Positions 1 to 64,000 of a DNA stretch of 64,000 bases are shown here, piece by piece (position 1 is the first letter of the stretch; every line of letters begins with the position of its first letter). The notes under the pieces are model-generated. The model searched no databases. It saw only the letters and a program-made list of their open reading frames with translations, and was not told the DNA's origin. This DNA comes from Vibrio cyclitrophicus (GTDB lineage: Bacteria; Pseudomonadota; Gammaproteobacteria; Enterobacterales; Vibrionaceae). The DNA lies in contig NZ_AP025481.1 in the NCBI RefSeq assembly GCF_024347435.1, forward strand, positions 992,001 to 1,056,000. The letters run 5' to 3'. Made by a program: the position numbers and the translations under genes.

Positions 1-638
1 AACAACGCAATAAACATCATAGTTAACAATGCTTCAGAGATCTGAAAAATAAAGAAAAAGCACACGACAGGATAAGAGATGATCATCGCTCTAAAAGCAG
101 CATACCAACGTTGTTTCTTTTCGAGCGGCACTGGATCAAAGCCTGAAAAGCCCGTTTTAGGTTCAGGAAAAAATACATGCACTAACGCAAAAATCATCAC
201 TGAAACGACACCCGATGTCGCCAAACCAGAAGCCAACATGACCGAAACGCCAGGGTTATCAATCGCCATAAATGGCAACATCAACACCGCGATTAATAGC
301 ACAGTCGCAAACAAGTTCCATTTAGGGTCAACGAATAAGTAGTAGCCCCATAACATCATCAACCCAACTAAAATTAACAGAGGAATCGGATAATGGGTAA
401 TTCCGCGCGACAGCAATAAACCCAATGCCATGGTGGCGACTACTGCCAACAAGAGTTCGTAGACTGTTTCCTTGTGCAGGTTAGGCTTATCGAGTAGGAA
501 CTTAGCTGTGAACACCGGCGCCACAAATGCGAGTGGCCAGTTAATCCATGCAGCCAAAAATACAGCCAACGTAACGCCTACGGTATAACGCAGGATCCGT
601 TGCTGAATTTGATGGTCGAGAATAGGCTTATCGGACAT
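1..638 (-). CDS. DUF2955-like inner-membrane protein, C-terminus cut by window
   Basis: Reading the minus strand from ATG at 638 gives an open frame to base 1, about 212 residues without a stop. It is very hydrophobic, with repeated membrane segments (a pair near residues 17-35, a cluster around residues 55-130, and another near the window edge). This fits the DUF2955/FUSC-like multi-pass proteins that sit beside HlyD-type adaptors in tripartite or bipartite efflux systems. The start overlaps the end of the HlyD gene by 11 bases, so the two are translationally coupled, with HlyD first. The role would be the inner-membrane partner of the periplasmic adaptor, exporting small toxic compounds. 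The family call is from hydrophobicity and neighbourhood; the substrate is unknown. Confidence 0.7.
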   Translation of the reverse strand, partial: MSDKPILDHQIQQRILRYTVGVTLAVFLAAWINWPLAFVAPVFTAKFLLDKPNLHKETVYELLLAVVATMALGLLLSRGITHYPIPLLILVGLMMLWGYYLFVDPKWNLFATVLLIAVLMLPFMAIDNPGVSVMLASGLATSGVVSVMIFALVHVFFPEPKTGFSGFDPVPLEKKQRWYAAFRAMIISYPVVCFFFIFQISEALLTMMFIAL

Positions 639-1749
639 AAGACAGTACGCTTATGAATCGAATCCAAAGCTTGCCTATTGCGTTGAAAACGAAGTTATCA
701 CCACTATAAACAATCACATCAGCCTGACCACCCACACGTAGCATGCCTTGCACAGTATCGCGTTCAAATTCAATGGTGATTGGCAGCATCTGAGTTTGGC
801 GTAACCAACCTGTTTGTTGACTCGCTTGAGCTAGTTTACCAGCTTGATCATTTTGTCCCCAATCGACCCCCCAATCGATACTGCTCACTCGACCCTTCAC
901 GATTCGACCCGGAGCAAAATCTAGAGCAACTTCCACTTCATCACCGACCGCGACATTGCCTAAACTATTTTCGCGATAGTAAGCTTCGATCCAGATATCT
1001 TCGGTTGAGACAAACGTCATAATGGCTTGCCCCGCAGATGCATAGAAACCTTCTGACAAACTAAAATTAGACACACCCCCTTGAGTTGGCGCTTTGATAA
1101 CCGTGCGTTCTAGGTTTAATTGAGCTTGCTCTAGGGCCAATAATGCCGCTTTCACTTGGCTGTTTTCTTTGCCCTCTTTACCCATTTGTTGTTTAGCACG
1201 TTCCAAATCCGCTTCCGCATTAGTAACACCAGCACGAGCAGTTGCTAGTGCAGCGCGGGCTTGGTCAGCATCCGATTTAGACACGACACCTTTGTCTGCC
1301 ATTTCCAACACTCGTTTAGCCTGTAATTGAGTGTTTTGCTTCTCAACCAGAGCAGAGGTTAACTTGGCTTGCGCAGAAGCAATGCTCGCAGTCTGAGCAC
1401 CGACATTCTGCCCTGCGATTTCTAAGTTTTGCTCTGCCTGTTGAACTGCAATTCGATAATCAGACTTATCCAAAACCGCAAGTGTGTCGCCTTGATTAAC
1501 CAATTGGTTTGGTTGTACTAAAATATCAAGCACCTTGCCCGACACTTCAGGTTTGATAGGAACGATATAACCCTTCACACGTGCGTTATCAGTAATAGGA
1601 ATAATTCGATCGGCGATAACACTAAATAACAGTGTGAATGCCACAAACCCGAGTAAGTAATTGGTGACCTTTCTTACCTTATCTTTACCATTTTCGGGTT
1701 GGCTACTTTCTTCATTGTCGCCTTGCTTGTTCCCTTTGACTTCTGACAT
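628..1749 (-). CDS. HlyD/EmrA-family membrane fusion protein
   Basis: 373-residue periplasmic adaptor of an efflux system. A basic, charged N-terminus precedes one membrane anchor (about residues 28-46, LGFVAFTLLFSVIAD). A biotinyl-lipoyl half-motif follows (near residues 60-95, with VSGKVLDILVQPNQLVNQGD), then a long alpha-helical hairpin rich in A, Q and E (about residues 95-210), and the second lipoyl half with a beta-barrel domain (VIKAPTQGGVSNF). This is the standard EmrA/HlyD layout and length. It is the first gene of a two-gene minus-strand operon; the DUF2955-like membrane gene overlaps its 3' end. A divergently oriented AraC-type regulator starts 160 bases upstream and is the obvious candidate regulator. 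Confidence 0.88.
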   Translation of the reverse strand: MSEVKGNKQGDNEESSQPENGKDKVRKVTNYLLGFVAFTLLFSVIADRIIPITDNARVKGYIVPIKPEVSGKVLDILVQPNQLVNQGDTLAVLDKSDYRIAVQQAEQNLEIAGQNVGAQTASIASAQAKLTSALVEKQNTQLQAKRVLEMADKGVVSKSDADQARAALATARAGVTNAEADLERAKQQMGKEGKENSQVKAALLALEQAQLNLERTVIKAPTQGGVSNFSLSEGFYASAGQAIMTFVSTEDIWIEAYYRENSLGNVAVGDEVEVALDFAPGRIVKGRVSSIDWGVDWGQNDQAGKLAQASQQTGWLRQTQMLPITIEFERDTVQGMLRVGGQADVIVYSGDNFVFNAIGKLWIRFISVLSYVR

Positions 1750-1908
1750 GGAACTCCCTTCTCAATAGCTAAAATCAAACAAAATTAATATCTTAAAAAT
1801 AAACCCGACCATGGAAAACTCAAGTAAATAGGGTTAGATTTACTAAACAAAACACTGTAAATGATATGCACGTCTAATAACGTATAGATACACAAGGATT
1901 GTTTGATC

Positions 1909-2916
1909 ATGGCTACTCGCTCTTACCAAGTCCCAGTAATACAAACAAGTTATGCCAAAATCTTAGTGCAAGTGTTCACGGACTATGGCTTAGACCTGTA
2001 TAAGTTGCTTGAAGACTCAGGCTTGCCGCCCGGCCTCATTGAATCAGAAAGTGACTTTGTGCCGTCTGAATCCATCAAGCGACTGATTTATCTGACTTCG
2101 TCACAACTCGGTGTCTCTCGATTTACGGATGTGCTCGGTTTGGCCTTTAAACGACGAATCATCCCATACGTCTTGCATCAGTTTACCGAGTTTGAAACGA
2201 TTGAGGATTCGTTAAAACACATCAACACCATTTTCTCTTATGATTCTCCCGGTAGTAGAGTCGACTTCATTCAAGAGCATGGTCAGAGTTGGTTCTGCCG
2301 AACCGCAACTGAAGATAATTCACCCATGTTCCAATGGGGCGAAGTTTTTGCCATTACCTACATCATCGAATTAATCACCATTCTATCTAAGTCACCTTGG
2401 CAACCAACCAAAGTGCGTTTGCAAGGCAATGACACCGACATCGTTAAAACGCTGCTTTCCAATCACTGCCAGCTGTTTGTCGGCCATCGCTCTACCGCGG
2501 TTCTTATCCCTGATGAGATCTTACAACTACCGATTCGACTCACCGCCAAAGACTTAAGTAACAAGCCGGCGATCATTGAATGGCACACAAGCTTTACTGA
2601 CAGCGTTTACGAGTTACTCAAACCCTACATGAAGGAGCAAGACCTCTCACTTGAAGAGGCAGCTGAACTCTTAAACTTTTCTGTACGAACATTTCAACGT
2701 AAGCTGAAAAACGAAAATACCACCTACCGGAAAATCAAAGAGAACCTGATGTTTTCCGTCGCATGTGAGCTGATGGAAGAAGGCCATACGTTGACTTACA
2801 TTTCGAGCCAATTGGGTTACACCAATATTTCCCACTTTTCTAGAGCCTTTAAACGAGTCTCCGGTATTACCCCAAAGATTTACCAACGCTCAATTTCGGC
2901 TCAGACACGATTATAA
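1909..2916 (+). CDS. AraC-family transcriptional regulator (OruR/ArgR-type N-domain)
   Basis: 335 residues. The C-terminal 100 residues form a two-HTH AraC DNA-binding domain (LSLEEAAELLNFSVRTFQRK, then the second helix pair ending in ISHFSRAFKRVSGITP). The N-terminal 200 residues resemble the arabinose-binding-like domain of the large OruR/AraC subgroup (PF12625 type) rather than a cupin. A TTG six bases upstream is in frame, but ATG at 1909 sits ten bases after an AAGGA ribosome-binding site and is preferred. It is divergent from the HlyD/DUF2955 efflux operon with a 160-base shared promoter region, so it probably controls that operon and itself. The ligand is unknown. Confidence 0.88.
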   Translation: MATRSYQVPVIQTSYAKILVQVFTDYGLDLYKLLEDSGLPPGLIESESDFVPSESIKRLIYLTSSQLGVSRFTDVLGLAFKRRIIPYVLHQFTEFETIEDSLKHINTIFSYDSPGSRVDFIQEHGQSWFCRTATEDNSPMFQWGEVFAITYIIELITILSKSPWQPTKVRLQGNDTDIVKTLLSNHCQLFVGHRSTAVLIPDEILQLPIRLTAKDLSNKPAIIEWHTSFTDSVYELLKPYMKEQDLSLEEAAELLNFSVRTFQRKLKNENTTYRKIKENLMFSVACELMEEGHTLTYISSQLGYTNISHFSRAFKRVSGITPKIYQRSISAQTRL

Positions 2917-3047
2917 TTAACCAAGGCAATTAGCTCTGGGCAACTCGGACTAGAACTACATACCCTATTTCGGCCACTGCCCTTGGCACGATAAAGCGCC
3001 CTATCCGCACTTCGATAGCTTGCTTCAGGTTTGGCTTGTATTTCAAA
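2901..3047 (-). pseudogene. C-terminal relic of a GGDEF diguanylate cyclase
   Basis: On the minus strand, about 48 codons stay open between TGA-TAA stops just upstream (from 3048) and a stop at 2901-2903. The translation contains ADRALYRAKGSGRNRV, which is the signature end of a GGDEF domain (usual form ADxALYxAKxxGRNxV). Nothing upstream in this frame continues it and there is no start codon, so it is the tail of a lost cyclase gene. It cannot synthesise cyclic di-GMP because the catalytic GGDEF loop is gone. Its last codons overlap the 3' end of the AraC gene on the other strand. Confidence 0.75.
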
Positions 3048-3173
3048 TTATCACCTTATTGAAGATAGCAGAATAAATGACGAGTGACCTAGGCTTACTA
3101 GCCGAACACCTCCGTAAAAATAACGAATAAACAATCAGTTAGTAGCCAAAATAGCATTTACTGACTTAGCAGA

Positions 3174-3602
3174 TTACTGAACTGCGAGATTGGATCTATG
3201 CACCAAAAACGCTCGAACATGGTCGTAAATCAGGTTGAATACAAATGCGTAAATGGTAATAAAAATGGTCACGCCGATATCCATCAAAAATGCCTGCCAA
3301 ATACCGACGTTGAGCAAGTACGCCATCACAGGGATCGTCGCCACCAGCAAGCCAGCCTCAAATAACACGACATGAAAAACACGTAACTTAAGTGAACGCT
3401 GTGATTTTTCCCCCGTGAAATGGCGATCAAAAATGCGATTAAAACAGTAGTTCCACATCATCGCGATACTCGCAACAACTATCATGGTTCCTGATAAGGC
3501 GTTCACATCATGATCGGTAAATATCGCTAAGCCGACAATGGAAAGTGTTACGGCCAATACTTCAAATAACACAGAGTGAAACACTCTTTCTAACGTACTC
3601 AT
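3174..3602 (-). CDS. PACE-family multidrug (chlorhexidine-type) efflux protein
   Basis: 142 residues, four predicted membrane segments in two tandem bacterial transmembrane pair units. It carries the family hallmarks: RVFHSVLFE near the N-terminus, WNYCFNRIFD after helix 2, a second RVFHVVLFEAGLL, and FNLIYDHVR near the end. The length is typical of AceI-like proton-coupled exporters of biocides and short diamines. A LysR gene is divergently transcribed 139 bases upstream, the same arrangement as aceI/aceR in other gammaproteobacteria, so induction by that regulator is likely. Substrate cannot be read from the sequence. Confidence 0.92.
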   Translation of the reverse strand: MSTLERVFHSVLFEVLAVTLSIVGLAIFTDHDVNALSGTMIVVASIAMMWNYCFNRIFDRHFTGEKSQRSLKLRVFHVVLFEAGLLVATIPVMAYLLNVGIWQAFLMDIGVTIFITIYAFVFNLIYDHVRAFLVHRSNLAVQ

Positions 3603-3740
3603 ACATTCCTCTAAATAATCTATTACGTGTTGAATTGGTCGAGATTATGTCATCTGAAATAATAAGAGAAAGTTAACAGCCATCACGAATAGTGATAGCC
3701 TGAACGTTATTAGCCCATATTGGATTGAGTGAGAGGTAGC

Positions 3741-4643
3741 ATGTACAGTTTTGAGCAATTAAAAGTCTTCGTCACTGTGTGTGAAAGCGGATCTTTTTCA
3801 GCGGCAGCGCGCAAGCTGAAACGTGCTCAATCCGGCGTCAGCCAGTCGATCGCCAACCTAGAGATAGCCATCGACCAAGAGCTGTTTAACCGAGAGAAAA
3901 ACATCCCCGTTTTAACCAACACAGGTAAAGCGTTATTGCCTGTCGCTAAGTCCATTCTTGATCAACAAAAGTACTTCGACCAAAAAGTAGAATCGCTGAC
4001 ACAAGAAGACGAACATGAACTGATCATTGCGGTTGATGAAAGCATTATCGATAAGAATTTCATTAAGATAATCAGCTCGCTAGCCGATCAATTCCCTATC
4101 ACACACTTCGATATCATTACCACTTCAACATTCGATGTCGAAGACTTAGTGAGACGCGGCAAGGCGCAAGTTGGAATCATCTATGCCGATGGTGAGCTAA
4201 AGGTTGATATGGACTTTTTCTTGCTTGGCCAAGCGCGTTTCCTAACTGTCAGTTCGGCTACTCACGAACTGAGCCAATTCCCCGTAGTGCAAGACTCAGA
4301 CTTAAAGCGTTATCGCCAATGTGTGCATCGCAGTTCGAAACAACGCGAACTATGGTTCACTTACGGCATTAGCTCCATGCTTTGGTATGCCAATAATCAT
4401 AAGACCATTGTTGATCTCGTTGAACAGAATGTTGGCTGGGCAAATGTGCCTGAAATGATGGTAATGAAAGGGATTGAAAAAGGAGACCTTGTGGCTTTGC
4501 CTGTCGCACACGAGCATGGTGGTTGGATAACACCTGTTGGTTGCTTGGTGTCTCGCAGTCACATTAACGGCCCGGTTCTTACTAGCCTCATCGAGACCCT
4601 TGAACGGTATTCACTGCAATACAACCAATGGCAAGTAAACTAA
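3741..4643 (+). CDS. LysR-family transcriptional regulator, AceR-like
   Basis: 300 residues. The N-terminal winged HTH is clear (SFEQLKVFVTVCESGSFSAA followed by RAQSGVSQSIANLE), followed by a LysR substrate-binding domain to the end. A GTG at 3729 is in frame, but ATG at 3741 lies just behind a GAGAGG ribosome-binding site and matches the usual LysR N-terminus (MYSFEQL). It is divergent from the PACE efflux gene and most likely activates it in response to a cationic biocide or polyamine. That role is inferred from position and from the AceR precedent. Confidence 0.9.
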   Translation: MYSFEQLKVFVTVCESGSFSAAARKLKRAQSGVSQSIANLEIAIDQELFNREKNIPVLTNTGKALLPVAKSILDQQKYFDQKVESLTQEDEHELIIAVDESIIDKNFIKIISSLADQFPITHFDIITTSTFDVEDLVRRGKAQVGIIYADGELKVDMDFFLLGQARFLTVSSATHELSQFPVVQDSDLKRYRQCVHRSSKQRELWFTYGISSMLWYANNHKTIVDLVEQNVGWANVPEMMVMKGIEKGDLVALPVAHEHGGWITPVGCLVSRSHINGPVLTSLIETLERYSLQYNQWQVN

Positions 4644-4954
4644 AAGCTGATCCATTCTTAGAATCGAGGTTAGTAATGATTACGCCTCGACTACCTCATT
4701 TTAGCTTATCTTGCCGATAAATATCTTTGTCGTCTGGATAAAACACCCTAGTTGATGTCCCAAAGTGACATAACTACTATGCGATCCCAACGGGTTTGTC
4801 TTTTCGAACGAATATAGACAGTCCCAAATCGCTCTTTAACAACACTGACCCAACTTCAAATCTTCGAAATAAGTGTCCCTGCCCTGCAAGAACTTATGAC
4901 AGCTTCAAATAGATCACTTTTGAATATTGATTCGCCCCAGTTTATGAGCCCTCT
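4644..4954. other. intergenic stretch with one hairpin
   Basis: About 310 bases without a convincing gene. A hairpin (TCGAGG...CCTCGA with an inner GTAAT/ATTAC stem) spans 4664-4690, 21 bases after the LysR stop; a short run of T follows at 4699-4702, so it may be a weak terminator for the LysR gene. The remainder is AT-rich and probably carries the promoter of the small membrane-protein gene downstream. I see no RNA gene. Confidence 0.4.
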
Positions 4955-5377
4955 TTGAGTGCTTTTCTATATCTAAATGAACCTTTTGGAAAATTTGTCG
5001 TGAACGTTTTAAGAAATATTTGCCCTGAGAAAATGGGTAAAGAGCGTAACAAACGAGAGTATGATTTACGCGTACTTAATTGTGTCAGTGAAAGCGAATA
5101 TGAATCGCGTATGGCAGTTTGGAATAGTCTAGCTTTGGCTGCTACTCCTTCTGTTTCAGAAACAAAAGGCTTCATCGATGAGGCTTTCAACAAACTGCAG
5201 CAAGACTTGAAAGAAGCCAGCCGTGAGTTATCAATTAACTACACGGACTTTATCGCGATGGCGCATGAAGAAATCAATTACATTAAAGTTTTTGTCGCGA
5301 ATAAAACAGCGCAATACGGTTGGTACACCGCGATCGTTCTTATGATCATCGGCACTGTTGCTCTGTGCGCTCAGTAG
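4955..5377 (+). CDS. hypothetical tail-anchored small protein
   Basis: Up to 140 residues, not recognised. The body is charged and helical (about residues 25-112), and a single hydrophobic segment ends the protein (about residues 121-139, WYTAIVLMIIGTVALCA). This suggests a C-terminally anchored inner-membrane protein with a cytoplasmic helical domain. The start is uncertain: the frame opens at TTG 4955, with alternatives at GTG 5000 (a GGA lies about ten bases upstream) and ATG 5033. A strong terminator follows at 5496. An opposing 83-codon frame overlaps it but has no recognisable features. Confidence 0.55.
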   Translation: MSAFLYLNEPFGKFVVNVLRNICPEKMGKERNKREYDLRVLNCVSESEYESRMAVWNSLALAATPSVSETKGFIDEAFNKLQQDLKEASRELSINYTDFIAMAHEEINYIKVFVANKTAQYGWYTAIVLMIIGTVALCAQ

Positions 5378-5495
5378 ACCAAACTGAATATTCAACAGAT
5401 AATTCTGTACATCCGATAAACTGTTTATGTCCCTTATATGTTTACATAGGTATATAGAATAGCGTGCTTAATAGTTTTCCTTAAAAGCTCAGTCG

Positions 5496-5530
5496 ATAAA
5501 CATAAGCACACCTCTGTGCTTATGTTTTAA
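5496..5530. terminator. bidirectional Rho-independent terminator
   Basis: Perfect 13-bp stem AAACATAAGCACA / TGTGCTTATGTTT (5498-5510 and 5515-5527) around a CCTC loop, with A and T runs on the two sides. It lies between convergent genes (the small tail-anchored protein and thiE) and can serve both. Confidence 0.85.
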
Positions 5531-5578
5531 CTAGAAAACAAACAGCTAAACGCATTATTTTCTGGTCTAAATACCCTT

Positions 5579-6196
5579 TCACTCCTCCATTAGGGACAAC
5601 AGATCCTGCGTTGCTTTTTTCGGGTCTTTTGCGTGACATATCGCAGAGACTAATGCCAACCCATGGATGCCTGTTTGCGTTAACTGAGGGATATTCGATT
5701 CGTTGATTCCACCAATACCGACAATCGGCAGCTTCGTTGTCTCCAAAGCCATTTGAATACCTTCATAACCCCAATGCTTTTTTAGATTAGTCTTGGTCGG
5801 TGTTGTAAAAAGCGCACTGAGACCAATGTAATCAATCGGCAAATCGTCAGCTTGTTGAAGTTGTTGCTCATCTTCTATCGACAAACCTAGAATCTTATCT
5901 GGTCCAATCAACTGACGCGCTATGATTGGTGGCATATCCGATTGACCCAAATGTAAGCCATCGGCATCCACCGCCAATGCAACATCGACTCGGTCATTAA
6001 TGATCAAAGGTACGTCTGTTCCTGCCAAAATAGACTTAACAGCTTGTGCTCGTTCAATGAACGCTCTTACATCTCCATGCTTTTCTCTTACTTGGACCAT
6101 GGTGACGCCACCAGCAACTGCTTGTTCAACCACGAACTTGAGCGTATCTAAATCTTGTTGGTCATCCGTTACTAAATAGAGTTTATAAAGGGTCAT
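5579..6196 (-). CDS. thiE: thiamine-phosphate synthase
   Basis: 205 residues. ThiE joins HMP-pyrophosphate and thiazole phosphate to make thiamine phosphate in the cytoplasm. TIM-barrel motifs are present: MVQVREK near residue 37, the aspartate-rich DGLHLGQSDMP, GLSIED, and the phosphate-binding GIGGINESN near the C-terminus. The frame stays open to 6265, but ATG at 6196 follows an AAAGG ribosome-binding site by seven bases and gives the normal ThiE N-terminus (MTLYKLYLVTDD). Unlike the other thi genes of this window it has no TPP riboswitch in its 5' region, and it is separated from thiM by the chemotaxis gene on the opposite strand, so it must have its own promoter between 6200 and 6450. 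Confidence 0.93.
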   Translation of the reverse strand: MTLYKLYLVTDDQQDLDTLKFVVEQAVAGGVTMVQVREKHGDVRAFIERAQAVKSILAGTDVPLIINDRVDVALAVDADGLHLGQSDMPPIIARQLIGPDKILGLSIEDEQQLQQADDLPIDYIGLSALFTTPTKTNLKKHWGYEGIQMALETTKLPIVGIGGINESNIPQLTQTGIHGLALVSAICHAKDPKKATQDLLSLMEE

Positions 6197-6457
6197 ATCG
6201 CACCTTTGGCGTTGAAGTCTAAATTGAGTTGTTACCATTTTACCGACAATTATCATCATGTGCATGGACGTTAATACTAAATTAGCTCAATTAAGCGCGC
6301 GCTATTAAATATGCAACCCGTTGAAAATGTGTTGAAAAAACTGAATTACTTAACTAAAGCGTTACTTTTTACACAAACTATTCACTTTGAGTATGCCCGA
6401 CACACCGTTTTATGAAATACTGCTCTGTGAAAGAATCAGGTCAATATAGGGATAGTT

Positions 6458-8401
6458 ATGCGCCACCTTTCTATAGCGCTCAAGATCAAGCTGGGTTATG
6501 CCATCTGCTTGCTCTTTTTCGTCATTTCAGGCTTTGTGAGTTACAAAGGTATCCAAACCTTGTCGAACGGTTTTAGCCAATACAGTGAGCTCAGCCATAA
6601 AGCGACATTATCAGGCAACATTCAAGTGCACTTTCTTCAGATGCGTTTAGCCTCTGAACGTTACTTAGAGTCATTGGATGAGCAATACGAAACGAATTAT
6701 CAATCAAGCAAACTCGCGATTGATGAACTGCTGAACAATCTAATCCAAACCACCACCAATACCGATAGTCTCTCGAGCCTGCAATTAGTGCAAGACAGCG
6801 TTGCAGCTTTTGATTCGGCTTATGGGTCAATGAAACAAAGCCAACTCCTCATTGACCAGTTGGTAAATGTGGAGATGGTCAAAAGGGAAACCAACGCACT
6901 GAAAGCTGCTCAGAGCTTGTTGTATGAGTCTTACAACAACAACGATCCAAACGCGAGCTTATACGCCGGTATGTTGATGGAGAATTTCCTCGCCGCCAAG
7001 ATCACTGTGCTGAGTTACTCAAACAACAACGACCTCAAAACCTATGAGGCCGGTAAAGACATTTTTGAATATGCTCTACCAGGTATCGAAGGTGATATTG
7101 AATCTCTTAAATCATCCCCTTATCAAAGTGAACTGATTGAAGATTTCTCTAACCAACGTGAAGCGTACGCGAAAGGTTTTGAGCAAGTTCATCAGCAGAT
7201 GATTGAGAACACCCAAAGAACCGCTACTCTCGCCTCTATTGGCGATAGCTTAGCTATTTCGGTAGCTGATGCTCAAAGTATTCTCGAACAACAAAAGCAA
7301 GCGCTCACGCCGGTACTGCAAGCCAGTGAAAAACGCTCCATTCAAATCATCTTCTTGCTTACAGGAGTGGCTTTGCTTATTGGCATGACAAGCGCGGTTT
7401 TGGTGACTCGTTCTATCACCAAAGGTATCGCACAGGTTAAACAGATCACCAATGAGCTTTCTCAAGGCAACCTGAATGTTGAAGTGAACATTGAAAGCAA
7501 AAACGAGATTGGCGAACTACTGACCAACATGGAGGTCACCATTGAATCTCTGCGCGATATCGTTGGCCAAGTGAACCGCTCTAGTGTGCGTATTGGTGAG
7601 ATGTCCGAATCTCTTAATCAAGTGACTAACAACAGCTCGACCAACGCGACACAGTTGAACAATGAAATGATCAATATCTCGTCAGCCGTTGATCAATTGG
7701 CTTCGAGCACATCGGAAATTGCTTCAAGTGCTAACCACGCCTCTCAAGTTGCAAATCAAGCGGCCGAGAATGTCGCGATGGGACTTAAAGAAGTAGACAA
7801 GACACTGCATGAAATTGGCAGCGCCGATGAGAGCATGCAGGTCAGCAGCCAGAAAGTGACCGACCTACATAAAGAGTCGATGAACATTGGTGCCATTCTT
7901 GAAGTAATCAAAAGCGTTTCTGAGCAAACCAACCTGTTAGCATTGAATGCGGCTATTGAAGCTGCGCGCGCAGGTGAACAAGGTCGCGGGTTTGCCGTCG
8001 TAGCCGATGAAGTAAGAACGCTTGCTAAGCGCACCCAAGATTCTGCTAGCCAGATTGATGAACTCATCACATCGCTGCAGCGTGGCGCTAAAGATGCGTT
8101 AGAGTCGATTAAGGAGAGCCACAGCACGGTTTCCGATGCTTCAACTCAGGCACAGCAGGCTTCTCAGAACTTGCATGTGATTAACCAACACATTCAAGAT
8201 TTAAATCAAGCCAATAGCCAAATCGCGGTATCGGTTGATGAGCAAGATCGTCTAACCAAGTCACTCGGTGAGAACGCGCAAGGTGCAAACACCATCGCGC
8301 AAAGTAACCAAGAGTCAGTAAGCAGCATTTCAGGTGCAGCGAGCGACTTAACCGAGGTTGCTCATCACCTAGAGAGCCAAGTGAATCGATTTAGAACCTA
8401 G
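6458..8401 (+). CDS. methyl-accepting chemotaxis protein
   Basis: 647 residues. Layout: TM1 (about 11-30), a long all-helical periplasmic sensor (about 31-293, the size and helical content of an HBM or double four-helix-bundle sensor), TM2 (about 296-317), HAMP (about 315-370), then the methylation and signalling helices. The conserved hairpin tip is intact near residues 488-525 ([18 protein letters not shown]...[13 protein letters not shown]). There is no C-terminal CheR-docking pentapeptide. It relays ligand binding to CheA/CheW. It lies antisense between thiM and thiE and ends at a strong terminator. The ligand is unknown; a link to thiamine or its precursors is only a positional idea. Confidence 0.95.
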
Positions 8402-8436
8402 CAAGCTAGTCTATACACAGCTCCAAACCAATAATA

Positions 8437-8470
8437 AAAAGCCCCCAGCACATAAGTATCGGGGGCTTTT
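8437..8470. terminator. bidirectional Rho-independent terminator
   Basis: AAAAGCCCCC (8437-8446) pairs with GGGGGCTTTT (8461-8470) around a 14-base loop; T- and A-runs flank both sides. It closes the chemotaxis gene on the plus strand and the thi operon on the minus strand. Confidence 0.9.
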
Positions 8471-8528
8471 CTTTATCTAAAGAGTTTTAAGTTAGGCTTC
8501 TAACTTGTGGCTTACAGTTAGATTAACC

Positions 8529-9314
8529 CTACTGAATCTTCAAACGTTGAATCAGAGTCTCTTCGTCTAACTGATATAGCTCATCAAGCAAGTTCATTTG
8601 TAAGCTACCCGGGCCGCGTGAGTTTTCAGCCGCGATTTCACCAACCACGCCCAATATCGCCGCAGCCGCTAAACCACTGTCATCACCAACAGCAGCAAAT
8701 GCGCCCGTCAAGGCCGTTAAGGTACAGCCCATGCCCGTTACAAACGGCATCATTGGATGACCATTGTTTAACATCACAACACTGTCTTTGGTGACAACGT
8801 AATCTGTCTCACCAGAAATTACCACATTTGCACCGTATTCAGCCACTAAGCACTGTGCAGCGCCTAATGCGGCATCACTGCTATCCAGCGCATCAACGCC
8901 TTTGCTCTGTGCTTGCTCACCCGCTAGCGCAATGATCTCAGACGCGTTACCACGAATGATTAGCTTATTGGCTAAACGTGCAATTTCACGAGAAGTCTCA
9001 GTACGCAGCGTACTTGCGCCACAACCTACAGGGTCAAGGACCACAACCTTGTTGTTCGCATTCGCTTGTTCAACCGCGAAGCGCATTCTTGGCGTCCAAA
9101 CACTATCAAGCGTGCCGATGTTAATCACCAAAGCGCCAGAGAATGACATCATCTCAGCCAGTTCTTGCTGTGAGTGCGCCATGATAGGTGAAGCACCAAT
9201 CGCCAATAAAGCATTCGCCGTATTGTTCATCACGACGTAGTTGGTGATGTTCACAACCAATGGTTTTTGCTCTCGTACTGCGCGCAGTGATTGGATGATT
9301 TGTTCAGTTAGCAT
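8529..9314 (-). CDS. thiM: hydroxyethylthiazole kinase
   Basis: 261 residues, the usual ThiM length. It phosphorylates 4-methyl-5-(2-hydroxyethyl)thiazole so that salvaged thiazole can enter thiamine synthesis. Ribokinase-like motifs are present: VVNITNYVV near the start, [11 protein letters not shown] near residue 92, and the anion-hole [14 protein letters not shown] near residue 195. It is the last gene of the minus-strand salvage operon, three bases after tenA, and is followed by the terminator at 8437-8470. Confidence 0.95.
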
Positions 9315-9317
9315 GGA

Positions 9318-10013
9318 TTAATCCTTATTCGTGAAAGCCGCTGTTGAGTCATTAAGTGCATTCAGACCTTGCTGCCAGAAAGCCACTTCCATACGCGTTG
9401 CCGTTTTAAAGATATGAACGATACTTTGACCACGCTCGCTGTTGATATCAATTTCAGCAAGCAGCTGATTAAAGTACTCCGCGCCTGTAGCCACACCTGA
9501 TTGGAACTCTTCGCCGCCATACAGTTGCAGCCAGCTTGCGTATGGGTTGCCTTCCCAAACGGTATCGCTGCTTTCTAACAGCGCTTTACCGATCACAGCG
9601 TAACCAATTGAACACGGAGCCAGTGCCGCATAAAGATCGACAAGATCACCCGTCATACCCGCGTCTAGAACGTAGCGTGTGTAAGCGACTGTGCCGAAAT
9701 CTTCAGGTTCGTTTTCTAGGTCAGATTCCGTTAAGCCCCACTGACCACAGTAAGTCACGTGGTGAGATATTTCAGAATCTAGCAGAGCATGAACACTTGG
9801 CAATGCACGGCGCATATCAGCCAAGGTTTTCGCCTTGTAAATCGCCAACGCATAAGCGCGAGCATATTGCTTCAAGAACAGAAAATCTTGTTTCAAATAA
9901 TGCAGGAAACACGGCTGAGCGAGTGTGCCGTTCGCCAGCGTTTTAACAAAATCATGCTCTGTGTAGTCTTGCCAATCTTGCTGACAGGCTTGGATTAAGT
10001 CTTGGTATTTCAT
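9318..10013 (-). CDS. tenA: TenA-family aminopyrimidine aminohydrolase (thiaminase II)
   Basis: 231 residues of all-helical TenA fold. The enzyme hydrolyses aminopyrimidine breakdown products of thiamine to HMP for re-use. Supporting residues are the FLKQYARAYALAIYKA helix, the catalytic cysteine in LAPCSIGYAVIG and the C-terminal TRMEVAFWQ glutamate. An AAGGA ribosome-binding site precedes ATG at 10013. It lies eight bases after the substrate-binding-protein gene and three bases before thiM. Confidence 0.95.
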   Translation of the reverse strand: MKYQDLIQACQQDWQDYTEHDFVKTLANGTLAQPCFLHYLKQDFLFLKQYARAYALAIYKAKTLADMRRALPSVHALLDSEISHHVTYCGQWGLTESDLENEPEDFGTVAYTRYVLDAGMTGDLVDLYAALAPCSIGYAVIGKALLESSDTVWEGNPYASWLQLYGGEEFQSGVATGAEYFNQLLAEIDINSERGQSIVHIFKTATRMEVAFWQQGLNALNDSTAAFTNKD

Positions 10014-10021
10014 GAGATTCC

Positions 10022-10978
10022 TTAGTCAAAAGTCGGTACGTAGTCAGCGGCTTTTGGTAGTGATTTGATAATGCCTTTGTCGAACATGAACTGTGCGTAA
10101 TCGTCGTAACGTTTCAGGTCAACCGCTGAAGGGCGAAGTGCAAAACGAGTCAGCGTGTCGTTCCATGCGCGTTGGTTAAGCTCGTTGTTCAGCGTATCAG
10201 GTGAATACGCAACAAACTCGCTCCATGACTCTTGTGGGTGGTTAACAATGTAAGTGGTTGCTTGTTCCAATGCTTTGTTGAACGCTTTGATCGCTTCATC
10301 ATCATGTTGCTTTGCGTTCGCAACAAAGATAAGCTCATCGTAAGCAGGAACACCGTGCTCTTCTGGGAAGAATGCTTTTGCTTTAAAGCCTTCAAGAGCT
10401 AACTGGTTGGTCTCGAAGTTACGTAAGCCACCCCAGATTGCATCTACCTTCCCTGATGCCAATGAAGACGACAGTGCCCAACCAACATTGATGGTTTGCA
10501 CGTCTGTAAACTCAACGCTTTCTTGAGCCAGCATGGTGCCAATAGTCGCTTCTTCGTTACCAGCAATCGCAATACCAATCTTCTTGCCTTTCAGATCCGC
10601 TAGCGTATCGTTCTTGCCGTTATCCAATACCATTAGTGTATTTAGTGGCGTCGCGATAAGGGTTGATGCACGAACTAAAGGAAGACCCGCTGCCACATCC
10701 ATGGTTAAACTTGGTTGGTAAGTTACCGCTAAATCGACCTTACCTGCCGCGACCAATTTTGCTGGTGTGCTTGGGTCTGCTGGCTCTTGAATTTCAACAT
10801 CTAGACCTTGGTCAGCAAAGTAGCCACGCTCTTGAGCGATCACAATCGGGCCATGGTTCGGGTTCACAAACCAGTCCAACATCAGTGTCAGTTTCTTTTG
10901 TTCAGAGTCCGCTAGAGCATGACCTGACACTAGCGAAGCAAGCAGTGCCACTGCACCTACCAATTTGGTGTTTTTCAT
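10022..10978 (-). CDS. thiY: ABC transporter substrate-binding protein for pyrimidine thiamine precursor (ThiY-like)
   Basis: 318 residues with a cleavable signal peptide (about 1-23, ending SGHALA). The mature part is an NMT1/THI5-like binding protein: TLMLDWFVNPNHGPIVIA, FADQGLDVEIQ, the glycine-rich loop DLKGKKIGIAI, and VDAIWGG. It would capture an HMP-type pyrimidine in the periplasm and deliver it to the ThiX permease. Genes follow the order thiD, ATPase, permease, binding protein, tenA, thiM on one transcript under a TPP riboswitch. The precise ligand (HMP or formylaminopyrimidine) is inferred. Confidence 0.9.
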   Translation of the reverse strand: MKNTKLVGAVALLASLVSGHALADSEQKKLTLMLDWFVNPNHGPIVIAQERGYFADQGLDVEIQEPADPSTPAKLVAAGKVDLAVTYQPSLTMDVAAGLPLVRASTLIATPLNTLMVLDNGKNDTLADLKGKKIGIAIAGNEEATIGTMLAQESVEFTDVQTINVGWALSSSLASGKVDAIWGGLRNFETNQLALEGFKAKAFFPEEHGVPAYDELIFVANAKQHDDEAIKAFNKALEQATTYIVNHPQESWSEFVAYSPDTLNNELNQRAWNDTLTRFALRPSAVDLKRYDDYAQFMFDKGIIKSLPKAADYVPTFD

Positions 10979-11098
10979 AGTTAACCTTTCCTTTTGAATA
11001 TTATTATTGTGTTTATAGAGCTAGTTTTTAACGACGTTTTGTTTAGATAAATAGCGTTGAGCGAAGCCTTATTAAACAAAGTGTTATTGATCAAGCCA

Positions 11099-11944
11099 TC
11101 ACTGGTTCTCCCAAGGGATGGCTTTTTTGAGTAACTTATCTGTGATGAAATAGAGCGAGATAGACAGCACCGCCAAGATAAATAAGGCCGCAAACATCTC
11201 ATCAATGATCATGCGCGCATTGGCTTGTAGCATTAAGTAACCTAAACCTTCACTGGAGCCTACCCACTCACCGACGACTGCGCCTATTGGGGCTATCACC
11301 ACCGCTACACGAATGCCAGACGCCAATGTTGGCAATGCAGCAGGAAGTTGGATATAGCGGAGCAATTGCCATTTCGATGCACCCATCGTCTTAGCAAGAT
11401 CAAGATAACCTGTCGGTGTATTACGCAGACCGTCGTAACAGCAAGTGGTCACAGGGAAGAAGATAATGATCGCCGCCATCACCACTTTTGAAGCAATGCC
11501 ATAGCCAAGCCAAAGCATAAGTACTGGCGCAATCGCAAATACAGGAATCGCTTGGCTAGCAATCAAGATAGGCAATAGCCAACGCTTCAACGGGTCAAAC
11601 ATCAACATCTGCAAGGCGAAAAACAGCCCCATGGATAAACCGAGCAATAGACCAAGTAAGATCTCTTGCGCAGTCACCCAAGTGTGTTTGAGTAACACAT
11701 CGTAGCGTTCAATCAGCTTGAGGGAGACTTCTGCGGGAGCTGGCAGAATGAAGCTTGGCATCTCGAATATAATTACCACCATTTGCCACAAACCAAGAAT
11801 CACAGCACTGCTAATAAGCAAACGCATAACAGGATTCATCTGGCGAGGACGCGCAGTGCTAGCCTGCGCGTTAGTTGAACTTTCTTCCATTGAGTTTTCT
11901 ATCTTGGAGCTATCAGTAGCTTCACTTCGAGTTAGTTCATTCAT
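11099..11944 (-). CDS. thiX: ABC transporter permease for thiamine precursor (ThiX-like)
   Basis: 281 residues, about six membrane segments. A polar serine-rich N-terminal extension of some 35 residues precedes the first helix. The BPD-permease coupling loop is near residues 190-205 (LAKTMGASKWQLLRYIQLPAALPTL), characteristic of the nitrate/taurine/HMP permease group. ATG at 11944 overlaps the ATPase gene by eight bases; a second in-frame start lies two codons upstream. A 120-base gap separates it from the binding-protein gene. Confidence 0.9.
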   Translation of the reverse strand: MNELTRSEATDSSKIENSMEESSTNAQASTARPRQMNPVMRLLISSAVILGLWQMVVIIFEMPSFILPAPAEVSLKLIERYDVLLKHTWVTAQEILLGLLLGLSMGLFFALQMLMFDPLKRWLLPILIASQAIPVFAIAPVLMLWLGYGIASKVVMAAIIIFFPVTTCCYDGLRNTPTGYLDLAKTMGASKWQLLRYIQLPAALPTLASGIRVAVVIAPIGAVVGEWVGSSEGLGYLMLQANARMIIDEMFAALFILAVLSISLYFITDKLLKKAIPWENQ

Positions 11945-12701
11945 AATCACGCTCCAACTGTTCTAAGATCGCTTGTTGTAGCTCGGCACACTCACCATCT
12001 AACACTCGTGGCGTTGACGTGTGAGGCACAGATAAAGAGTGAGCACTCGCAGGCGTGCCTTGCAACACATACAAGTTATCCGCCAGACGCACCGCTTCTT
12101 GTGGATCATGAGTGATCAACACAACGGTTTTACCCCTTAACAGTTCACACGCTAAACTTTGCAGCTTGTGTCTCGTTACCGCATCCAGCGCAGAGAAAGG
12201 CTCATCCATCAGCGCGACTGGCTTGTCTTGCATTAAGGTTCGAGCCAAAGCAACACGCTGACGCATACCACCAGACAATTGATCCGGCATAGCATCCGCG
12301 TAATCAGCCAGACCAACAGAAATCAGTAGCTCTAACGCCTGATTTTTATGCTCGATATTTTTATGCTTATCTGCGGAATTTTGAAAGCGATGGCTCAAAC
12401 ACACGTTGTCGATAACCGATAGCCATGGCAGTAACAAATCTTGCTGCGCCATGTAAGCGATGCGATCGGTGAGAGGCAATTCATCAGACGTTGCCAATGT
12501 GCCCTGCCATTCCACCTTGTCGTCCAACAAGCCTGCCAGATAACGCAATACCGTGGTTTTTCCGCAGCCACTGCGACCAAGTAACACTGTCCACTTGCCT
12601 GCTTTTAAGCTCAATGACAGTCCAGATAAGGTCGCGTGCTCGCTATCTCGGTAACGCAGAGTCGCATTACTGAGTTGAACGCCAATCGTATTAACGGACA
12701 T
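11937..12701 (-). CDS. thiZ: ABC transporter ATP-binding protein for thiamine precursor (ThiZ-like)
   Basis: 254 residues. Walker A LLGRSGCGKTT, signature LSGGMRQRVALART, Walker B VALMDEPFSALD and the switch histidine in LITHDPQEAV are all present, so it should be an active ATPase. A TTG four codons upstream is in frame, but ATG at 12701 is the likely start. It overlaps thiD by 11 bases and the permease gene by eight, indicating coupled translation. Confidence 0.92.
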   Translation of the reverse strand: MSVNTIGVQLSNATLRYRDSEHATLSGLSLSLKAGKWTVLLGRSGCGKTTVLRYLAGLLDDKVEWQGTLATSDELPLTDRIAYMAQQDLLLPWLSVIDNVCLSHRFQNSADKHKNIEHKNQALELLISVGLADYADAMPDQLSGGMRQRVALARTLMQDKPVALMDEPFSALDAVTRHKLQSLACELLRGKTVVLITHDPQEAVRLADNLYVLQGTPASAHSLSVPHTSTPRVLDGECAELQQAILEQLERDYE

Positions 12702-13584
12702 TACCGTGCCCAACGAAGAAGTGATTTACAGGGCCGTGACCTTGACCAACTTGAAGTTCGTCGGCGTGAGCAATTGCTCGTGAAATGTATTGTTTACCTA
12801 GGTCGACAGCCTCTGGAAGTTTGTTGCCTTGAGCCAAGAAAGAAGCAATAGCAGAAGAGAGCGTGCAGCCCGTTCCATGAGTGTTTTTGGTAGGAAAACG
12901 CTTCGCGCTAATCAGAGCAGATGTGGTTGGCAGAATCAGTAAGTCGTTACTGTTTTCATCTTTCTCCAGGTGGCCGCCTTTCAAGAGAACCGCTTTAGCA
13001 CCTAGTGCGCGTAAATCTTCAATCATGCCCTGCATTTCAGCTTCGCTTTCAGGTACCGGCTTGCCTGTTAACGCCGCGCCTTCAGGCAAATTAGGCGTAA
13101 TGATGTCTGCCAGCGGAATCAGCTCTTGTTTCAGTGTAGTAATGGCTGAGTTTTCTAAAAGAAGATCACCACTGGTTGCGACCATTACAGGGTCAATCAC
13201 TAAGTGTTTAGGTTGGTACTGCTTAATTTTATCAGCGACGACTTTGATGATTTGCGAATCGGCCAACATGCCGACTTTTACTGCCACGATATTGAGATCA
13301 GTAAAAACCGCATCTAACTGGCTAGCAACATGGTCGAGTGGAATAGGCAAAATGGCGGAAACGCCTTGGGTATTCTGAGAGGTAATTGCGGTAATTACCG
13401 AACAAGCGAAGCTGCCCGTTGCAGACATGGCTTTAATATCAGCTTGGATCCCTGCACCGCCGCCGCTGTCTGAGCCTGCGATCGTCAATACAATCGGAGT
13501 GTTTGTTCGAATCGAACCATCAGCAGAGTGCTGTGAAACTGAGGCTTTTAGCGTTAAATCTTTTGAATTAGAACTGTGTGTCAT
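12691..13584 (-). CDS. thiD: bifunctional HMP kinase / HMP-phosphate kinase
   Basis: 297 residues. ThiD phosphorylates HMP twice to give HMP-PP, the partner of thiazole phosphate for ThiE. Motifs: LTIAGSDSGGGAGIQADIKA, VIDPVMVATSGD, and the C-terminal NTHGTGCTLSSAIA. The open frame reaches 13686, but ATG at 13584 has a GGAG ribosome-binding site six bases away and the riboswitch lies upstream, so 13584 is chosen. About 30 non-conserved residues precede the catalytic core. First gene of the six-gene salvage operon. Confidence 0.93.
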   Translation of the reverse strand: MTHSSNSKDLTLKASVSQHSADGSIRTNTPIVLTIAGSDSGGGAGIQADIKAMSATGSFACSVITAITSQNTQGVSAILPIPLDHVASQLDAVFTDLNIVAVKVGMLADSQIIKVVADKIKQYQPKHLVIDPVMVATSGDLLLENSAITTLKQELIPLADIITPNLPEGAALTGKPVPESEAEMQGMIEDLRALGAKAVLLKGGHLEKDENSNDLLILPTTSALISAKRFPTKNTHGTGCTLSSAIASFLAQGNKLPEAVDLGKQYISRAIAHADELQVGQGHGPVNHFFVGHGNVR

Positions 13585-13695
13585 TGTCGCTCCTACTATC
13601 TTACAAGACGTAGGAGAACGAACACCGATCGAAGGAGAAGTCGCAATAAACACATGAAAGTTTTCATGGGTGCAGACGCAGATCAAGTGCTTATA

Positions 13696-13782
13696 GTTCC
13701 CTACGCCAGTGTTAACTGAATCAGGTTCAACGGGTCTCGATTAACGATCTCAGCAAACACCAAATAAGGTATATGCCCCCCG
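13696..13782 (-). promoter_or_regulatory. TPP riboswitch (THI box)
   Basis: Read on the minus strand it has the full order of conserved THI elements: a GGGG-rich 5' stem strand (13773-13782), CTGAGA (13749-13754), ACCCGTTGAACCTGAT (13720-13735) and the 3' GGCGTAGGGAAC stem strand (13696-13707). It is about 110 bases ahead of the thiD start. Binding of thiamine pyrophosphate would shut off thiD-thiZXY-tenA-thiM. Confidence 0.96.
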
Positions 13783-13890
13783 ACTATTGATAGCGATAGT
13801 AACAGCACTCTCACAACTGAGATACTGATTTTATTCAATTATAAGAATTACACATGAAAAAATTTCAATTAGGCAAAACAAAACAAATAC

Positions 13891-14808
13891 TTATAACGTT
13901 CCTTTAGATGGCTTCGACTGTATAAACAAGCACAACACAATCAGAGACATACCTAACCAGCCTGTAAAAGGAATCAGCTCACCGACAACACAGACGGCAA
14001 GCACCGCTGCAACTACTGGTTCAAACAGAGTCAGCAGATTGGCGCTACTCGCGGTCACGTGGCGTAAACCAAAACTGAACGCGATATAGCCCAAGCATTG
14101 TGGGATTAACGTCAGATAACTGATGACTAATACGTTAATCTGCGAGGAAAACAGGTTCTCCCCCGTAAACCAGAGCGTTGGCAGCAACAGCATCGCACCC
14201 AGGCCAAAAATACTGCCCATCGCCGCTTGTGACTTAATCCCTTTGTCGATCAGTGCTTTGGTCGCCCAAGAATAAATGGCGTAACACAACCCAGCGAGCA
14301 AACCTAAAGCAATACCGAACAGCTTGAGATCATCACCGGATTCATTCGTCGATGAAGATTCTGAAAACACCAACAACCCAATACCCACCACACCAATCGC
14401 AAAGCTAGTGAGCCAACGTTTGTTGATATTATACTTTTTGCTAATAAGACACTCTAACAGAGCAGAAAAGAAAGGTGCGGTAGCAATCGAAACCACTGTA
14501 CCAATCGCCACGCCAGATAATTTCATTGAAGAATAGAAAGCTAAAGGATAGATCGCTAAAGCCAAAGCGCTCACTGCCAACAGCTTCTTATTCTGCAAAA
14601 GTTTATCAAGGGCTAATAGGATTTTTCGATACGCTAGGCCCGCTTGCATTAGGCCGCCGACACCCATAGAGAAAGCACCAATCGCTAATGGGCTTAGATC
14701 AGGCGCAAAACTTGCGGCGGTGCCTGTCGTGCCCCATAAAATGGAAGCAAACAAGATGGCTAAAGTGCCCGTTTGGAATTCGTTAACGCGATTGATGGCA
14801 AGATTCAT
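13891..14808 (-). CDS. EamA (DMT) family transporter
   Basis: 305 residues, ten predicted membrane segments in two EamA repeats (about 12-140 and 165-300), with the typical ILFASILWGTTGTAA start. These are metabolite or drug exporters of the inner membrane. The AraC/cupin regulator gene lies 85 bases upstream on the same strand and may control it. A TPP riboswitch occurs downstream but points away, so there is no reason to link this transporter to thiamine. Substrate unknown. Confidence 0.9.
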   Translation of the reverse strand: MNLAINRVNEFQTGTLAILFASILWGTTGTAASFAPDLSPLAIGAFSMGVGGLMQAGLAYRKILLALDKLLQNKKLLAVSALALAIYPLAFYSSMKLSGVAIGTVVSIATAPFFSALLECLISKKYNINKRWLTSFAIGVVGIGLLVFSESSSTNESGDDLKLFGIALGLLAGLCYAIYSWATKALIDKGIKSQAAMGSIFGLGAMLLLPTLWFTGENLFSSQINVLVISYLTLIPQCLGYIAFSFGLRHVTASSANLLTLFEPVVAAVLAVCVVGELIPFTGWLGMSLIVLCLFIQSKPSKGTL

Positions 14809-14893
14809 TTCTATTACCCAATTTTCAGTTCTGAAATAGATAATAATGAAGATTGATAAAAGTTAGTTTGCCGAAAGGACGCTATTGTTGTTT

Positions 14894-15622
14894 CTAAAGA
14901 CTGTCTTTCATTGAGCCTAGAAACGCCCTTGGAGACATTCCAAAGTGCTGAGAGAAGCGGCGACTGAAAGCAGAAACATCACTATATCCCACATTTTCAG
15001 CGATCAATTGAACAGGTAAATCTGTGTGGGTTAACAAGGCTTGAGCTTTCTCCATACGATATCGAGTGATGTATTTAAGCGCACTGATACCCAGGCATTC
15101 TTTGAAGCGTTTTTTAAATTGAGTGGGACTCAAACAGGCCGTTTCTGCAAGTTGTGATATGGATAACGGTTGCGTGTAGTTATCCGCTATCAGCCTTTGT
15201 ACGGCGCGGATTCTTGGGTCGATGCTCTTGCTCACTTGTTGTTGCTCTAACAGCAGTGAAAACACATCCAAAATTGATGACTCAATACCGCTATCGACCT
15301 GATATTCCAACTGCTTCTCTACAAACAACAAGAAGCTCATCAAAGGTGGCGTTATCGTGAAAACCGAAAGCTCATGCTCTAACAAATGCTGCGGCAACTC
15401 CGCCATATCCGCGACAATAAACCGCGCTGCTTCATCCGCCTTAAACGCATGCGCGGTGGTTACTGGAATCACCACACATTCGCCCACCGCCACTTTACCG
15501 ACATACCCCACCATTTCGATATTAATACTGCCTTGGATCGGCAATACCAGTTGATGATGGTCATCATGAGCATGGGTATTAAATTGCTTGGTGTAAGATC
15601 GAATGCTTAAGCTAGATTTCAT
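14894..15622 (-). CDS. AraC-family regulator with cupin sensor
   Basis: 242 residues. The N-terminal half is a small cupin sensor (HAHDDHHQLVLPIQGSINI with the histidine-rich loop at residues 18-24). The C-terminal half is a two-HTH AraC domain (LSISQLAETACLSPTQFKK and SDVSAFSRRFSQHFGMSPR). ATG at 15622 is preferred over a TTG two codons upstream. Same strand and 85 bases upstream of the EamA gene, so local control of that exporter is plausible. Confidence 0.9.
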   Translation of the reverse strand: MKSSLSIRSYTKQFNTHAHDDHHQLVLPIQGSINIEMVGYVGKVAVGECVVIPVTTAHAFKADEAARFIVADMAELPQHLLEHELSVFTITPPLMSFLLFVEKQLEYQVDSGIESSILDVFSLLLEQQQVSKSIDPRIRAVQRLIADNYTQPLSISQLAETACLSPTQFKKRFKECLGISALKYITRYRMEKAQALLTHTDLPVQLIAENVGYSDVSAFSRRFSQHFGMSPRAFLGSMKDSL

Positions 15623-15739
15623 GAGCAACGCCGGAGTACATTTCGCTAGGTTAAAGTAAGAGATACAACGTTACATTATCACTTCCCTAGAGTCACACTC
15701 AATGATCATCAAATTCATGCTAACTAGGTGACATGATCA

Positions 15740-15770
15740 AAAACGGCCTCCAAATAAGAGGCCGTATTTA
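15740..15770. terminator. Rho-independent terminator after the DUF4382 gene
   Basis: ACGGCCTC (15743-15750) pairs with GAGGCCGT (15758-15765) around a seven-base loop, with AAAA and TATTTA outside. It lies 27 bases beyond the stop of the DUF4382 lipoprotein gene, between that gene and the AraC/cupin gene. Confidence 0.8.
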
Positions 15771-15796
15771 TTCGAATGCTAAATCACGTCAAAGAT

Positions 15797-16825
15797 TTAA
15801 AACGATACTTGGTTATCCTGACCAACCACTACCTGAACACTATTTTGAACATCATAGATTTCAAAACCATCAGCAACCGGATCAGCATTGTCTTCATCAC
15901 TGTCGTAATGCGCAGTACAGGTATAACCCAATGAGTAAGTACCTGGATCAATGAAGCCCAGAGAGAACTCATAGTTAGTCTGTGCTTCATTCATTGCTAC
16001 TGACGCTGAAGTGATCGGTTTCACTTCATCACTGCCGCCAATCGGAGCCATGTTAGCTTTAGCGATGTCACCTTCATACAAATAAACCGATTGGACGAAG
16101 GTATTGTCATTTGTAGGGTTACAAGCTCCAAAAGTTGTTGTCGCTACAGTACCTTCAATGTTTCCTGTCTCAACCGTATTGATAAGGCTTACAGACGTTC
16201 TTTGAATAGTGTAATCAGGGAAAGTCGAACTGTTCTTTAGGCCACGTCGAAGATCGAACTCGACAACAAAATCGTTACTCTGTTGGTTCACATTAAATGA
16301 ATCATTAAAGTAAAGCACGCCAGCGTTATCTTCTTTACCAACACCTTGCGGGCACGCGCCATTACCTTTCACCGTTAACTCACGAATCGAGTCATCGTTT
16401 TCTACAACATAAGATGGATGTGTCGGGTGATCGCCATCATTCGCAAACACACATAGTTTATAGCTACCTACTGGAACTACCTCGTTTTCAATCAAAGGAA
16501 GTGCATCGCTTCCTTGGTAATCCAATAAATTGACACTTAATGGAATAGGATCTTCACCGTCTGTCAACGGGTCGCCATTTTCATCAACGTAATCACCGTT
16601 TTCGTCCGTTTTATACACGTCATACACTAGCGTTGTACCTCCCTGAGTCGGAAGTAAAGCTACCTTGCTGAATGTCACCGTCACATCTTTAACATCATCG
16701 ACGGGCGCATCACTCACACTCAAGGTAATGGGTGTCGTACTGCTTGATGATCCTGAGTCTCCGCCACAACCAACAAGCCCGGCCAACACAAGGCTAGCTA
16801 AAGCCGTTTCCTTTAAATATTTCAT
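15797..16825 (-). CDS. DUF4382 domain lipoprotein
   Basis: 342 residues. The N-terminus is a lipoprotein signal with lipobox LAGLVGC (Cys20), then a serine/glycine linker and a DUF4382 domain (ITLSVSDAPVDDVKDVTVTF, about residues 33-190). The C-terminal 140 residues form a second beta-rich part. DUF4382 proteins are predicted beta-sandwich surface or periplasmic lipoproteins of unknown function. The sequence is acidic and rich in D, which fits a secreted protein of a marine organism. The gene stands alone, with a long 5' region and a clear terminator downstream. Confidence 0.88.
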   Translation of the reverse strand: MKYLKETALASLVLAGLVGCGGDSGSSSSTTPITLSVSDAPVDDVKDVTVTFSKVALLPTQGGTTLVYDVYKTDENGDYVDENGDPLTDGEDPIPLSVNLLDYQGSDALPLIENEVVPVGSYKLCVFANDGDHPTHPSYVVENDDSIRELTVKGNGACPQGVGKEDNAGVLYFNDSFNVNQQSNDFVVEFDLRRGLKNSSTFPDYTIQRTSVSLINTVETGNIEGTVATTTFGACNPTNDNTFVQSVYLYEGDIAKANMAPIGGSDEVKPITSASVAMNEAQTNYEFSLGFIDPGTYSLGYTCTAHYDSDEDNADPVADGFEIYDVQNSVQVVVGQDNQVSF

Positions 16826-17154
16826 AACTCATTTCCTATAAAATCACTGCTCAATAAAGGGCTTATTTGAGTGCCCTCTTATTCTTTTTCTTGTTGTGAC
16901 CCATAAATAAACAGCGCTATTGTTTGATGTTTATATCCCTACTATTCAGGGCATTCCTCATCCAAAAAACACTGTTCATCAAGGTGCACATATCAAGTCG
17001 CACATAGGTTAATTAAGTCTAGTAAGTAAATTGTCAGTAGCAACGCATGTTTGGCAAAAGTGCTGTCAATTGTGTTGAAATAGTCGTTGAGTAGAAAATG
17101 GGAAGCAGGGATTGAAAGCAACTTGATCAAAGTGAATAATCGCCACCAAGATCA
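16826..17154. other. intergenic region upstream of the DUF4382 gene
   Basis: About 330 bases with no credible gene. It must hold the minus-strand promoter of the DUF4382 lipoprotein gene; AT-rich segments occur between 16900 and 17010. No RNA gene or repeat is evident to me. Confidence 0.4.
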
Positions 17155-17200
17155 AAAAAGGCCGTTAAGACAGCCTGTTGCTGAACTTAAACGACCTTTT
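17155..17200 (-). terminator. terminator after the DUF2999 gene
   Basis: AAAAGGCCGTTAAG near 17156 can pair with CTTAAACGACCTTTT at 17186-17200, with one mismatch and one bulge, around a 16-base loop. It is about 50 bases past the DUF2999 stop and is followed by T on the minus strand. Confidence 0.65.
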
Positions 17201-17248
17201 CATTGAATTTTGATTAAGCTAATTCGATCTTAGCTCATTCAAATTGAC

Positions 17249-17503
17249 TTATTTTTGAAGTTGTTCTTTAGCCGCTTCAACCTTAGAGAAATCTAGGCCA
17301 AGCTCTTCAACGGCTTCTTTGATTAGCGCAGGGTTTTGCATTACCTGACCCATCAGCATTTGAAGTTTATCTTGTGGTAAGCCAAGTTGGCTGATTGTCG
17401 CCATTGCTGCAAGAGGGTTCTCTGTCAGCGTCTTGAATATCTCGCTGATTTGCTCATCGCTAATATTGTTCTCTTTCAACATTGCTAAAATCGGGTTCAT
17501 CAC
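17249..17503 (-). CDS. DUF2999 family protein
   Basis: 84 residues, all-helical, acidic and methionine-rich, without signal peptide or membrane segment. It matches the short DUF2999 family, which as I recall is almost limited to Vibrio and relatives and has no known function. The repeated pattern of NISDEQISEIFKTLTENP and LGLPQDKLQMLMGQVMQNP suggests two similar helical halves. Single-gene unit with its own terminator. Confidence 0.85.
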   Translation of the reverse strand: MMNPILAMLKENNISDEQISEIFKTLTENPLAAMATISQLGLPQDKLQMLMGQVMQNPALIKEAVEELGLDFSKVEAAKEQLQK

Positions 17504-17615
17504 TTTACCTTTGAAACACTAAAATTAATAGAGCGCCAGTTTACCACCTAGCGCCTCTCGATAGTACCAGCAAGTTGTGCTTTGCTTAACCCAAGTTATT
17601 GCTTAGATTTTAGGC

Positions 17616-18713
17616 TTAACGCGACTCTAGCGGATAAGAGCGGTAACTCCACATGCCATAGGTTCTTAGAGCATCACGATAAATACCTAACAGTTCGCCA
17701 CTGCTTGCATTTTTAAGACTTTCTAATGGCTTGTCTGGGTAAGCAACCGTATCAAATGTAATTCCTTGAGGGCCAGTTTGCCAGCTCGCAATTTCAAACA
17801 AAGTTTGACCACGACGAACATGGCTTGCCGAGCTAATAATGGTCGCATGCTTAATATTATGACGAGCAAGCGCATAGCTACTGAACAAAGCATTCCCTAC
17901 CGTGCTAGTCGCATAGTTCTCTTCAATGATACGATCTTTACTCACCCCTTTTGAAATAAGCCAATTCGCCATCAACTTGCCTTCTGTCTTGTGGTTCTTA
18001 GGCACGCCACCCGTTAGCACAATCATCGCATCCGGGTTGGCTTTAGACATTGCCAATGTGGTTTCAAGACGTTCAATCAAGATCTCATGCATTGAACCAT
18101 CTGGGTTCAGCGCGTAACCCAAAGTAACTATCGCGCCGTGATCGCTCAGTAGCCCTTTATCTGCTGATTCTTTCAACGGTGTTTCTAATACGCGATCGAC
18201 CGTAGCAAAGATACGTTTGATGTCTTCGGCTTTGCCTTTGTTCAGGCTCTCAAGCTTCTGCATATGCTTGTTGGATTCACTATCATTACCATCGAATCTT
18301 TGCCAAACCGCAAGGTAAGAATGAAGATCGACATCGTCTGGCGCAACCGTCAACGCTTGCTCAAACAACTCAATAGCGCGCTCTGCATTCTTGTTATAGA
18401 TCTGAGCGTTCGCTGCCGAAATCAGCAAGTCAGTGCGGTAAGGTTCTAACTGGTAAGCTTCTAACAATCGATTCGTCACAATTTCCATGTTGCTTGGCAT
18501 TTTAGCCGTGAAGCCAGCGTGAGAAATTCTTGCTGGAGACTTGAACGCTTGCAACGCATCAAGAAGTAGTTGGTCGACAACTTGTCGCTTAGTCACCAAC
18601 TGCGCGTAATCCGCAGAAGCTTGTACTGCGCCATCGTTAGCAGCAAAAGAATAAGGAATTGCGCCAAAAGCCAGCATGCCACCAAGAGCGAGGGCGATAA
18701 TGTTCTTTTTCAT
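17616..18713 (-). CDS. TPR plus YdcF/ElyC/SanA-like (DUF218) protein
   Basis: 365 residues. A signal peptide ends near residue 25 (IPYSFA-AND). Residues about 80-150 look like TPR repeats (ERAIELFEQALTVAPDDVDLHSYLAVWQ). Residues about 190-350 form a DUF218 domain: IVTLGYALNPDGSM, the glycine-rich IVLTGGVPKNHKTEG, a conserved ENYATSTVGNALFSS and HATIISSASHVRRGQ. DUF218 proteins are linked to envelope or peptidoglycan-precursor maintenance, and this one should be periplasmic. The IS21 element sits 279 bases upstream of its start, so its promoter is probably intact. Confidence 0.85.
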   Translation of the reverse strand: MKKNIIALALGGMLAFGAIPYSFAANDGAVQASADYAQLVTKRQVVDQLLLDALQAFKSPARISHAGFTAKMPSNMEIVTNRLLEAYQLEPYRTDLLISAANAQIYNKNAERAIELFEQALTVAPDDVDLHSYLAVWQRFDGNDSESNKHMQKLESLNKGKAEDIKRIFATVDRVLETPLKESADKGLLSDHGAIVTLGYALNPDGSMHEILIERLETTLAMSKANPDAMIVLTGGVPKNHKTEGKLMANWLISKGVSKDRIIEENYATSTVGNALFSSYALARHNIKHATIISSASHVRRGQTLFEIASWQTGPQGITFDTVAYPDKPLESLKNASSGELLGIYRDALRTYGMWSYRSYPLESR

Positions 18714-19088
18714 GGAAAGATCCTGTGTCGTTAAGTGTTCACATCAGATTTGCTCCCCAATGTAAGCCCCTAGTATTAAAAAACCGTGAAGCACACCAGA
18801 ATCTACAGCGTTAATATTCCTTGGTTGCATAAGATGTGGCTGCAGATCACGATTTTATGTGCCTAAACACGCTCGCCAATCTAACGAGTTGTTGTATAAC
18901 AATGATGTTACTGACTATTTTCGAATATCTAGCTTCAAATTCACACGCCTCCCCCACCATAATCGACAATTACATTTAGACTGACGACCAACTGTCAGCG
19001 CCGATGTAAAAATGACCCACTAACGCCGATTTAAAATTGACCCACTTGAGGCAAACTATCCGTTCGTAAATGGACAAAGCGGCGGATT

Positions 19089-20899
<1,811 letters not shown>

Positions 20900-21122
20900 T
20901 TACGTGGGTGGGTCAGTTTTACTTCGGCGATAACGTCGATAAGTGGGTCAATTTTAAACTGGCGTTGACACAACATGAAAGCTCACATTCAAACACATAC
21001 TTTCAGATATTTAAGATTCTCAACCGCCAATAGGTTCACGCTAGCTTCTGCCCATCAACTGAAATTCAAACACCGCTCGTTTAAAAAAACAGGCCATTTT
21101 TCACATAATTTAAAATCAATTA

Positions 21123-21138
21123 TTGAACGATCGTTCAA
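21123..21138. promoter_or_regulatory. perfect TetR-type operator palindrome
   Basis: TTGAACGATCGTTCAA is a perfect 16-base palindrome of the GAACG-CGTTC kind bound by many TetR/AcrR regulators. It is 39 bases before the GST start, within the expected promoter. A shorter perfect palindrome TGGACGTCCA lies at 21151-21160, between it and the AGGAG ribosome-binding site. No TetR gene is adjacent in this window. Confidence 0.65.
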
Positions 21139-21177
21139 GTGATGTTTTAATGGACGTCCAATACAAGGAGTTACCCC

Positions 21178-21852
21178 ATGCTTAAGTTCTATTTTCACCA
21201 AACACCCAACCCAATGAAGATCGCTCTGTTTCTAGAAGAGACAGGCCTAGATTTTGAACTCGTTCCAGTTGATACCTTAAAAGGCGAGCAACACACACCG
21301 GAATATCGCTTAATAAATCCAAATGGCAAAACGCCAGCGATTGAAGATGACGGACAACGTGTATTCGACTCTAACGCTATCCTTCTTTACCTATCAGAGA
21401 AAACTGGCAAGCTAGCGGGGCAACCAGAAGACAGAGCAGAACTTCTATCTTGGATGATGTTCATCGCGAGCGGTCTTGGTCCATACTCTGGCCAATCGGT
21501 ACACTTCCGTCATGCTGCCCCTGCAGGCCTAGACTACGCCGTGAACCGTTATCTACGTGAAGCACAACGTCACTACGAAGTGTTAGAAAAGCATATGGAA
21601 GGTCGTGAGTTTTTCGTCGGAAATGAGTACACCATTGTCGATGTCGCGGCATGGGGTTGGATTGATAAAGCACCTTTCGTGCTTGGTGAAGAAGGCCTAG
21701 AACCTTACCCGAACTTAAAGCGCTGGTTTGATGCAATCAACAGTCGCCCTGCCGCACTGCGCGCTCGCGAGATTGGTAAAGGCATTGAGTTTAAAACCGA
21801 ACGTGATGAAGAAGCGAAACGAGCACTGTTTCCTTCGAATTATGCGAAGTAG
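21178..21852 (+). CDS. glutathione S-transferase family protein (YfcG-like)
   Basis: 224 residues. N-terminal thioredoxin fold with NPMKIALFLEETGLDFE, the cis-proline loop NPNGKTPAI and the glutathione-contact DSNAILLYLSE (residues 1-80), then the all-helical C-terminal domain (with YTIVDVAAWGWI, the N-capping box). It resembles the YfcG/YghU disulfide-bond-reductase GSTs. A strong AGGAG precedes ATG 21178. Probably regulated from the palindrome at 21123. It ends at a strong terminator, after which the accessory region begins. Confidence 0.9.
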   Translation: MLKFYFHQTPNPMKIALFLEETGLDFELVPVDTLKGEQHTPEYRLINPNGKTPAIEDDGQRVFDSNAILLYLSEKTGKLAGQPEDRAELLSWMMFIASGLGPYSGQSVHFRHAAPAGLDYAVNRYLREAQRHYEVLEKHMEGREFFVGNEYTIVDVAAWGWIDKAPFVLGEEGLEPYPNLKRWFDAINSRPAALRAREIGKGIEFKTERDEEAKRALFPSNYAK

Positions 21853-21898
21853 AAAAATTGATAGTTAACACTCTTCTGAGTGATAGCTAAAACTCAAA

Positions 21899-21930
21899 CA
21901 TAAAGAGCCGCTAAAAAGCGGCTCTTTATG
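21899..21930 (+). terminator. Rho-independent terminator after the GST gene
   Basis: CATAAAGAGCCGCT (21899-21912) pairs perfectly with AGCGGCTCTTTATG (21917-21930) around AAAA. The core AAGAGCCGC/GCGGCTCTT recurs at 29265-29286. Confidence 0.9.
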
Positions 21931-22175
21931 TTGAAAAGTCACAAGTTGATATTTTGTGTGGATTGATACCAAGGTTCAACATTCGTAACTATCCACTTCT
22001 CTCAAACACATTTCTGGACAAAAGTTTGCTAGTGACTTCCCTAAATTAGCAATTCATGGATAACTAAAGGTATGGTAAAGCTAGTTGTGAAGAGCTAGTA
22101 CGATGAGTAAAATCGTACTAGCAAAAAGATTGATTTATGCTTAGGTTCGTATTAAGTGTAGTTACGGTAAATCGG

Positions 22176-22987
22176 TCAAGGCAAAGTCGATACAGTGGTT
22201 TTTACAACAACCGCTGAATTTGAGAAAGAAGCTTCAATGTTACTAGCATCCAGTTCCGCAAAGTTTCTATAGCACTCTTCAAAGTGTTTATCTTCAATCA
22301 GTCTTTGCTTCGTATCTTCGGGTAAGGTAAACGTATAGCCTTCTTCTTTAACAAGCCCTAGACTTACCATGCGTTCTCCCATGTGAAATACGTTATATGG
22401 CATCCAATCTTCTTTATCTGGCACTCCAAAAGGGATTACTTCGTCGAAGAATATCCGTAAGAATTCTTTGCCTTCGTCTTTTAGATCACGAGAAAAGCTA
22501 GTCAATGTCTTTTCACGCTCTTCTTCTAGATGATTTATCAGGAGTTTTCGAGCTGCGGGATACAATTCGTATACGCTTTCAGAGGCGTTTTTATGCCCTA
22601 TTTCTCTAATGAAACCTACTTTTTCGAGGTAGTCAGCAGGTTTTTTTTCCTTTTTAAAGACACGGTTTCAGTTAGCATTTTTTTTAATAACGAGAGATCT
22701 ACATTATCTAAATGAGGAATCGCAGCTTCGATTTCTCGTTTTGATTTCAATGCTTTGCACATTGAACTCACTTTTAGCTCACATAACCAATTTATGATCA
22801 AATGAAAAAGGCAATAACATAATAGAAAGCAGATAAAAAACAATTCTTCACTTGGTAGTCCGAATAAATCCAATTCAGAACCTGTGTTCTTCCCAAGCCA
22901 ATAACAAGATAAAATAGAAAGCATAATTATTAGTGCTTCCTTCTTCGATAATCTCCGTTTTATAACAGCTATAAAATTCTCAATCAC
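22176..22987 (-). pseudogene. SieB-like (superinfection exclusion) membrane protein, split by a frameshift at an A8 tract
   Basis: Two minus-strand frames form one protein of about 270 residues. The first part (22987-22616, 123 residues) has two membrane segments (about 18-32 and 48-68) and a helix starting AIPHLDNVDLSLL. It stops just after an A8 run (22641-22648). Shifting back one base there joins it to KKPADYLEKVGFIREIG and on to YELYPAARKLLINHL, the frame whose first ATG is at 22565 and which ends at 22176. Two N-terminal membrane helices and a cytoplasmic helical/winged domain resemble SieB-type superinfection exclusion proteins. The run reads A-AAA-AAC in the upstream frame, a known slippery heptamer, so this may be a -1 frameshift, a phase-variable tract, a real lesion or a sequencing error. 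The family call is moderate. Confidence 0.55.
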
Positions 22988-23447
22988 TTTTTACTCCATT
23001 AAGATTTTTAAGATCGTGGATTCTATCATTTATTTTCAAATACGTGACTCCGTAACGAAGAACCGAAGGTTCTCCATGGCGAAAGCCAGTTGAGTTTAGG
23101 TTCGCAGAAATATCGCTTGAAAATGAGGTTAAAAATATCAAAATGTGGTGTTCATTATTCCTACTATGTAAAACCCATGAATTTGCGCTCAGAAACAGCC
23201 CTTATAGCAAGTCAAACGCTCTTAGCGAAGATTCTAGGCGGTTAATCAAGGCTATGTGATTCTATGGTTTGTAACGATTTCAGTGCGATTTACAGAGCAA
23301 AAACTAGCGAATTCATTTGAGTCAAAAAATGCACTCAGACACCCATTTTTCGTACTTTGTGAATTTTAGGTGTCAGATTATATATATTTGGGCAAAATTC
23401 ACCCACCTACTACAAACGCAGTATTGCGTTACAGTCTGTGCCGTAAA
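22988..23447. other. 460-base non-coding stretch
   Basis: No open frame of note. It contains a small hairpin GAACC-GAA-GGTTC (around 23060-23072) followed by CCATGG, then AT-rich sequence with TATATATA near 23380. The composition looks like a dispersed intergenic repeat or an old island junction, but I cannot confirm that. It would include the 3' trailer of the protease operon and the promoter region of the SieB-like gene. Confidence 0.35.
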
Positions 23448-26123
23448 CTACTCTAATGTCATGTGGAAACTTCCCACCCCACCATTTAATCCATGAATGA
23501 CTAAAAGCTTTGCATTTGCCTCACGTTTATCTATATCAAATTTATATGTCTTTTTGCCTGTATTGAAATCATCTGAAAATAAGATCTTATCATTCGAAGA
23601 TATCAGTTGAATCCTAACTCGAACATCATCCTTCTGCTTCATACTGATCAATTTGTAAGGTTCTGTGATATTAGACTGAAGCTTGTAAATTGCACTTGTA
23701 CCTTGGCTAATAAATCCTTGTGCCTTGTCATGCATACCCAGAATATTAGATTCACCTGTAAGCTTTTCAGGTGTAGCAACTTCCTCTAGTAAAAAGTTAT
23801 ATGTTCCAACTTCATCATTTATCCCATGGACAACTAACAAATACTCACCTTCATCGTAAGTTCCGAATCCAAACGTGTACTCTTTTTTTCCAGTATTAAA
23901 ATCATCAGAAAAAAGTACCTTGTCACTAGGAGAAATAAACTGATATCGAATACGGACATCATCACTTTGTTTCTGGGAAGTCAATCGATATGCAGTGTGC
24001 CCATTAGAGCGAATCTTATAGATGGCACTTGTACCTTGGCTAATATACCCTTGAGCTATATCCTGATTCCCCAAAACATTGGACTCACCAGTCAGTTGCT
24101 CTGGGGTTGCAACTTCTTCCAAAACAAAATTATATGTCCCAACTTCATCATTTATCCCATGGACAACTAGCAAATACTCACCTTCATCGTAAGTTCCAAA
24201 TCCAAGCGTGTACTCTTTTTTTCCAGTATTAAAATCATCAGAAAAAAGTACCTTGTCACTAGGAGAAATAAACTGATATCGAATACGGACATCATCACTT
24301 TGTTTCTGGGAAGTCAATCGATATGCAGTGTGCCCATTAGAGCGAATCTTATAGATGGCACTTGTACCTTGGCTAATATACCCTTGAGCTATATCTTGAT
24401 TCCCCAAAACATTGGACTCACCAGTCAGTTGCTCTGGGGTTGCAACTTCTTCCAAAACAAAATTATATGTCCCAACTTCATCATTTATCCCATGGACAAC
24501 TAGCAAATACTCACCTTCATCGTAAGTTCCGAATCCAAACGTGTACTCTTTTTTCCCAGTATTAAAATCATCAGAAAAAAGTACCTTGTCACTAGGAGAA
24601 ATAAACTGATATCGAATACGGACATCATCACTTTGTTTCTGGGAAGTCAATCGATATGCAGTGTGCCCATTAGAGTGAATCTTATAGATGGCACTTGTTC
24701 CTTGGCTAATATACCCTTGCGCTATATCTTGATTCCCCAAAACATTGGACTCACCAGTCAGTTGCTCTGGGGTTGCAACTTCTTCCAAAACAAAATTATA
24801 TGTCCCAACTTCATCATTTATCCCATGGACAACTAGCAAATACTCACCTTCATCGTAAGTTCCGAATCCAAACGTGTACTCTTTTTTCCCAGTATTAAAA
24901 TCATCAGAAAAAAGTACCTTGTCACTAGGAGAAATAAACTGATATCGAATACGGACATCATCACTTTGTTTCTGGGAAGTCAATCGATATGCAGTGTGCC
25001 CATTAGAGTGAATCTTATAGATGGCACTTGTTCCTTGGCTAATATACCCTTGAGCTATATCTTGATTCCCCAAAACATTGGACTCACCAGTCAGTTGCTC
25101 TGGGGTTGCAACTTCTTCCAGTACAAAGCTATATGTTCCAATTCCATCATTAATCCCGCGAACAACTAAACGGTATTCACCCTCATCATATGTGCCAAAA
25201 CCGAAAGTATAATCTTTTTCACCTGTATTAAAATCCTCAGAAAACAAAATTTTACCACTTGGAGATATAAAATTATATCGAATCCTCACATCATCATTTT
25301 GTTTCTTACTAACTAGTCGGTATGCCGTATGACCAAGTGAAATTATTGAAAACTCTTTTAACTCATCCCCTTCCTCCTCTGAGATTCGTCCTTCTATAAC
25401 TTTTGAGTTTACAGAATCCTGCTTTTTATTAGTTCGAATAAGCTTTGCGGGTGAAGAAGAAAATGCGGTCAAGTCAGATGATTTTTGACTAAGCAACTCT
25501 GTTTCGAATGCGAAGAATTCGACTACTGAGCGAGATAAAGCTGCAATCGTGTCCATTCTTAATACTCTACCAGTACCATCTTTAACCGAAATTAGCATTC
25601 CCATGGGATAGCTACCAACATATACAATGCTTCCACTCATGCCTTGAGATATTTCTTGATTATTGTTTTCTAACTCTACATAAAAGTAGGTATGTAAATC
25701 TTTACTAGTTATTCTCAAAGGAAATTCTGTTAGTGCCCCATTCTTTTTCCTAAAGCTTAATGTGGCGTTTTTTACGCTATCTAGTACAGTTCGAACTCTT
25801 CCACCTTCATCTTTCCATGAGCTTTCACTACATATTGATGTAGAATTTGGCGCTAACTGTAAAATAGCCAAGTCTTGAGGGTAATTTGTTAAAATAGCTG
25901 CAATAGCATCCCTTTGAAGCCTTGAGCTAACGTAAATACCGTCAGAATCGTCAACAACATGCTTTGGCGTATACACCAGACATGTATCTCCTACCTGTCT
26001 TAATAAACCCTTTCCTGAGGAAAAATCCGTTTCAACAAACACATCCGTAGCATTTGTATAAAATGAAATAACAGAAACCGATAACACCAGCCAAAGAATA
26101 AAGAATTTTTTAATATTAGTCAT
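23448..26123 (-). CDS. secreted trypsin-like serine protease with tandem beta-domain repeats
   Basis: 891 residues. A signal peptide or anchor (about 7-25) is followed by a trypsin-like domain (about 28-215) with candidate triad H55 (YTPKHVV), D84 (YPQDLAILQL) and S163 (QGMSGSIV). After a short linker come six copies of a roughly 110-residue beta-rich unit (about 240-891) that resemble PPC-type pre-peptidase domains (GHTAYRL, DDVRIRY, DEGEYLLVVHGIND). The middle four are almost identical. Acts in the periplasm or outside the cell; the triad spacing is short for classic trypsin, so activity is likely but unproven. Third gene of an operon, overlapping the preceding membrane-protein gene by eight bases. 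Confidence 0.8.
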   Translation of the reverse strand: MTNIKKFFILWLVLSVSVISFYTNATDVFVETDFSSGKGLLRQVGDTCLVYTPKHVVDDSDGIYVSSRLQRDAIAAILTNYPQDLAILQLAPNSTSICSESSWKDEGGRVRTVLDSVKNATLSFRKKNGALTEFPLRITSKDLHTYFYVELENNNQEISQGMSGSIVYVGSYPMGMLISVKDGTGRVLRMDTIAALSRSVVEFFAFETELLSQKSSDLTAFSSSPAKLIRTNKKQDSVNSKVIEGRISEEEGDELKEFSIISLGHTAYRLVSKKQNDDVRIRYNFISPSGKILFSEDFNTGEKDYTFGFGTYDEGEYRLVVRGINDGIGTYSFVLEEVATPEQLTGESNVLGNQDIAQGYISQGTSAIYKIHSNGHTAYRLTSQKQSDDVRIRYQFISPSDKVLFSDDFNTGKKEYTFGFGTYDEGEYLLVVHGINDEVGTYNFVLEEVATPEQLTGESNVLGNQDIAQGYISQGTSAIYKIHSNGHTAYRLTSQKQSDDVRIRYQFISPSDKVLFSDDFNTGKKEYTFGFGTYDEGEYLLVVHGINDEVGTYNFVLEEVATPEQLTGESNVLGNQDIAQGYISQGTSAIYKIRSNGHTAYRLTSQKQSDDVRIRYQFISPSDKVLFSDDFNTGKKEYTLGFGTYDEGEYLLVVHGINDEVGTYNFVLEEVATPEQLTGESNVLGNQDIAQGYISQGTSAIYKIRSNGHTAYRLTSQKQSDDVRIRYQFISPSDKVLFSDDFNTGKKEYTFGFGTYDEGEYLLVVHGINDEVGTYNFLLEEVATPEKLTGESNILGMHDKAQGFISQGTSAIYKLQSNITEPYKLISMKQKDDVRVRIQLISSNDKILFSDDFNTGKKTYKFDIDKREANAKLLVIHGLNGGVGSFHMTLE
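23799..25130. repeat. four tandem 333-bp repeats within the protease gene
   Basis: Units begin at 23799, 24132, 24465 and 24798 (each starts ATATGTYCCAACTTCATC) and differ by only a few bases. One diverged unit lies on each side (from 25131 and before 23799). 333 bases equals 111 codons, so copy-number change keeps the reading frame. The near-identity at DNA level shows recent amplification or ongoing homogenisation. Confidence 0.95.
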
Positions 26124-27069
26124 TTAAGTCTTCTCTAGCAATGTTAATTATTTTAATCCGCAGTAAGAAGGATATTATAAAAGCTACAAGTTGTATAAAA
26201 ACAAAAAGTACAGTGAAAGCTAATGTCGCTTCATTATCCTCAGTAATTCTATTTATAAAACTTACATCAACTTTTTGAGGTAAAGATCTGTACTTCTGAA
26301 TAAAAACCTTTCCTCCATTAGAGAAAAACACACCATTCAAGCCTTTATCATTATACTCAGCCCTTATATATCCTTTTACAGGGTTATTTTTTTCTTTCTT
26401 AAAGTAAACATAGTCTCCATTATTAAAAACTCTCGGGGAAAAGTAATAATTCGACTCAGTGATTAGCGAGTAGTCTGATATTTCCACATATCCTTCCTTT
26501 AACGTAGGAAAGTAATAATCACTAGCATCAGATATGTTTTTTCCTATTTGAACATCACCAATCAGATTGGCAGAAAAAATAGGGTTGTTTGTATCAAGCT
26601 CAACTACGATGGCAGTACAAATAGGTAAAAATTCTTTGTTAAAGTCAACAGACAAGGCACCTGAACTATATTTCGCATCTTTCCCAAGTATTTCAATAAT
26701 TAGATTTCTATCACTAAATCTAGTTATCGATACTTGTGCACCTTGATTTAAATTGAGGACTCCTTCTAGTGTTCGTGCTTGCTCTTTAATAAATTGGACA
26801 TCACCACACTCACCGACTGAAAAATTTTTCAGTAAAATATCTGATGAGTTTTTATCATTTGGAGTATATTGGAAAAACTCAGAGTTTACCTTTAATGTAT
26901 AAGATGTATTTTCCCCCAACTTACTAAACAGTAAAATTAATAATAATACAGCAAAAGAAAAAACCAGAGCTAGGAAAGTAATAACCCAAACACGTACATT
27001 TTCTGGAACTCTCTTTAGCTCCAAGTAATTTTTAATATACAACCATAAAACTCTCACTCTGGAACCCAA
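26116..27069 (-). CDS. hypothetical membrane protein with large periplasmic domain
   Basis: 317 residues, not recognised. One membrane segment near the N-terminus (about 27-51, VWVITFLALVFSFAVLLLILLF) and one near the C-terminus (about 283-308), leaving about 230 residues between them, probably on the periplasmic side, beta-rich (DVQIGKNISDASDYYF). The layout is that of a two-helix inner-membrane scaffold or transducer. It overlaps the preceding gene by 16 bases and the protease gene by eight, so all three products are made together. A role in placing or controlling the protease is inferred from this coupling only. Confidence 0.7.
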   Translation of the reverse strand: MGSRVRVLWLYIKNYLELKRVPENVRVWVITFLALVFSFAVLLLILLFSKLGENTSYTLKVNSEFFQYTPNDKNSSDILLKNFSVGECGDVQFIKEQARTLEGVLNLNQGAQVSITRFSDRNLIIEILGKDAKYSSGALSVDFNKEFLPICTAIVVELDTNNPIFSANLIGDVQIGKNISDASDYYFPTLKEGYVEISDYSLITESNYYFSPRVFNNGDYVYFKKEKNNPVKGYIRAEYNDKGLNGVFFSNGGKVFIQKYRSLPQKVDVSFINRITEDNEATLAFTVLFVFIQLVAFIISFLLRIKIINIAREDLND

Positions 27070-27734
27070 ATTAGGTATTTTTTGTTTCTAGAGCTTTTAA
27101 AAACAACATTGCTGTTCCCCGACGGGATAATTTCGCCTAACTTACATTTGAAGTTATATGAAATCTTTATTTCAGAATCAACATCAACACAATAACTATT
27201 TGTCCCACCTTCAACAATCGGTTTATACATAGGGATATTACTTGCACTATTTATATAAAAATAGCCAGTTTTAGTTGAACTATTAATTGGCATTCCCCAG
27301 GATATAGGAAATACATGCAAGAATTTCCTACCTCGTTTATCTTGCTGTTCAATATATGCAAAGGCTGTAAGTTGTTCTACAGCGTACTTAGATAGCTTTT
27401 CTCGATACTTTGAGGGGAAGGTTATTTGGTTCCAAAACGGCTCACCATTTTGAAATTTTAAAGACACTGTTGCTGAATAAATTCCATCTATCGTAGAAAT
27501 GTCAACATTGAGTTTATTTACATTTGGTGGCCTAGAGACATACAGTTCATTTATCGCAGGAGCAGAAAGCTCGCCAGTAACTTCATAGCCTATGAGTAGT
27601 CCACCAGCGACATTGACGTTTTCTGAGAACTCTTCATGTACAGATATAACCTCATACCTTTCATCATTCGACAAACTTTGGAATGACGCTATAAACAATG
27701 TAACTATCCATGTAAAACGCTTAGAGTTTTTCAT
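27054..27734 (-). CDS. hypothetical exported protein
   Basis: 226 residues, not recognised. A signal peptide (about 1-22, RFTWIVTLFIASFQSLS) is followed by a beta-rich mature domain with two cysteines (in YCVDVDS and FKCKLGE) that could form a disulfide. It is the first gene of the three-gene operon with the two-TM protein and the serine protease. It could be a substrate, inhibitor or co-factor of the protease; the sequence does not decide. Confidence 0.65.
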   Translation of the reverse strand: MKNSKRFTWIVTLFIASFQSLSNDERYEVISVHEEFSENVNVAGGLLIGYEVTGELSAPAINELYVSRPPNVNKLNVDISTIDGIYSATVSLKFQNGEPFWNQITFPSKYREKLSKYAVEQLTAFAYIEQQDKRGRKFLHVFPISWGMPINSSTKTGYFYINSASNIPMYKPIVEGGTNSYCVDVDSEIKISYNFKCKLGEIIPSGNSNVVFKSSRNKKYLIWVPE

Positions 27735-28234
27735 ATTCCTTATGCTTCTTTTATTTAACGATCCACAATTAATACCATCGTACCTTACAAATTTAGCCTA
27801 TTGTGTGAGCAATACCTAATACTGTAGATTGTGGAGGATGTACAAATTTGACCACTATGTAATCGAGATACTAATTACTGCACTAAAAAGCTGGCAGTAT
27901 CAGAGTTGAGATCAATTGTTCCATATACTCTGCCAGGTGGTTTAGATGATATTAATGACATATTGGAACGTTTAGGTTGTTAATCTCTGGGGTTATTTAG
28001 GCTCGAATTGGTCAGCTCAGAACATGCTAGAAGTTGTAGCTATGCCCCACTTCAATTTTAATTTCCGACTTCCAACATGCAGTGTAACTACGAATATGTA
28101 ATCAAGCTATTTAGTCCACTACATCCAAAACAAGTAGCTCTTCATAGGATAGAGATACTTAAATTGTTGGCTATAATTTTACGAGGAACGAACAATAGCT
28201 AACTGTTTTTGTTCCGTTTAAAGTCTTTGTTAGC
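27735..28234. other. 500-base region with a possible short coding relic
   Basis: No complete gene. On the plus strand a frame without start codon stays open for about 40 codons and ends with LPGGLDDINDILERLGC and a stop at about 27980, which reads like the tail of a lost gene. The rest is AT-rich; the promoter of the secreted/membrane/protease operon should lie just upstream of 27734. Confidence 0.35.
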
Positions 28235-28861
28235 TTACTTTCCAAACACTTCAGATTGTACCACTTGATTTCCGAATGGCATTTTAACCTTTACCCATTT
28301 ACCAAAAAAACTAAAGGCATTTTCATTGACACATGACTCTGCAATCAAGTAGCTTGAATCTGTCATCACATGGAACTCATCCTGATAGAGTGATCGGTAG
28401 CATACAGTTAAAGGCAAGATTGAAGTGTAGTAGGCTAGAGCTTTATATTCATCGGAAACTACTTCGGGTTCTTGGACTTTCAGAAGGGATATACTCTGCC
28501 CTGCACGTAGAAATGTACGATCTTCAATTTTAGTAATTAATGCCTTAACATTGCTAATATCGATGTCATTAAGTTTTGCGAATTCATTGAGAGTCTCCCT
28601 TAAACTTTTAACTTCTTTAGCCGCCAACTCAAAAGTATCGATGATAGCAGGCCCAGTACCTATATTTTCTAACGCTATTTCTATGTACTCTCCATCAGAA
28701 TGTGTGATTGAAAATTGCAACATAGGAATTAGAGATAATTTATTATGATACGATGTTGTACGTGCTTGATGTACAGTTAAAAATAGAGCGCAAACAGCAA
28801 TTACTAAACTGCATACCTCTACAACTCTCCCATTAAAAAGCTTCTTCAATTCATCAAACAC
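28235..28861 (-). CDS. hypothetical N-terminally anchored protein
   Basis: 208 residues, not recognised. One membrane segment near the N-terminus (about 13-31, VVEVCSLVIAVCALFLTVH), then a mixed domain (about 45-208) whose first part is beta-rich (MLQFSITHSDGEYIEIALENIG), as in many single-gene island proteins with an N-terminal anchor. The domain probably faces the cytoplasm given the positively charged RTTSYHNK after the helix. Stands alone between two non-coding stretches. Function unknown. Confidence 0.65.
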   Translation of the reverse strand: MFDELKKLFNGRVVEVCSLVIAVCALFLTVHQARTTSYHNKLSLIPMLQFSITHSDGEYIEIALENIGTGPAIIDTFELAAKEVKSLRETLNEFAKLNDIDISNVKALITKIEDRTFLRAGQSISLLKVQEPEVVSDEYKALAYYTSILPLTVCYRSLYQDEFHVMTDSSYLIAESCVNENAFSFFGKWVKVKMPFGNQVVQSEVFGK

Positions 28862-29264
28862 TCGAACTCCTGTAAGTTAACATTTTAATATCGTTCCAGC
28901 ACGAATTGATGCATTCAGTATACCTCAAACATACTACCTAACTAACTGAAAAATATAAATAAAAATCAGTTTAAATCTAGTTTCTGATAAAATGCCGCGC
29001 AAGCACACATAGCTTCCGATTCTAGGTACGTTATCAATCAAAAACTTCCCTTTAGTTCTCCATTATTCAATAGTTTAGAAATGGTTGAACAACATATTCG
29101 AGCGTAAGTGTGATTGAAGGTCAGTCTGCTGTGGATTAGAAAATTTAGTTACATTGTTGGAACTCTAGGCATAAGGAAAAGTAAGGCATGTTGCAGGGTT
29201 TGAAACTGAGTTAATCCCTATCTAGCTCACTTTGGGGCAATAATGTGTTTGCAAGTCCCAAAAA
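28862..29264. other. 400-base non-coding stretch left of the transposon end
   Basis: No open frame, tRNA or SRP RNA that I can recognise, and none of the common attachment genes of type I-F3 Tn7-like elements (guaC, rsmJ, yciA, ffs). It ends in the terminator at 29265. The attachment gene for the transposon, if there was one, has been displaced or is unfamiliar. Confidence 0.4.
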
Positions 29265-29286
29265 AAGAGCCGCAAAAGCGGCTCTT
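29265..29286. terminator. Rho-independent terminator just outside the transposon end
   Basis: AAGAGCCGC (29265-29273) pairs perfectly with GCGGCTCTT (29278-29286) around AAAA, preceded by an A-run. No gene visibly ends into it. Its stem is the same as the core of the GST terminator at 21899-21930. Confidence 0.8.
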
Positions 29287-29301
29287 GATTTTCAAACTAT
29301 T

Positions 29302-29410
29302 TGTAGAAACAACCATAAAGTGATATTTACGATTTCTTTTAGTTCAATAGCTTACTTAAAAAGCAACCATATGTTGATATCGCCTAAAACAACCATAAGT
29401 TGATATTTTC
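29302..29410 (+). mobile_element. right end of a Tn7-like transposon (type I-F CAST-like TnsB sites)
   Basis: Three direct copies of a TnsB-type site read inward to the right: CAACCATAAAGTGATATTTA at 29310, CAACCATATGTTGATATC at 29364 and CAACCATAAGTTGATATTTT at 29390. The terminus is TGTAGAAA at 29302-29309. Site spacing is 54 and 26 bases. From memory this sequence, order and spacing match the right end of the Vibrio cholerae type I-F3 CRISPR-associated transposon Tn6677 closely. The five bases outside (CTATT, 29297-29301) would be one half of the target duplication. The element extends to the right; the other end and the tns genes are not in the window. Confidence 0.85.
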
Positions 29411-29580
29411 GTGAAAATCATTAAACATGAAACATCCCAAGGTAAGAAAATTACTTACCAAAAACAAAGTTCGAATTTTTGCTACATCTTTAGTGTCACC
29501 TATAACTTCTCTGGCCTTTCGGTTTCAGTATTCTAAGACAACTCTTTTATCTCTTGTCAATTCAATCCCAACTTAAATTC

Positions 29581-29841
29581 TCAACTAGCTAAAGATTTGA
29601 TTTCTGATTGAATCAGTTCACACAATCGTTGCATGATAGAAATCAAACGCCTTGCCTGTACAAACAAGCCTAGAAAAATATACTCTCGAGCACGGTTAAG
29701 TAAACTATCAAACACCTCAAATTTCTTAATAATCTCTCTGTTTTCGGACTGCAATATCAAATAGCTATCAGTGCCAAACATTACTAACTGTTGTTCTATC
29801 TGTTCACAGCATTTCAATAACAGGGCTGCAGAGTTATCCAT
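29581..29841 (-). CDS. small helical protein, last gene of the dynamin operon
   Basis: 86 residues, not recognised. Predicted all-helical with alternating hydrophobic positions (AALLLKCCEQIEQQLVMF and LFVQARRLISIMQRLCELI). No signal or clear membrane helix. It overlaps the preceding coiled-coil gene by eight bases, so it belongs to the six-gene operon. It could be an accessory subunit that binds the coiled-coil protein or a GTPase. Confidence 0.7.
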   Translation of the reverse strand: MDNSAALLLKCCEQIEQQLVMFGTDSYLILQSENREIIKKFEVFDSLLNRAREYIFLGLFVQARRLISIMQRLCELIQSEIKSLAS

Positions 29842-30823
29842 TCAACATTGCCTCTAGATACTGCAAATCTTTTTGATTTAACTGAGTTAACTCTTCTTTG
29901 AACTCAATCAGTTCCTGTAACGTTTGTGCAGTGGCTGCCTGAGTAACCTTTTGACTTTGGATCATAATTTGGATTTCAGCCATCAGTTCTTCCAAAGTAC
30001 GAGTTTGTCCTTTCTGAGCAGTTTTAACTACCTGTCGAACATCACCTAACAAGCGACTATTGTTGTCAGCCATGTCATTCACTCTATCTTCAAACTCTTC
30101 ATTAAGTTCAGAAAACTGCTCAGAAACCTCTTTTGTAAACTGTCTGCTATGCTCTAAAAGTATCGACTGAAGTTGCTTGTTACCTTGTTCAATTATATTT
30201 CCTTGTTCACGCATGAACTCACCATTTTCTTTGGTTTGCGCTTCAATTTGGCTAGTCAACTCAAAGATTGGCGAAAGTTTTTTGGTGATCTGCTCGAGAT
30301 GGTGATCAAGTGACTGTCGTCCTAGTTTATTTTCCTGTATCAATTGTTTACTAAGCTGCTCTGCAGTTTGTGTGAATTTTTTTGCTAGCTGGTTTTGCAG
30401 TTCAATGGAATCCGCCGATTGTTGGCTATTTAATATATTGATTTTTAATATTAGATCAGAAAGTTTGTCGTCAATTATTTCTGATACAAGCATAGTATGG
30501 TTCTCTAGCTGCTTAACTACACTAATCAGTTGCTGATGAATTCTTTTATCTTGCTCAGTTTTGTCTTTTACAGCCATACAAATTTCTGTTCGCATATTTT
30601 TCGTCGTTGATTGGAATTCACTTTTATAAGCAAAAAATGCTTGTTGTTGCTCTAACTGACGCTGATGCGCTAGTTTCTGATCAAGTAAGCTGAATATGAA
30701 TACCGATACTGCAGCTAATCCAACAAGTCCGTACCCATATACAACGTATTGATTGTGGATAAACATAATGAATAAGAAAGCTAAAATAGAAGCTACCGTA
30801 ATCGCTTTAAAGACTGATGACAT
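29834..30823 (-). CDS. two-TM coiled-coil protein of the dynamin operon
   Basis: 329 residues. Two adjacent membrane helices (about 7-25 and 28-47) with a short hydrophilic turn (IHNQYVVYGYG), then a long Q/E/K-rich cytoplasmic coiled coil (about 50-320) with many heptad-like stretches (QLAKKFTQTAEQLSKQLIQE). The form resembles ZorA- or MCP-like stalks, or a membrane receptor that docks large GTPases. One base after the 417-residue gene and overlapping the last gene by eight bases. Not a recognised family; membrane tethering of the system is inferred. Confidence 0.75.
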   Translation of the reverse strand: MSSVFKAITVASILAFLFIMFIHNQYVVYGYGLVGLAAVSVFIFSLLDQKLAHQRQLEQQQAFFAYKSEFQSTTKNMRTEICMAVKDKTEQDKRIHQQLISVVKQLENHTMLVSEIIDDKLSDLILKINILNSQQSADSIELQNQLAKKFTQTAEQLSKQLIQENKLGRQSLDHHLEQITKKLSPIFELTSQIEAQTKENGEFMREQGNIIEQGNKQLQSILLEHSRQFTKEVSEQFSELNEEFEDRVNDMADNNSRLLGDVRQVVKTAQKGQTRTLEELMAEIQIMIQSQKVTQAATAQTLQELIEFKEELTQLNQKDLQYLEAMLNG

Positions 30824-30824
30824 A

Positions 30825-32078
30825 TTATTTTTTACCTATAGATTTTAAATAGATAATCTGATTAGTTAAGAAATCGAGAGTAATAGATTCACACTGATGC
30901 TGATAGAAATCTATCAGTAAGTCAGTAAACTCCTTTTTATCCCTCTGAATTGTTTCAATAAACTCAAGGTGTGTTAGCTTATTAATATTACCAAATGATA
31001 CATCGCTCCCAATACTGCGTATACTTCCAATACACTTCAACTTTGTACTTTTTACCAGCTTACAGTAAGCATCCAGTGGCAAACTGTAACCTACCTTTTT
31101 AAAGTTATTTAAGAAGGGCATTGTCGAACCATCAAAAAATTCTTCGCTTATGTGAGTGCAGTAATTATCTAACACGTTCATTGCAGCTTGTGATAAGTAC
31201 TCATGATACTTCTTTTGATTTGAGATACTTTGTAAACCGTGCTGTGAAAATATCTTGTCAAGACTGCTGGGTGAGATATAGTCTTCAACAAAGTCTTCAA
31301 TACAAAAGTCATAGGTCGTACGAAAAATCACATCGTCTGATACGAAATCCTCCATTTGTTCAACTTGGTGCTGTATATATTCTCTCTGTCTTTGGAGATA
31401 GCTTTTTCGATGGTTAAATCTGGCTTTGAAATACTGCTTTAAATTTGAACTATCACCGACTTCTACAACGTCACCAGCTAAAATATCTTTAGAGTACGCA
31501 CCAGATAAATCCTGTTCCGACATATCAAGGTCCGAGGAAGCGGTATCTGGTCCTTCTAAAAGCATTAGCTGAACATTCGGAATATGTCGCCGTGCGATCA
31601 GCCAATTTGTTAATCCGTTAATAATACTCTTATTAGTCAGCTCCCCATAAGGAAAGGCATCACACCAGAGTATTCCATATAAATGCTTTAGCCAGCGCAT
31701 ATCATCCCTTAGAAATGGATTAGAATGATGTTCGACTAAGAAGCTTTTTGTCTTAAACTGAGGTGGGATAACAAACACAAAACCCAATGGCAGGTTGCGG
31801 TTACCTACTGAAAGATAGATCACCTCCCCTTTTTCAACAGAGTTGCTACCCTCTCTCAAGTTCAAAAGTCCTTCATTCGTTTCAACGTACGCGATATCTT
31901 CATCATGGTTAAACAAAATGTAGGTTTTTTTACTGCCATTATCTAAGTAGCTAACCGGCATAAAATCCTGCACCGCATCTCTCAGCAATGAGCGAAAGAT
32001 GAGGTAAGTCTCATGAGTTGGTAAGCCCAAGACAAATACACTTTGATAGTTCAGCAGTGTTTGCTTGAGGTTAAGCAT
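30825..32078 (-). CDS. hypothetical protein of the dynamin operon, possible degenerate GTPase
   Basis: 417 residues, not recognised by family. The N-terminal 170 residues follow the order of a small-GTPase core but lack its motifs: VFVLGLPTHETY occupies the place of a P-loop (no GKS/T), FNHDEDIAYVE and VIYLSVGNRNLPLGFVFVI could be the switch and beta-strand elements, and LYGILWCDAFPYGELT resembles the strand and helix after DxPG. The C-terminal 230 residues are helical. It overlaps the third dynamin-like gene by eight bases and is one base from the coiled-coil gene. A pseudo-GTPase partner is a hypothesis based on this pattern. Confidence 0.65.
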   Translation of the reverse strand: MLNLKQTLLNYQSVFVLGLPTHETYLIFRSLLRDAVQDFMPVSYLDNGSKKTYILFNHDEDIAYVETNEGLLNLREGSNSVEKGEVIYLSVGNRNLPLGFVFVIPPQFKTKSFLVEHHSNPFLRDDMRWLKHLYGILWCDAFPYGELTNKSIINGLTNWLIARRHIPNVQLMLLEGPDTASSDLDMSEQDLSGAYSKDILAGDVVEVGDSSNLKQYFKARFNHRKSYLQRQREYIQHQVEQMEDFVSDDVIFRTTYDFCIEDFVEDYISPSSLDKIFSQHGLQSISNQKKYHEYLSQAAMNVLDNYCTHISEEFFDGSTMPFLNNFKKVGYSLPLDAYCKLVKSTKLKCIGSIRSIGSDVSFGNINKLTHLEFIETIQRDKKEFTDLLIDFYQHQCESITLDFLTNQIIYLKSIGKK

Positions 32079-34554
32079 TTAACGAATCCAGCTTTTCAGC
32101 TAATTGAGCAACCTGAAATAGCTTCTGCTCTTTTTCTTGCTGAGAAAGTTGCAAATTACTCTTAAGTTCTGCTATTTGATCTGCTAATTCTCTGACCATG
32201 GATTCGCTGTCCATCATGACGCTTAGTGATAGCTTAACCATAAACTGTTCAATAAGTTCATCTGAAGCGGTTTTAACCGATTCAATATAAGAACTCATTG
32301 AGTTATTCATCTGTCGACAATAGAATTCACAAGACAAATTTCTTTGCTGCTCTTTTTGCTGTTGCTTTTGATTTTCAGCCAAAGCCTGAAGCTCTGCCTC
32401 CAGTTCAGATCTACGCTGTAACAACAGCTCTTTCTTTTTCTGTCCGTAAGCTATTTTCTCGTTGAGCAATCCCATATCGCTCATTTTTTTCAACTGCCTT
32501 TGGACTTTACTTTGTACCTCATGCTCAGCTTTGGCACGCAGCTCTTCAAACTGACGCCTGTGATTCTCGTCAATACGAGAGCTTGGTGGCTCATCGAAAT
32601 TCTCTCCGAGCTTTCGCATCCAGAACTCGGCTTCCAGTAACTGAAGCGAATTCAAAGCAACCTGCCCTAAGTTCTGCTCCTTTTCATCACTTGAATTGGC
32701 TAGCTTAGCCGCACTTTGTTGGGATTTTTCCTTTAGCTTTCTATAGTTACTGACATGCTTTTGAGCAATTGGCTTGTATTTATCAACTGCCGATTTAGCA
32801 GTTTTAATGACCGTTGTCGCTTTCTTTACTGCTTTCGTGGCTTTAATTGCTGTTTGAGTTGCATCAATCGTTTTTTTTGTGGTTTTCGCTGCATCAATAG
32901 CTTTTTTACCATTCGTCACCGCCTTTACTGGCCCAGCAGGGGTTGGAATAAACATCACCGCAAGATCAACTGCCTGCCCCAGCATACTAAACGTTTTTGA
33001 AAACGAAGAGTCGCCTGGATTAGTGATATATTGAGGGGCATATGACAATTGATTAACTGTTTCCTTCGAGACTTCCGCTTCAAGTGAAATAGCGCCAAGC
33101 TCACTGCTAGCCGAGCGCATATCTTCGGTCAACTGAGATACTGAATTGTTAAGCTCAATTTCTTCAGCATCCATACTGTTAAGCTGGCGAGATATTGCGA
33201 GTAAAACCTCATCAGAGTTACTAACCACTTCATCAAGTGTTGGTGTGTTCATCTCAACGGAAAATCCTTCAGCCGATAAGCGCCCGCCTACCAAACCGAG
33301 TGCTGACAGCTGCTCATTCTGCTGGCGATAAATAGATTCCACAGATATCGTCAATCGCTCAGACACTCTGGTATTAATATTTAAAGCCAGTTCTTTAACA
33401 CTCTGATCAGAATATTCTCTAACTTTTGTCGGAGAATCTATCCAAATGGCTGTTGAGAGTGTTTTTCGGTAGTCATCAACTGCCTGAACTTTTAATCGCT
33501 CAAGCTCTCGCCCAATATCCCTTTTAACTAAAGAGAACTCATGCTCTAGGCTTTCTTTTAACAACATCCCATCTTTTTTCTGCAAAGCTAGCTCTGTTTC
33601 CAGTTGCTTGACATCGGACTCAAACTGTTCAGGATCACCTTGATACTCAAACTCTATCAACTGGATTGTCTTATCCAACTGGGTTTGAAAATCAGCCGTT
33701 AGTTTACGCATGTTATTTGAGACAGCTCTTTCTAAGGACAATCGAACATCATCAGCGAAATAGCCTTTCAACCATTGCTGCAAGCTTTTAAAGTTTTCCT
33801 GCCAACGCGGTTGCTCCAATTTGTTAGATATAGCAAAGTAGTGCTGACTAGTATCAACCACTTGCTCGAGAATTTGGCAATCTTCAGCTACAACGCTCTC
33901 AACGGATTCTTCACACTCGTTAATCTCATCCATTCTGGTACGAACAAATAAAACATCCAGACCAAACTTACTAATACGTTCTAGGAAGTTAAGGTCAGAT
34001 ATTGAAGGTTGATTACCACTTACATATAAGAATGCTTGAGCAGCAGGCAGAAACTCGTACGTCATCGCCTCATGAGCACTATGAAGTGTGTTTATTCCCG
34101 GAGTATCTACGAGCACCAGTCCATCCTCTAGCAACGGACTATTAAGTTCGATATCCAGTGAGCTAATATCGTCAATATTTAACTCAGGAAGCTGAATACT
34201 TAATTCACCACGACTGATACTTTGTTGGCTAAGGCACTTAGCCATTGAAATATCCAGCACTAATTCTTGATTGTTATTAAGCTTAATCAGTAACTTATCT
34301 TGCTCACCAAAACGAATAGTTGTTAAGAACGAAGTTGTTTCTGTCGTTAGGGTTGGGAGTATGTCTCTTCCCAACAAATTGTTGATAAAATGTGATTTAC
34401 CAGCAGAAAACTGCCCAACTACTGGCAGATAAAACTGTTTGTTCTCTATGCTGGATTGTAAGTTCTCAAGCTGCATTCGTGTCTGAGGAGCAGCGTCAAT
34501 ATCAATGGCAACCGACTCCAAAGTCTGCATCGATTCAATTAGCGCATGATTCAT
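32071..34554 (-). CDS. dynamin-like GTPase (third of three)
   Basis: 827 residues from ATG 34554, which has GGGAG six bases upstream; a TTG five codons earlier is also in frame. G1 GQFSAGKS (47-54), G2 threonines in TTETTSF (71-76), G3 DTPG (150-153); G4 is altered (RTRMDE at 205-210 instead of NKxD). Long coiled coils follow on both sides of a hydrophobic, then A/K/T-rich segment (about 515-600, AVDLAVMFIPTPAGPVKAV), a good candidate for a membrane-inserting paddle. Such proteins bind and remodel membranes. Its start is one base past the stop of the second dynamin-like gene. The altered G4 suggests relaxed nucleotide specificity or a structural role. Confidence 0.88.
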   Translation of the reverse strand: MNHALIESMQTLESVAIDIDAAPQTRMQLENLQSSIENKQFYLPVVGQFSAGKSHFINNLLGRDILPTLTTETTSFLTTIRFGEQDKLLIKLNNNQELVLDISMAKCLSQQSISRGELSIQLPELNIDDISSLDIELNSPLLEDGLVLVDTPGINTLHSAHEAMTYEFLPAAQAFLYVSGNQPSISDLNFLERISKFGLDVLFVRTRMDEINECEESVESVVAEDCQILEQVVDTSQHYFAISNKLEQPRWQENFKSLQQWLKGYFADDVRLSLERAVSNNMRKLTADFQTQLDKTIQLIEFEYQGDPEQFESDVKQLETELALQKKDGMLLKESLEHEFSLVKRDIGRELERLKVQAVDDYRKTLSTAIWIDSPTKVREYSDQSVKELALNINTRVSERLTISVESIYRQQNEQLSALGLVGGRLSAEGFSVEMNTPTLDEVVSNSDEVLLAISRQLNSMDAEEIELNNSVSQLTEDMRSASSELGAISLEAEVSKETVNQLSYAPQYITNPGDSSFSKTFSMLGQAVDLAVMFIPTPAGPVKAVTNGKKAIDAAKTTKKTIDATQTAIKATKAVKKATTVIKTAKSAVDKYKPIAQKHVSNYRKLKEKSQQSAAKLANSSDEKEQNLGQVALNSLQLLEAEFWMRKLGENFDEPPSSRIDENHRRQFEELRAKAEHEVQSKVQRQLKKMSDMGLLNEKIAYGQKKKELLLQRRSELEAELQALAENQKQQQKEQQRNLSCEFYCRQMNNSMSSYIESVKTASDELIEQFMVKLSLSVMMDSESMVRELADQIAELKSNLQLSQQEKEQKLFQVAQLAEKLDSLNA

Positions 34555-34555
34555 A

Positions 34556-36907
34556 CTAGGCTCCCACAAACACTTCTGAAATGTTTCTTTGTTCTATGAC
34601 ATCTACAGCCTGCTCTTCCAGATCACACTGAACACCAATTGCAGCAATTAGAATCTCTGAAATCTGCTCATTCTTCTGTTCGCATTTTTCTATGAGTTGC
34701 TCTTTTTCACTGATACTACCTTCAAGATCCATTTTCTTAAGCTCTAGTTCTTGCTTCTTTCTTAATAATTTGTCGGAAAGGCTGCTCTCCAAACTATGTG
34801 ATAGCAATGGAATCAATGACTTTTCCTGAGAGCGTAAACGGCTAGAAATTTCACTTAACGCCTCACTGCGTATGGAGTCAATTCTCTCTTCTATATCTTC
34901 CTGTATTTTCTTTAATTGTGTTTTAAAGTGACGCTTCTGTGTAGCATTAAACTCCTCAGTTAAGGAACGTTTTTGATCTTCCAATCTCTTAAGCTTGTTA
35001 TTTGTTTCCTTAGAGGCTAAATGTGATGCCTCTATGTCCTGATATTCAATACCACTCAACTCAGCAGTTACCTCTGCAATATCTGAATCATATCGCTTCT
35101 CAACAGATTGTTTATGTTGTTGAAAGTTTTTTATTCGAGCATCATCTTTAGTAATCTTAGTTTTTCTAACAATTTTTTTGCCGAACAGCCAGCTCCACCC
35201 TTTGCCTATAACACCGTCACGAGACTCTCGGTCTATGTCTTCACTTTCGACTCTATCAACAGTTGGCGCTGGCCCCATTCCAGCTAGCTCTGAATGCTTC
35301 TGATCCATCAGCGTACGTTTACGCTCTTCCAGTGACTCTTTTTTATGCGTAAGCCTGATTGCAGACTTTTCTTCTAACTCTGACGAGTTTAAACGTTGTT
35401 CTAATTTTTCAATTTCGTCTTCTAAGTCAGTCCGTCGTTTATCTACTTCTGCATAGTCTAATGACAAGGTGTATTGACCTATTTCATCACTTTTGCCAAG
35501 TTCGACAGGCTGTGCCAATTTGGATAGTTCCTCATTTATTCCCTCCAGCTCAATATCCGCAATAGATTGGATATTCCCTTCAAGCTCTGCTTGAAATGAT
35601 AAAGCAAACAACGCCAGGCTGCTGTTCACATCGTCTTCTAGGCGAGAGATAAAGCGTTTCAAACTTGTTTCTGCATCATCATCCATTAACAACCTGTCAT
35701 GATCTATGATGAAGTCACTATCAAATTTATCCATGTAGCGTTCACGAATTGATTCTAATGTACCTGTCATCGTATTTTCTGCCGCAATACGCGACTGACG
35801 AACTTGACGTTTAATTGTTCTTTTGTTGTTTTCAACCGTTTCACCAATTTTTTCTAGCTGTTGTTCTAACGCACTTATTTGGGCTAATACCTCGCCTTTA
35901 CTGTGACTTTCTTGTAGTTCACTGATCAATTGGCTGTTTGCCTTGCGCGTGTTTTCAAGTAGTTTGATCACACGATTAACTGGCTCTAAAAGTTCAGAAC
36001 GTGCTTTTTCTCCTTGGGTGAGAAAACGCCATAAGCGCTCTTCAAATTCCAATAGGCGTGACTTTTCAAAAAGAGCCTGCTTTTGCTCTGCGTTATAGTC
36101 TCGCTCAACTATCTTTTTATCGCTGCGGGCGACAAGGGCATCCTGCGCTGAAATAGGCCAGATCTCAGGTACCGATTGGGCATGTGGAAATTTACTCTGA
36201 TAACTTTCAGTCAATATCTTAAGCACTGATTCAATTGACTCCTCATTTAAGTTAATAGTGTCAATTTTATTTAGCACCAACAGAATTGTACCCACTTCTC
36301 CTTTCAAGCGATCTAAAAACTCGAAATCGCTGTTCTTACCAGGTTGTTCTGCGTTAAATAAAAAGATACACGCATGAGATTTTTTAATCTGCTCTTCGGT
36401 TATTTTACGGTGACCTTCCCTTACCCCATTTAACCCTGGACTATCGACTAAAATCACGTCGTTTTGCAAGAAATCCGAATCTAAAAACAAATCAACTTGT
36501 TGAATGGAACTCGCTACCTCTTCACCTTTGGTCGTTGCAAATTTTTCTACATTATCAAATGAAGCCTCTGCGAAACTCTGGGTAGTACCATCGTTATAAA
36601 TAACACGTAGCCCTTCATCGGGTTCAGCTTTACCACTATGTTTTAGGAAGTTCACTGTTGCCGTTGTTTCGCCACTAAACGAAGGTAAATACTTATCCCC
36701 CATCATTGAATTAAGAAAGGTTGATTTTCCTGCACTAAACTCACCAACAACAACGATAGAAAATTCGCCGTTTTCTACCTGGCGATATAACTCTTCGAAC
36801 GCATGTTCATTTTCAACATCATCGGTGTTCTGATAGAACTGACATGTTCTTTCAAGCAGCGTCAATACCCCTGCTTTTTTCTCATCATATTGTTTTTTAT
36901 AATCCAT
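34556..36907 (-). CDS. dynamin-like GTPase (second of three)
   Basis: 783 residues. Complete GTPase motifs: G1 GEFSAGKS (55-62), G2 in SGETTATV (78-85), G3 DSPG (155-158), G4 NKID (213-216). Two long coiled-coil blocks follow (about 320-380 and 480-540, again 640-760) separated by a W-containing segment (GWSWLFGKK, about 580-588) that could touch membrane. This is the bacterial dynamin-like/LeoA-type layout. It starts 12 bases after the first dynamin-like gene and ends one base before the third. The best candidate for the main GTP-hydrolysing subunit, since all four motifs are canonical. Confidence 0.9.
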   Translation of the reverse strand: MDYKKQYDEKKAGVLTLLERTCQFYQNTDDVENEHAFEELYRQVENGEFSIVVVGEFSAGKSTFLNSMMGDKYLPSFSGETTATVNFLKHSGKAEPDEGLRVIYNDGTTQSFAEASFDNVEKFATTKGEEVASSIQQVDLFLDSDFLQNDVILVDSPGLNGVREGHRKITEEQIKKSHACIFLFNAEQPGKNSDFEFLDRLKGEVGTILLVLNKIDTINLNEESIESVLKILTESYQSKFPHAQSVPEIWPISAQDALVARSDKKIVERDYNAEQKQALFEKSRLLEFEERLWRFLTQGEKARSELLEPVNRVIKLLENTRKANSQLISELQESHSKGEVLAQISALEQQLEKIGETVENNKRTIKRQVRQSRIAAENTMTGTLESIRERYMDKFDSDFIIDHDRLLMDDDAETSLKRFISRLEDDVNSSLALFALSFQAELEGNIQSIADIELEGINEELSKLAQPVELGKSDEIGQYTLSLDYAEVDKRRTDLEDEIEKLEQRLNSSELEEKSAIRLTHKKESLEERKRTLMDQKHSELAGMGPAPTVDRVESEDIDRESRDGVIGKGWSWLFGKKIVRKTKITKDDARIKNFQQHKQSVEKRYDSDIAEVTAELSGIEYQDIEASHLASKETNNKLKRLEDQKRSLTEEFNATQKRHFKTQLKKIQEDIEERIDSIRSEALSEISSRLRSQEKSLIPLLSHSLESSLSDKLLRKKQELELKKMDLEGSISEKEQLIEKCEQKNEQISEILIAAIGVQCDLEEQAVDVIEQRNISEVFVGA

Positions 36908-36919
36908 TATTAAAACACC

Positions 36920-39205
36920 TTAATTTTTACAATACTCTTCTTTTATTGCGCTTATTTCTGTTGCTGCATTTTTTAGAAGCGGTAGTTCAAGATTCTTAGA
37001 TTGCCCATCAAGCAATTCCAGCTTTTGTCTATAAAGTGCAAATTTTTGCTTATGGTACTGATAGAGCTTATCTGACACCGACGAAAGCTCATTTTTAATC
37101 GTGGATTTTATAATCTTATTTAGTGAACCAATAGCCTCAACCTTCAAGTTTGTTTCTACCTTCTGACAAAGCTCATTTCTTTTCTCTCTAGTGACCTGCT
37201 GACGGTGGTTTCTTAGCTTTGATTCGATATGTTGATTCATCTCTAAAATACGCTTTTCGTGTCTTTCGATCTTTTTCTCTAAGCGCTCTTGACCCAATTT
37301 TGATATATCCATCGAGGAATTAGCTTCATTCAACTGACTTTGAAGGCGATTTTTCTTCATGTTGAGCGTACTAATTTGAGCTGTGTACAGATTGCGAATC
37401 TCATCCAGATCACGATCATACCGCTGTTGCTCACTTCTATCCGCTGCTCGATAGGTTTCTCTTTTTTCAGAAAAGAAGTCCAGAACTCCACCTAAAAGGC
37501 CACCGCGCTCAACTGTTCTGCTTCTGGTGATATACTCAACGCCTGGCCGTTTACCTAGACGCTGAATCTTTGTATCTCTTTTGTTTTTAGTGCTGCGCGT
37601 ATTGGTATTGTTATTGACTAATTCTGTTTGAATTTTTTCCTGTAACTTAGCAAGTGTTTGTTGATTATCCGTGTTTGCTTTTAGACCGAATTCTAAATTG
37701 GTTAGATTTCCCTTTTCGTTATTCAGCTTTGCACGATCTTGACTGACAATGTTGATATCAAGCTCAAAGGTTAATCCACTTACCTTATGTGATTTTTGAT
37801 AGTCAATGGCTACCTCAGAGGTAAAACGATCTGTTTCTAGAATTCCGATCTCATAAACATCTTCGATATTACTTTGTAGTAACCTCTGTATAACGGTGCG
37901 CATCTTCATAATGCCTTGGTCAATTTTTTTCCCATAGGTATTATGAATTACACTTGCTTGCAATTGATCCAAATCTTCACTTTGAATATAGTTTCGCAAT
38001 TCTTCATTTAGTCTGATTAACTCATCTTTTAGATAATGAAGCGTATGATTTTCTAAATCTGTAGAGCGCGAATTCAGGTAGGCCTTTATCTTGTTCCAGC
38101 TTTTATTCTTCCGGTCTTCCAAATTCTCAAGATACTGGGATATCCGTCCATCACTTCCCATCCTATGTTGCTGTTCAATACAGGCTATCTCTTGGCGTAA
38201 ATTATCCTCTATATCATTGATAGCGGAGGTCAGTCCCTTGAGTGCAACATCCTTAATATCATACTCACTGTGATGTTCGACGTAATCCTGTAACCTTTGC
38301 TCAAATACATCAAACCGTGAACCACTCCGTAAGCTGTTACGTTCAGCGTCTGTTAGCTCAGTTAGATCTGAGCTATACAGTTTTTTGAAGGAAGTATCCT
38401 TATGTACTAATGCCTTTAGTGCTGAGATAGCAAAAGTTTCGCATTCTTGTCCTTCAAAGAAATGGCTCGAAAAGTGCGTTGATATTTGGTCATGAAAATC
38501 TGCAAGGACCTTATCAACACTTTCCCCCTCTAGCTCGTTTACCGAATCTATATGATTCAATAGATAGAAAATTCGACTTTGATGCTTTGAAAGCAATTTT
38601 AAGAACTCTAGGTCGGTTTCGGTCAACGCTCTCAAATGGAACAAAAAGATGCTTGCGTGAGCTCCCTCAACTTCAGCAAGAGTGATAGAGCGATGTCCAT
38701 CAGCAGTCCCATTTAATCCTGGGGTATCAACGAGCACTACTGGCGTTTCGATATTCAAAAAATGAGTATATACATGAACACTTTGAATCTCGTCGACAAC
38801 ACTGAATTGACTCGAAAAGCTGGTTACATACTCTTTCAGGGCTTTTTGATCATCCGAAATATCAAGTGTTAATGGATCCCGAGCATCAACAAACTCAATC
38901 GTCACCTTCCCACACTTCGGATTACTTTTCGGTACGTTATGGATATATGTAATGGTTGCTGTGGTTTCCGAACGCGCATGCGGAAGCAAGTCATATCCTA
39001 TTAATGCGTTAATAAATGTTGATTTACCAGTACTAAACTCACCAACGACAGCTATTCTGAACTCTTCAGCCTCTAATAGTTGTTTTATTCCATCTAGTTG
39101 AGCCTGAAAAGGTGATACACCGTAAGTTTTCTTACATAATGTTTCTAGTGAACATAAGGCTGTTCGTATTCTATTTATTTCACTTTGATTGGGCTTTTTA
39201 CTCAC
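36920..39205 (-). CDS. dynamin-like GTPase (first of three)
   Basis: 761 residues. G1 GEFSTGKS (55-62), G2 in RSETTATIT (78-86), G3 DTPG (160-163), G4 NHID (217-220, a mild variant of NKxD). Helical stalk with coiled coils from about 310 to the end, with a short glycine/phenylalanine patch (GGLLGGVLDFFSE, about 570-582) that may be a membrane contact, at the same place as the GWSWLF patch of its neighbour. First gene of the operon; its promoter must lie in the 150 bases between it and the HEPN gene. Its closest relative in the window is the second dynamin-like protein, which suggests an old duplication. Confidence 0.9.
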   Translation of the reverse strand: MSKKPNQSEINRIRTALCSLETLCKKTYGVSPFQAQLDGIKQLLEAEEFRIAVVGEFSTGKSTFINALIGYDLLPHARSETTATITYIHNVPKSNPKCGKVTIEFVDARDPLTLDISDDQKALKEYVTSFSSQFSVVDEIQSVHVYTHFLNIETPVVLVDTPGLNGTADGHRSITLAEVEGAHASIFLFHLRALTETDLEFLKLLSKHQSRIFYLLNHIDSVNELEGESVDKVLADFHDQISTHFSSHFFEGQECETFAISALKALVHKDTSFKKLYSSDLTELTDAERNSLRSGSRFDVFEQRLQDYVEHHSEYDIKDVALKGLTSAINDIEDNLRQEIACIEQQHRMGSDGRISQYLENLEDRKNKSWNKIKAYLNSRSTDLENHTLHYLKDELIRLNEELRNYIQSEDLDQLQASVIHNTYGKKIDQGIMKMRTVIQRLLQSNIEDVYEIGILETDRFTSEVAIDYQKSHKVSGLTFELDINIVSQDRAKLNNEKGNLTNLEFGLKANTDNQQTLAKLQEKIQTELVNNNTNTRSTKNKRDTKIQRLGKRPGVEYITRSRTVERGGLLGGVLDFFSEKRETYRAADRSEQQRYDRDLDEIRNLYTAQISTLNMKKNRLQSQLNEANSSMDISKLGQERLEKKIERHEKRILEMNQHIESKLRNHRQQVTREKRNELCQKVETNLKVEAIGSLNKIIKSTIKNELSSVSDKLYQYHKQKFALYRQKLELLDGQSKNLELPLLKNAATEISAIKEEYCKN

Positions 39206-39357
39206 TATTACTCCCTAATGAGCAGCATTAACTACTTCTTAATTTCGCTGTACACTGCAATATTAATGAAACTAATGCTTTTCGCACATCATTCTTCGAG
39301 ATACATGTAATAACAGGCACCTCGCAGTCACAGCTTGCTCTTCTGAAAAACACGGCT

Positions 39358-39894
39358 CTACAGCTCTGATAGTTTGCTATCCGTAACCGAAACTAACTCT
39401 CTAAAGAACCTGATGCACTTGTCCAGCTCTTCGCGCTTGACTATATGAGCTTCGGTTCTATTGGTTTGAGCGCGATGAACAGCCTCACCTCGTTTTTTTA
39501 ACCATTTATTGAGTTGTGATCTAGCTTCATCAGCGGTTTGAAAATTGTTCCAAACCCACGCTTCGGTGACATCAATACCGAAGAACTCAGCAAAAAGTGC
39601 TTTGGTCTTTTTTGAACCAGGGTTGTTAAAGTACTTAAGATGCTCATCAAGTCGGTTCTCAACAATTCTTCCAAGCTGTGAACCTATAACAACACCATAT
39701 TTCGCATCAACAAGCTCTTTTGCTATGTCTTCGACATAGGTTTCCCATGCAGTGAGAGTCATTATCAATGTAGCTCTCTTAAGCACCTCTGGAGGTTGGG
39801 AGTTGGAGTTGCATCCGTTTAACTGGTCGTAACACTCTAACAATTGCTCTGCGTCTGAGATCGCATATTCAAAATTGGCTTTCGCTTCTGACAT
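39358..39894 (-). CDS. HEPN-domain protein (RiboL-PSP-HEPN-like)
   Basis: 178 residues, all-helical. The N-terminal half has LMTLTAWETYVEDIAKE, typical of RiboL-PSP/MAE-type HEPN proteins. The motif KKRGEAVHRAQTN (near residues 139-151) supplies the R-x4-H catalytic motif of HEPN ribonucleases. Such proteins often act as RNA-cutting toxins or in defence islands. It is on the same strand, about 150 bases upstream of the first dynamin-like gene, and no antitoxin gene is adjacent. It may be a stand-alone defence gene or an upstream part of the dynamin system. Confidence 0.75.
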   Translation of the reverse strand: MSEAKANFEYAISDAEQLLECYDQLNGCNSNSQPPEVLKRATLIMTLTAWETYVEDIAKELVDAKYGVVIGSQLGRIVENRLDEHLKYFNNPGSKKTKALFAEFFGIDVTEAWVWNNFQTADEARSQLNKWLKKRGEAVHRAQTNRTEAHIVKREELDKCIRFFRELVSVTDSKLSEL

Positions 39895-40048
39895 CCTTGG
39901 CCCTAATTATCATGGTTATATGCATATAATGGAATTTACCATATTTAGGCTTAAATCATGATAACTAGCTTCGATAAAATTGAGTTACTTCAATAGGCTA
40001 GTGAGCCTTGGTTTGCTAATAACGCTGACAGCCATCGCTAACAAGGAG

Positions 40049-40270
40049 CTAATGTTTTAAATCACCCCATTCCGAAACGTAATGCATCGGACCGCAAATT
40101 TTGTTCATTGGTGTGCAGTGAGAGTTACTTATTTGAATACCGTGTGCTTGTAACCCATTATTTCCCCTTCGGTTGCTAATTTTTCTACTTAATTCCGAAG
40201 GTACTGGAAAATCACCATCGCTCACCAGCAAGATATCAGTTTTGTACCACTCCTCTTCAAAACCCCACAT
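40049..40270 (-). pseudogene. C-terminal fragment of a VWA-domain protein
   Basis: 73 codons from ATG 40270. The translation (TDILLVSDGDFPVPSELSRK, then LQAHGIQISN, ending MHYVSEWGDL) is the last third of a von Willebrand A domain of the kind paired with MoxR ATPases: the beta-strand plus SDG and the C-terminal helices are there, but the MIDAS DxSxS and the earlier half are missing. A stop lies immediately upstream. It differs in sequence from the intact VWA protein next to it (whose equivalent strand reads ADVLVISDFIMSELP), so it is a remnant of another MoxR-VWA gene, not a duplicate. Confidence 0.6.
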
Positions 40271-40320
40271 ATTTAGAAGCTTTGTAGAGCACCCGTTACA
40301 CGGGGAAATTTCAACCTACG

Positions 40321-41739
40321 CTAAATCAGGCTTTGTTTGAAGTTAACTAGCTCCTGAATACTGCTAGTATGTGGATTATATATCCACTCCAAATCAAACT
40401 GCGTCTTAGACCGTTGGTACATAAAGCAATCACCGATGACTAGTGAATTAAATTTATTCCCTTGTTCTCTCTGCTCTTCAATACTCTTCATAACGTTTTT
40501 TGGTAGTTCACTCATGATGAAATCAGAGATAACCAAAACATCAGCGTTTTCATAAAACTCACTTTTCATTAACTCAGTAGCATGACGGAGTGCTGGAGCA
40601 ACATCTGTTCCGCCATGAAAAGAGGAACTCAAAAACTTAATCAAAGATTCCAGCCCTTTTTTACCCGTCAAATCAAAAGTCACAATAGATGTTGAGAAGT
40701 TAATTAGATAGCAATTTCGGTCCTGCTTTCTAGCTACAGAAGACAAGTACAAGGCCATAGCTTTGGCTATGTGTTCAGGTGCACCGTACATTGAACCACT
40801 CGTATCTATGCATAAAATCATAGGTCCTAAATTCGAATCCTCTTCAACAGATTCATCTACGAGGACACTCTCCTCCTGATCTATTTCTGTAATGCCCTGC
40901 ATTTCAAAACTCAATAGGCGTGATTCCAGATATTTAAGGTCAAAAAGAACTGATGTTTCAGGATCCGAAAGAAGTGCCAATTCAGAGGGTAGCGCGTGCT
41001 CAATATCCTTCCCTTGAACCACACCTACAATCTCTTCCTTTGAATTGATATCAACAACTGGTTGTTTGAATGCTACCGACTTCAATACTTTTTCAATTTT
41101 AGTTGATGATTCAATTTGCCTTACTTTCCCTAAAAGCTCAGATACCTTTTTGGCACCTTCGTTGTTTTTGAGGTAATCCGCCCATCTCTTTAGCGCTTCT
41201 ATACTTCCACTTTTTAATTCAACATCAGATAAATCAAGGTACATTCCTGGCTCAAGACCTAAACTCTCTAAGCTATACATCAACTCTTCCAGTAAATTAA
41301 GCCATTCACTAATCTGTTTATAAAATTCTTCACGCTTTCTGGACAGAGTTTCGAAGTACCACTCAGATGCAGATTTATCCAGCTTCTTCTGCCAATCTAA
41401 CAACAGGAGACTTCTAGCTGTATCATTAGGCTTTTTCTCTAACAACTCTTTGTGCCAAAAGGAAGAATCAACGTGATATTTAGCCTTCTTACAAAATGAG
41501 ATGTAGTTTTTTAGTAATCCATCAATATCTTGATTATTCGTCCATATTTTTAGATTCGCTTGATCATCGAAAAAAGGGTTATCCACTTCTAATGACCGTT
41601 CAACACCTTCTTTCCAAGCACTGACTTTGGCTTCTACCTTAGATGACAACTCATCTAAATTACCCAGCAATAAACTTTTTTCACTTGTGAGTTCTTTCAG
41701 CAGGTTATCTGATTGCCTATGGATCAGCTCTACTGGCAT
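40321..41739 (-). CDS. ViaA-like VWA-domain protein
   Basis: 472 residues, close to the 483 of E. coli ViaA. The N-terminal 300 residues are helical. The VWA domain (about 305-472) keeps the metal-site residues: DTSGS (D312, S314, S316), the threonine in HGGTD, and the aspartate in VISDF. Wording such as LESLIKFLSSSFHGGTD closely follows ViaA. It overlaps the upstream MoxR/RavA-like ATPase gene by ten bases. RavA-ViaA acts as a chaperone-like pair on membrane respiratory complexes in E. coli; here, inside a defence island, a phage-related job is possible but inferred. Confidence 0.85.
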   Translation of the reverse strand: MPVELIHRQSDNLLKELTSEKSLLLGNLDELSSKVEAKVSAWKEGVERSLEVDNPFFDDQANLKIWTNNQDIDGLLKNYISFCKKAKYHVDSSFWHKELLEKKPNDTARSLLLLDWQKKLDKSASEWYFETLSRKREEFYKQISEWLNLLEELMYSLESLGLEPGMYLDLSDVELKSGSIEALKRWADYLKNNEGAKKVSELLGKVRQIESSTKIEKVLKSVAFKQPVVDINSKEEIVGVVQGKDIEHALPSELALLSDPETSVLFDLKYLESRLLSFEMQGITEIDQEESVLVDESVEEDSNLGPMILCIDTSGSMYGAPEHIAKAMALYLSSVARKQDRNCYLINFSTSIVTFDLTGKKGLESLIKFLSSSFHGGTDVAPALRHATELMKSEFYENADVLVISDFIMSELPKNVMKSIEEQREQGNKFNSLVIGDCFMYQRSKTQFDLEWIYNPHTSSIQELVNFKQSLI

Positions 41740-43349
41740 AGAGCCTCCAGACGTTCACAGTCTTTAATTCGTATTTTGAGTTTATCTATCTGAGAAAGAA
41801 CACCTTTCAAAGCAACCTCTGCATCTGCACTTGTAGCAAAGGGACTATGCAGCTCAACTTTATATACACTCAACTTGTCTTCTGTCTCTTTAAGGCTTTT
41901 TTTTAGCTGTCCTCTCAGGTTACCAACTGAACCTGAAAGAGATTTAATCAACCTCTCGTTTACATCACTTCTTTTATCTCCTTTGTGGAACAAAATAGAA
42001 GGGGTGAATTCAAAGTCGTTATATCTATTTCCATAACGTCTTTCGCTATACGATAGTGTACAAGATCCTTGCTCATCGAACTCACATGTAACCTCTTTTA
42101 CGTCATTTCCCGATGTATCGACAGGGTGAAAAGAAGTCTTACTTTTAAACTTATTAAAAGGAATATAAACCGTTTTCTGCTTAATTTCCGGATTGCCATA
42201 AGAATATGAATTATGCTCTCTGAATTTTGCTACTACTTTAAAGTAATCCGCCTCCCCTAATGAAATTACGTCATATACATCTTCCTTATAGAAGAGCTCT
42301 TTAGTAATCTCTTTCTCTAAGCTATCTTTACTATTATCAAGATCAGCCAAATTGATATCACTAGCAATTCCACATGACTCGATAGCATTCATAACGATCT
42401 CTTCGGTACAAATCCTGTTTGCTGGAGAAGTCCATAAGCAGTGCTTTAGAAGTATTGTGTCTGTAAGGTTTGTATAATTACGCTCGTTGAAAAACGCAGA
42501 TGCTTTCAACAAATTTGCAGCTTTTTGCCACCGTCGATCCGAAACATACAGACCTAACTCTTCATTTTTTTCACTGATCTCATTGCGTATATATTTGATA
42601 ACAAGCAAAGTGTCATTACTAAGTTCAACATTATGTATCGCTTCATTCCACTGATTAAGCTCTGAAAGAGATACTTTAAGTTCCTTATCAACATTAGGCT
42701 CACTAGTCGAAGGCTTTGCGTTTAGTAACAAATTGAAATTATCTTCAAGTACAATTGGCGGGACCATTAAACGAGTAATAAATCGGTCATACAGAGCATC
42801 TAGCCCTTGGTTTTCTTGAGGTACTTCATTCGAGGCGCCAATAACCGAACGAATAGGTGCTTTGATAATTTCACTGCCATTTTTGAAAACATGTTCATTA
42901 ATTAAGGTGAGCAGAGTGTTTAATATCGCTGGGCTGGATTTCCAAATTTCATCAAGAAATGCAAACTCTGCATCAGGAAGATACCCTTCTGTCTTACGGA
43001 TATACTTATCCTGTTTGAGCTCTTGAATTGACACTGGCCCAAACACTTCTTCAGGTGTTGTAAAACGATTCATCAAATGTTCATAATACTTTTGAGACTC
43101 AAATGCACAGGCTAACCTTCTAGAAATTAAGCTTTTAGCAGTTCCAGGAGGTCCGAATAGAAAAGTGTTCTGCCCACTAAGCGTGCTCAATAATGATATA
43201 GAAAGGATCTGCTCTCTCTCATGTAACCCTTCACCAATCTGCTCCAGTAGTTGCGTTATACGTTTTTTCACTTCTGGCTGAGCTGTTTCTGTCACTCTTA
43301 AATTTTTACTGTCTTTGATTGTTTGACGTTCTTTACTTTTCACATTCAT
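41730..43349 (-). CDS. MoxR/RavA-like AAA+ ATPase
   Basis: 539 residues. MoxR-type AAA+ core at about 30-330: Walker A GPPGTAKS (66-73), Walker B FLDEIWKSSPAILNTLL (131-147), sensor 1 VIGASNEVP, and the sensor-2 region in SDRRWQKAANLLKASA as in RavA. The C-terminal 200 residues (beta-rich, then a coiled coil) occupy the place of the LARA and triple-helix parts of RavA. It overlaps the ViaA-like gene by ten bases. Would form a hexamer driving the VWA partner. It starts 41 bases upstream... downstream of the membrane-protein gene of the MBL pair on the same strand, so co-transcription with that pair is possible. Confidence 0.87.
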   Translation of the reverse strand: MNVKSKERQTIKDSKNLRVTETAQPEVKKRITQLLEQIGEGLHEREQILSISLLSTLSGQNTFLFGPPGTAKSLISRRLACAFESQKYYEHLMNRFTTPEEVFGPVSIQELKQDKYIRKTEGYLPDAEFAFLDEIWKSSPAILNTLLTLINEHVFKNGSEIIKAPIRSVIGASNEVPQENQGLDALYDRFITRLMVPPIVLEDNFNLLLNAKPSTSEPNVDKELKVSLSELNQWNEAIHNVELSNDTLLVIKYIRNEISEKNEELGLYVSDRRWQKAANLLKASAFFNERNYTNLTDTILLKHCLWTSPANRICTEEIVMNAIESCGIASDINLADLDNSKDSLEKEITKELFYKEDVYDVISLGEADYFKVVAKFREHNSYSYGNPEIKQKTVYIPFNKFKSKTSFHPVDTSGNDVKEVTCEFDEQGSCTLSYSERRYGNRYNDFEFTPSILFHKGDKRSDVNERLIKSLSGSVGNLRGQLKKSLKETEDKLSVYKVELHSPFATSADAEVALKGVLSQIDKLKIRIKDCERLEALCQ

Positions 43350-43390
43350 AACTAACCAACTGTTTCCTTGTTAAACTTCAAATCTGACCA

Positions 43391-44026
43391 CTATATTAAG
43401 CCACTTAAGCTTATTGCTACGGCTGTTGTGACGAGTCTGTTCCCCGCATTTCTTGCTGCGATTGAAAAGCCTGCAATCGCTACCACAAACACCCACAAAG
43501 ATTGATAACTTACTTCTAAAAGATACTCGCCCAAGAATTGCTTCGCGACCAGCAAGGCAAAGGCACTGACAAAAGATACAGCCGCCGCATCCCTATACAA
43601 CAAATAAGCTCTGTGAGTTGAAGCCACTTCGTCCTGCTTATTGGATGGACGATAAAACTCTTTGTACCAATGACTGTTCTGCTCACTATTATTTTGCTTC
43701 AACAAATCATACTCGGACACGCGGGCCTTTAGGAGCACAGTGTCAATACGTCGATCTTTCTCTGATAACTGTATAAAGCGATGCCCAGGTAACACATTGC
43801 TCCATCGCCAAAATACCAAGACGCTCTTGACTTCAGCCGGCATAAGGTGGCTAAGCCACCCCGAAATCGCACCTATCGCTAACATCGCTCCACCGGTGTC
43901 TTTTAGTATATTGACATAACTGATATCAAAAGAACTTTGATTAACAAGTGATATCACGGTGAACTGAAGAACCATCAACACCGAGAGCGGGACAATGTTA
44001 TTGGCTTTCATCGATAGGCCCACCAT
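43391..44026 (-). CDS. hypothetical multi-pass membrane protein coupled to an MBL-fold gene
   Basis: 211 residues, not recognised by family. Predicted membrane segments near 11-29, 44-62, 148-166 and 175-193, with a last hydrophobic stretch at the C-terminus (VTTAVAISLSGLI). A soluble charged loop of about 80 residues lies between helices 2 and 3. The start shares one base with the stop of the MBL gene (TAATG), so the two are strictly coupled and probably form one effector unit. Confidence 0.72.
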   Translation of the reverse strand: MVGLSMKANNIVPLSVLMVLQFTVISLVNQSSFDISYVNILKDTGGAMLAIGAISGWLSHLMPAEVKSVLVFWRWSNVLPGHRFIQLSEKDRRIDTVLLKARVSEYDLLKQNNSEQNSHWYKEFYRPSNKQDEVASTHRAYLLYRDAAAVSFVSAFALLVAKQFLGEYLLEVSYQSLWVFVVAIAGFSIAARNAGNRLVTTAVAISLSGLI

Positions 44027-45117
44027 TATGCCACCTCTTCTTCATAGTCGAAGTGATATGGCTCAGGATTCATACTATTCCATCCATCACGACCAGGAGC
44101 ATTATAATGGTGACAAATATCGGAGCCTCTCGTCGCTAGTGCTTTGACACCTCGGTGAGTAAAAGCATTCATAACCGCTTTTCGTGGGTGCTTAGGCTCA
44201 CCATTTTTAGCAGTAGAGGCAATCGCCGTAATATTACGAGACGAACCTTGCCCGATAGGCTCTCCAACCAAACGATTTAAAACTGTCGGCCCGATGTTAC
44301 GCTTACTGCCATGATGTGGGATCTGCATAAATCGAAGCTCTGCTCCGCTCGTACACTGCTCGATTTGATCTGCCGCGTAATCCAAAGCCTGAATGCCCGC
44401 ATCCCCAGTAAAAACAGAGCGCCTTCCCTCGACGACCAATTGGGTGATTACACTTAAGTTGTTCTTCGCCGATGTGACTCCGTCATCATCAATCTGGTCT
44501 TCACCCCAAATGGCAAAGAAACGACTAATAGATGCGGCCACTTTGTCAAAAAAGCTTTCTAATGCATTCGTTGCAATGGCTTTTTCCGGCATGCCATCGA
44601 AATCAGGAATGAGGGATTCGTAGTATTCGACAGAAGGACCGAGAACCTTAATACCACCGCCTGTGTCAGTTAAACCAGTAAAAGGTTCACGTACACTTAT
44701 CCCTTTCGATTCAGCCAACTTAACCAGTGACCACGCTTTTTCGAGGTTTTGCTTAAGGCGCTCCCCTAAGCTATTGTCCGTTACGCGTCCATCTTTGAAT
44801 TTATCAGCAAGCCCTTGGTTATGTAGCCACGGCTGATGAATCCAAAGTTCTTTTACTTCGAGTTCATTAAGGACGGTTTCCAAACCGTTGATATGGTCTT
44901 GATCAGCGTGAGTATTAATGACCAAGTCCACTTTGGAAGTACCGAAACAAGTGGTGATGTGATCAATAACCTTTGAACCTGTACTTTGAAAACCACCATC
45001 AATCACAACTACCGTTTGCTCGTCACGATGACCGTGTAGATTACCGTAGCGAAGTGCGATTGCATCACCACTCTTAGACTCTTCACCAACACCTAAAAAA
45101 TCAATTTCGTAACCCAT
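44026..45117 (-). CDS. metallo-beta-lactamase-fold hydrolase (ComEC-type)
   Basis: 363 residues. The metal-binding motif THADQDH (H70, D72, D74, H75 region) identifies an MBL-fold enzyme; further ligands are likely in VFTGDAGIQAL (Asp) and IPHHGSKRN (His), as in the ComEC/Rec2 MBL group that cleaves nucleic acids or phosphodiesters. No membrane segments itself. It is followed with a TAATG junction by a multi-pass membrane protein, a split version of the ComEC combination. In a defence island this suggests a membrane-linked nuclease or phosphodiesterase; the substrate is unknown. Confidence 0.85.
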   Translation of the reverse strand: MGYEIDFLGVGEESKSGDAIALRYGNLHGHRDEQTVVVIDGGFQSTGSKVIDHITTCFGTSKVDLVINTHADQDHINGLETVLNELEVKELWIHQPWLHNQGLADKFKDGRVTDNSLGERLKQNLEKAWSLVKLAESKGISVREPFTGLTDTGGGIKVLGPSVEYYESLIPDFDGMPEKAIATNALESFFDKVAASISRFFAIWGEDQIDDDGVTSAKNNLSVITQLVVEGRRSVFTGDAGIQALDYAADQIEQCTSGAELRFMQIPHHGSKRNIGPTVLNRLVGEPIGQGSSRNITAIASTAKNGEPKHPRKAVMNAFTHRGVKALATRGSDICHHYNAPGRDGWNSMNPEPYHFDYEEEVA

Positions 45118-45188
45118 AACTTTTTCCTTTTTCTATGAAAGTTAAGAGTTACTAATCAACTAGCATGCCACATTATAACATATTGTTT

Positions 45189-45653
45189 TTATTGGAATTG
45201 CATTGAGATGTGAAGATATGAACCGTAATAATATTTACCTATAGTAAATATTATTACCTTCAGATGAGTCAATAAAATTAACTCGCCCCTAAACAGAACT
45301 ACATTACTCATGTCATCAGAGGGTGGGGTTACTTTCGTGACTTGTTGGGCATAGTCGAGCAACCGCTCGCTCGGGATAAAGCACTGCTTCTTGTTGTTCA
45401 CTTTGATGCTTTTGGTTTGAGAATTGATATAGCTAGAAATTTCAAGCGCCAGCATTTGGCTCAATCGATCGAGATTCCTATCATCCAAGGTTTGCGTGAC
45501 CCACTGTGCAGCGTCAGCAATATGGCCGTTAACACTCAGATCGGTGTTTTTTATCCAGTTCGGTGTGAGCTCAATGTCATTGAGCTTTGATAGCAACATG
45601 GCAATGTCATAACGGCGGATTAAGCCCTTATCTTTCAAGGCATAAGTTTCCAA
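45189..45653 (-). CDS. hypothetical protein, possibly truncated
   Basis: 154 residues, not recognised. Helical N-terminal part (LIRRYDIAMLLSKLNDI, and ADAAQWVTQTLDDRNLDRL) with no motif I can name. The last 25 residues (HLKVIIFTIGKYYYGSYLHIS) are hydrophobic/aromatic and unlike the rest, which suggests that the original C-terminus is lost and the frame runs on into AT-rich spacer. It lies beside another degraded small frame (45687-45844), so this spot is probably decaying. Confidence 0.45.
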   Translation of the reverse strand: METYALKDKGLIRRYDIAMLLSKLNDIELTPNWIKNTDLSVNGHIADAAQWVTQTLDDRNLDRLSQMLALEISSYINSQTKSIKVNNKKQCFIPSERLLDYAQQVTKVTPPSDDMSNVVLFRGELILLTHLKVIIFTIGKYYYGSYLHISMQFQ

Positions 45654-45686
45654 GGATTAGCTTTCCAAAGCTTCAACGAAGGCAAA

Positions 45687-45844
45687 TTACCACTCAATTT
45701 CTAGCCTTTCGGCGAGCTCATAGTAGCGGCATCCGAGCTTAGTTTATTGACTCCTGGTCGTTTGCCCGCTTCTACTGATAAGCGCGGGAAATCGTTTTTA
45801 AGCCATTTGTTAAGAGCCTTAGTAGCGCTGAGTTGTAAATGCAT
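45687..45844 (-). pseudogene. small degraded reading frame with a frameshift
   Basis: From ATG 45844 the frame reads MHLQLSATKALNKWLKNDFP and on to a stop at 45701 (47 codons). In the next frame the sequence continues sensibly as GCRYYELAERLEIEW with a stop at 45687, so a one-base frameshift near 45730 probably split a small gene of about 50 residues. Family unknown; small antitoxin-like or DNA-binding proteins are possible. Confidence 0.4.
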
Positions 45845-45930
45845 AATTCAATCCATAGCTAGAGAGCAGGATTAATATTTAATTAATCCTGCCACATGTA
45901 TCGCATCAAGTTACAGACCCCAATTGTTCA

Positions 45931-46821
45931 TTAGGGATGCGAGGACCAAACACCTCTCACGAGATCAAAGTCTTCATATTGAAGAGACGTGTTGTAAGAA
46001 TTTGCTTTCGCTTGAAGCAAATCGTTGGGCATCGGAGTTATATCTGTGAGCTCTTGACGTTGATCTCTATCACTTGGTTCTGCAAACCCCCTGTCGTAGA
46101 TCAAACCACCCTTGGCTGTGAATAAACCTCTAGAATGTAAAAAACCCGAACCATCATCATCTGCGCAATACCAGTACAACTTAATGTTCCCAGGCATAAC
46201 AGCTTTTAGTTCCATTAGAGCTTGTTCTGTTTGCCCCCAAGCTGGTTTTCCGTCTTCTTCTGAAAAAATATGAAACTCGACTTCAGCCTTTTTACATAAC
46301 TTCATAAGTTCAAGCAGCGTTTTACGATAACCCGACTTAGTAACACAAATAAATGGGTCGTAAATAGTAACTTTCTCCGCACCAAGTAAGAGTGCCGTGG
46401 CTGCTTTAGCTAGAGACAATGCATCTCGAGGAAATTGAGAGTTGTAATTAAAATCGGGATCTTCTAATTCAGTAATCGAAGAAACAAATATTGGCAACTG
46501 AGTAAATGATTGATCGACTAATCTATGAAACGGCACATTTCCATGACTTACTGTTGCTGCATTTGCCCAGCTACCTTCTCGATACGTTCGAGTAAACGTA
46601 ACTGTCTTATTATTTTTGAAAGTTCTAAGTCGCTCTGTTGCTTTATCCAGCGAAGTTCCATTGTGCGTCTGCCTTAATTGGTCAGAGACATCTCTAAACC
46701 AAGCTTTCGGAAAACCAGACAACACAGCCCCACGGTCAAACCCTAGTCGCGCATCCAACAGAGCCAAGTCGGCCAAAGAGTTGACTTCAGTAGGCGCAAC
46801 TGCAAATTCCAAATGTAGCAT
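45931..46821 (-). CDS. PLD-like domain protein downstream of the DUF3696 ATPase
   Basis: 296 residues. Not a firm family match. The C-terminal half carries LHSRGLFTAKGGLIYDRGF (near residues 227-245), which has the H-x-R/K...G-G spacing and following aspartate of one phospholipase-D/HKD half-site, and a preceding strand-helix pattern (AEKVTIYDPFI, VEFHIFSEEDG) expected in a PLD fold. The N-terminal 130 residues are helical. The start base is shared with the end of the ATPase gene, so the two are coupled. PLD-like nucleases accompany DUF1998 helicases in DISARM; here it would be the nuclease of an ATPase-nuclease pair. Plausible, not proven. Confidence 0.6.
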   Translation of the reverse strand: MLHLEFAVAPTEVNSLADLALLDARLGFDRGAVLSGFPKAWFRDVSDQLRQTHNGTSLDKATERLRTFKNNKTVTFTRTYREGSWANAATVSHGNVPFHRLVDQSFTQLPIFVSSITELEDPDFNYNSQFPRDALSLAKAATALLLGAEKVTIYDPFICVTKSGYRKTLLELMKLCKKAEVEFHIFSEEDGKPAWGQTEQALMELKAVMPGNIKLYWYCADDDGSGFLHSRGLFTAKGGLIYDRGFAEPSDRDQRQELTDITPMPNDLLQAKANSYNTSLQYEDFDLVRGVWSSHP

Positions 46822-48287
46822 CAGAATAGCTCCTCTCTTCTTTCTTCAAAGAAGCCATTTGGCCAAGGTGCATCAAACTCACCCTCGTCAGTTGTTTTGA
46901 TTGGAATTAAACGAGTTTTACCCTCGGATTGCTCGCAGAAAACTATCTGTACATCACTTTTCTTACAACCAAACGGTTCGTATTCGATCTCTTCATCTGC
47001 GGTTTGGCGGCGACGTTTTAACAGCCTCAATAGCAAATGTTCGCTGTGGGTCTCAACTAAAAACATACGGTCAGGATTTTTCTTAGTTGCCTCTAGCATC
47101 ATGTCCCCTAAAGCCAACTGCCATTTAGGATGAATATGCAGTTCGGGTTGCTCGCACGATACGATAAGGTCTTGTTCAAGTGATGTGGCAACAACGAATG
47201 GGAATACTTGAGAAACGCCAACACCTACGCTTGATGGCAATAAATGTATGCTTGTGTGCGAGTCTTTGAGGATAACGGTTTTCTCAATCAAGCTTGCTTC
47301 ACCGTGATTAGGTGCTTCAAAACAATAATTGGTGCCAAAGAAATCATTGTTTGTAAATTTCTCATTGGTCTTAGCTTTAACACTTTCATTCGAGTAAGCG
47401 AACGTCTCCCAACCCGCAGTCCCATCATACCAACGCTGTGGGCTGGTTTTACTGTTTAACACTATCGAACGATTTGGCACAACACGTAGTGGCCCGATAT
47501 GAATGAAGTCTTCTAGCTTTTTCACCAACAATTTCATGGGCGCTAATATCGCTTGAGAAGATGTCGCTTCTGCAAATAACTTTGCAGCTAAAGGATGATC
47601 AGGAAAAACTTTATTCCAAGAGAATGGAGCATTAGATAGATCTAGACGAGTATAGATATTAGGTAATGCGTCCTGACCTTTCAGGAACATTTCTTCCCAT
47701 TCTCCCGAATCAAATAAGTTGTTTAATGAGAACGATTCATCTACTTCCCAATGAGGTAACGGTTGATAATGAGTGATGCTACTTTGCTGTTTACCTGGTT
47801 GCGATTCTATACGACATAACTCATTTCCTTTACTGTTACACTCATAACGGCTGACGAATGTCTTCTGTTTAAGGTGATCCCATCTAATATCTAATTCGAA
47901 ATTAAATTCATCCGCTTCTGAATCAGGAGTAAAGCCTAAATAAGATTCGAGTAACCAACGCTCAGAATCAGACAAGTACTCATCCCAAATATCCGATGCA
48001 CCATCCCTAAAATCAAGAGTGGCACCTATAGTAATAGTGCCATTTAAGTCTTTGCCATGAACTAGGTTTTGAAATCCACCAAAATAGAGGGCCTCGCCCG
48101 CTATTGAACTATGTTGAGCATCAAAGTTCCGCTTCGCGACTACTTCGTACAAATATAACAACGCATGCAAAACAGTACTTTTACCCGTACTGTTCGCACC
48201 AAAGAAAAGCGTGATAGGTGCCAACGGAATGACAGCCTTTGTCTTTATTCCCTTAAACCCACCAACAGTCAGTGACGTTATTTTCAT
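46821..48287 (-). CDS. DUF3696-type AAA ATPase (OLD/ABC-like)
   Basis: 488 residues. Walker A GANSTGKS (30-37) follows ITSLTVGGFKGIKTKA, the usual first strand-turn of SMC/OLD-like ATPases. The C-terminal part has CEQPELHIHPKWQLALGDM (signature and Walker B region) and FLVETHSEHLLLRLLKRR (the sensor histidine), then a DUF3696 C-terminal segment. No TOPRIM domain is visible, so it is not an OLD nuclease by itself. It lies 26 bases after the helicase gene and overlaps the PLD-like gene by one base. A relic of the N-terminus of a related gene occurs at 58201-58254. Confidence 0.87.
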   Translation of the reverse strand: MKITSLTVGGFKGIKTKAVIPLAPITLFFGANSTGKSTVLHALLYLYEVVAKRNFDAQHSSIAGEALYFGGFQNLVHGKDLNGTITIGATLDFRDGASDIWDEYLSDSERWLLESYLGFTPDSEADEFNFELDIRWDHLKQKTFVSRYECNSKGNELCRIESQPGKQQSSITHYQPLPHWEVDESFSLNNLFDSGEWEEMFLKGQDALPNIYTRLDLSNAPFSWNKVFPDHPLAAKLFAEATSSQAILAPMKLLVKKLEDFIHIGPLRVVPNRSIVLNSKTSPQRWYDGTAGWETFAYSNESVKAKTNEKFTNNDFFGTNYCFEAPNHGEASLIEKTVILKDSHTSIHLLPSSVGVGVSQVFPFVVATSLEQDLIVSCEQPELHIHPKWQLALGDMMLEATKKNPDRMFLVETHSEHLLLRLLKRRRQTADEEIEYEPFGCKKSDVQIVFCEQSEGKTRLIPIKTTDEGEFDAPWPNGFFEERREELF

Positions 48288-48313
48288 ATTTTACCTTTTA
48301 ACATTTGAAATGC

Positions 48314-51300
48314 TTACAACACGTTAACTGCAATCCAAGTAGACCAACTGGCACTATTAGACACCTTCGCCAATTTATAAACCTCAATTAGCCTCTTTAT
48401 CTGATCGTGTGTATCTCTCATGAAATCAAATCGATGCATCCCGCCAGCGAGATCTAAACGCCAATATCCAAAACCTTGATCTAGAGTTACTTCAACGATA
48501 TCACCAGTAGAAAAATGCAATTGTATTGCTCTTCGGTGCGGTACTTCGCGTTTGTTATCAATTATGTTGGTATTTACTTTTTTGCCTGCCATATGAGTCA
48601 ACCACGCATTAAATATAGCGTCATAATCGTAGCGCTCGTTCCAATCATGATTAACAGCAAATGGGTTTCTATTTTGTTCATCAAAGCAGCTGTTGACTTC
48701 TATTCGGCAATCCGATGTTTCTCCTAGTACTTTGAGAACCTCAGCTAACAACAACAAAGAAACTGGACTTTGGAGATACCTATCTGAATATGAAACACTC
48801 TTCAAATCACCTTCTTTAAGCAGCTTTGCTAATCGCTCATCTTTGTTTTTCAATAACTTAATAAAGCCACTACCGAAGTTTGATAGCGGTCCATTTAATT
48901 CAGTCGTGAGATCAACATGAACAGCTCCTAACAAGTGAGTTGGCTCCATCGAGTCTAATTCGAAAGGAGTTGTCGCTATTTCTGGTTCACTATAAGAAAT
49001 AATGGAAATATCTTCCGCTGTAAGCCAATACTCTCCAGGGGTGGTTGCTTTAATATCAAGGTTAGCTAGTGTTGACCAACCGCTACCGGTTAAGCCTTGA
49101 AAAACAATCGCCCCACACTCTTTTCCATATCTAAGTTGAACCCCGATTTTTTGTATTTCCCTTAAAAAACTCAGAATTTCTTCAGTAAAATCAACTTTCG
49201 GGACGACTATTGAAACAGCTATATTCTTCGCCAATAGTTCATGTAATTTTGATTTCATCAAGACAAGAGATGTATCCCAACTTTCGACTTCAGAAGAAAG
49301 AACAAACAAACATTCCGATACTTTCTCATTGAGTAAATCGGTTAGTTGCGCCTCAATAGTTTGAGGGCAGTATTTTCCATCATTGATAAGGTTTTGGTGC
49401 TTAGTAGCAAGTGATACGTAGTGCTTAAAATCATCTCCTAACCATTCTATTGCTAACATGCGATCGAGTTTATCGGTATCGTGTCTCGAATCCGACTCTA
49501 AAAGACATTCAGGACAAAACGCGTCACAATGCTTCCTACAATCAAGTTTTCCAACTAATCCATTTAATATCTTAGAGATATGAAATGGCGCGGAAGTCGA
49601 AAATCCGGCACCGCCGCCCACGCTGTCGAACAGTTGTAGCACTAATGCGTGTTGATTCTCACCAATAACTGTTGGCCTAACGCTATACTGAACCTCATTG
49701 GTAGACACTCCAAGTTGTTCGATTAGACACTTTCGTAATGCCACAGCTAATGTAGTCGCTACTTTCCGACCCTGCTCATTATCAGGTATGTATTCACCCG
49801 TTTTGGGATTTTTAATCACCAGCTCAAATACATCGGTTCGAGAGTTAATACCTAAATGAATTGAAGACATTATCTTGGCTGACCCATCACAATCAGCGTG
49901 TCGACCTACTTCATCTTTATCGAACTTACTAGGACGCGGGGGCTTATGTGTTTTTTCAAAGTTAAGCGCATTTGGCAACTCACCTTTCGCTGTCATCGAC
50001 TCTGCGCGGCCACAAGCCATACATAACGCGTATCCTTTACCGGACAACCCAGAACTATGATGGAAGACCTTTCCATTAGTATCCGCCACCATATAACCAA
50101 GTGCAGGCATGGGTAATGGTGTCGCTGTACCGGATGCAATAACCCAAGAAGGTTGTACTGGAACATAATTATTATTCGAAATATTATTTGTTGGCTCTCG
50201 ATAATAATCAGTGACAAAACCTGTAGGTTGAATCACTTTTTTTCTACAGTCAGTATTATCAGGGATACTTTGTCCACAAGCGATATTGGTACACACAAGA
50301 GAATTTGAATCAGATTGTATTTCCAGATCCGTTTCGTAACCTGTCTGGCCACAACCAGGACAACGCCAAGCTAAGTCAAATTTCTGTGAATCCTTCGCGC
50401 CATCAACGTGAATTTTCTGCCAGTTAAGAGAAATGCCTGCCGCCCGATGTACTCGCCCATCAAGAACTATTTCTGAACCTGGGGCGTATTCTCGAATTGC
50501 AACAGCTAGATTTCGGCTTGGTAACCCTCGATTGATAGAAACATTATCCTCTCGATCAAGTTTGCTTAGATTCCTAAATTGAAGCTGCCTTCTAAAATCG
50601 ACGATATTATCGGTATCCAAGTTTACGACATCAGTAGGGAATCCATATCCAGGCAGGAACGCCCTTGTCGCTAAATCCCGTAGTAAGTACTCTCTACATA
50701 AACGGGACTTTTCACTATTTAGCTTAAAAGCATAAGGACCATCGGGATCAACACCGACCAGTTCATTTTCTATGTATTGATACTCTTTTAGCCAACGCGT
50801 GGTTATTTCCTCTATTTTCTTTGCCGAGCGCTTACAGATTTGTGTCAAAGGAATTTTTTTCAACTCAGTACCTTCAATTAGAGTAGATAAAGCTGATTCA
50901 AATCTCTTATCACACGTTTTTAGCCAATTAATATAACGTTCTGCTATAGATTTTTCACCGTTAAGCTTCGCATTAAACCACTCAAGATCTAAGTTAAATT
51001 TCTCTTTATTCGTTAATCCAACCTCTTCAATTAAGAAGCGTCCCATCAAAAATGAATTCACATGGCGCTGCACCAATTTCTCAGACGAAAATTCAACATG
51101 AGGAGCTGGTATAACGGTAGTAAATGGCCATTTTGGGTTATTAAAAACCAACGTATCATGAGGGTTACTTTTACACAGCGTATAACTTATCGCTCTAGAT
51201 TCTTTAGAGCGTCCAGCGCGACCTGCTCGCTGAAGATAGTTCGCAGGGTGTGGCGGCACATTGTTCATCACTACCGCTGTAATACCCCCGATGTCAACGC

Positions 51301-54300
51301 CCATTTCCATTGTTGTTGAGCAATTGAGGACATTTTTCCTGCCAACTTTAAACTCATCCTCATAGATTTTAAGTCGCTCAGCGGATTGTTGCGCAGAGTG
51401 TTCTGCTGAAGCATAGTAAAAACCACCCTCTACTGTTCGGTCATTAATGTCCGTCCACAAATTCTGCTCTCTAAGTGATCTCACTTCCGATGATTTTTCA
51501 ATATCCTTGCGCGTTAGAATCAATGAAAGTAAGAAGTCGTCACTTCCTTCAAAAGCCCATACCGCGGGAAGTTTCACTTTTTCACATAGGTTGCTATCTA
51601 ACTGGCCTTTAAACGGAATATAAGGAGTGATCCCTTTAAACGTAGTGTCCAACAGCTTGTTCGTAATCGGGCATATATAAGCCGAATTCATCAAAGAAAA
51701 GCTGACATTAGTCAGGCTCAAACTATATTGTTTGTCTGCTGTTGAATCTTGTAAAATTTTTGATCCAGTTAATGCATTCCATGCAGAAATCAACCAACCA
51801 TTAACCGTGTCTTCCCCTAATGTACTCGTAATATCAATTCCCGTGGCAACAGTGAGCAGAGTGATTATACGTTGTTGACGTTTACTGCCTTTTCGCACTA
51901 ACGGCCAACTCTTCGCTCTGTTTTCATCGACATCACTAGCATCCGGCCCTAATAATGTTTTAGGTGAAAAGTGCATACCGATCCAACGAATCCATTCACG
52001 ATCAATGGTTATATAAGAGTTTTCGCGGACAAAAAAATCCAAACAAACTTTAAGGTAATCACGCCAATCTTTTACCGTTAGGCCGTAATTCTCCCAAAGC
52101 TCCGGAACAACATCGATTTTATCCAATCCTGGGTAGACTATTTTGACCAACCCCTGAGTCTCTAGACTGTTTCTATTTTTTGGCCGTCTCGCAAACTCTC
52201 TCGTCAATAGCATTTGAGTGAGTCGTAAAGGTCCGGTCGAGTCATCGAAAATTTCTGGTGATAGCCGCTTGTTCTCTTTTAACATCGACTCTTTTAGATC
52301 GTTATCTTGCTTAATAACAGCTGCCAATTCAGACCAAGGAATCGTTTGAGGCAAAGGTATAGCAACCGAACTACTGACAACATCAATATATTCTTTTAGT
52401 GCCTTTGCATCTTCAGGCATGGATTGTTCGATGGATGGCAACATGACTCGTAATTTGTCGATAGGCATACTCAAGTAGTCCTTTACGCTGTCGAGTAACG
52501 CCTCATCTATAACGACTTTCTCTTCAACATGCCTGCGAAGCTCCTTAAATACTAAACCTCGCAATCGAGAGCGCTCTGCTTCTTGCTGCATTCGAATGGA
52601 CATTTTTGCCGTTCCTTGTCGGCTATCGGTAAAAGTAATTAACCGACGCCCTCGACCCGGGACAGAATTAGGACCTATTTTGGATTCTTTATCGACTTCA
52701 ATATCCGGACAGTATTCTAATACTGTTGGTACCGCATTTGCTGTATAAAATGGTGCACCCAACAACCCTCTTCGTAACGCTTTACTATACTGACCTCTAC
52801 CTGAGTAACCACATTCGCAACATTGTAGTGATTCATTCATCGACTTCGATAAGTGAATTGAACTATTATCCAAAAACTCTTCTCGACCTGCATTATCAAA
52901 GCCTGTTAATAGGTAATCATCGTTCTGCTTTGAGCCAATAACGACTTGAGTATCACTTGCCGTTGTCTTTTTGGAAAACTGATCTGAGCGCTCCTCATCT
53001 ACCTCTTTTTCTTCTTCATCAAGTAGCGAAAATTCATCGCTTATTTTCCCGGTACATTGTTGCAATTGACCATTTTGGTCTATGGCTAATAGGTGTGGTT
53101 CATTACAATCATTGCAAAATGTCAATTCAAGTACTGCAGACCCACAATGACATTTCTGACGATGTTCACTATAAACAAGACCAAATGGCCATGCGCCATT
53201 CAGTTTAGACTCTTTCTTATTCTCACAGTTTGGGTCAATACAGCACCACAAACCATGCAATGTACGCTGAAAATAATGAGCTCTAAGCTTTAAAAATGCC
53301 TCACTGCTATGAAACTGCTTGGTTCCGGTACAGATATCTAGCCATCGGCATAATTCTGCTTCGTTTAAATCATAAGGTTTTAATTTATCAAGCAATTCAG
53401 CGTAATGTACCGGACCTATATTGTCGCCAGCTAACAACTCTCGTATTCTAACGGCTAGTTTGGAACTCGCTAAAGCAGAGTATCGACGCTCTGATACTTC
53501 CGAGTTTTGACTTAGCTTCTTCTCTTTAGGTTGTTCACCTTCTGGATCTATCGCTTCTATTTCACTGATGGTTAGGTTTGCTGGTGTTACTTTGGGTAAG
53601 CCCGGAACAACGCGTCTCCCCCCAATGACGGCTACCTGCTCTACGCCGACATTAGCTAGCCTAGCGAGGTATTGTTTAAGTTGCGTTTCTGCTTCAGCGC
53701 CCGCAATTGTTGCGGACGTAGCAATAAATCGAATATCCTCTGGCTTAACATCAAAAGCTTGCATCACACGTCTTAGCTGCAAAGCAAGTTCAGCGGCTTG
53801 GGAACCAATATACGTATGCGCTTCATCTAATACGATCCAACGCAGCTTGCCCTGCGATTGCTGGATAATGGGAGCATCTGCTTGCCTCACCAACATATAC
53901 TCCAACATGGTTCCGTTGGTGACCAAAATAGGAGCTGGGTTGTCTCGCATCAACTTTCTCGAAAGCACTTCCTGAGGCTGATTTTTTTGCCTTTGCCTAT
54001 CTTGAGCTTTAAGGTCATTAGGCGTATTACCGTTATACAGACAAAAACGAATATCACCGTTAAAGTGTGTCGTCCAAGCATTCAGTCGTTCTTTCTGAGA
54101 GTTTATTAACGCATTCAAAGGGTACAAAAATAGCGCTCTCACCCCGGTTAGCGAACTGTTGGTCTGTTGTGTTTCTCGATACAAATCTTCGAGAACTGGT
54201 ACCATGAAACACTCTGTTTTACCCGAACCTGTACCACTGGTGATAATTTGGGATTGGGGGCGAGGGTCAAGCAAACCTCTCCATGCTTCTAGTTGATGTT

Positions 54301-54637
54301 TGTACGGCTTTATCTCTCGATTCAGAACATACTTACACTTGCAGCTACTGTCTCTTTTACACCCCTCTTTATGCGGTGCGACATCTAGCGCGTCTAGTAG
54401 CTCTGGGCTGAGTAGGTTGTTATATTCAGGGGTAGAAAGGTCTTCTATCGTTATTTCGTCTGCTTCCCAAGAGAACATTTGCTCAAACACCGGACCGTGA
54501 ACAAATTTTTCATCCGTTTCCATTCTCTCGCTTAAATGGTTTCTAAGCGCCGGGTTATTGATACCCAAAATACTTAAAGTTGACTCTTTTGCTCGGCTAT
54601 TAGCTTGTTGTTTTAGCGTGGAAAAATATTGCTTCAT
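48314..54637 (-). CDS. druE: Druantia-type giant DEAH helicase with DUF1998 (DruE-like)
   Basis: 2107 residues. Superfamily-2 helicase motifs: I SGTGSGKTE (134-142), II DEAH (271-274), III SATIAG, the late motif TTMEMGVDIGG and VI QRAGRAGR. The second half carries paired-cysteine zinc sites (CPGCGQTGYE...CTNIACG; CMACGRAES) and the DUF1998 cysteine cluster (CRKHCDAFCPECLLES), followed by a PLD-like or helical tail. Size, helicase-DUF1998 fusion and the upstream 1102-residue partner match Druantia type III. It starts directly at the stop of the DruH-like gene (TAA ATG). It should drive ATP-dependent movement on phage DNA; the mechanism of Druantia is not settled. Confidence 0.82.
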   Translation of the reverse strand: MKQYFSTLKQQANSRAKESTLSILGINNPALRNHLSERMETDEKFVHGPVFEQMFSWEADEITIEDLSTPEYNNLLSPELLDALDVAPHKEGCKRDSSCKCKYVLNREIKPYKHQLEAWRGLLDPRPQSQIITSGTGSGKTECFMVPVLEDLYRETQQTNSSLTGVRALFLYPLNALINSQKERLNAWTTHFNGDIRFCLYNGNTPNDLKAQDRQRQKNQPQEVLSRKLMRDNPAPILVTNGTMLEYMLVRQADAPIIQQSQGKLRWIVLDEAHTYIGSQAAELALQLRRVMQAFDVKPEDIRFIATSATIAGAEAETQLKQYLARLANVGVEQVAVIGGRRVVPGLPKVTPANLTISEIEAIDPEGEQPKEKKLSQNSEVSERRYSALASSKLAVRIRELLAGDNIGPVHYAELLDKLKPYDLNEAELCRWLDICTGTKQFHSSEAFLKLRAHYFQRTLHGLWCCIDPNCENKKESKLNGAWPFGLVYSEHRQKCHCGSAVLELTFCNDCNEPHLLAIDQNGQLQQCTGKISDEFSLLDEEEKEVDEERSDQFSKKTTASDTQVVIGSKQNDDYLLTGFDNAGREEFLDNSSIHLSKSMNESLQCCECGYSGRGQYSKALRRGLLGAPFYTANAVPTVLEYCPDIEVDKESKIGPNSVPGRGRRLITFTDSRQGTAKMSIRMQQEAERSRLRGLVFKELRRHVEEKVVIDEALLDSVKDYLSMPIDKLRVMLPSIEQSMPEDAKALKEYIDVVSSSVAIPLPQTIPWSELAAVIKQDNDLKESMLKENKRLSPEIFDDSTGPLRLTQMLLTREFARRPKNRNSLETQGLVKIVYPGLDKIDVVPELWENYGLTVKDWRDYLKVCLDFFVRENSYITIDREWIRWIGMHFSPKTLLGPDASDVDENRAKSWPLVRKGSKRQQRIITLLTVATGIDITSTLGEDTVNGWLISAWNALTGSKILQDSTADKQYSLSLTNVSFSLMNSAYICPITNKLLDTTFKGITPYIPFKGQLDSNLCEKVKLPAVWAFEGSDDFLLSLILTRKDIEKSSEVRSLREQNLWTDINDRTVEGGFYYASAEHSAQQSAERLKIYEDEFKVGRKNVLNCSTTMEMGVDIGGITAVVMNNVPPHPANYLQRAGRAGRSKESRAISYTLCKSNPHDTLVFNNPKWPFTTVIPAPHVEFSSEKLVQRHVNSFLMGRFLIEEVGLTNKEKFNLDLEWFNAKLNGEKSIAERYINWLKTCDKRFESALSTLIEGTELKKIPLTQICKRSAKKIEEITTRWLKEYQYIENELVGVDPDGPYAFKLNSEKSRLCREYLLRDLATRAFLPGYGFPTDVVNLDTDNIVDFRRQLQFRNLSKLDREDNVSINRGLPSRNLAVAIREYAPGSEIVLDGRVHRAAGISLNWQKIHVDGAKDSQKFDLAWRCPGCGQTGYETDLEIQSDSNSLVCTNIACGQSIPDNTDCRKKVIQPTGFVTDYYREPTNNISNNNYVPVQPSWVIASGTATPLPMPALGYMVADTNGKVFHHSSGLSGKGYALCMACGRAESMTAKGELPNALNFEKTHKPPRPSKFDKDEVGRHADCDGSAKIMSSIHLGINSRTDVFELVIKNPKTGEYIPDNEQGRKVATTLAVALRKCLIEQLGVSTNEVQYSVRPTVIGENQHALVLQLFDSVGGGAGFSTSAPFHISKILNGLVGKLDCRKHCDAFCPECLLESDSRHDTDKLDRMLAIEWLGDDFKHYVSLATKHQNLINDGKYCPQTIEAQLTDLLNEKVSECLFVLSSEVESWDTSLVLMKSKLHELLAKNIAVSIVVPKVDFTEEILSFLREIQKIGVQLRYGKECGAIVFQGLTGSGWSTLANLDIKATTPGEYWLTAEDISIISYSEPEIATTPFELDSMEPTHLLGAVHVDLTTELNGPLSNFGSGFIKLLKNKDERLAKLLKEGDLKSVSYSDRYLQSPVSLLLLAEVLKVLGETSDCRIEVNSCFDEQNRNPFAVNHDWNERYDYDAIFNAWLTHMAGKKVNTNIIDNKREVPHRRAIQLHFSTGDIVEVTLDQGFGYWRLDLAGGMHRFDFMRDTHDQIKRLIEVYKLAKVSNSASWSTWIAVNVL

Positions 54638-57600
54638 TTAAGCTTCCTCTTGGGAAAATACGCACAATGCACTCTGAAATACGGGGTTAAACCAATGACG
54701 GTCAAACTCGACAATCTGTCGTAGATGGAAATAGTCTATGGGATAAAGTGACGGTGACAATTCTTCCAGTTGCACTTTTCCACACGCCACTGCAGCGGCA
54801 AAAATAGGGAAATAAAGCACACTTTTGTGTGAACTTCGGTTTACTTCAAAATGAATAAGCGATTCGCAGTGTTTCTGGCACCATGTTTCTAAGTCATAAC
54901 CAAATGCTTTAGGCCATTCACGATCAGACAAGTGAACTCGCATCAAGTCTTGGCTCCATTCTGGTAAAAAGTATTGAAACACAACTGATAAATTGGTTGT
55001 TTGCTGAGTAAATTGCTCGTCAATTAGTGCTCGGCACTGCTTTTCAAACAATGGGGTAAATTCAGAAAGAGTTTCTAGCTTGCTCTTAACTTTGTTATCC
55101 ACCACTTTTTCAGGCAGCCCTATATCTAGCAACATCTTGCGATATTTAACAGTATGTGACCGCCAAATACTCAGCGGTATAAGCTCCCAAATAACATTGA
55201 ATTCAACTTTCAAACGTTCCATTAATTGCGAGGGTTTATCTGCTTTAAACGCAAGAGCCGATAAGCAAGTCGTATTTGTCACTATTGCTTTCCACACTTC
55301 AAAGGTCGCCATTGGAAGGTGCGAGTAATTAGCAAACAAATCGTTGATAAATCGCCAGCTACTGTGATTAAAGTCATTCGCTAACATTGGGAGCACATCG
55401 GCTATCGCATTAGGGTTAGTTACTGGATGAAATAACGCAACTGCCTTATTTAAAGTTTTAACATCACTAGAATGTTCAATAGGTTCACTACTCGGAACAA
55501 ACTTCGCGCGAAAAGCCAACTGAGTATTGTTTGAAGGAACGATTAAAGCTGGCTGAGATAACCTTGTATTTAGCTCGAATACGCCTGTCGCTACGCCATT
55601 GGAATATCTTTGTTGAAGGGTGTGCGGTTTTTCTGCTGGGTCAGCCAAATTAATCAATTCAGGCTTAATAAAGAGCTCTTTCTCCAATTTTACATTAAAG
55701 CTCACAGTATCATTTAGCTGTTGAGCTTCTGTGGCATATCGCCCAATGATAGTTTGTTGTTCTCGACAACCCGACCCTCCAATAACCATTCGGATTTCAT
55801 CATCAAGTTCACCAGATGCTGCCAATAGTTCGCGAATTCGATGGCGAAACTCATATAAGCTGACCTCTAAGACTTTATCTGCAACCTTGTACTCCCAATA
55901 ATAAGACGCATCACGAGACCTCGCCGGCCCTTTTAATTCAATATGATAACTTGCCGCTACATCTACACGTGGGAAAAACTGAATACGCGCACCTAATAAA
56001 TCATCGATGGTGATACGATTGGCTAGACGGTTACCATGTTTGTCAAAGGTTAACGCTCCTGATGCAGGAAAAGGTACCCGTATCTTTATTGGATCAGCCA
56101 TCAAGTTAGCACTGATAGAGATAATAATATCAGCTGGCGGTGACCCTTCAGCTGTCACCGTTATTCTCTTGCCACCTTCTATACTGGTTTGTTTATAGGA
56201 GACCTGTTCGCCTTCTATGGATACAAATAAGTTCCTTTCACAACGAAGATCGACAAAACCACTATTAGCCTGCTTAGACGGCTTAAGTTCAATGCCGAAT
56301 GATTGCGGAAGAATAGCGAGGCGTTTACGAAGCATTGTTCGATTACCACTCGCCTTTAAACGTACTGATTGGATACCAAACAAGCCAGCTTGATGCGTTT
56401 CTCCTAGTGGTTTATTACCTAACCATAATTCTGTATGCGCTTCTTGGCTGGTAATGGTTGGCAACCCCAGATAGATAGGTTGTCCAGTACTTGAGTCATA
56501 TTGTAATTTGACACCTCGAACGCTCACTTGCTCTGCTAACACTGCAGACTGTCGCGTTGATATTACATAAGTATCATGCTCATCATCTTCAGTATAATAA
56601 TCAACCTTAATTTCCCCACTAAAGTGGACAAACTGGCAGTGTTCTGTCGTTACTGATGTGCACAATTCTGGAAACTCGGCAGTGTACGTCGAACCTTTTG
56701 ATAAGATAGCTTTCAGTTGATCTGCTTTAACATTTACACTTCCTTGTCCAAGGACCCAATCATGCTCACCGTCTGACTTAAGTACAATGGGCATCTCATT
56801 AATAGCGAGATCAGAATTAGCGATTTCTTCACGATGAAGCTCAACACCGGCTTGCAATACGACTAAGTACAGATCTTGCTCTATGGCTTGGCGACGAAAT
56901 TCACAAGCAGGGGTTCGTAAAATAACCTTCGTCGTTTCTCCTTCAAAGGTTGTATGACCAATGCCTAGCTCTGCAATTACTTTATTGCCTTCTTGTATGA
57001 ACAACTCAACTCGACTGTTAATCAATGCTTCACGTTTAAAAGGCATAGGTATCGCCTTCATCAATTTAATTTGAGCAACAAAGCTCAAATCACCATTGTT
57101 GGAAAGCCTTTGTCTGCAAATAATTCGTTTTGTTTGTTTTGATTTGTCTTTTCGCTGAACGGAGGCTGAAGTCAGCAAGCCAGTGAGAAATTCACTTCCG
57201 GTGTCTACATCAAGCGGGATTGGAAATAGATCTCGCCAATTGGGTAATTGGGTGTCTAAATGATTGGCTGGTTGCTCTTGTTGTTGCAGGTTGTATTCGT
57301 CAGTTAAACGCAGCAATAGCTCCGCCATATTAGTGATTAGATCAACCGTCGTTTCTTGTCTAAATGCCTCAGGTAAATGTTCAAGGCCCTCCGACACTAA
57401 CTGAAAAGGCGATTGACCAAATTCCTGAGCGTCGTCAAAAACCCTAAGAATACGTTTAAAGATTGTTTGGAAACGGCCGCCTTCACTCGCTAGCAGCCCA
57501 TAGGGCAAACCGCCCTCTCGAAATACTGAACCAAGAAAACTATGCCTTTCATCGTTATATTGGCTAACCGTACGCTGCCAATATTTAAAACCTGTTTTTA

Positions 57601-57946
57601 TTACTTTACTACGTTGGTTAGCATCTAACTCAAACTCTAAGCTGCTTGATATACCACTCCAGCTCCATCCACCTTGATATTGGCGTCGATACCATTCAGC
57701 ACTAAAAAGGCAAAAAGCGGCACACCAGCTACTATCTCCGTGCAATCTTGTTGGCAATTTTTGGTTTTTTAAACTGGTTCGTAAGTGATGATATTCGGAT
57801 TCTGATAGCTGATAGGTAAAGAGCGGCTGACCTGTTGGCTGAGATAGTTCTCGCTTCGTCAAAATGGCTCGTAGGCAACCATTAACCGAAGTAGAGCCGA
57901 GTATCGCACTTGTAGGTTCAAGTGCACTGGGGGACGTAGTATCCAT
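54638..57946 (-). CDS. druH: Druantia type III partner protein (DruH-like)
   Basis: 1102 residues, cytoplasmic, no motif recognised with certainty. N-terminal 230 residues are mixed alpha/beta with many aromatic residues (WYRRQYQGGWSWSGIS), the centre (about 250-800) is beta-rich, and the last 250 residues are helical. It directly precedes the giant DUF1998 helicase with no spacer. In type III Druantia the helicase DruE is paired only with the large orphan protein DruH, so position and size give the assignment. It is the first gene of a four-gene unit (DruH, DruE, DUF3696 ATPase, PLD-like protein). Confidence 0.65.
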   Translation of the reverse strand: MDTTSPSALEPTSAILGSTSVNGCLRAILTKRELSQPTGQPLFTYQLSESEYHHLRTSLKNQKLPTRLHGDSSWCAAFCLFSAEWYRRQYQGGWSWSGISSSLEFELDANQRSKVIKTGFKYWQRTVSQYNDERHSFLGSVFREGGLPYGLLASEGGRFQTIFKRILRVFDDAQEFGQSPFQLVSEGLEHLPEAFRQETTVDLITNMAELLLRLTDEYNLQQQEQPANHLDTQLPNWRDLFPIPLDVDTGSEFLTGLLTSASVQRKDKSKQTKRIICRQRLSNNGDLSFVAQIKLMKAIPMPFKREALINSRVELFIQEGNKVIAELGIGHTTFEGETTKVILRTPACEFRRQAIEQDLYLVVLQAGVELHREEIANSDLAINEMPIVLKSDGEHDWVLGQGSVNVKADQLKAILSKGSTYTAEFPELCTSVTTEHCQFVHFSGEIKVDYYTEDDEHDTYVISTRQSAVLAEQVSVRGVKLQYDSSTGQPIYLGLPTITSQEAHTELWLGNKPLGETHQAGLFGIQSVRLKASGNRTMLRKRLAILPQSFGIELKPSKQANSGFVDLRCERNLFVSIEGEQVSYKQTSIEGGKRITVTAEGSPPADIIISISANLMADPIKIRVPFPASGALTFDKHGNRLANRITIDDLLGARIQFFPRVDVAASYHIELKGPARSRDASYYWEYKVADKVLEVSLYEFRHRIRELLAASGELDDEIRMVIGGSGCREQQTIIGRYATEAQQLNDTVSFNVKLEKELFIKPELINLADPAEKPHTLQQRYSNGVATGVFELNTRLSQPALIVPSNNTQLAFRAKFVPSSEPIEHSSDVKTLNKAVALFHPVTNPNAIADVLPMLANDFNHSSWRFINDLFANYSHLPMATFEVWKAIVTNTTCLSALAFKADKPSQLMERLKVEFNVIWELIPLSIWRSHTVKYRKMLLDIGLPEKVVDNKVKSKLETLSEFTPLFEKQCRALIDEQFTQQTTNLSVVFQYFLPEWSQDLMRVHLSDREWPKAFGYDLETWCQKHCESLIHFEVNRSSHKSVLYFPIFAAAVACGKVQLEELSPSLYPIDYFHLRQIVEFDRHWFNPVFQSALCVFSQEEA

Positions 57947-58285
57947 TAATAACCTAACCTTATTTACTTAACCTTAACTGTAAGCCGGCCAAATACTTCG
58001 CACTTAGCCATTTTTATACAAGCCAATGCATTGCAACAAACATTCCAATTAGTAACAAGTTGATTTATCAAGGAATAAGTCGGTAATCACACTTTAACTT
58101 TGGAAGTTAAATTACCAATGTGTAATTAATTTTACGGTTAAGTTTAGGGAGAAGACGTTATTTCAATAGGCACGAATGTGATGGTTGCTAACAGAGTCTA
58201 GGCTTTATTTTTAATTCCTCTGAGACCACCAATGATAAGTGATGTGATTTCCCGTTGTTTAAAAGAGAAAGAACCTAACCTTTGA
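57947..58285. other. upstream region of the Druantia unit with a hairpin and an ATPase-gene relic
   Basis: 340 bases without an intact gene. A long imperfect hairpin occurs at 58082-58116 (GGTAA...TTACC outer, TTTAACTT/AAGTTAAA inner around TGG); as it is between promoter-sized AT-rich segments it may be an operator or transcript structure for the DruH gene. From 58201 to 58254 lies the relic of a DUF3696 ATPase N-terminus. Confidence 0.4.
58201..58254 (-). pseudogene. relic of a DUF3696 ATPase N-terminus
   Basis: On the minus strand the 17 codons before a TAG read REITSLIIGGLRGIKNKA. This aligns with the start of the intact ATPase at 48287 (MKITSLTVGGFKGIKTKA): 11 of 18 positions identical and the rest mostly similar. 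The start codon is lost and no P-loop follows. Short but specific, so a second copy of the ATPase gene probably once stood here upstream of the Druantia genes. Confidence 0.6.
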
Positions 58286-58314
58286 TCAAAAAAGAGGTAT
58301 CCGAAGATACCTCT
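58286..58314 (-). terminator. Rho-independent terminator after hsdS
   Basis: AGAGGTATC / GATACCTCT (58293-58301 and 58306-58314) form a perfect 9-bp stem with a four-base loop; on the minus strand the stem is followed by TTTTTT. It closes the hsdRMS transcript five bases after the hsdS stop and separates it from the Druantia unit. Confidence 0.88.
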
Positions 58315-58319
58315 GAAAT

Positions 58320-59516
58320 TTATAGTTGGCCTGAGAAAGCTTTTTGGGAAAGGCTATCGAACAAAGGAAAAGCGACTTGTTTATTAGTTTTAGTATCTAT
58401 ATCTAAGACTTTATCAACAATATCGCAAAATTTCTTTTGTAGTTCCATCGGAGGAACTATTAAAGTTAAATTTTCAACCTGCTGTTTTGTTAAAGCCTCT
58501 CGTGTAGCGCCTCCAGATGTAGCGATTCGCATCAACATTTGCTTAAAACTCGTCGAGGTTATTAGCCTCTTCGCAAATTCTGGTAAAAGTAACGCCCTAT
58601 CAACACGTATTATACAAACGTGTTGGTTTACTCGAGCGGGTAATACGTTGCTTGGAACCATTGTACAACGACATACGGATGCGCCTGTAATATTCAAAAG
58701 AATATCTTGCTCTTGAACGACTACATTTTTAAGCTTTTCAGCCTGTTCGTTTGATATAAATGCAAGATCTTTATAGATAAAGGTATTATCATGCACATTA
58801 AGGCTTCTTATGAGAGAAATCCCGGCGCTCAGATAAGCTTCCTTCCCTCCGCGTGGAGTTGACCCACTACCAAGTTTTGATGTTAAATCTTGAAGCTTAC
58901 GAACACCCCACCCCTTCGGATTCGTTACCGGATCACCAAACATATCCAAAAACACGCTACGTAAGAACTCATCGGCAAGGTCAATGGCTTGCTTGCGTTT
59001 CTGGCGGATGGCATCGGCTTTATCCAAAATGGCAGCGATGCGTTTTTGTTCTTCTAGTGGGGGGAGTGGGATCTGAAAAATTTTCAAATCAGTTGCTGAT
59101 AGATTCGGTTGAGCAGCGCCATTTTCATATAATTGAATCTCTCTTTCGCAAAGAAAGCTACCTAAGTAGTGCTTCAAATAGTCGATGTGTATTTTCTCAT
59201 TCACGCGAATGATCACAAGAGATGAAGCTATTGCCCCTTTCATATCTGAGTCAACCAATGCGAACTTACCTAGAGAGCCTCGCAAACAAAAAAGGATATC
59301 CCCTTTTTCGATTTTCCCGCTGTTCAATGAATTGAACTTATCCTCAGTTATGTAATTGAGCGCATCTGCATAAATAGTATGAACAAGGCTTAGATTACCA
59401 GCATTAATAAATGGGATACCCTCATCAACAAAAGAGCCTTTTGATGGGTAGTTTTTCCCTCTATCACCATTAATAAACTGGGCTACGTCTCCAAAGCTTA
59501 CGACGGGCCAACTCAT
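58320..59516 (-). CDS. hsdS: type I restriction-modification specificity subunit
   Basis: 398 residues. Two target-recognition domains, each followed by a conserved helix: TRD1 to about residue 145 with the spacer [27 protein letters not shown]2 from about 200 to 345 with the second spacer [19 protein letters not shown]. This is the normal length and symmetry. It sets the bipartite DNA site read by the methylase and nuclease. ATG overlaps the hsdM stop (ATGA). The TRDs differ from each other, so an asymmetric site is expected; the site itself cannot be read. Confidence 0.93.
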
Positions 59517-61108
59517 AGCATCAACTCCAACTCATTTAGGTCAGCTAGAATGTCATTCTCGAGGGCTTTGAGTTTGCTCAGAATCACTTTCGGTTCTTCA
59601 TAGCTTTCTTGCTCGTACACCACTTCTTTATAACGGTTGATCGACAGGTCATATTTGTTCGACTTAATATCCTCTTTATCAACCAAGAAGGCTTTTTGAG
59701 TTTTGTCTGCCCATTGTTCGGTTGACTCACCTGCCATTACCGCCGCTTGATACGCTTTGTACTGAGTAACAAGATCAGGTAAGTCGTTATCTTTGATTGG
59801 GGTACGCTTATCGTCTAACGAACGGCCATCGGCTTGCACGTCGTAGAACCAAACCTTGTTTGTGCTGCCACCTTTGGTGAAGATTAAAATTGCGGTAGAC
59901 ACACCAGCGTATGGCTTGAACACACCGCTTGGTAGCGAGATAACAGCTTCTAACTGGTTATCTTCAATTAGGTGTGCACGAAGCGCTTGGTGCGCTTTAG
60001 AACTGCCGAATAGAACACCGTCAGGCACAACTGTTGCGCTACGACCACCGACTTTCAGCATGCGTTGAATCAACGCAACAAACAGCAGCTCGGTCTTTTT
60101 AGTTTTCACAACTTTTAGAATCGCAGGATCGACGTCTTCTTCATCTAGGCTACCCTTGAACGGTGGGTTGGCAAGGATGATATCGAAGCCATTTTTAGCC
60201 TCATCGGGGAAGCGTTCAATAAAGCTTTGGCTTAATGTATCTTGGTAGTGGATATCCGGCTGTTTTACACCGTGCATCACCAAGTTCATTGCCGCAACAC
60301 GCAGCATGGTAGAGTCAAAATCAAAGCCGTGGAACATGTCGTAATCGATATGGGCGCGGTTTTCAAGCTTGTCACCTGCGTACAAACAATTAAATACCGG
60401 ATTACCGTCAATATCTAATACTGGCTTGCCTTCTTCGTCAAACGCTTGCTCTTTCTCGGTGCCTTCTGGTGAAGAATATTTCTCTAACAAGTATTCGTAC
60501 GTCGATGAAAGAAAGCCGCCAGTACCACAAGCAGGGTCACAAATGCGGTGTGTTTCTTCTACATCGAGCATTTCGATCATGGCTCGAATGATATGGCGCG
60601 GTGTACGGAACTGACCGTTAATACCAGCGGTGGTCAATTTTGAAAGTAGGTACTCGTACAAATCGCCTTTTACGTCTTTGTTTTCTAGCGGTAGCTCACT
60701 CACCAACTCAACCGCCTTCACCAATAGCGATTGCTTTTGAATCATTAGCTGAGCATCTTTCATAAACTCAGCAAACAAGGTGTCATCGCTGGTCAGCTCT
60801 TTAAAGAAGGGAAATAGCTCGTCTTTAACCAATGGGTAAAGCTTTTCCGCACCTAAATGACGGAAATTTCCCCAGCGGATATGTTGCTTGTCCTTCTCTT
60901 TATCTTCACTAACAGGAAAGCGGCGATTAAATGGCTTACCAGTACGAGCGCTACGCTTCTCATCGTTACGCTCATTCATGTCTAACATACGGGCATACAT
61001 CAAGTAAGTAATTTGCTCAACGACGGTTAAAGGGTTGGTGATACCACCGGTCCAGAACTCTTCCCATAGCTTATCGATTTGGCTTTTTAGTGCACCTGAT
61101 GTAATCAT
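59513..61108 (-). CDS. hsdM: type I restriction-modification DNA methyltransferase subunit
   Basis: 531 residues. N-terminal helical domain ([33 protein letters not shown] fits HsdM_N; only the region is quoted in part), SAM motif [10 protein letters not shown] (191-199) and the adenine-methylase catalytic NPPF (314-317). Adds N6-methyl to adenine in the HsdS-defined site and forms M2S with HsdS. Overlaps hsdS by four bases; a 170-base gap with a small tandem repeat separates it from hsdR. Confidence 0.95.
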
Positions 61109-61193
61109 TATTCATTCTCTTAATTTTTCGCTTGACTGCTTGCTTAATTCTTCAGCAAAGCTAGTTCGGGAGCAACCGACGGCGTATTCGGAG

Positions 61194-61219
61194 CCTTAAT
61201 TCAAGGCCCTAATTCAAGG
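61194..61219. repeat. tandem 13-bp duplication between hsdR and hsdM
   Basis: CCTTAATTCAAGG (61194-61206) is followed directly by CCCTAATTCAAGG (61207-61219), one base different. Each unit is itself nearly palindromic (CCTT...AAGG). It lies in the 170-base spacer between the hsdR stop and the hsdM start and could be a regulator site or a slippage product. Confidence 0.6.
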
Positions 61220-61278
61220 TAGTAGCCGCTGGTTTTTAATGGTTGTAGTGTAATCAGCTTGCTGGCTTAACCAAAGGG

Positions 61279-64000
61279 CTAATTCACTGCTTTCTCGACG
61301 CTTGATTGTTTATTACCCAAATGCACGCTAAAGCGACGCACAAATTGCTCAACTACATCTGCTTGAGCTGGGTTCGGGAACACGCCGTCTAATCCCGCAT
61401 CGTCAATTTGATTAAATGGTGCGTCATAAAGAGCTTCAATATCAACGCTGCCATAACGACATAAGTGATTCTTGAGCATGCCGATAAAACGCTGCTGTCT
61501 TGCGTTCAAGTGAGTATGAACTTGTTGAACGAATGCGGTAAATTCATGCTCAATTTGTTGTTCATCCATCCCTACAATCGTTCGTAAAATTTGGTCTAAT
61601 TCGGCGGTTGATTCAGGGAAGAACTCTTTGAGTGTATGTAAATCCACATTTGGGTTTTGTGTATGCACCAGTGCATTCAGTGTTGATAAATCGGCTTCTG
61701 TCACCGCTTGCCCGCCACGTATTTTCTGTAGCACAGTGTTAGATTCAAACAGTGGCGTAAGTGTCTTTTCAACTTCTTGACGATAGATCTCGTAATCCAC
61801 AGTGATAATGTCGGTTTTAATCTCATCTGTTTCATAGAGCGTTGGATCTTCACGTAGGTCAATAATAGGCGTTTGCGGCGCAGGAGGAGCTATGCCTTTA
61901 TCACGCAAGTGGATAACCGTGCGTAAATTATGGCGACACGCTTCTACCGCAAAATAATCGGCATCACTCAAATAGTTGGGTTGTTGAATCTGCTTGATCG
62001 TTGCCGCTTTACTACGCACTTCATTTAGATGCATCGACAGACTGATGACCTTGTCTAAGATCGGCGGTGCCTCTAACTCAACTTTACTTGGCTGCTGCAG
62101 TTTGGTGAGTTGCAATTGTAAGAATTGCAGGTCTAAACGCAGCGCTTCACTTTCACCAGTAGTCTTCTTCCACTGCATCAGAGGTGCCATTTCATCAAAG
62201 AGTAACGCTTTAGTATCTGGCGCCATCTGCATTAAACGTTTTTCTTCACTCAGCTGTGCTTTTAGTTTCCATTTCTCTCGTACCGCGATGGTTTGATCAT
62301 TTAGAGAATCAATGTCTGCCTTAATCTGCGGTATAACGTCGGCAAAGATTTCCATCTCCGCTTTCTTAAGCGCTTCGACGGCAAGCACTAATTTGGCTTC
62401 AAATACTTTTTGCGCCAAAGATTTACTTTGCGTTCCTTCATCCTCATCTGGGTTCATTTTGAAATGCTCAAAGTTGCCCCAGTGGTCGAAGATGAGAAAG
62501 TGCTTTTTATCTAACCCTGGTCCGTACAAGTTTTCACATAAACGAGTACCACGCCCTACCATTTGCCAAAATTTCACTTTTGATTTGATAGGCTTAGCAA
62601 AGACCAAGTTAACACATTCAGGTACATCTATACCGGTGTCTAACATATCAACTGAGACGGCAATGGTAACTTCATCATCGTTACCTTCAGTACTTTTGAA
62701 GTTGTCGATAAGTTCTTCTGCTCTCTCATATTTTGAGTGGATAACTCGGCAGAAATTTCCACCCATATCTGGGTACATTTCACTAAACAACTCAGCTAGC
62801 AGTTCGGCGTGAGCTATGTTTCTTGCAAAGATAATCGATTTACCAGGAAGTTGGTCATCCACATCTTTTAAACCCTTTTCCATTAGGTTGCGGATGATTG
62901 CTCGGTTGGTATCTTTATTGAATATAGCTTTATCAACCTGCTTCGCATCGAAATCCAGAGTGTTTGGATCAATACCTTGGTCTTCTAGTTCTGCAATCTG
63001 CTCATCCGTCAGTTCGCTTGCCTTAATGCCATCACGTAAGAATTGAGTTGTGTGAGTGACGACTTTAAATGGAACTAAGTTTTTCTCTTCAATCGCTTGC
63101 TCAAGTGGGTAGTTCGCCGTGGGCATTTTGTAGTCGCAGCCGAACAACTGACTGGTTGAGCGCGAAATCATCTCAACAGGTGTCGCGGTTAAACCTACTT
63201 GTAATGCATCGAAATATTTGAATAGCTCGCCGTACTTGTTGTAAATCGAACGATGCGATTCATCCGCAACAATTAGGTCAAAGTGACCAACATCATACTC
63301 TTCATAATTTTGGATCATGCCCGGATAGGTCGCGATAACAATACGCGCTTTTGAAGCTAGTTCTTTCTTACTTTTACCTTTGATGAATAGCGGCTCTTTA
63401 GTGTGTTCATTAAACGCATTACCTGCCTGTTTACGTAGCTCTTTTCGGTCACATAAGAACAGAATACGTTTCGCCCAACCTGCATCTAACAAGCGCTTAG
63501 CTAAAGCAATAGAGACTCGCGTTTTACCCGTCCCTGTTGCCTGTACAATAAGAGCCTTTCGATGTTTGTCTGAAAAGCGCTCACAAATACGGCTGATGCT
63601 TTCCATTTGATACAAACGGCCCGCAACTTTTGTATCAATGGGTGTGCTGTTTAAATCTTTCTTTATTTCTCGTTGAAGAATCAGATACTGAAGACTGTCT
63701 TTTGAGTAGTAGCCAAAAATTAACCTAGGAGCGTAACCTTGAGCATCATCCCAAATATAGATTTCGTAGCCGTTAGTGTAGAAAATGACTGGGCGCTGGC
63801 CGGTATTTGCTTCTAGAGCGTCTGCATATAATTTTGCTTGCTCACGACCTGCATTAGCATCTTTTCGAGTTCGTTTAGCTTCAATGACAGCCAGTGGCTT
63901 TCCATTGTCATCCCACAGAACATAGTCGCAAAAACCTTTACCTGTTGTAGTAGGCTGCCCATCGACTTCATACTCTTTTGACACCTGTTCCGTGCTTTCA
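61279..64000 (-). CDS. hsdR: type I restriction enzyme endonuclease/translocase subunit, N-terminus cut by window
   Basis: The frame is open to the window edge, at least 906 residues; the start lies beyond 64000 (an in-frame GTG near 63984 is not needed). In order: nuclease PD-(D/E)xK core (DYVLWDDNGKPLAVIEAKR in part, with the catalytic EAK), Walker A ATGTGKTR, motif II DESH, motif III GLTATP, and motif VI MVGRGTRL, then the helical C-terminal region. It cleaves DNA at a distance after ATP-driven translocation by the R2M2S complex. First visible gene of the hsdRMS operon. Apparently intact as far as seen. Confidence 0.93.
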   Translation of the reverse strand, partial: ESTEQVSKEYEVDGQPTTTGKGFCDYVLWDDNGKPLAVIEAKRTRKDANAGREQAKLYADALEANTGQRPVIFYTNGYEIYIWDDAQGYAPRLIFGYYSKDSLQYLILQREIKKDLNSTPIDTKVAGRLYQMESISRICERFSDKHRKALIVQATGTGKTRVSIALAKRLLDAGWAKRILFLCDRKELRKQAGNAFNEHTKEPLFIKGKSKKELASKARIVIATYPGMIQNYEEYDVGHFDLIVADESHRSIYNKYGELFKYFDALQVGLTATPVEMISRSTSQLFGCDYKMPTANYPLEQAIEEKNLVPFKVVTHTTQFLRDGIKASELTDEQIAELEDQGIDPNTLDFDAKQVDKAIFNKDTNRAIIRNLMEKGLKDVDDQLPGKSIIFARNIAHAELLAELFSEMYPDMGGNFCRVIHSKYERAEELIDNFKSTEGNDDEVTIAVSVDMLDTGIDVPECVNLVFAKPIKSKVKFWQMVGRGTRLCENLYGPGLDKKHFLIFDHWGNFEHFKMNPDEDEGTQSKSLAQKVFEAKLVLAVEALKKAEMEIFADVIPQIKADIDSLNDQTIAVREKWKLKAQLSEEKRLMQMAPDTKALLFDEMAPLMQWKKTTGESEALRLDLQFLQLQLTKLQQPSKVELEAPPILDKVISLSMHLNEVRSKAATIKQIQQPNYLSDADYFAVEACRHNLRTVIHLRDKGIAPPAPQTPIIDLREDPTLYETDEIKTDIITVDYEIYRQEVEKTLTPLFESNTVLQKIRGGQAVTEADLSTLNALVHTQNPNVDLHTLKEFFPESTAELDQILRTIVGMDEQQIEHEFTAFVQQVHTHLNARQQRFIGMLKNHLCRYGSVDIEALYDAPFNQIDDAGLDGVFPNPAQADVVEQFVRRFSVHLGNKQSSVEKAVN

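Follow-up and report, generated by a model that had tools for sequence, protein, structure and literature searches.

Six conserved genes on a CRISPR-associated transposon of Vibrio cyclitrophicus appear to specify a multi-dynamin membrane-remodelling module with a plausible anti-phage role

A six-gene operon that looks from its sequence like an undescribed membrane-remodelling machine, possibly directed against phage, was characterized in a 64,000-nucleotide stretch of the Vibrio cyclitrophicus genome (the window). All six genes are present in the same order in 15 of 16 loci that bear a gene for the third GTPase of the set, the sixteenth locus being a 7-kb fragment. The relatives share 11–35% identity with the window proteins and span Pseudomonadota, Bacillota and Bacteroidota. 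This retention of gene order across three phyla at such divergence supports interpretation of the set as a multi-dynamin module. That it is a mobile, self-contained unit of six subunits, probably carried as anti-phage cargo and acting as proposed below, is considered moderately likely.

The operon occupies positions 29581–39205 on the minus strand. The first gene, which has a GTG start, encodes the dynamin-like GTPase G1 (761 aa; 36920..39205) and is followed on the same strand by genes for two further dynamin-like GTPases, G2 (783 aa; 34556..36907) and G3 (827 aa; 32071..34554), the probable pseudo-dynamin P4 (417 aa; 30825..32078), the membrane-anchored long coiled-coil protein P5 (329 aa; 29834..30823) and the small protein P6 (86 aa, helical by inspection; 29581..29841). 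Translation of G3 was set to begin at the ATG at 34554, not at the TTG at 34569, which gives the length of the database protein P0009 (827 aa). The junctions calculated from the ORF coordinates are, in gene order, +12, +1, -8, +1 and -8 bases, and match the close packing of six minus-strand genes described in the initial annotation.

The GTPases matched the Dynamin_N domain (1.6e-22 for G1, 3.2e-27 for G2 and 1e-20 for G3). The P-loops in the window are GEFSTGKS, GEFSAGKS and GQFSAGKS in G1, G2 and G3, respectively, accompanied by the switch-II motifs DTPG, DSPG and DTPG, all as first described, and a P-loop and D[ST]PG are present in all 45 GTPases from 15 loci. Thus, G1, G2 and G3 each belong to the dynamin superfamily by domain in the window and by motifs throughout. 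The G4 motifs had been described as grading from canonical NKID to NHID to RTRMDE. The first two assignments stand for G2 and G1, whereas the third is corrected: the G4 of G3 is best read as TRMD, preceded by a conserved arginine, in the [N/T]KxD slot. The G1 motif is NxID in which x is never lysine (15 of 15 rows), the 16 rows of G2 comprise NKID (11), NKIE (2), NQID (2) and NRID (1), and all 16 G3 rows read R-[T/N/S]-x-x-D. The aspartate is retained in every row except two of G2 that have glutamate. As the pattern follows the paralogue over the loci, the grade is a property of the paralogues. The predicted structure of G3 has the GTPase-neck-trunk fold, with a hydrophobic tip segment at residues ~528–546 and tip motifs seen in the alignment, and the structure of the Campylobacter jejuni Cj-DLP pair (5owv) is a structural neighbor of both G3 and P4.

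The fourth protein had been regarded as GTPase-like but motif-less, a view in good agreement with the analysis: the P-loop and D[ST]PG are both missing in 15 of 15 P4 proteins (the copy in L007 contains a masked stretch), and the predicted architecture consists of a poorly predicted α/β N-terminal domain of low pLDDT and a dynamin-type helical stalk at ~217–417. When the predicted window P4 was compared with the PDB using Foldseek, 49 of the top 50 rows were members of the dynamin superfamily. With the stalk, a VIA structure comparison yielded dynamin superfamily members in all of the top 20 rows and in 30 of 50 overall, counts to be read with the caution due to a helical bundle. An hhalign comparison of the P4 head with G3 fell in the P-loop register and surpassed 40 of 40 shuffles, yet with a probability of only ~1%, and comparisons with G1 and G2 were no better than shuffles. 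Sequence searches gave no relative of P4 among solved structures at E up to 1, and none of 54 pattern matches in genome contigs was confirmed. P4 is probably a pseudo-dynamin.

The window P5 possesses two N-terminal hydrophobic stretches (residues 1–26 and 28–49), as expected for the two-transmembrane coiled-coil protein originally described. Two stretches are present in 11 of 15 loci and one in the other four, such that every P5 has at least one. A match of P5 to ZorA (E 0.0042) lay on the coiled coil and was treated as compositional. P6 is encoded at an unchanged place in the set in all 15 loci and ranges from 74 to 125 aa.

The initial annotation had proposed that conserved order beside other defense genes would support a defense system, and that a lone GTPase gene with variable neighbors would argue against it. 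The second outcome did not occur among the loci: the genes adjoining the set vary, but the set itself is maintained, and chance or single-gene clustering is ruled out by the 15 of 16 loci with the full complement. One set of relatives consisted of 42 loci, of which seven were taken gene by gene (L002–L008) and 32 of the other 35 were labeled Campylobacterota. The set was found in one of 227 Vibrio genomes (five matched, four of these being partial matches to other dynamins), in six of 189 genomes of an order containing Selenomonadaceae, in five of 225 Paenibacillaceae genomes and in one of 228 genomes from the order of a Bacteroidales MAG; these draws overlap, include the genome of the window or the center genome, and had few first-look candidates scored per genome. 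A census at class level produced two genomes that matched only partly. No relative was confirmed among viral contigs or phage records. No published account of the six-gene set was found in open-licence PMC full text, a search that had several narrow queries and lay mostly outside subscription papers and bioRxiv. The terms dynamin and GTPase were absent by word search from PMC13092281 and from the main text of PMC8649781, although the latter search also returned 0 for 'uncharacterized' and may be unreliable.

Eleos systems function in defense, are present in the PADLOC defense library and resemble the set in their tandem bacterial dynamins, but possess two dynamin-like proteins (DLPs) in place of three GTPases, a pseudo-dynamin, a membrane coiled coil and a small protein. 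An enlarged Eleos variant, in which extra subunits serve the same defense mechanism, is suggested by matches of the window G1 and G2 to the LeoBC/LeoA models and by the location of a true Eleos pair ~1.7 kb from one relative locus. However, these matches are weak (56–72 bits) and G3 has none, whereas the true LeoA and LeoBC score 388 and 269 bits; the window GTPases are not full-length, high-scoring Leo proteins. P4 and P6 matched no PADLOC model, and P5 gave only chance-level matches. Moreover, in a quick tree plus careful trees G1, G2 and G3 each resolved as a well-supported clade containing all 15 loci (SH-aLRT 99 for the 15 rows of G1 and 99 for the 15 rows of G2), outside of which lay the Campylobacterota DLPs and the LeoA/LeoBC pair, the only Eleos pair included. 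The exact place of this pair is unsure because its branches are very long (3.6 and 4.0 in the quick tree). Eleos membership was rejected on the low Leo scores and on the separation of the clades from the one pair tested. The enlarged variant is also improbable since Leo has just two DLPs, LeoC and LeoB together being one split DLP (PMC4159319).

No comparable six-gene set is known for Mitofusin/Fzo1, IniA or Nostoc BDLP1. Most bacterial dynamins have been described as single proteins or pairs (PMC6104087). The Cj-DLP1/Cj-DLP2 proteins are operonic and structurally related to G3 and P4, but comprise two subunits, and the Campylobacterota rows form another clade. B. subtilis DynA is one protein of two fused dynamins, and the DynA-type rows (P0026/P0027) lie outside the G1–G3 clades. 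A Helicobacter pylori genomic island is reported to encode three dynamin-like proteins beside a LeoA-type protein (PMC8935386); Helicobacter rows are outside the G1–G3 clades.

The description of the operon as transposon cargo proved correct. The carrier is a 49,138-bp I-F3 CRISPR-associated transposon (CAST) with the operon as its end cargo. The element has type I-F Cas8/7/6 genes, Tns genes, paired ends, a 5-bp target-site duplication and a guaC target, with profile matches to Csy3 (1.2e-93), Csy4 (1.4e-40), Csy2-like (9.8e-11), TnsA-like (1.1e-8) and guaC (2.3e-196). TniQ, TnsB and TnsC, which matched no specific model, are presumed from position, and no Cas1, Cas2 or Cas3 was recognized by eye among ORFs of at least 180 aa in the extended locus (L126). 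The left end, on the plus strand at 29302..29406, includes the terminus and three repeats (29309, 29363 and 29389) and abuts the left copy of the duplication, CTATT (29297..29301, unstranded). The right end is located 14,439 bases past position 64000, and CTATT is repeated after it, beside guaC. The same six genes are present on a 110-kb Lysinibacillus plasmid (L128), where an IS4 transposase gene borders the set at one end and a gene on the other strand at the other. The plasmid copy and the Eleos pair near one locus were counted as support for the module interpretation. Position at the very end of the CAST and on the plasmid, beside the IS4 transposase gene, would also accord with a function that aids the carrier, such as blocking the entry of other elements across the membrane instead of acting on phages. 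This proposal is very improbable, as most relatives have no carrier by eye in the stretches read; recombinase-like genes are nearby in L089 and L135.

An anti-phage role is plausible. Genes for Druantia III and type I restriction travel on the same CAST, and the cargo of Tn7-like elements is enriched in defense against mobile elements (PMC8649781); both were counted as support for anti-phage cargo. Retention of gene order is one part of the support that had been anticipated; the other, an excess of defense genes alongside, did not emerge in eight genomes, in which PADLOC gave 24 models for 99 flank proteins and 20 for 96 control proteins from author-chosen regions of the same genomes that happened to contain type III R-M genes. 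These counts are of models, not proteins, for the ORFs nearest the locus or region start (98 of the 174 ORFs in the flanks, with one more from L004, against 96 of the 179 in the control regions), with the flanks of L007, the plasmid and four later Paenibacillaceae loci outside the comparison. Flanks that are not defense-rich would suit a phage-unrelated module for membrane repair or for tolerance of stresses such as antimicrobial peptides, bacteriocins or osmotic shock, or a vesicle or secretion role like that proposed for LeoABC, as would the membrane surveillance by DynA against antibiotics (PMC8844932) and the reduction of vesicle cargo to about half by leoA/leoB deletions (PMC4159319). Nevertheless, the patchy occurrence in the censuses above and the sharing of a transposon with dedicated defense systems make such a module rather unlikely.

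In the favored anti-phage interpretation, the three GTPases would pair via heterotypic G-domains by analogy with the Campylobacter pair, P4 would sit permanently in the stalk lattice in a structural or regulatory role, P5 would anchor the assembly at the inner membrane and extend into the cytosol, and P6 may be an adaptor. Injury to the membrane during phage infection or lysis would cause the complex to cluster and to tether or seal the membrane, thereby delaying lysis in the manner of DynA or, in the extreme case, breaking the membrane, and the module would spread as accessory, probably anti-phage, cargo. Two precedents were counted in favor of this interpretation: catalysis by Cj-DLP1/Cj-DLP2 requires heterotypic G-dimerization (PMC6104087), and DynA, which forms clusters at the membrane, postpones lysis by phage (PMC8844932). 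A more elaborate proposal, namely a defense machine of four dynamin-fold subunits in fixed hetero-assembly on a transmembrane coiled-coil rod, with one obligate pseudo-GTPase, a division of labor between active and dead members, and transfer from phylum to phylum on RNA-guided transposons and on plasmids, is tentative and falls slightly short of an even prospect. If the conserved trio, pseudo-dynamin and membrane anchor do act together, bacteria would possess multi-subunit dynamin complexes with specialized, even catalytically dead, members, and the operon, small enough to clone and available in natural variants, could serve for studying membrane sensing and remodelling by dynamins under phage attack. 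The set also extends the known cargo of CRISPR-associated transposons.

Neighboring genes were discounted as parts of the module: the HEPN, vWA, MoxR, 211-aa, MBL and downstream genes have no BLAST relative at 1e-4 in the reading frames of 14 other loci, some with short flanks and the plasmid (L128) judged by annotation, and the MoxR and vWA genes are thereby not linked to dynamin genes in those loci. In the window, bpMoxR and ViaA-like vWA genes are located upstream of the operon, an arrangement reminiscent of MoxR-vWA ternary conflict systems.

The six genes G1 to P6 form a co-directional operon on the minus strand (29581-39205) with junctions of -8 to +12 bases, and very probably encode a heteromeric dynamin machine. 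The three dynamin-like GTPases G1, G2 and G3 (761, 783 and 827 aa) matched Dynamin_N at 1.6e-22, 3.2e-27 and 1e-20, respectively. No Pfam family was matched by the probable pseudo-dynamin P4 (417 aa) or the small protein P6 (86 aa), and the membrane coiled-coil protein P5 (329 aa) produced sub-threshold Pfam matches only. P5 possesses hydrophobic N-terminal stretches at residues 1-26 and 28-49 and, by inspection, a long coiled coil after them; across loci, two such stretches were found in 11 of 15 P5 proteins and one in the other four. PADLOC models gave weak LeoBC/LeoA matches with G1 and G2 (56-72 bits), only chance-level matches with P5, and none with G3, P4 or P6. The six-gene set is not named in Pfam, PADLOC 2023, NCBIfam 2026 or PDB sequences, and no description of it was found in the published literature (open-licence PMC full text). 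The set is filed among bacterial dynamin systems, a known kind.

A search of 5.8 billion proteins, in which the near-copies of the window itself are counted, recovered 8 matches to P4 and 22 to G3, 17 of the latter being G3-like; named sources were Vibrio, Endozoicomonas and Moritella. Scanning genome contigs with P4 yielded no confirmed match. A second scan, with G3, produced 42 loci. Seven of them (L002-L008) contain a gene of the G3 type; of the remaining 35, 32 were Campylobacterota by title. Sixteen loci were read: the window, L002-L008, three genomes from the order of a Selenomonadaceae metagenome-assembled genome (MAG), a Lysinibacillus plasmid, and four further Paenibacillaceae genomes. 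All six genes were present in the order G1-G2-G3-P4-P5-P6 in 15 of these, and the sixteenth, L008, is a 7,052-base contig that bears G2 together with a short G3 and a partial P4. Identities between the window proteins and those of the 14 other loci were 23-29% for G1, 28-35% for G2, 21-24% for G3, 13-21% for P4, 11-18% for P5 and 13-21% for P6. As identity is so low, P5 and P6 of distant loci were assigned from position, length and pattern. BLAST backs several of these assignments (P6 of the plasmid versus L002, 8.8e-9; P6 of L088, 57.8 bits), though not all of them (L089). The public annotation of the Lysinibacillus plasmid lists three dynamin family proteins and then three hypothetical proteins, with an IS4 transposase at one side and a gene on the opposite strand at the other, which fits a module made of exactly these six genes. 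Two loci (L135 and L136) have two additional co-directional genes (514 and 433-435 aa) upstream of G1, followed in L135 by a serine recombinase-like gene identified by eye.

In three trees of GTPase domains (70 rows, 54 rows, and 58 rows by a quick method), G1, G2 and G3 each formed one clade that included every locus used. Support for the three clades was 100/98, 100/100 and 99/95 with 70 rows, 100/99, 99/99 and 100/98 with 54 rows, and SH-aLRT 99 each in the quick tree (15 rows per clade). G1 and G2 were sister clades (98/91, 100/99 and 88, respectively). The Campylobacterota dynamin-like proteins, DynA-type proteins and LeoA-like trios that were used fell outside these clades, as did one bona fide Eleos pair (LeoA, 388 bits; LeoBC, 269 bits), which was placed in the 58-row quick tree only and on very long branches. 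Phyla are intermixed inside the clades, with Paenibacillus grouping with Psychromonas in G1 (100/96 in the 70- and 54-row trees), which points to movement of the set by horizontal transfer. Five loci (L090, L091, L094, L096 and L097) carry different three-dynamin clusters, whose LeoA-like proteins, mostly ~600 aa, fell outside the three clades in the 54-row tree; by eye, L090, L091, L092 and L095 share a similar partner gene of 152-159 aa.

The P-loop and D[ST]PG motifs are intact in all 45 GTPases, and neither pattern occurs in P4 at any of 15 loci. The G4 motif varies by paralogue. In G1 it is NxID, with x never Lys (15/15 rows), and in G2 it is NKID in 11 rows, NKIE in two, NQID in two and NRID in one (16 rows including L008). 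The initial annotation had given the G3 motif as RTRMDE; it is better read as T-x-x-D since R-[TNS]-x-x-D recurs in 16 of 16 rows, L008 included. The corresponding motif of eukaryotic dynamin is TKLD. Beyond their GTPase domains, G1 and G2 have in common a short, loosely conserved tip motif built around Arg-Gly and Gly-Lys, while the sequence of G3 includes a hydrophobic stretch at AVMFIPTPAGP; both are candidate membrane contacts.

Two papers provide analogies for how the proteins might act. Heterotypic G-dimerisation is described there as required for GTP turnover by a Campylobacter dynamin-like pair (PMC6104087), and DynA as clustering at the membrane after infection, with lysis delayed and replication not stopped (PMC8844932). 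By analogy, G1, G2 and G3 would pair heterotypically, P4 could be a dead subunit or brake that completes a stalk lattice, P5 would keep the assembly at the inner membrane, and P6 might be its adaptor. The likeliest outcome would be a tethered or sealed membrane that delays lysis; a lethal, membrane-breaking variant is conceivable.

The operon is carried by an I-F3 CRISPR-associated transposon of 49,138 bp that extends from 29302 to position 14439 of the adjoining DNA (L126), next to guaC (2.3e-196). Both ends have matching termini with three repeats each (the right-end repeats by eye) and are flanked by the 5 bp CTATT; the P6 end of the operon is ~280 bp inside the left end. Beyond the window are a putative tniQ, cas8/5 (Csy2-like, 9.8e-11), cas7 (Csy3, 1.2e-93), cas6 (Csy4, 1.4e-40), a short repeat array, putative tnsC and tnsB, and a tnsA-like gene (1.1e-8). 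An IS3-type insertion, recognized by eye, breaks the latter, so the transposon may now be immobile. Among the further cargo are Druantia III (DruE, DruH), a type I restriction-modification system, bpMoxR/vWA genes, and genes for an AAA protein and an MBL-fold protein. The genes for bpMoxR (5e-53), a ViaA-like vWA protein, a 211-aa protein and the MBL-fold protein (PDC-M48B, 1.4e-94) stand in a row at 40321-45117, possibly a MoxR-vWA conflict system. A HEPN_RiboL-PSP protein (39358-39894; 5.7e-25) is encoded 152 bases upstream of G1 on the same strand. When considered as parts of the set, the HEPN, vWA, MoxR, 211-aa, MBL and downstream proteins had no BLAST relative at 1e-4 among the reading frames searched from 14 other loci. 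Just outside the transposon, three co-directional genes (23448-27734; 891, 317 and 226 aa) had no Pfam match above the cut-off.

The distribution was assessed in overlapping genome draws at genus, family, order, class and phylum level. Among 227 Vibrio genomes, full-length G3 was detected in a single one, that of the window itself (any dynamin match, 5/227). The gene was detected in 1/150 of the family, 2/394 of the order (the second being the Psychromonas of L006) and 1/200 of the phylum; among 369 genomes of the class only the window's own had it in full length, with two others matching partially at 1e-25. Elsewhere, it occurred in 6/189 genomes from the order to which the Selenomonadaceae MAG belongs (any match at 1e-25, 28/189), in 5/225 Paenibacillaceae and in 1/228 of the order of a Bacteroidales MAG. 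One of 72,556 plasmids carries the set, the Lysinibacillus plasmid, typed as non-mobilizable in PLSDB. No relative was confirmed among the viral contigs and phage records searched.

A role in defence is somewhat favored. Counted against it, the near flanks in eight relative genomes yielded 24 PADLOC models from 99 proteins, about as many as control regions (20 models from 96 proteins; E up to 1e-20). Counted in its favor are the patchy distribution, the company inside the transposon, and a known excess of anti-MGE defence among Tn7-like cargo (PMC8649781). Also counted in its favor is a true Eleos LeoA/LeoBC pair (L109:1619-5231; 388 and 269 bits) located ~1.7 kb upstream of G1 in the six-gene locus L088.
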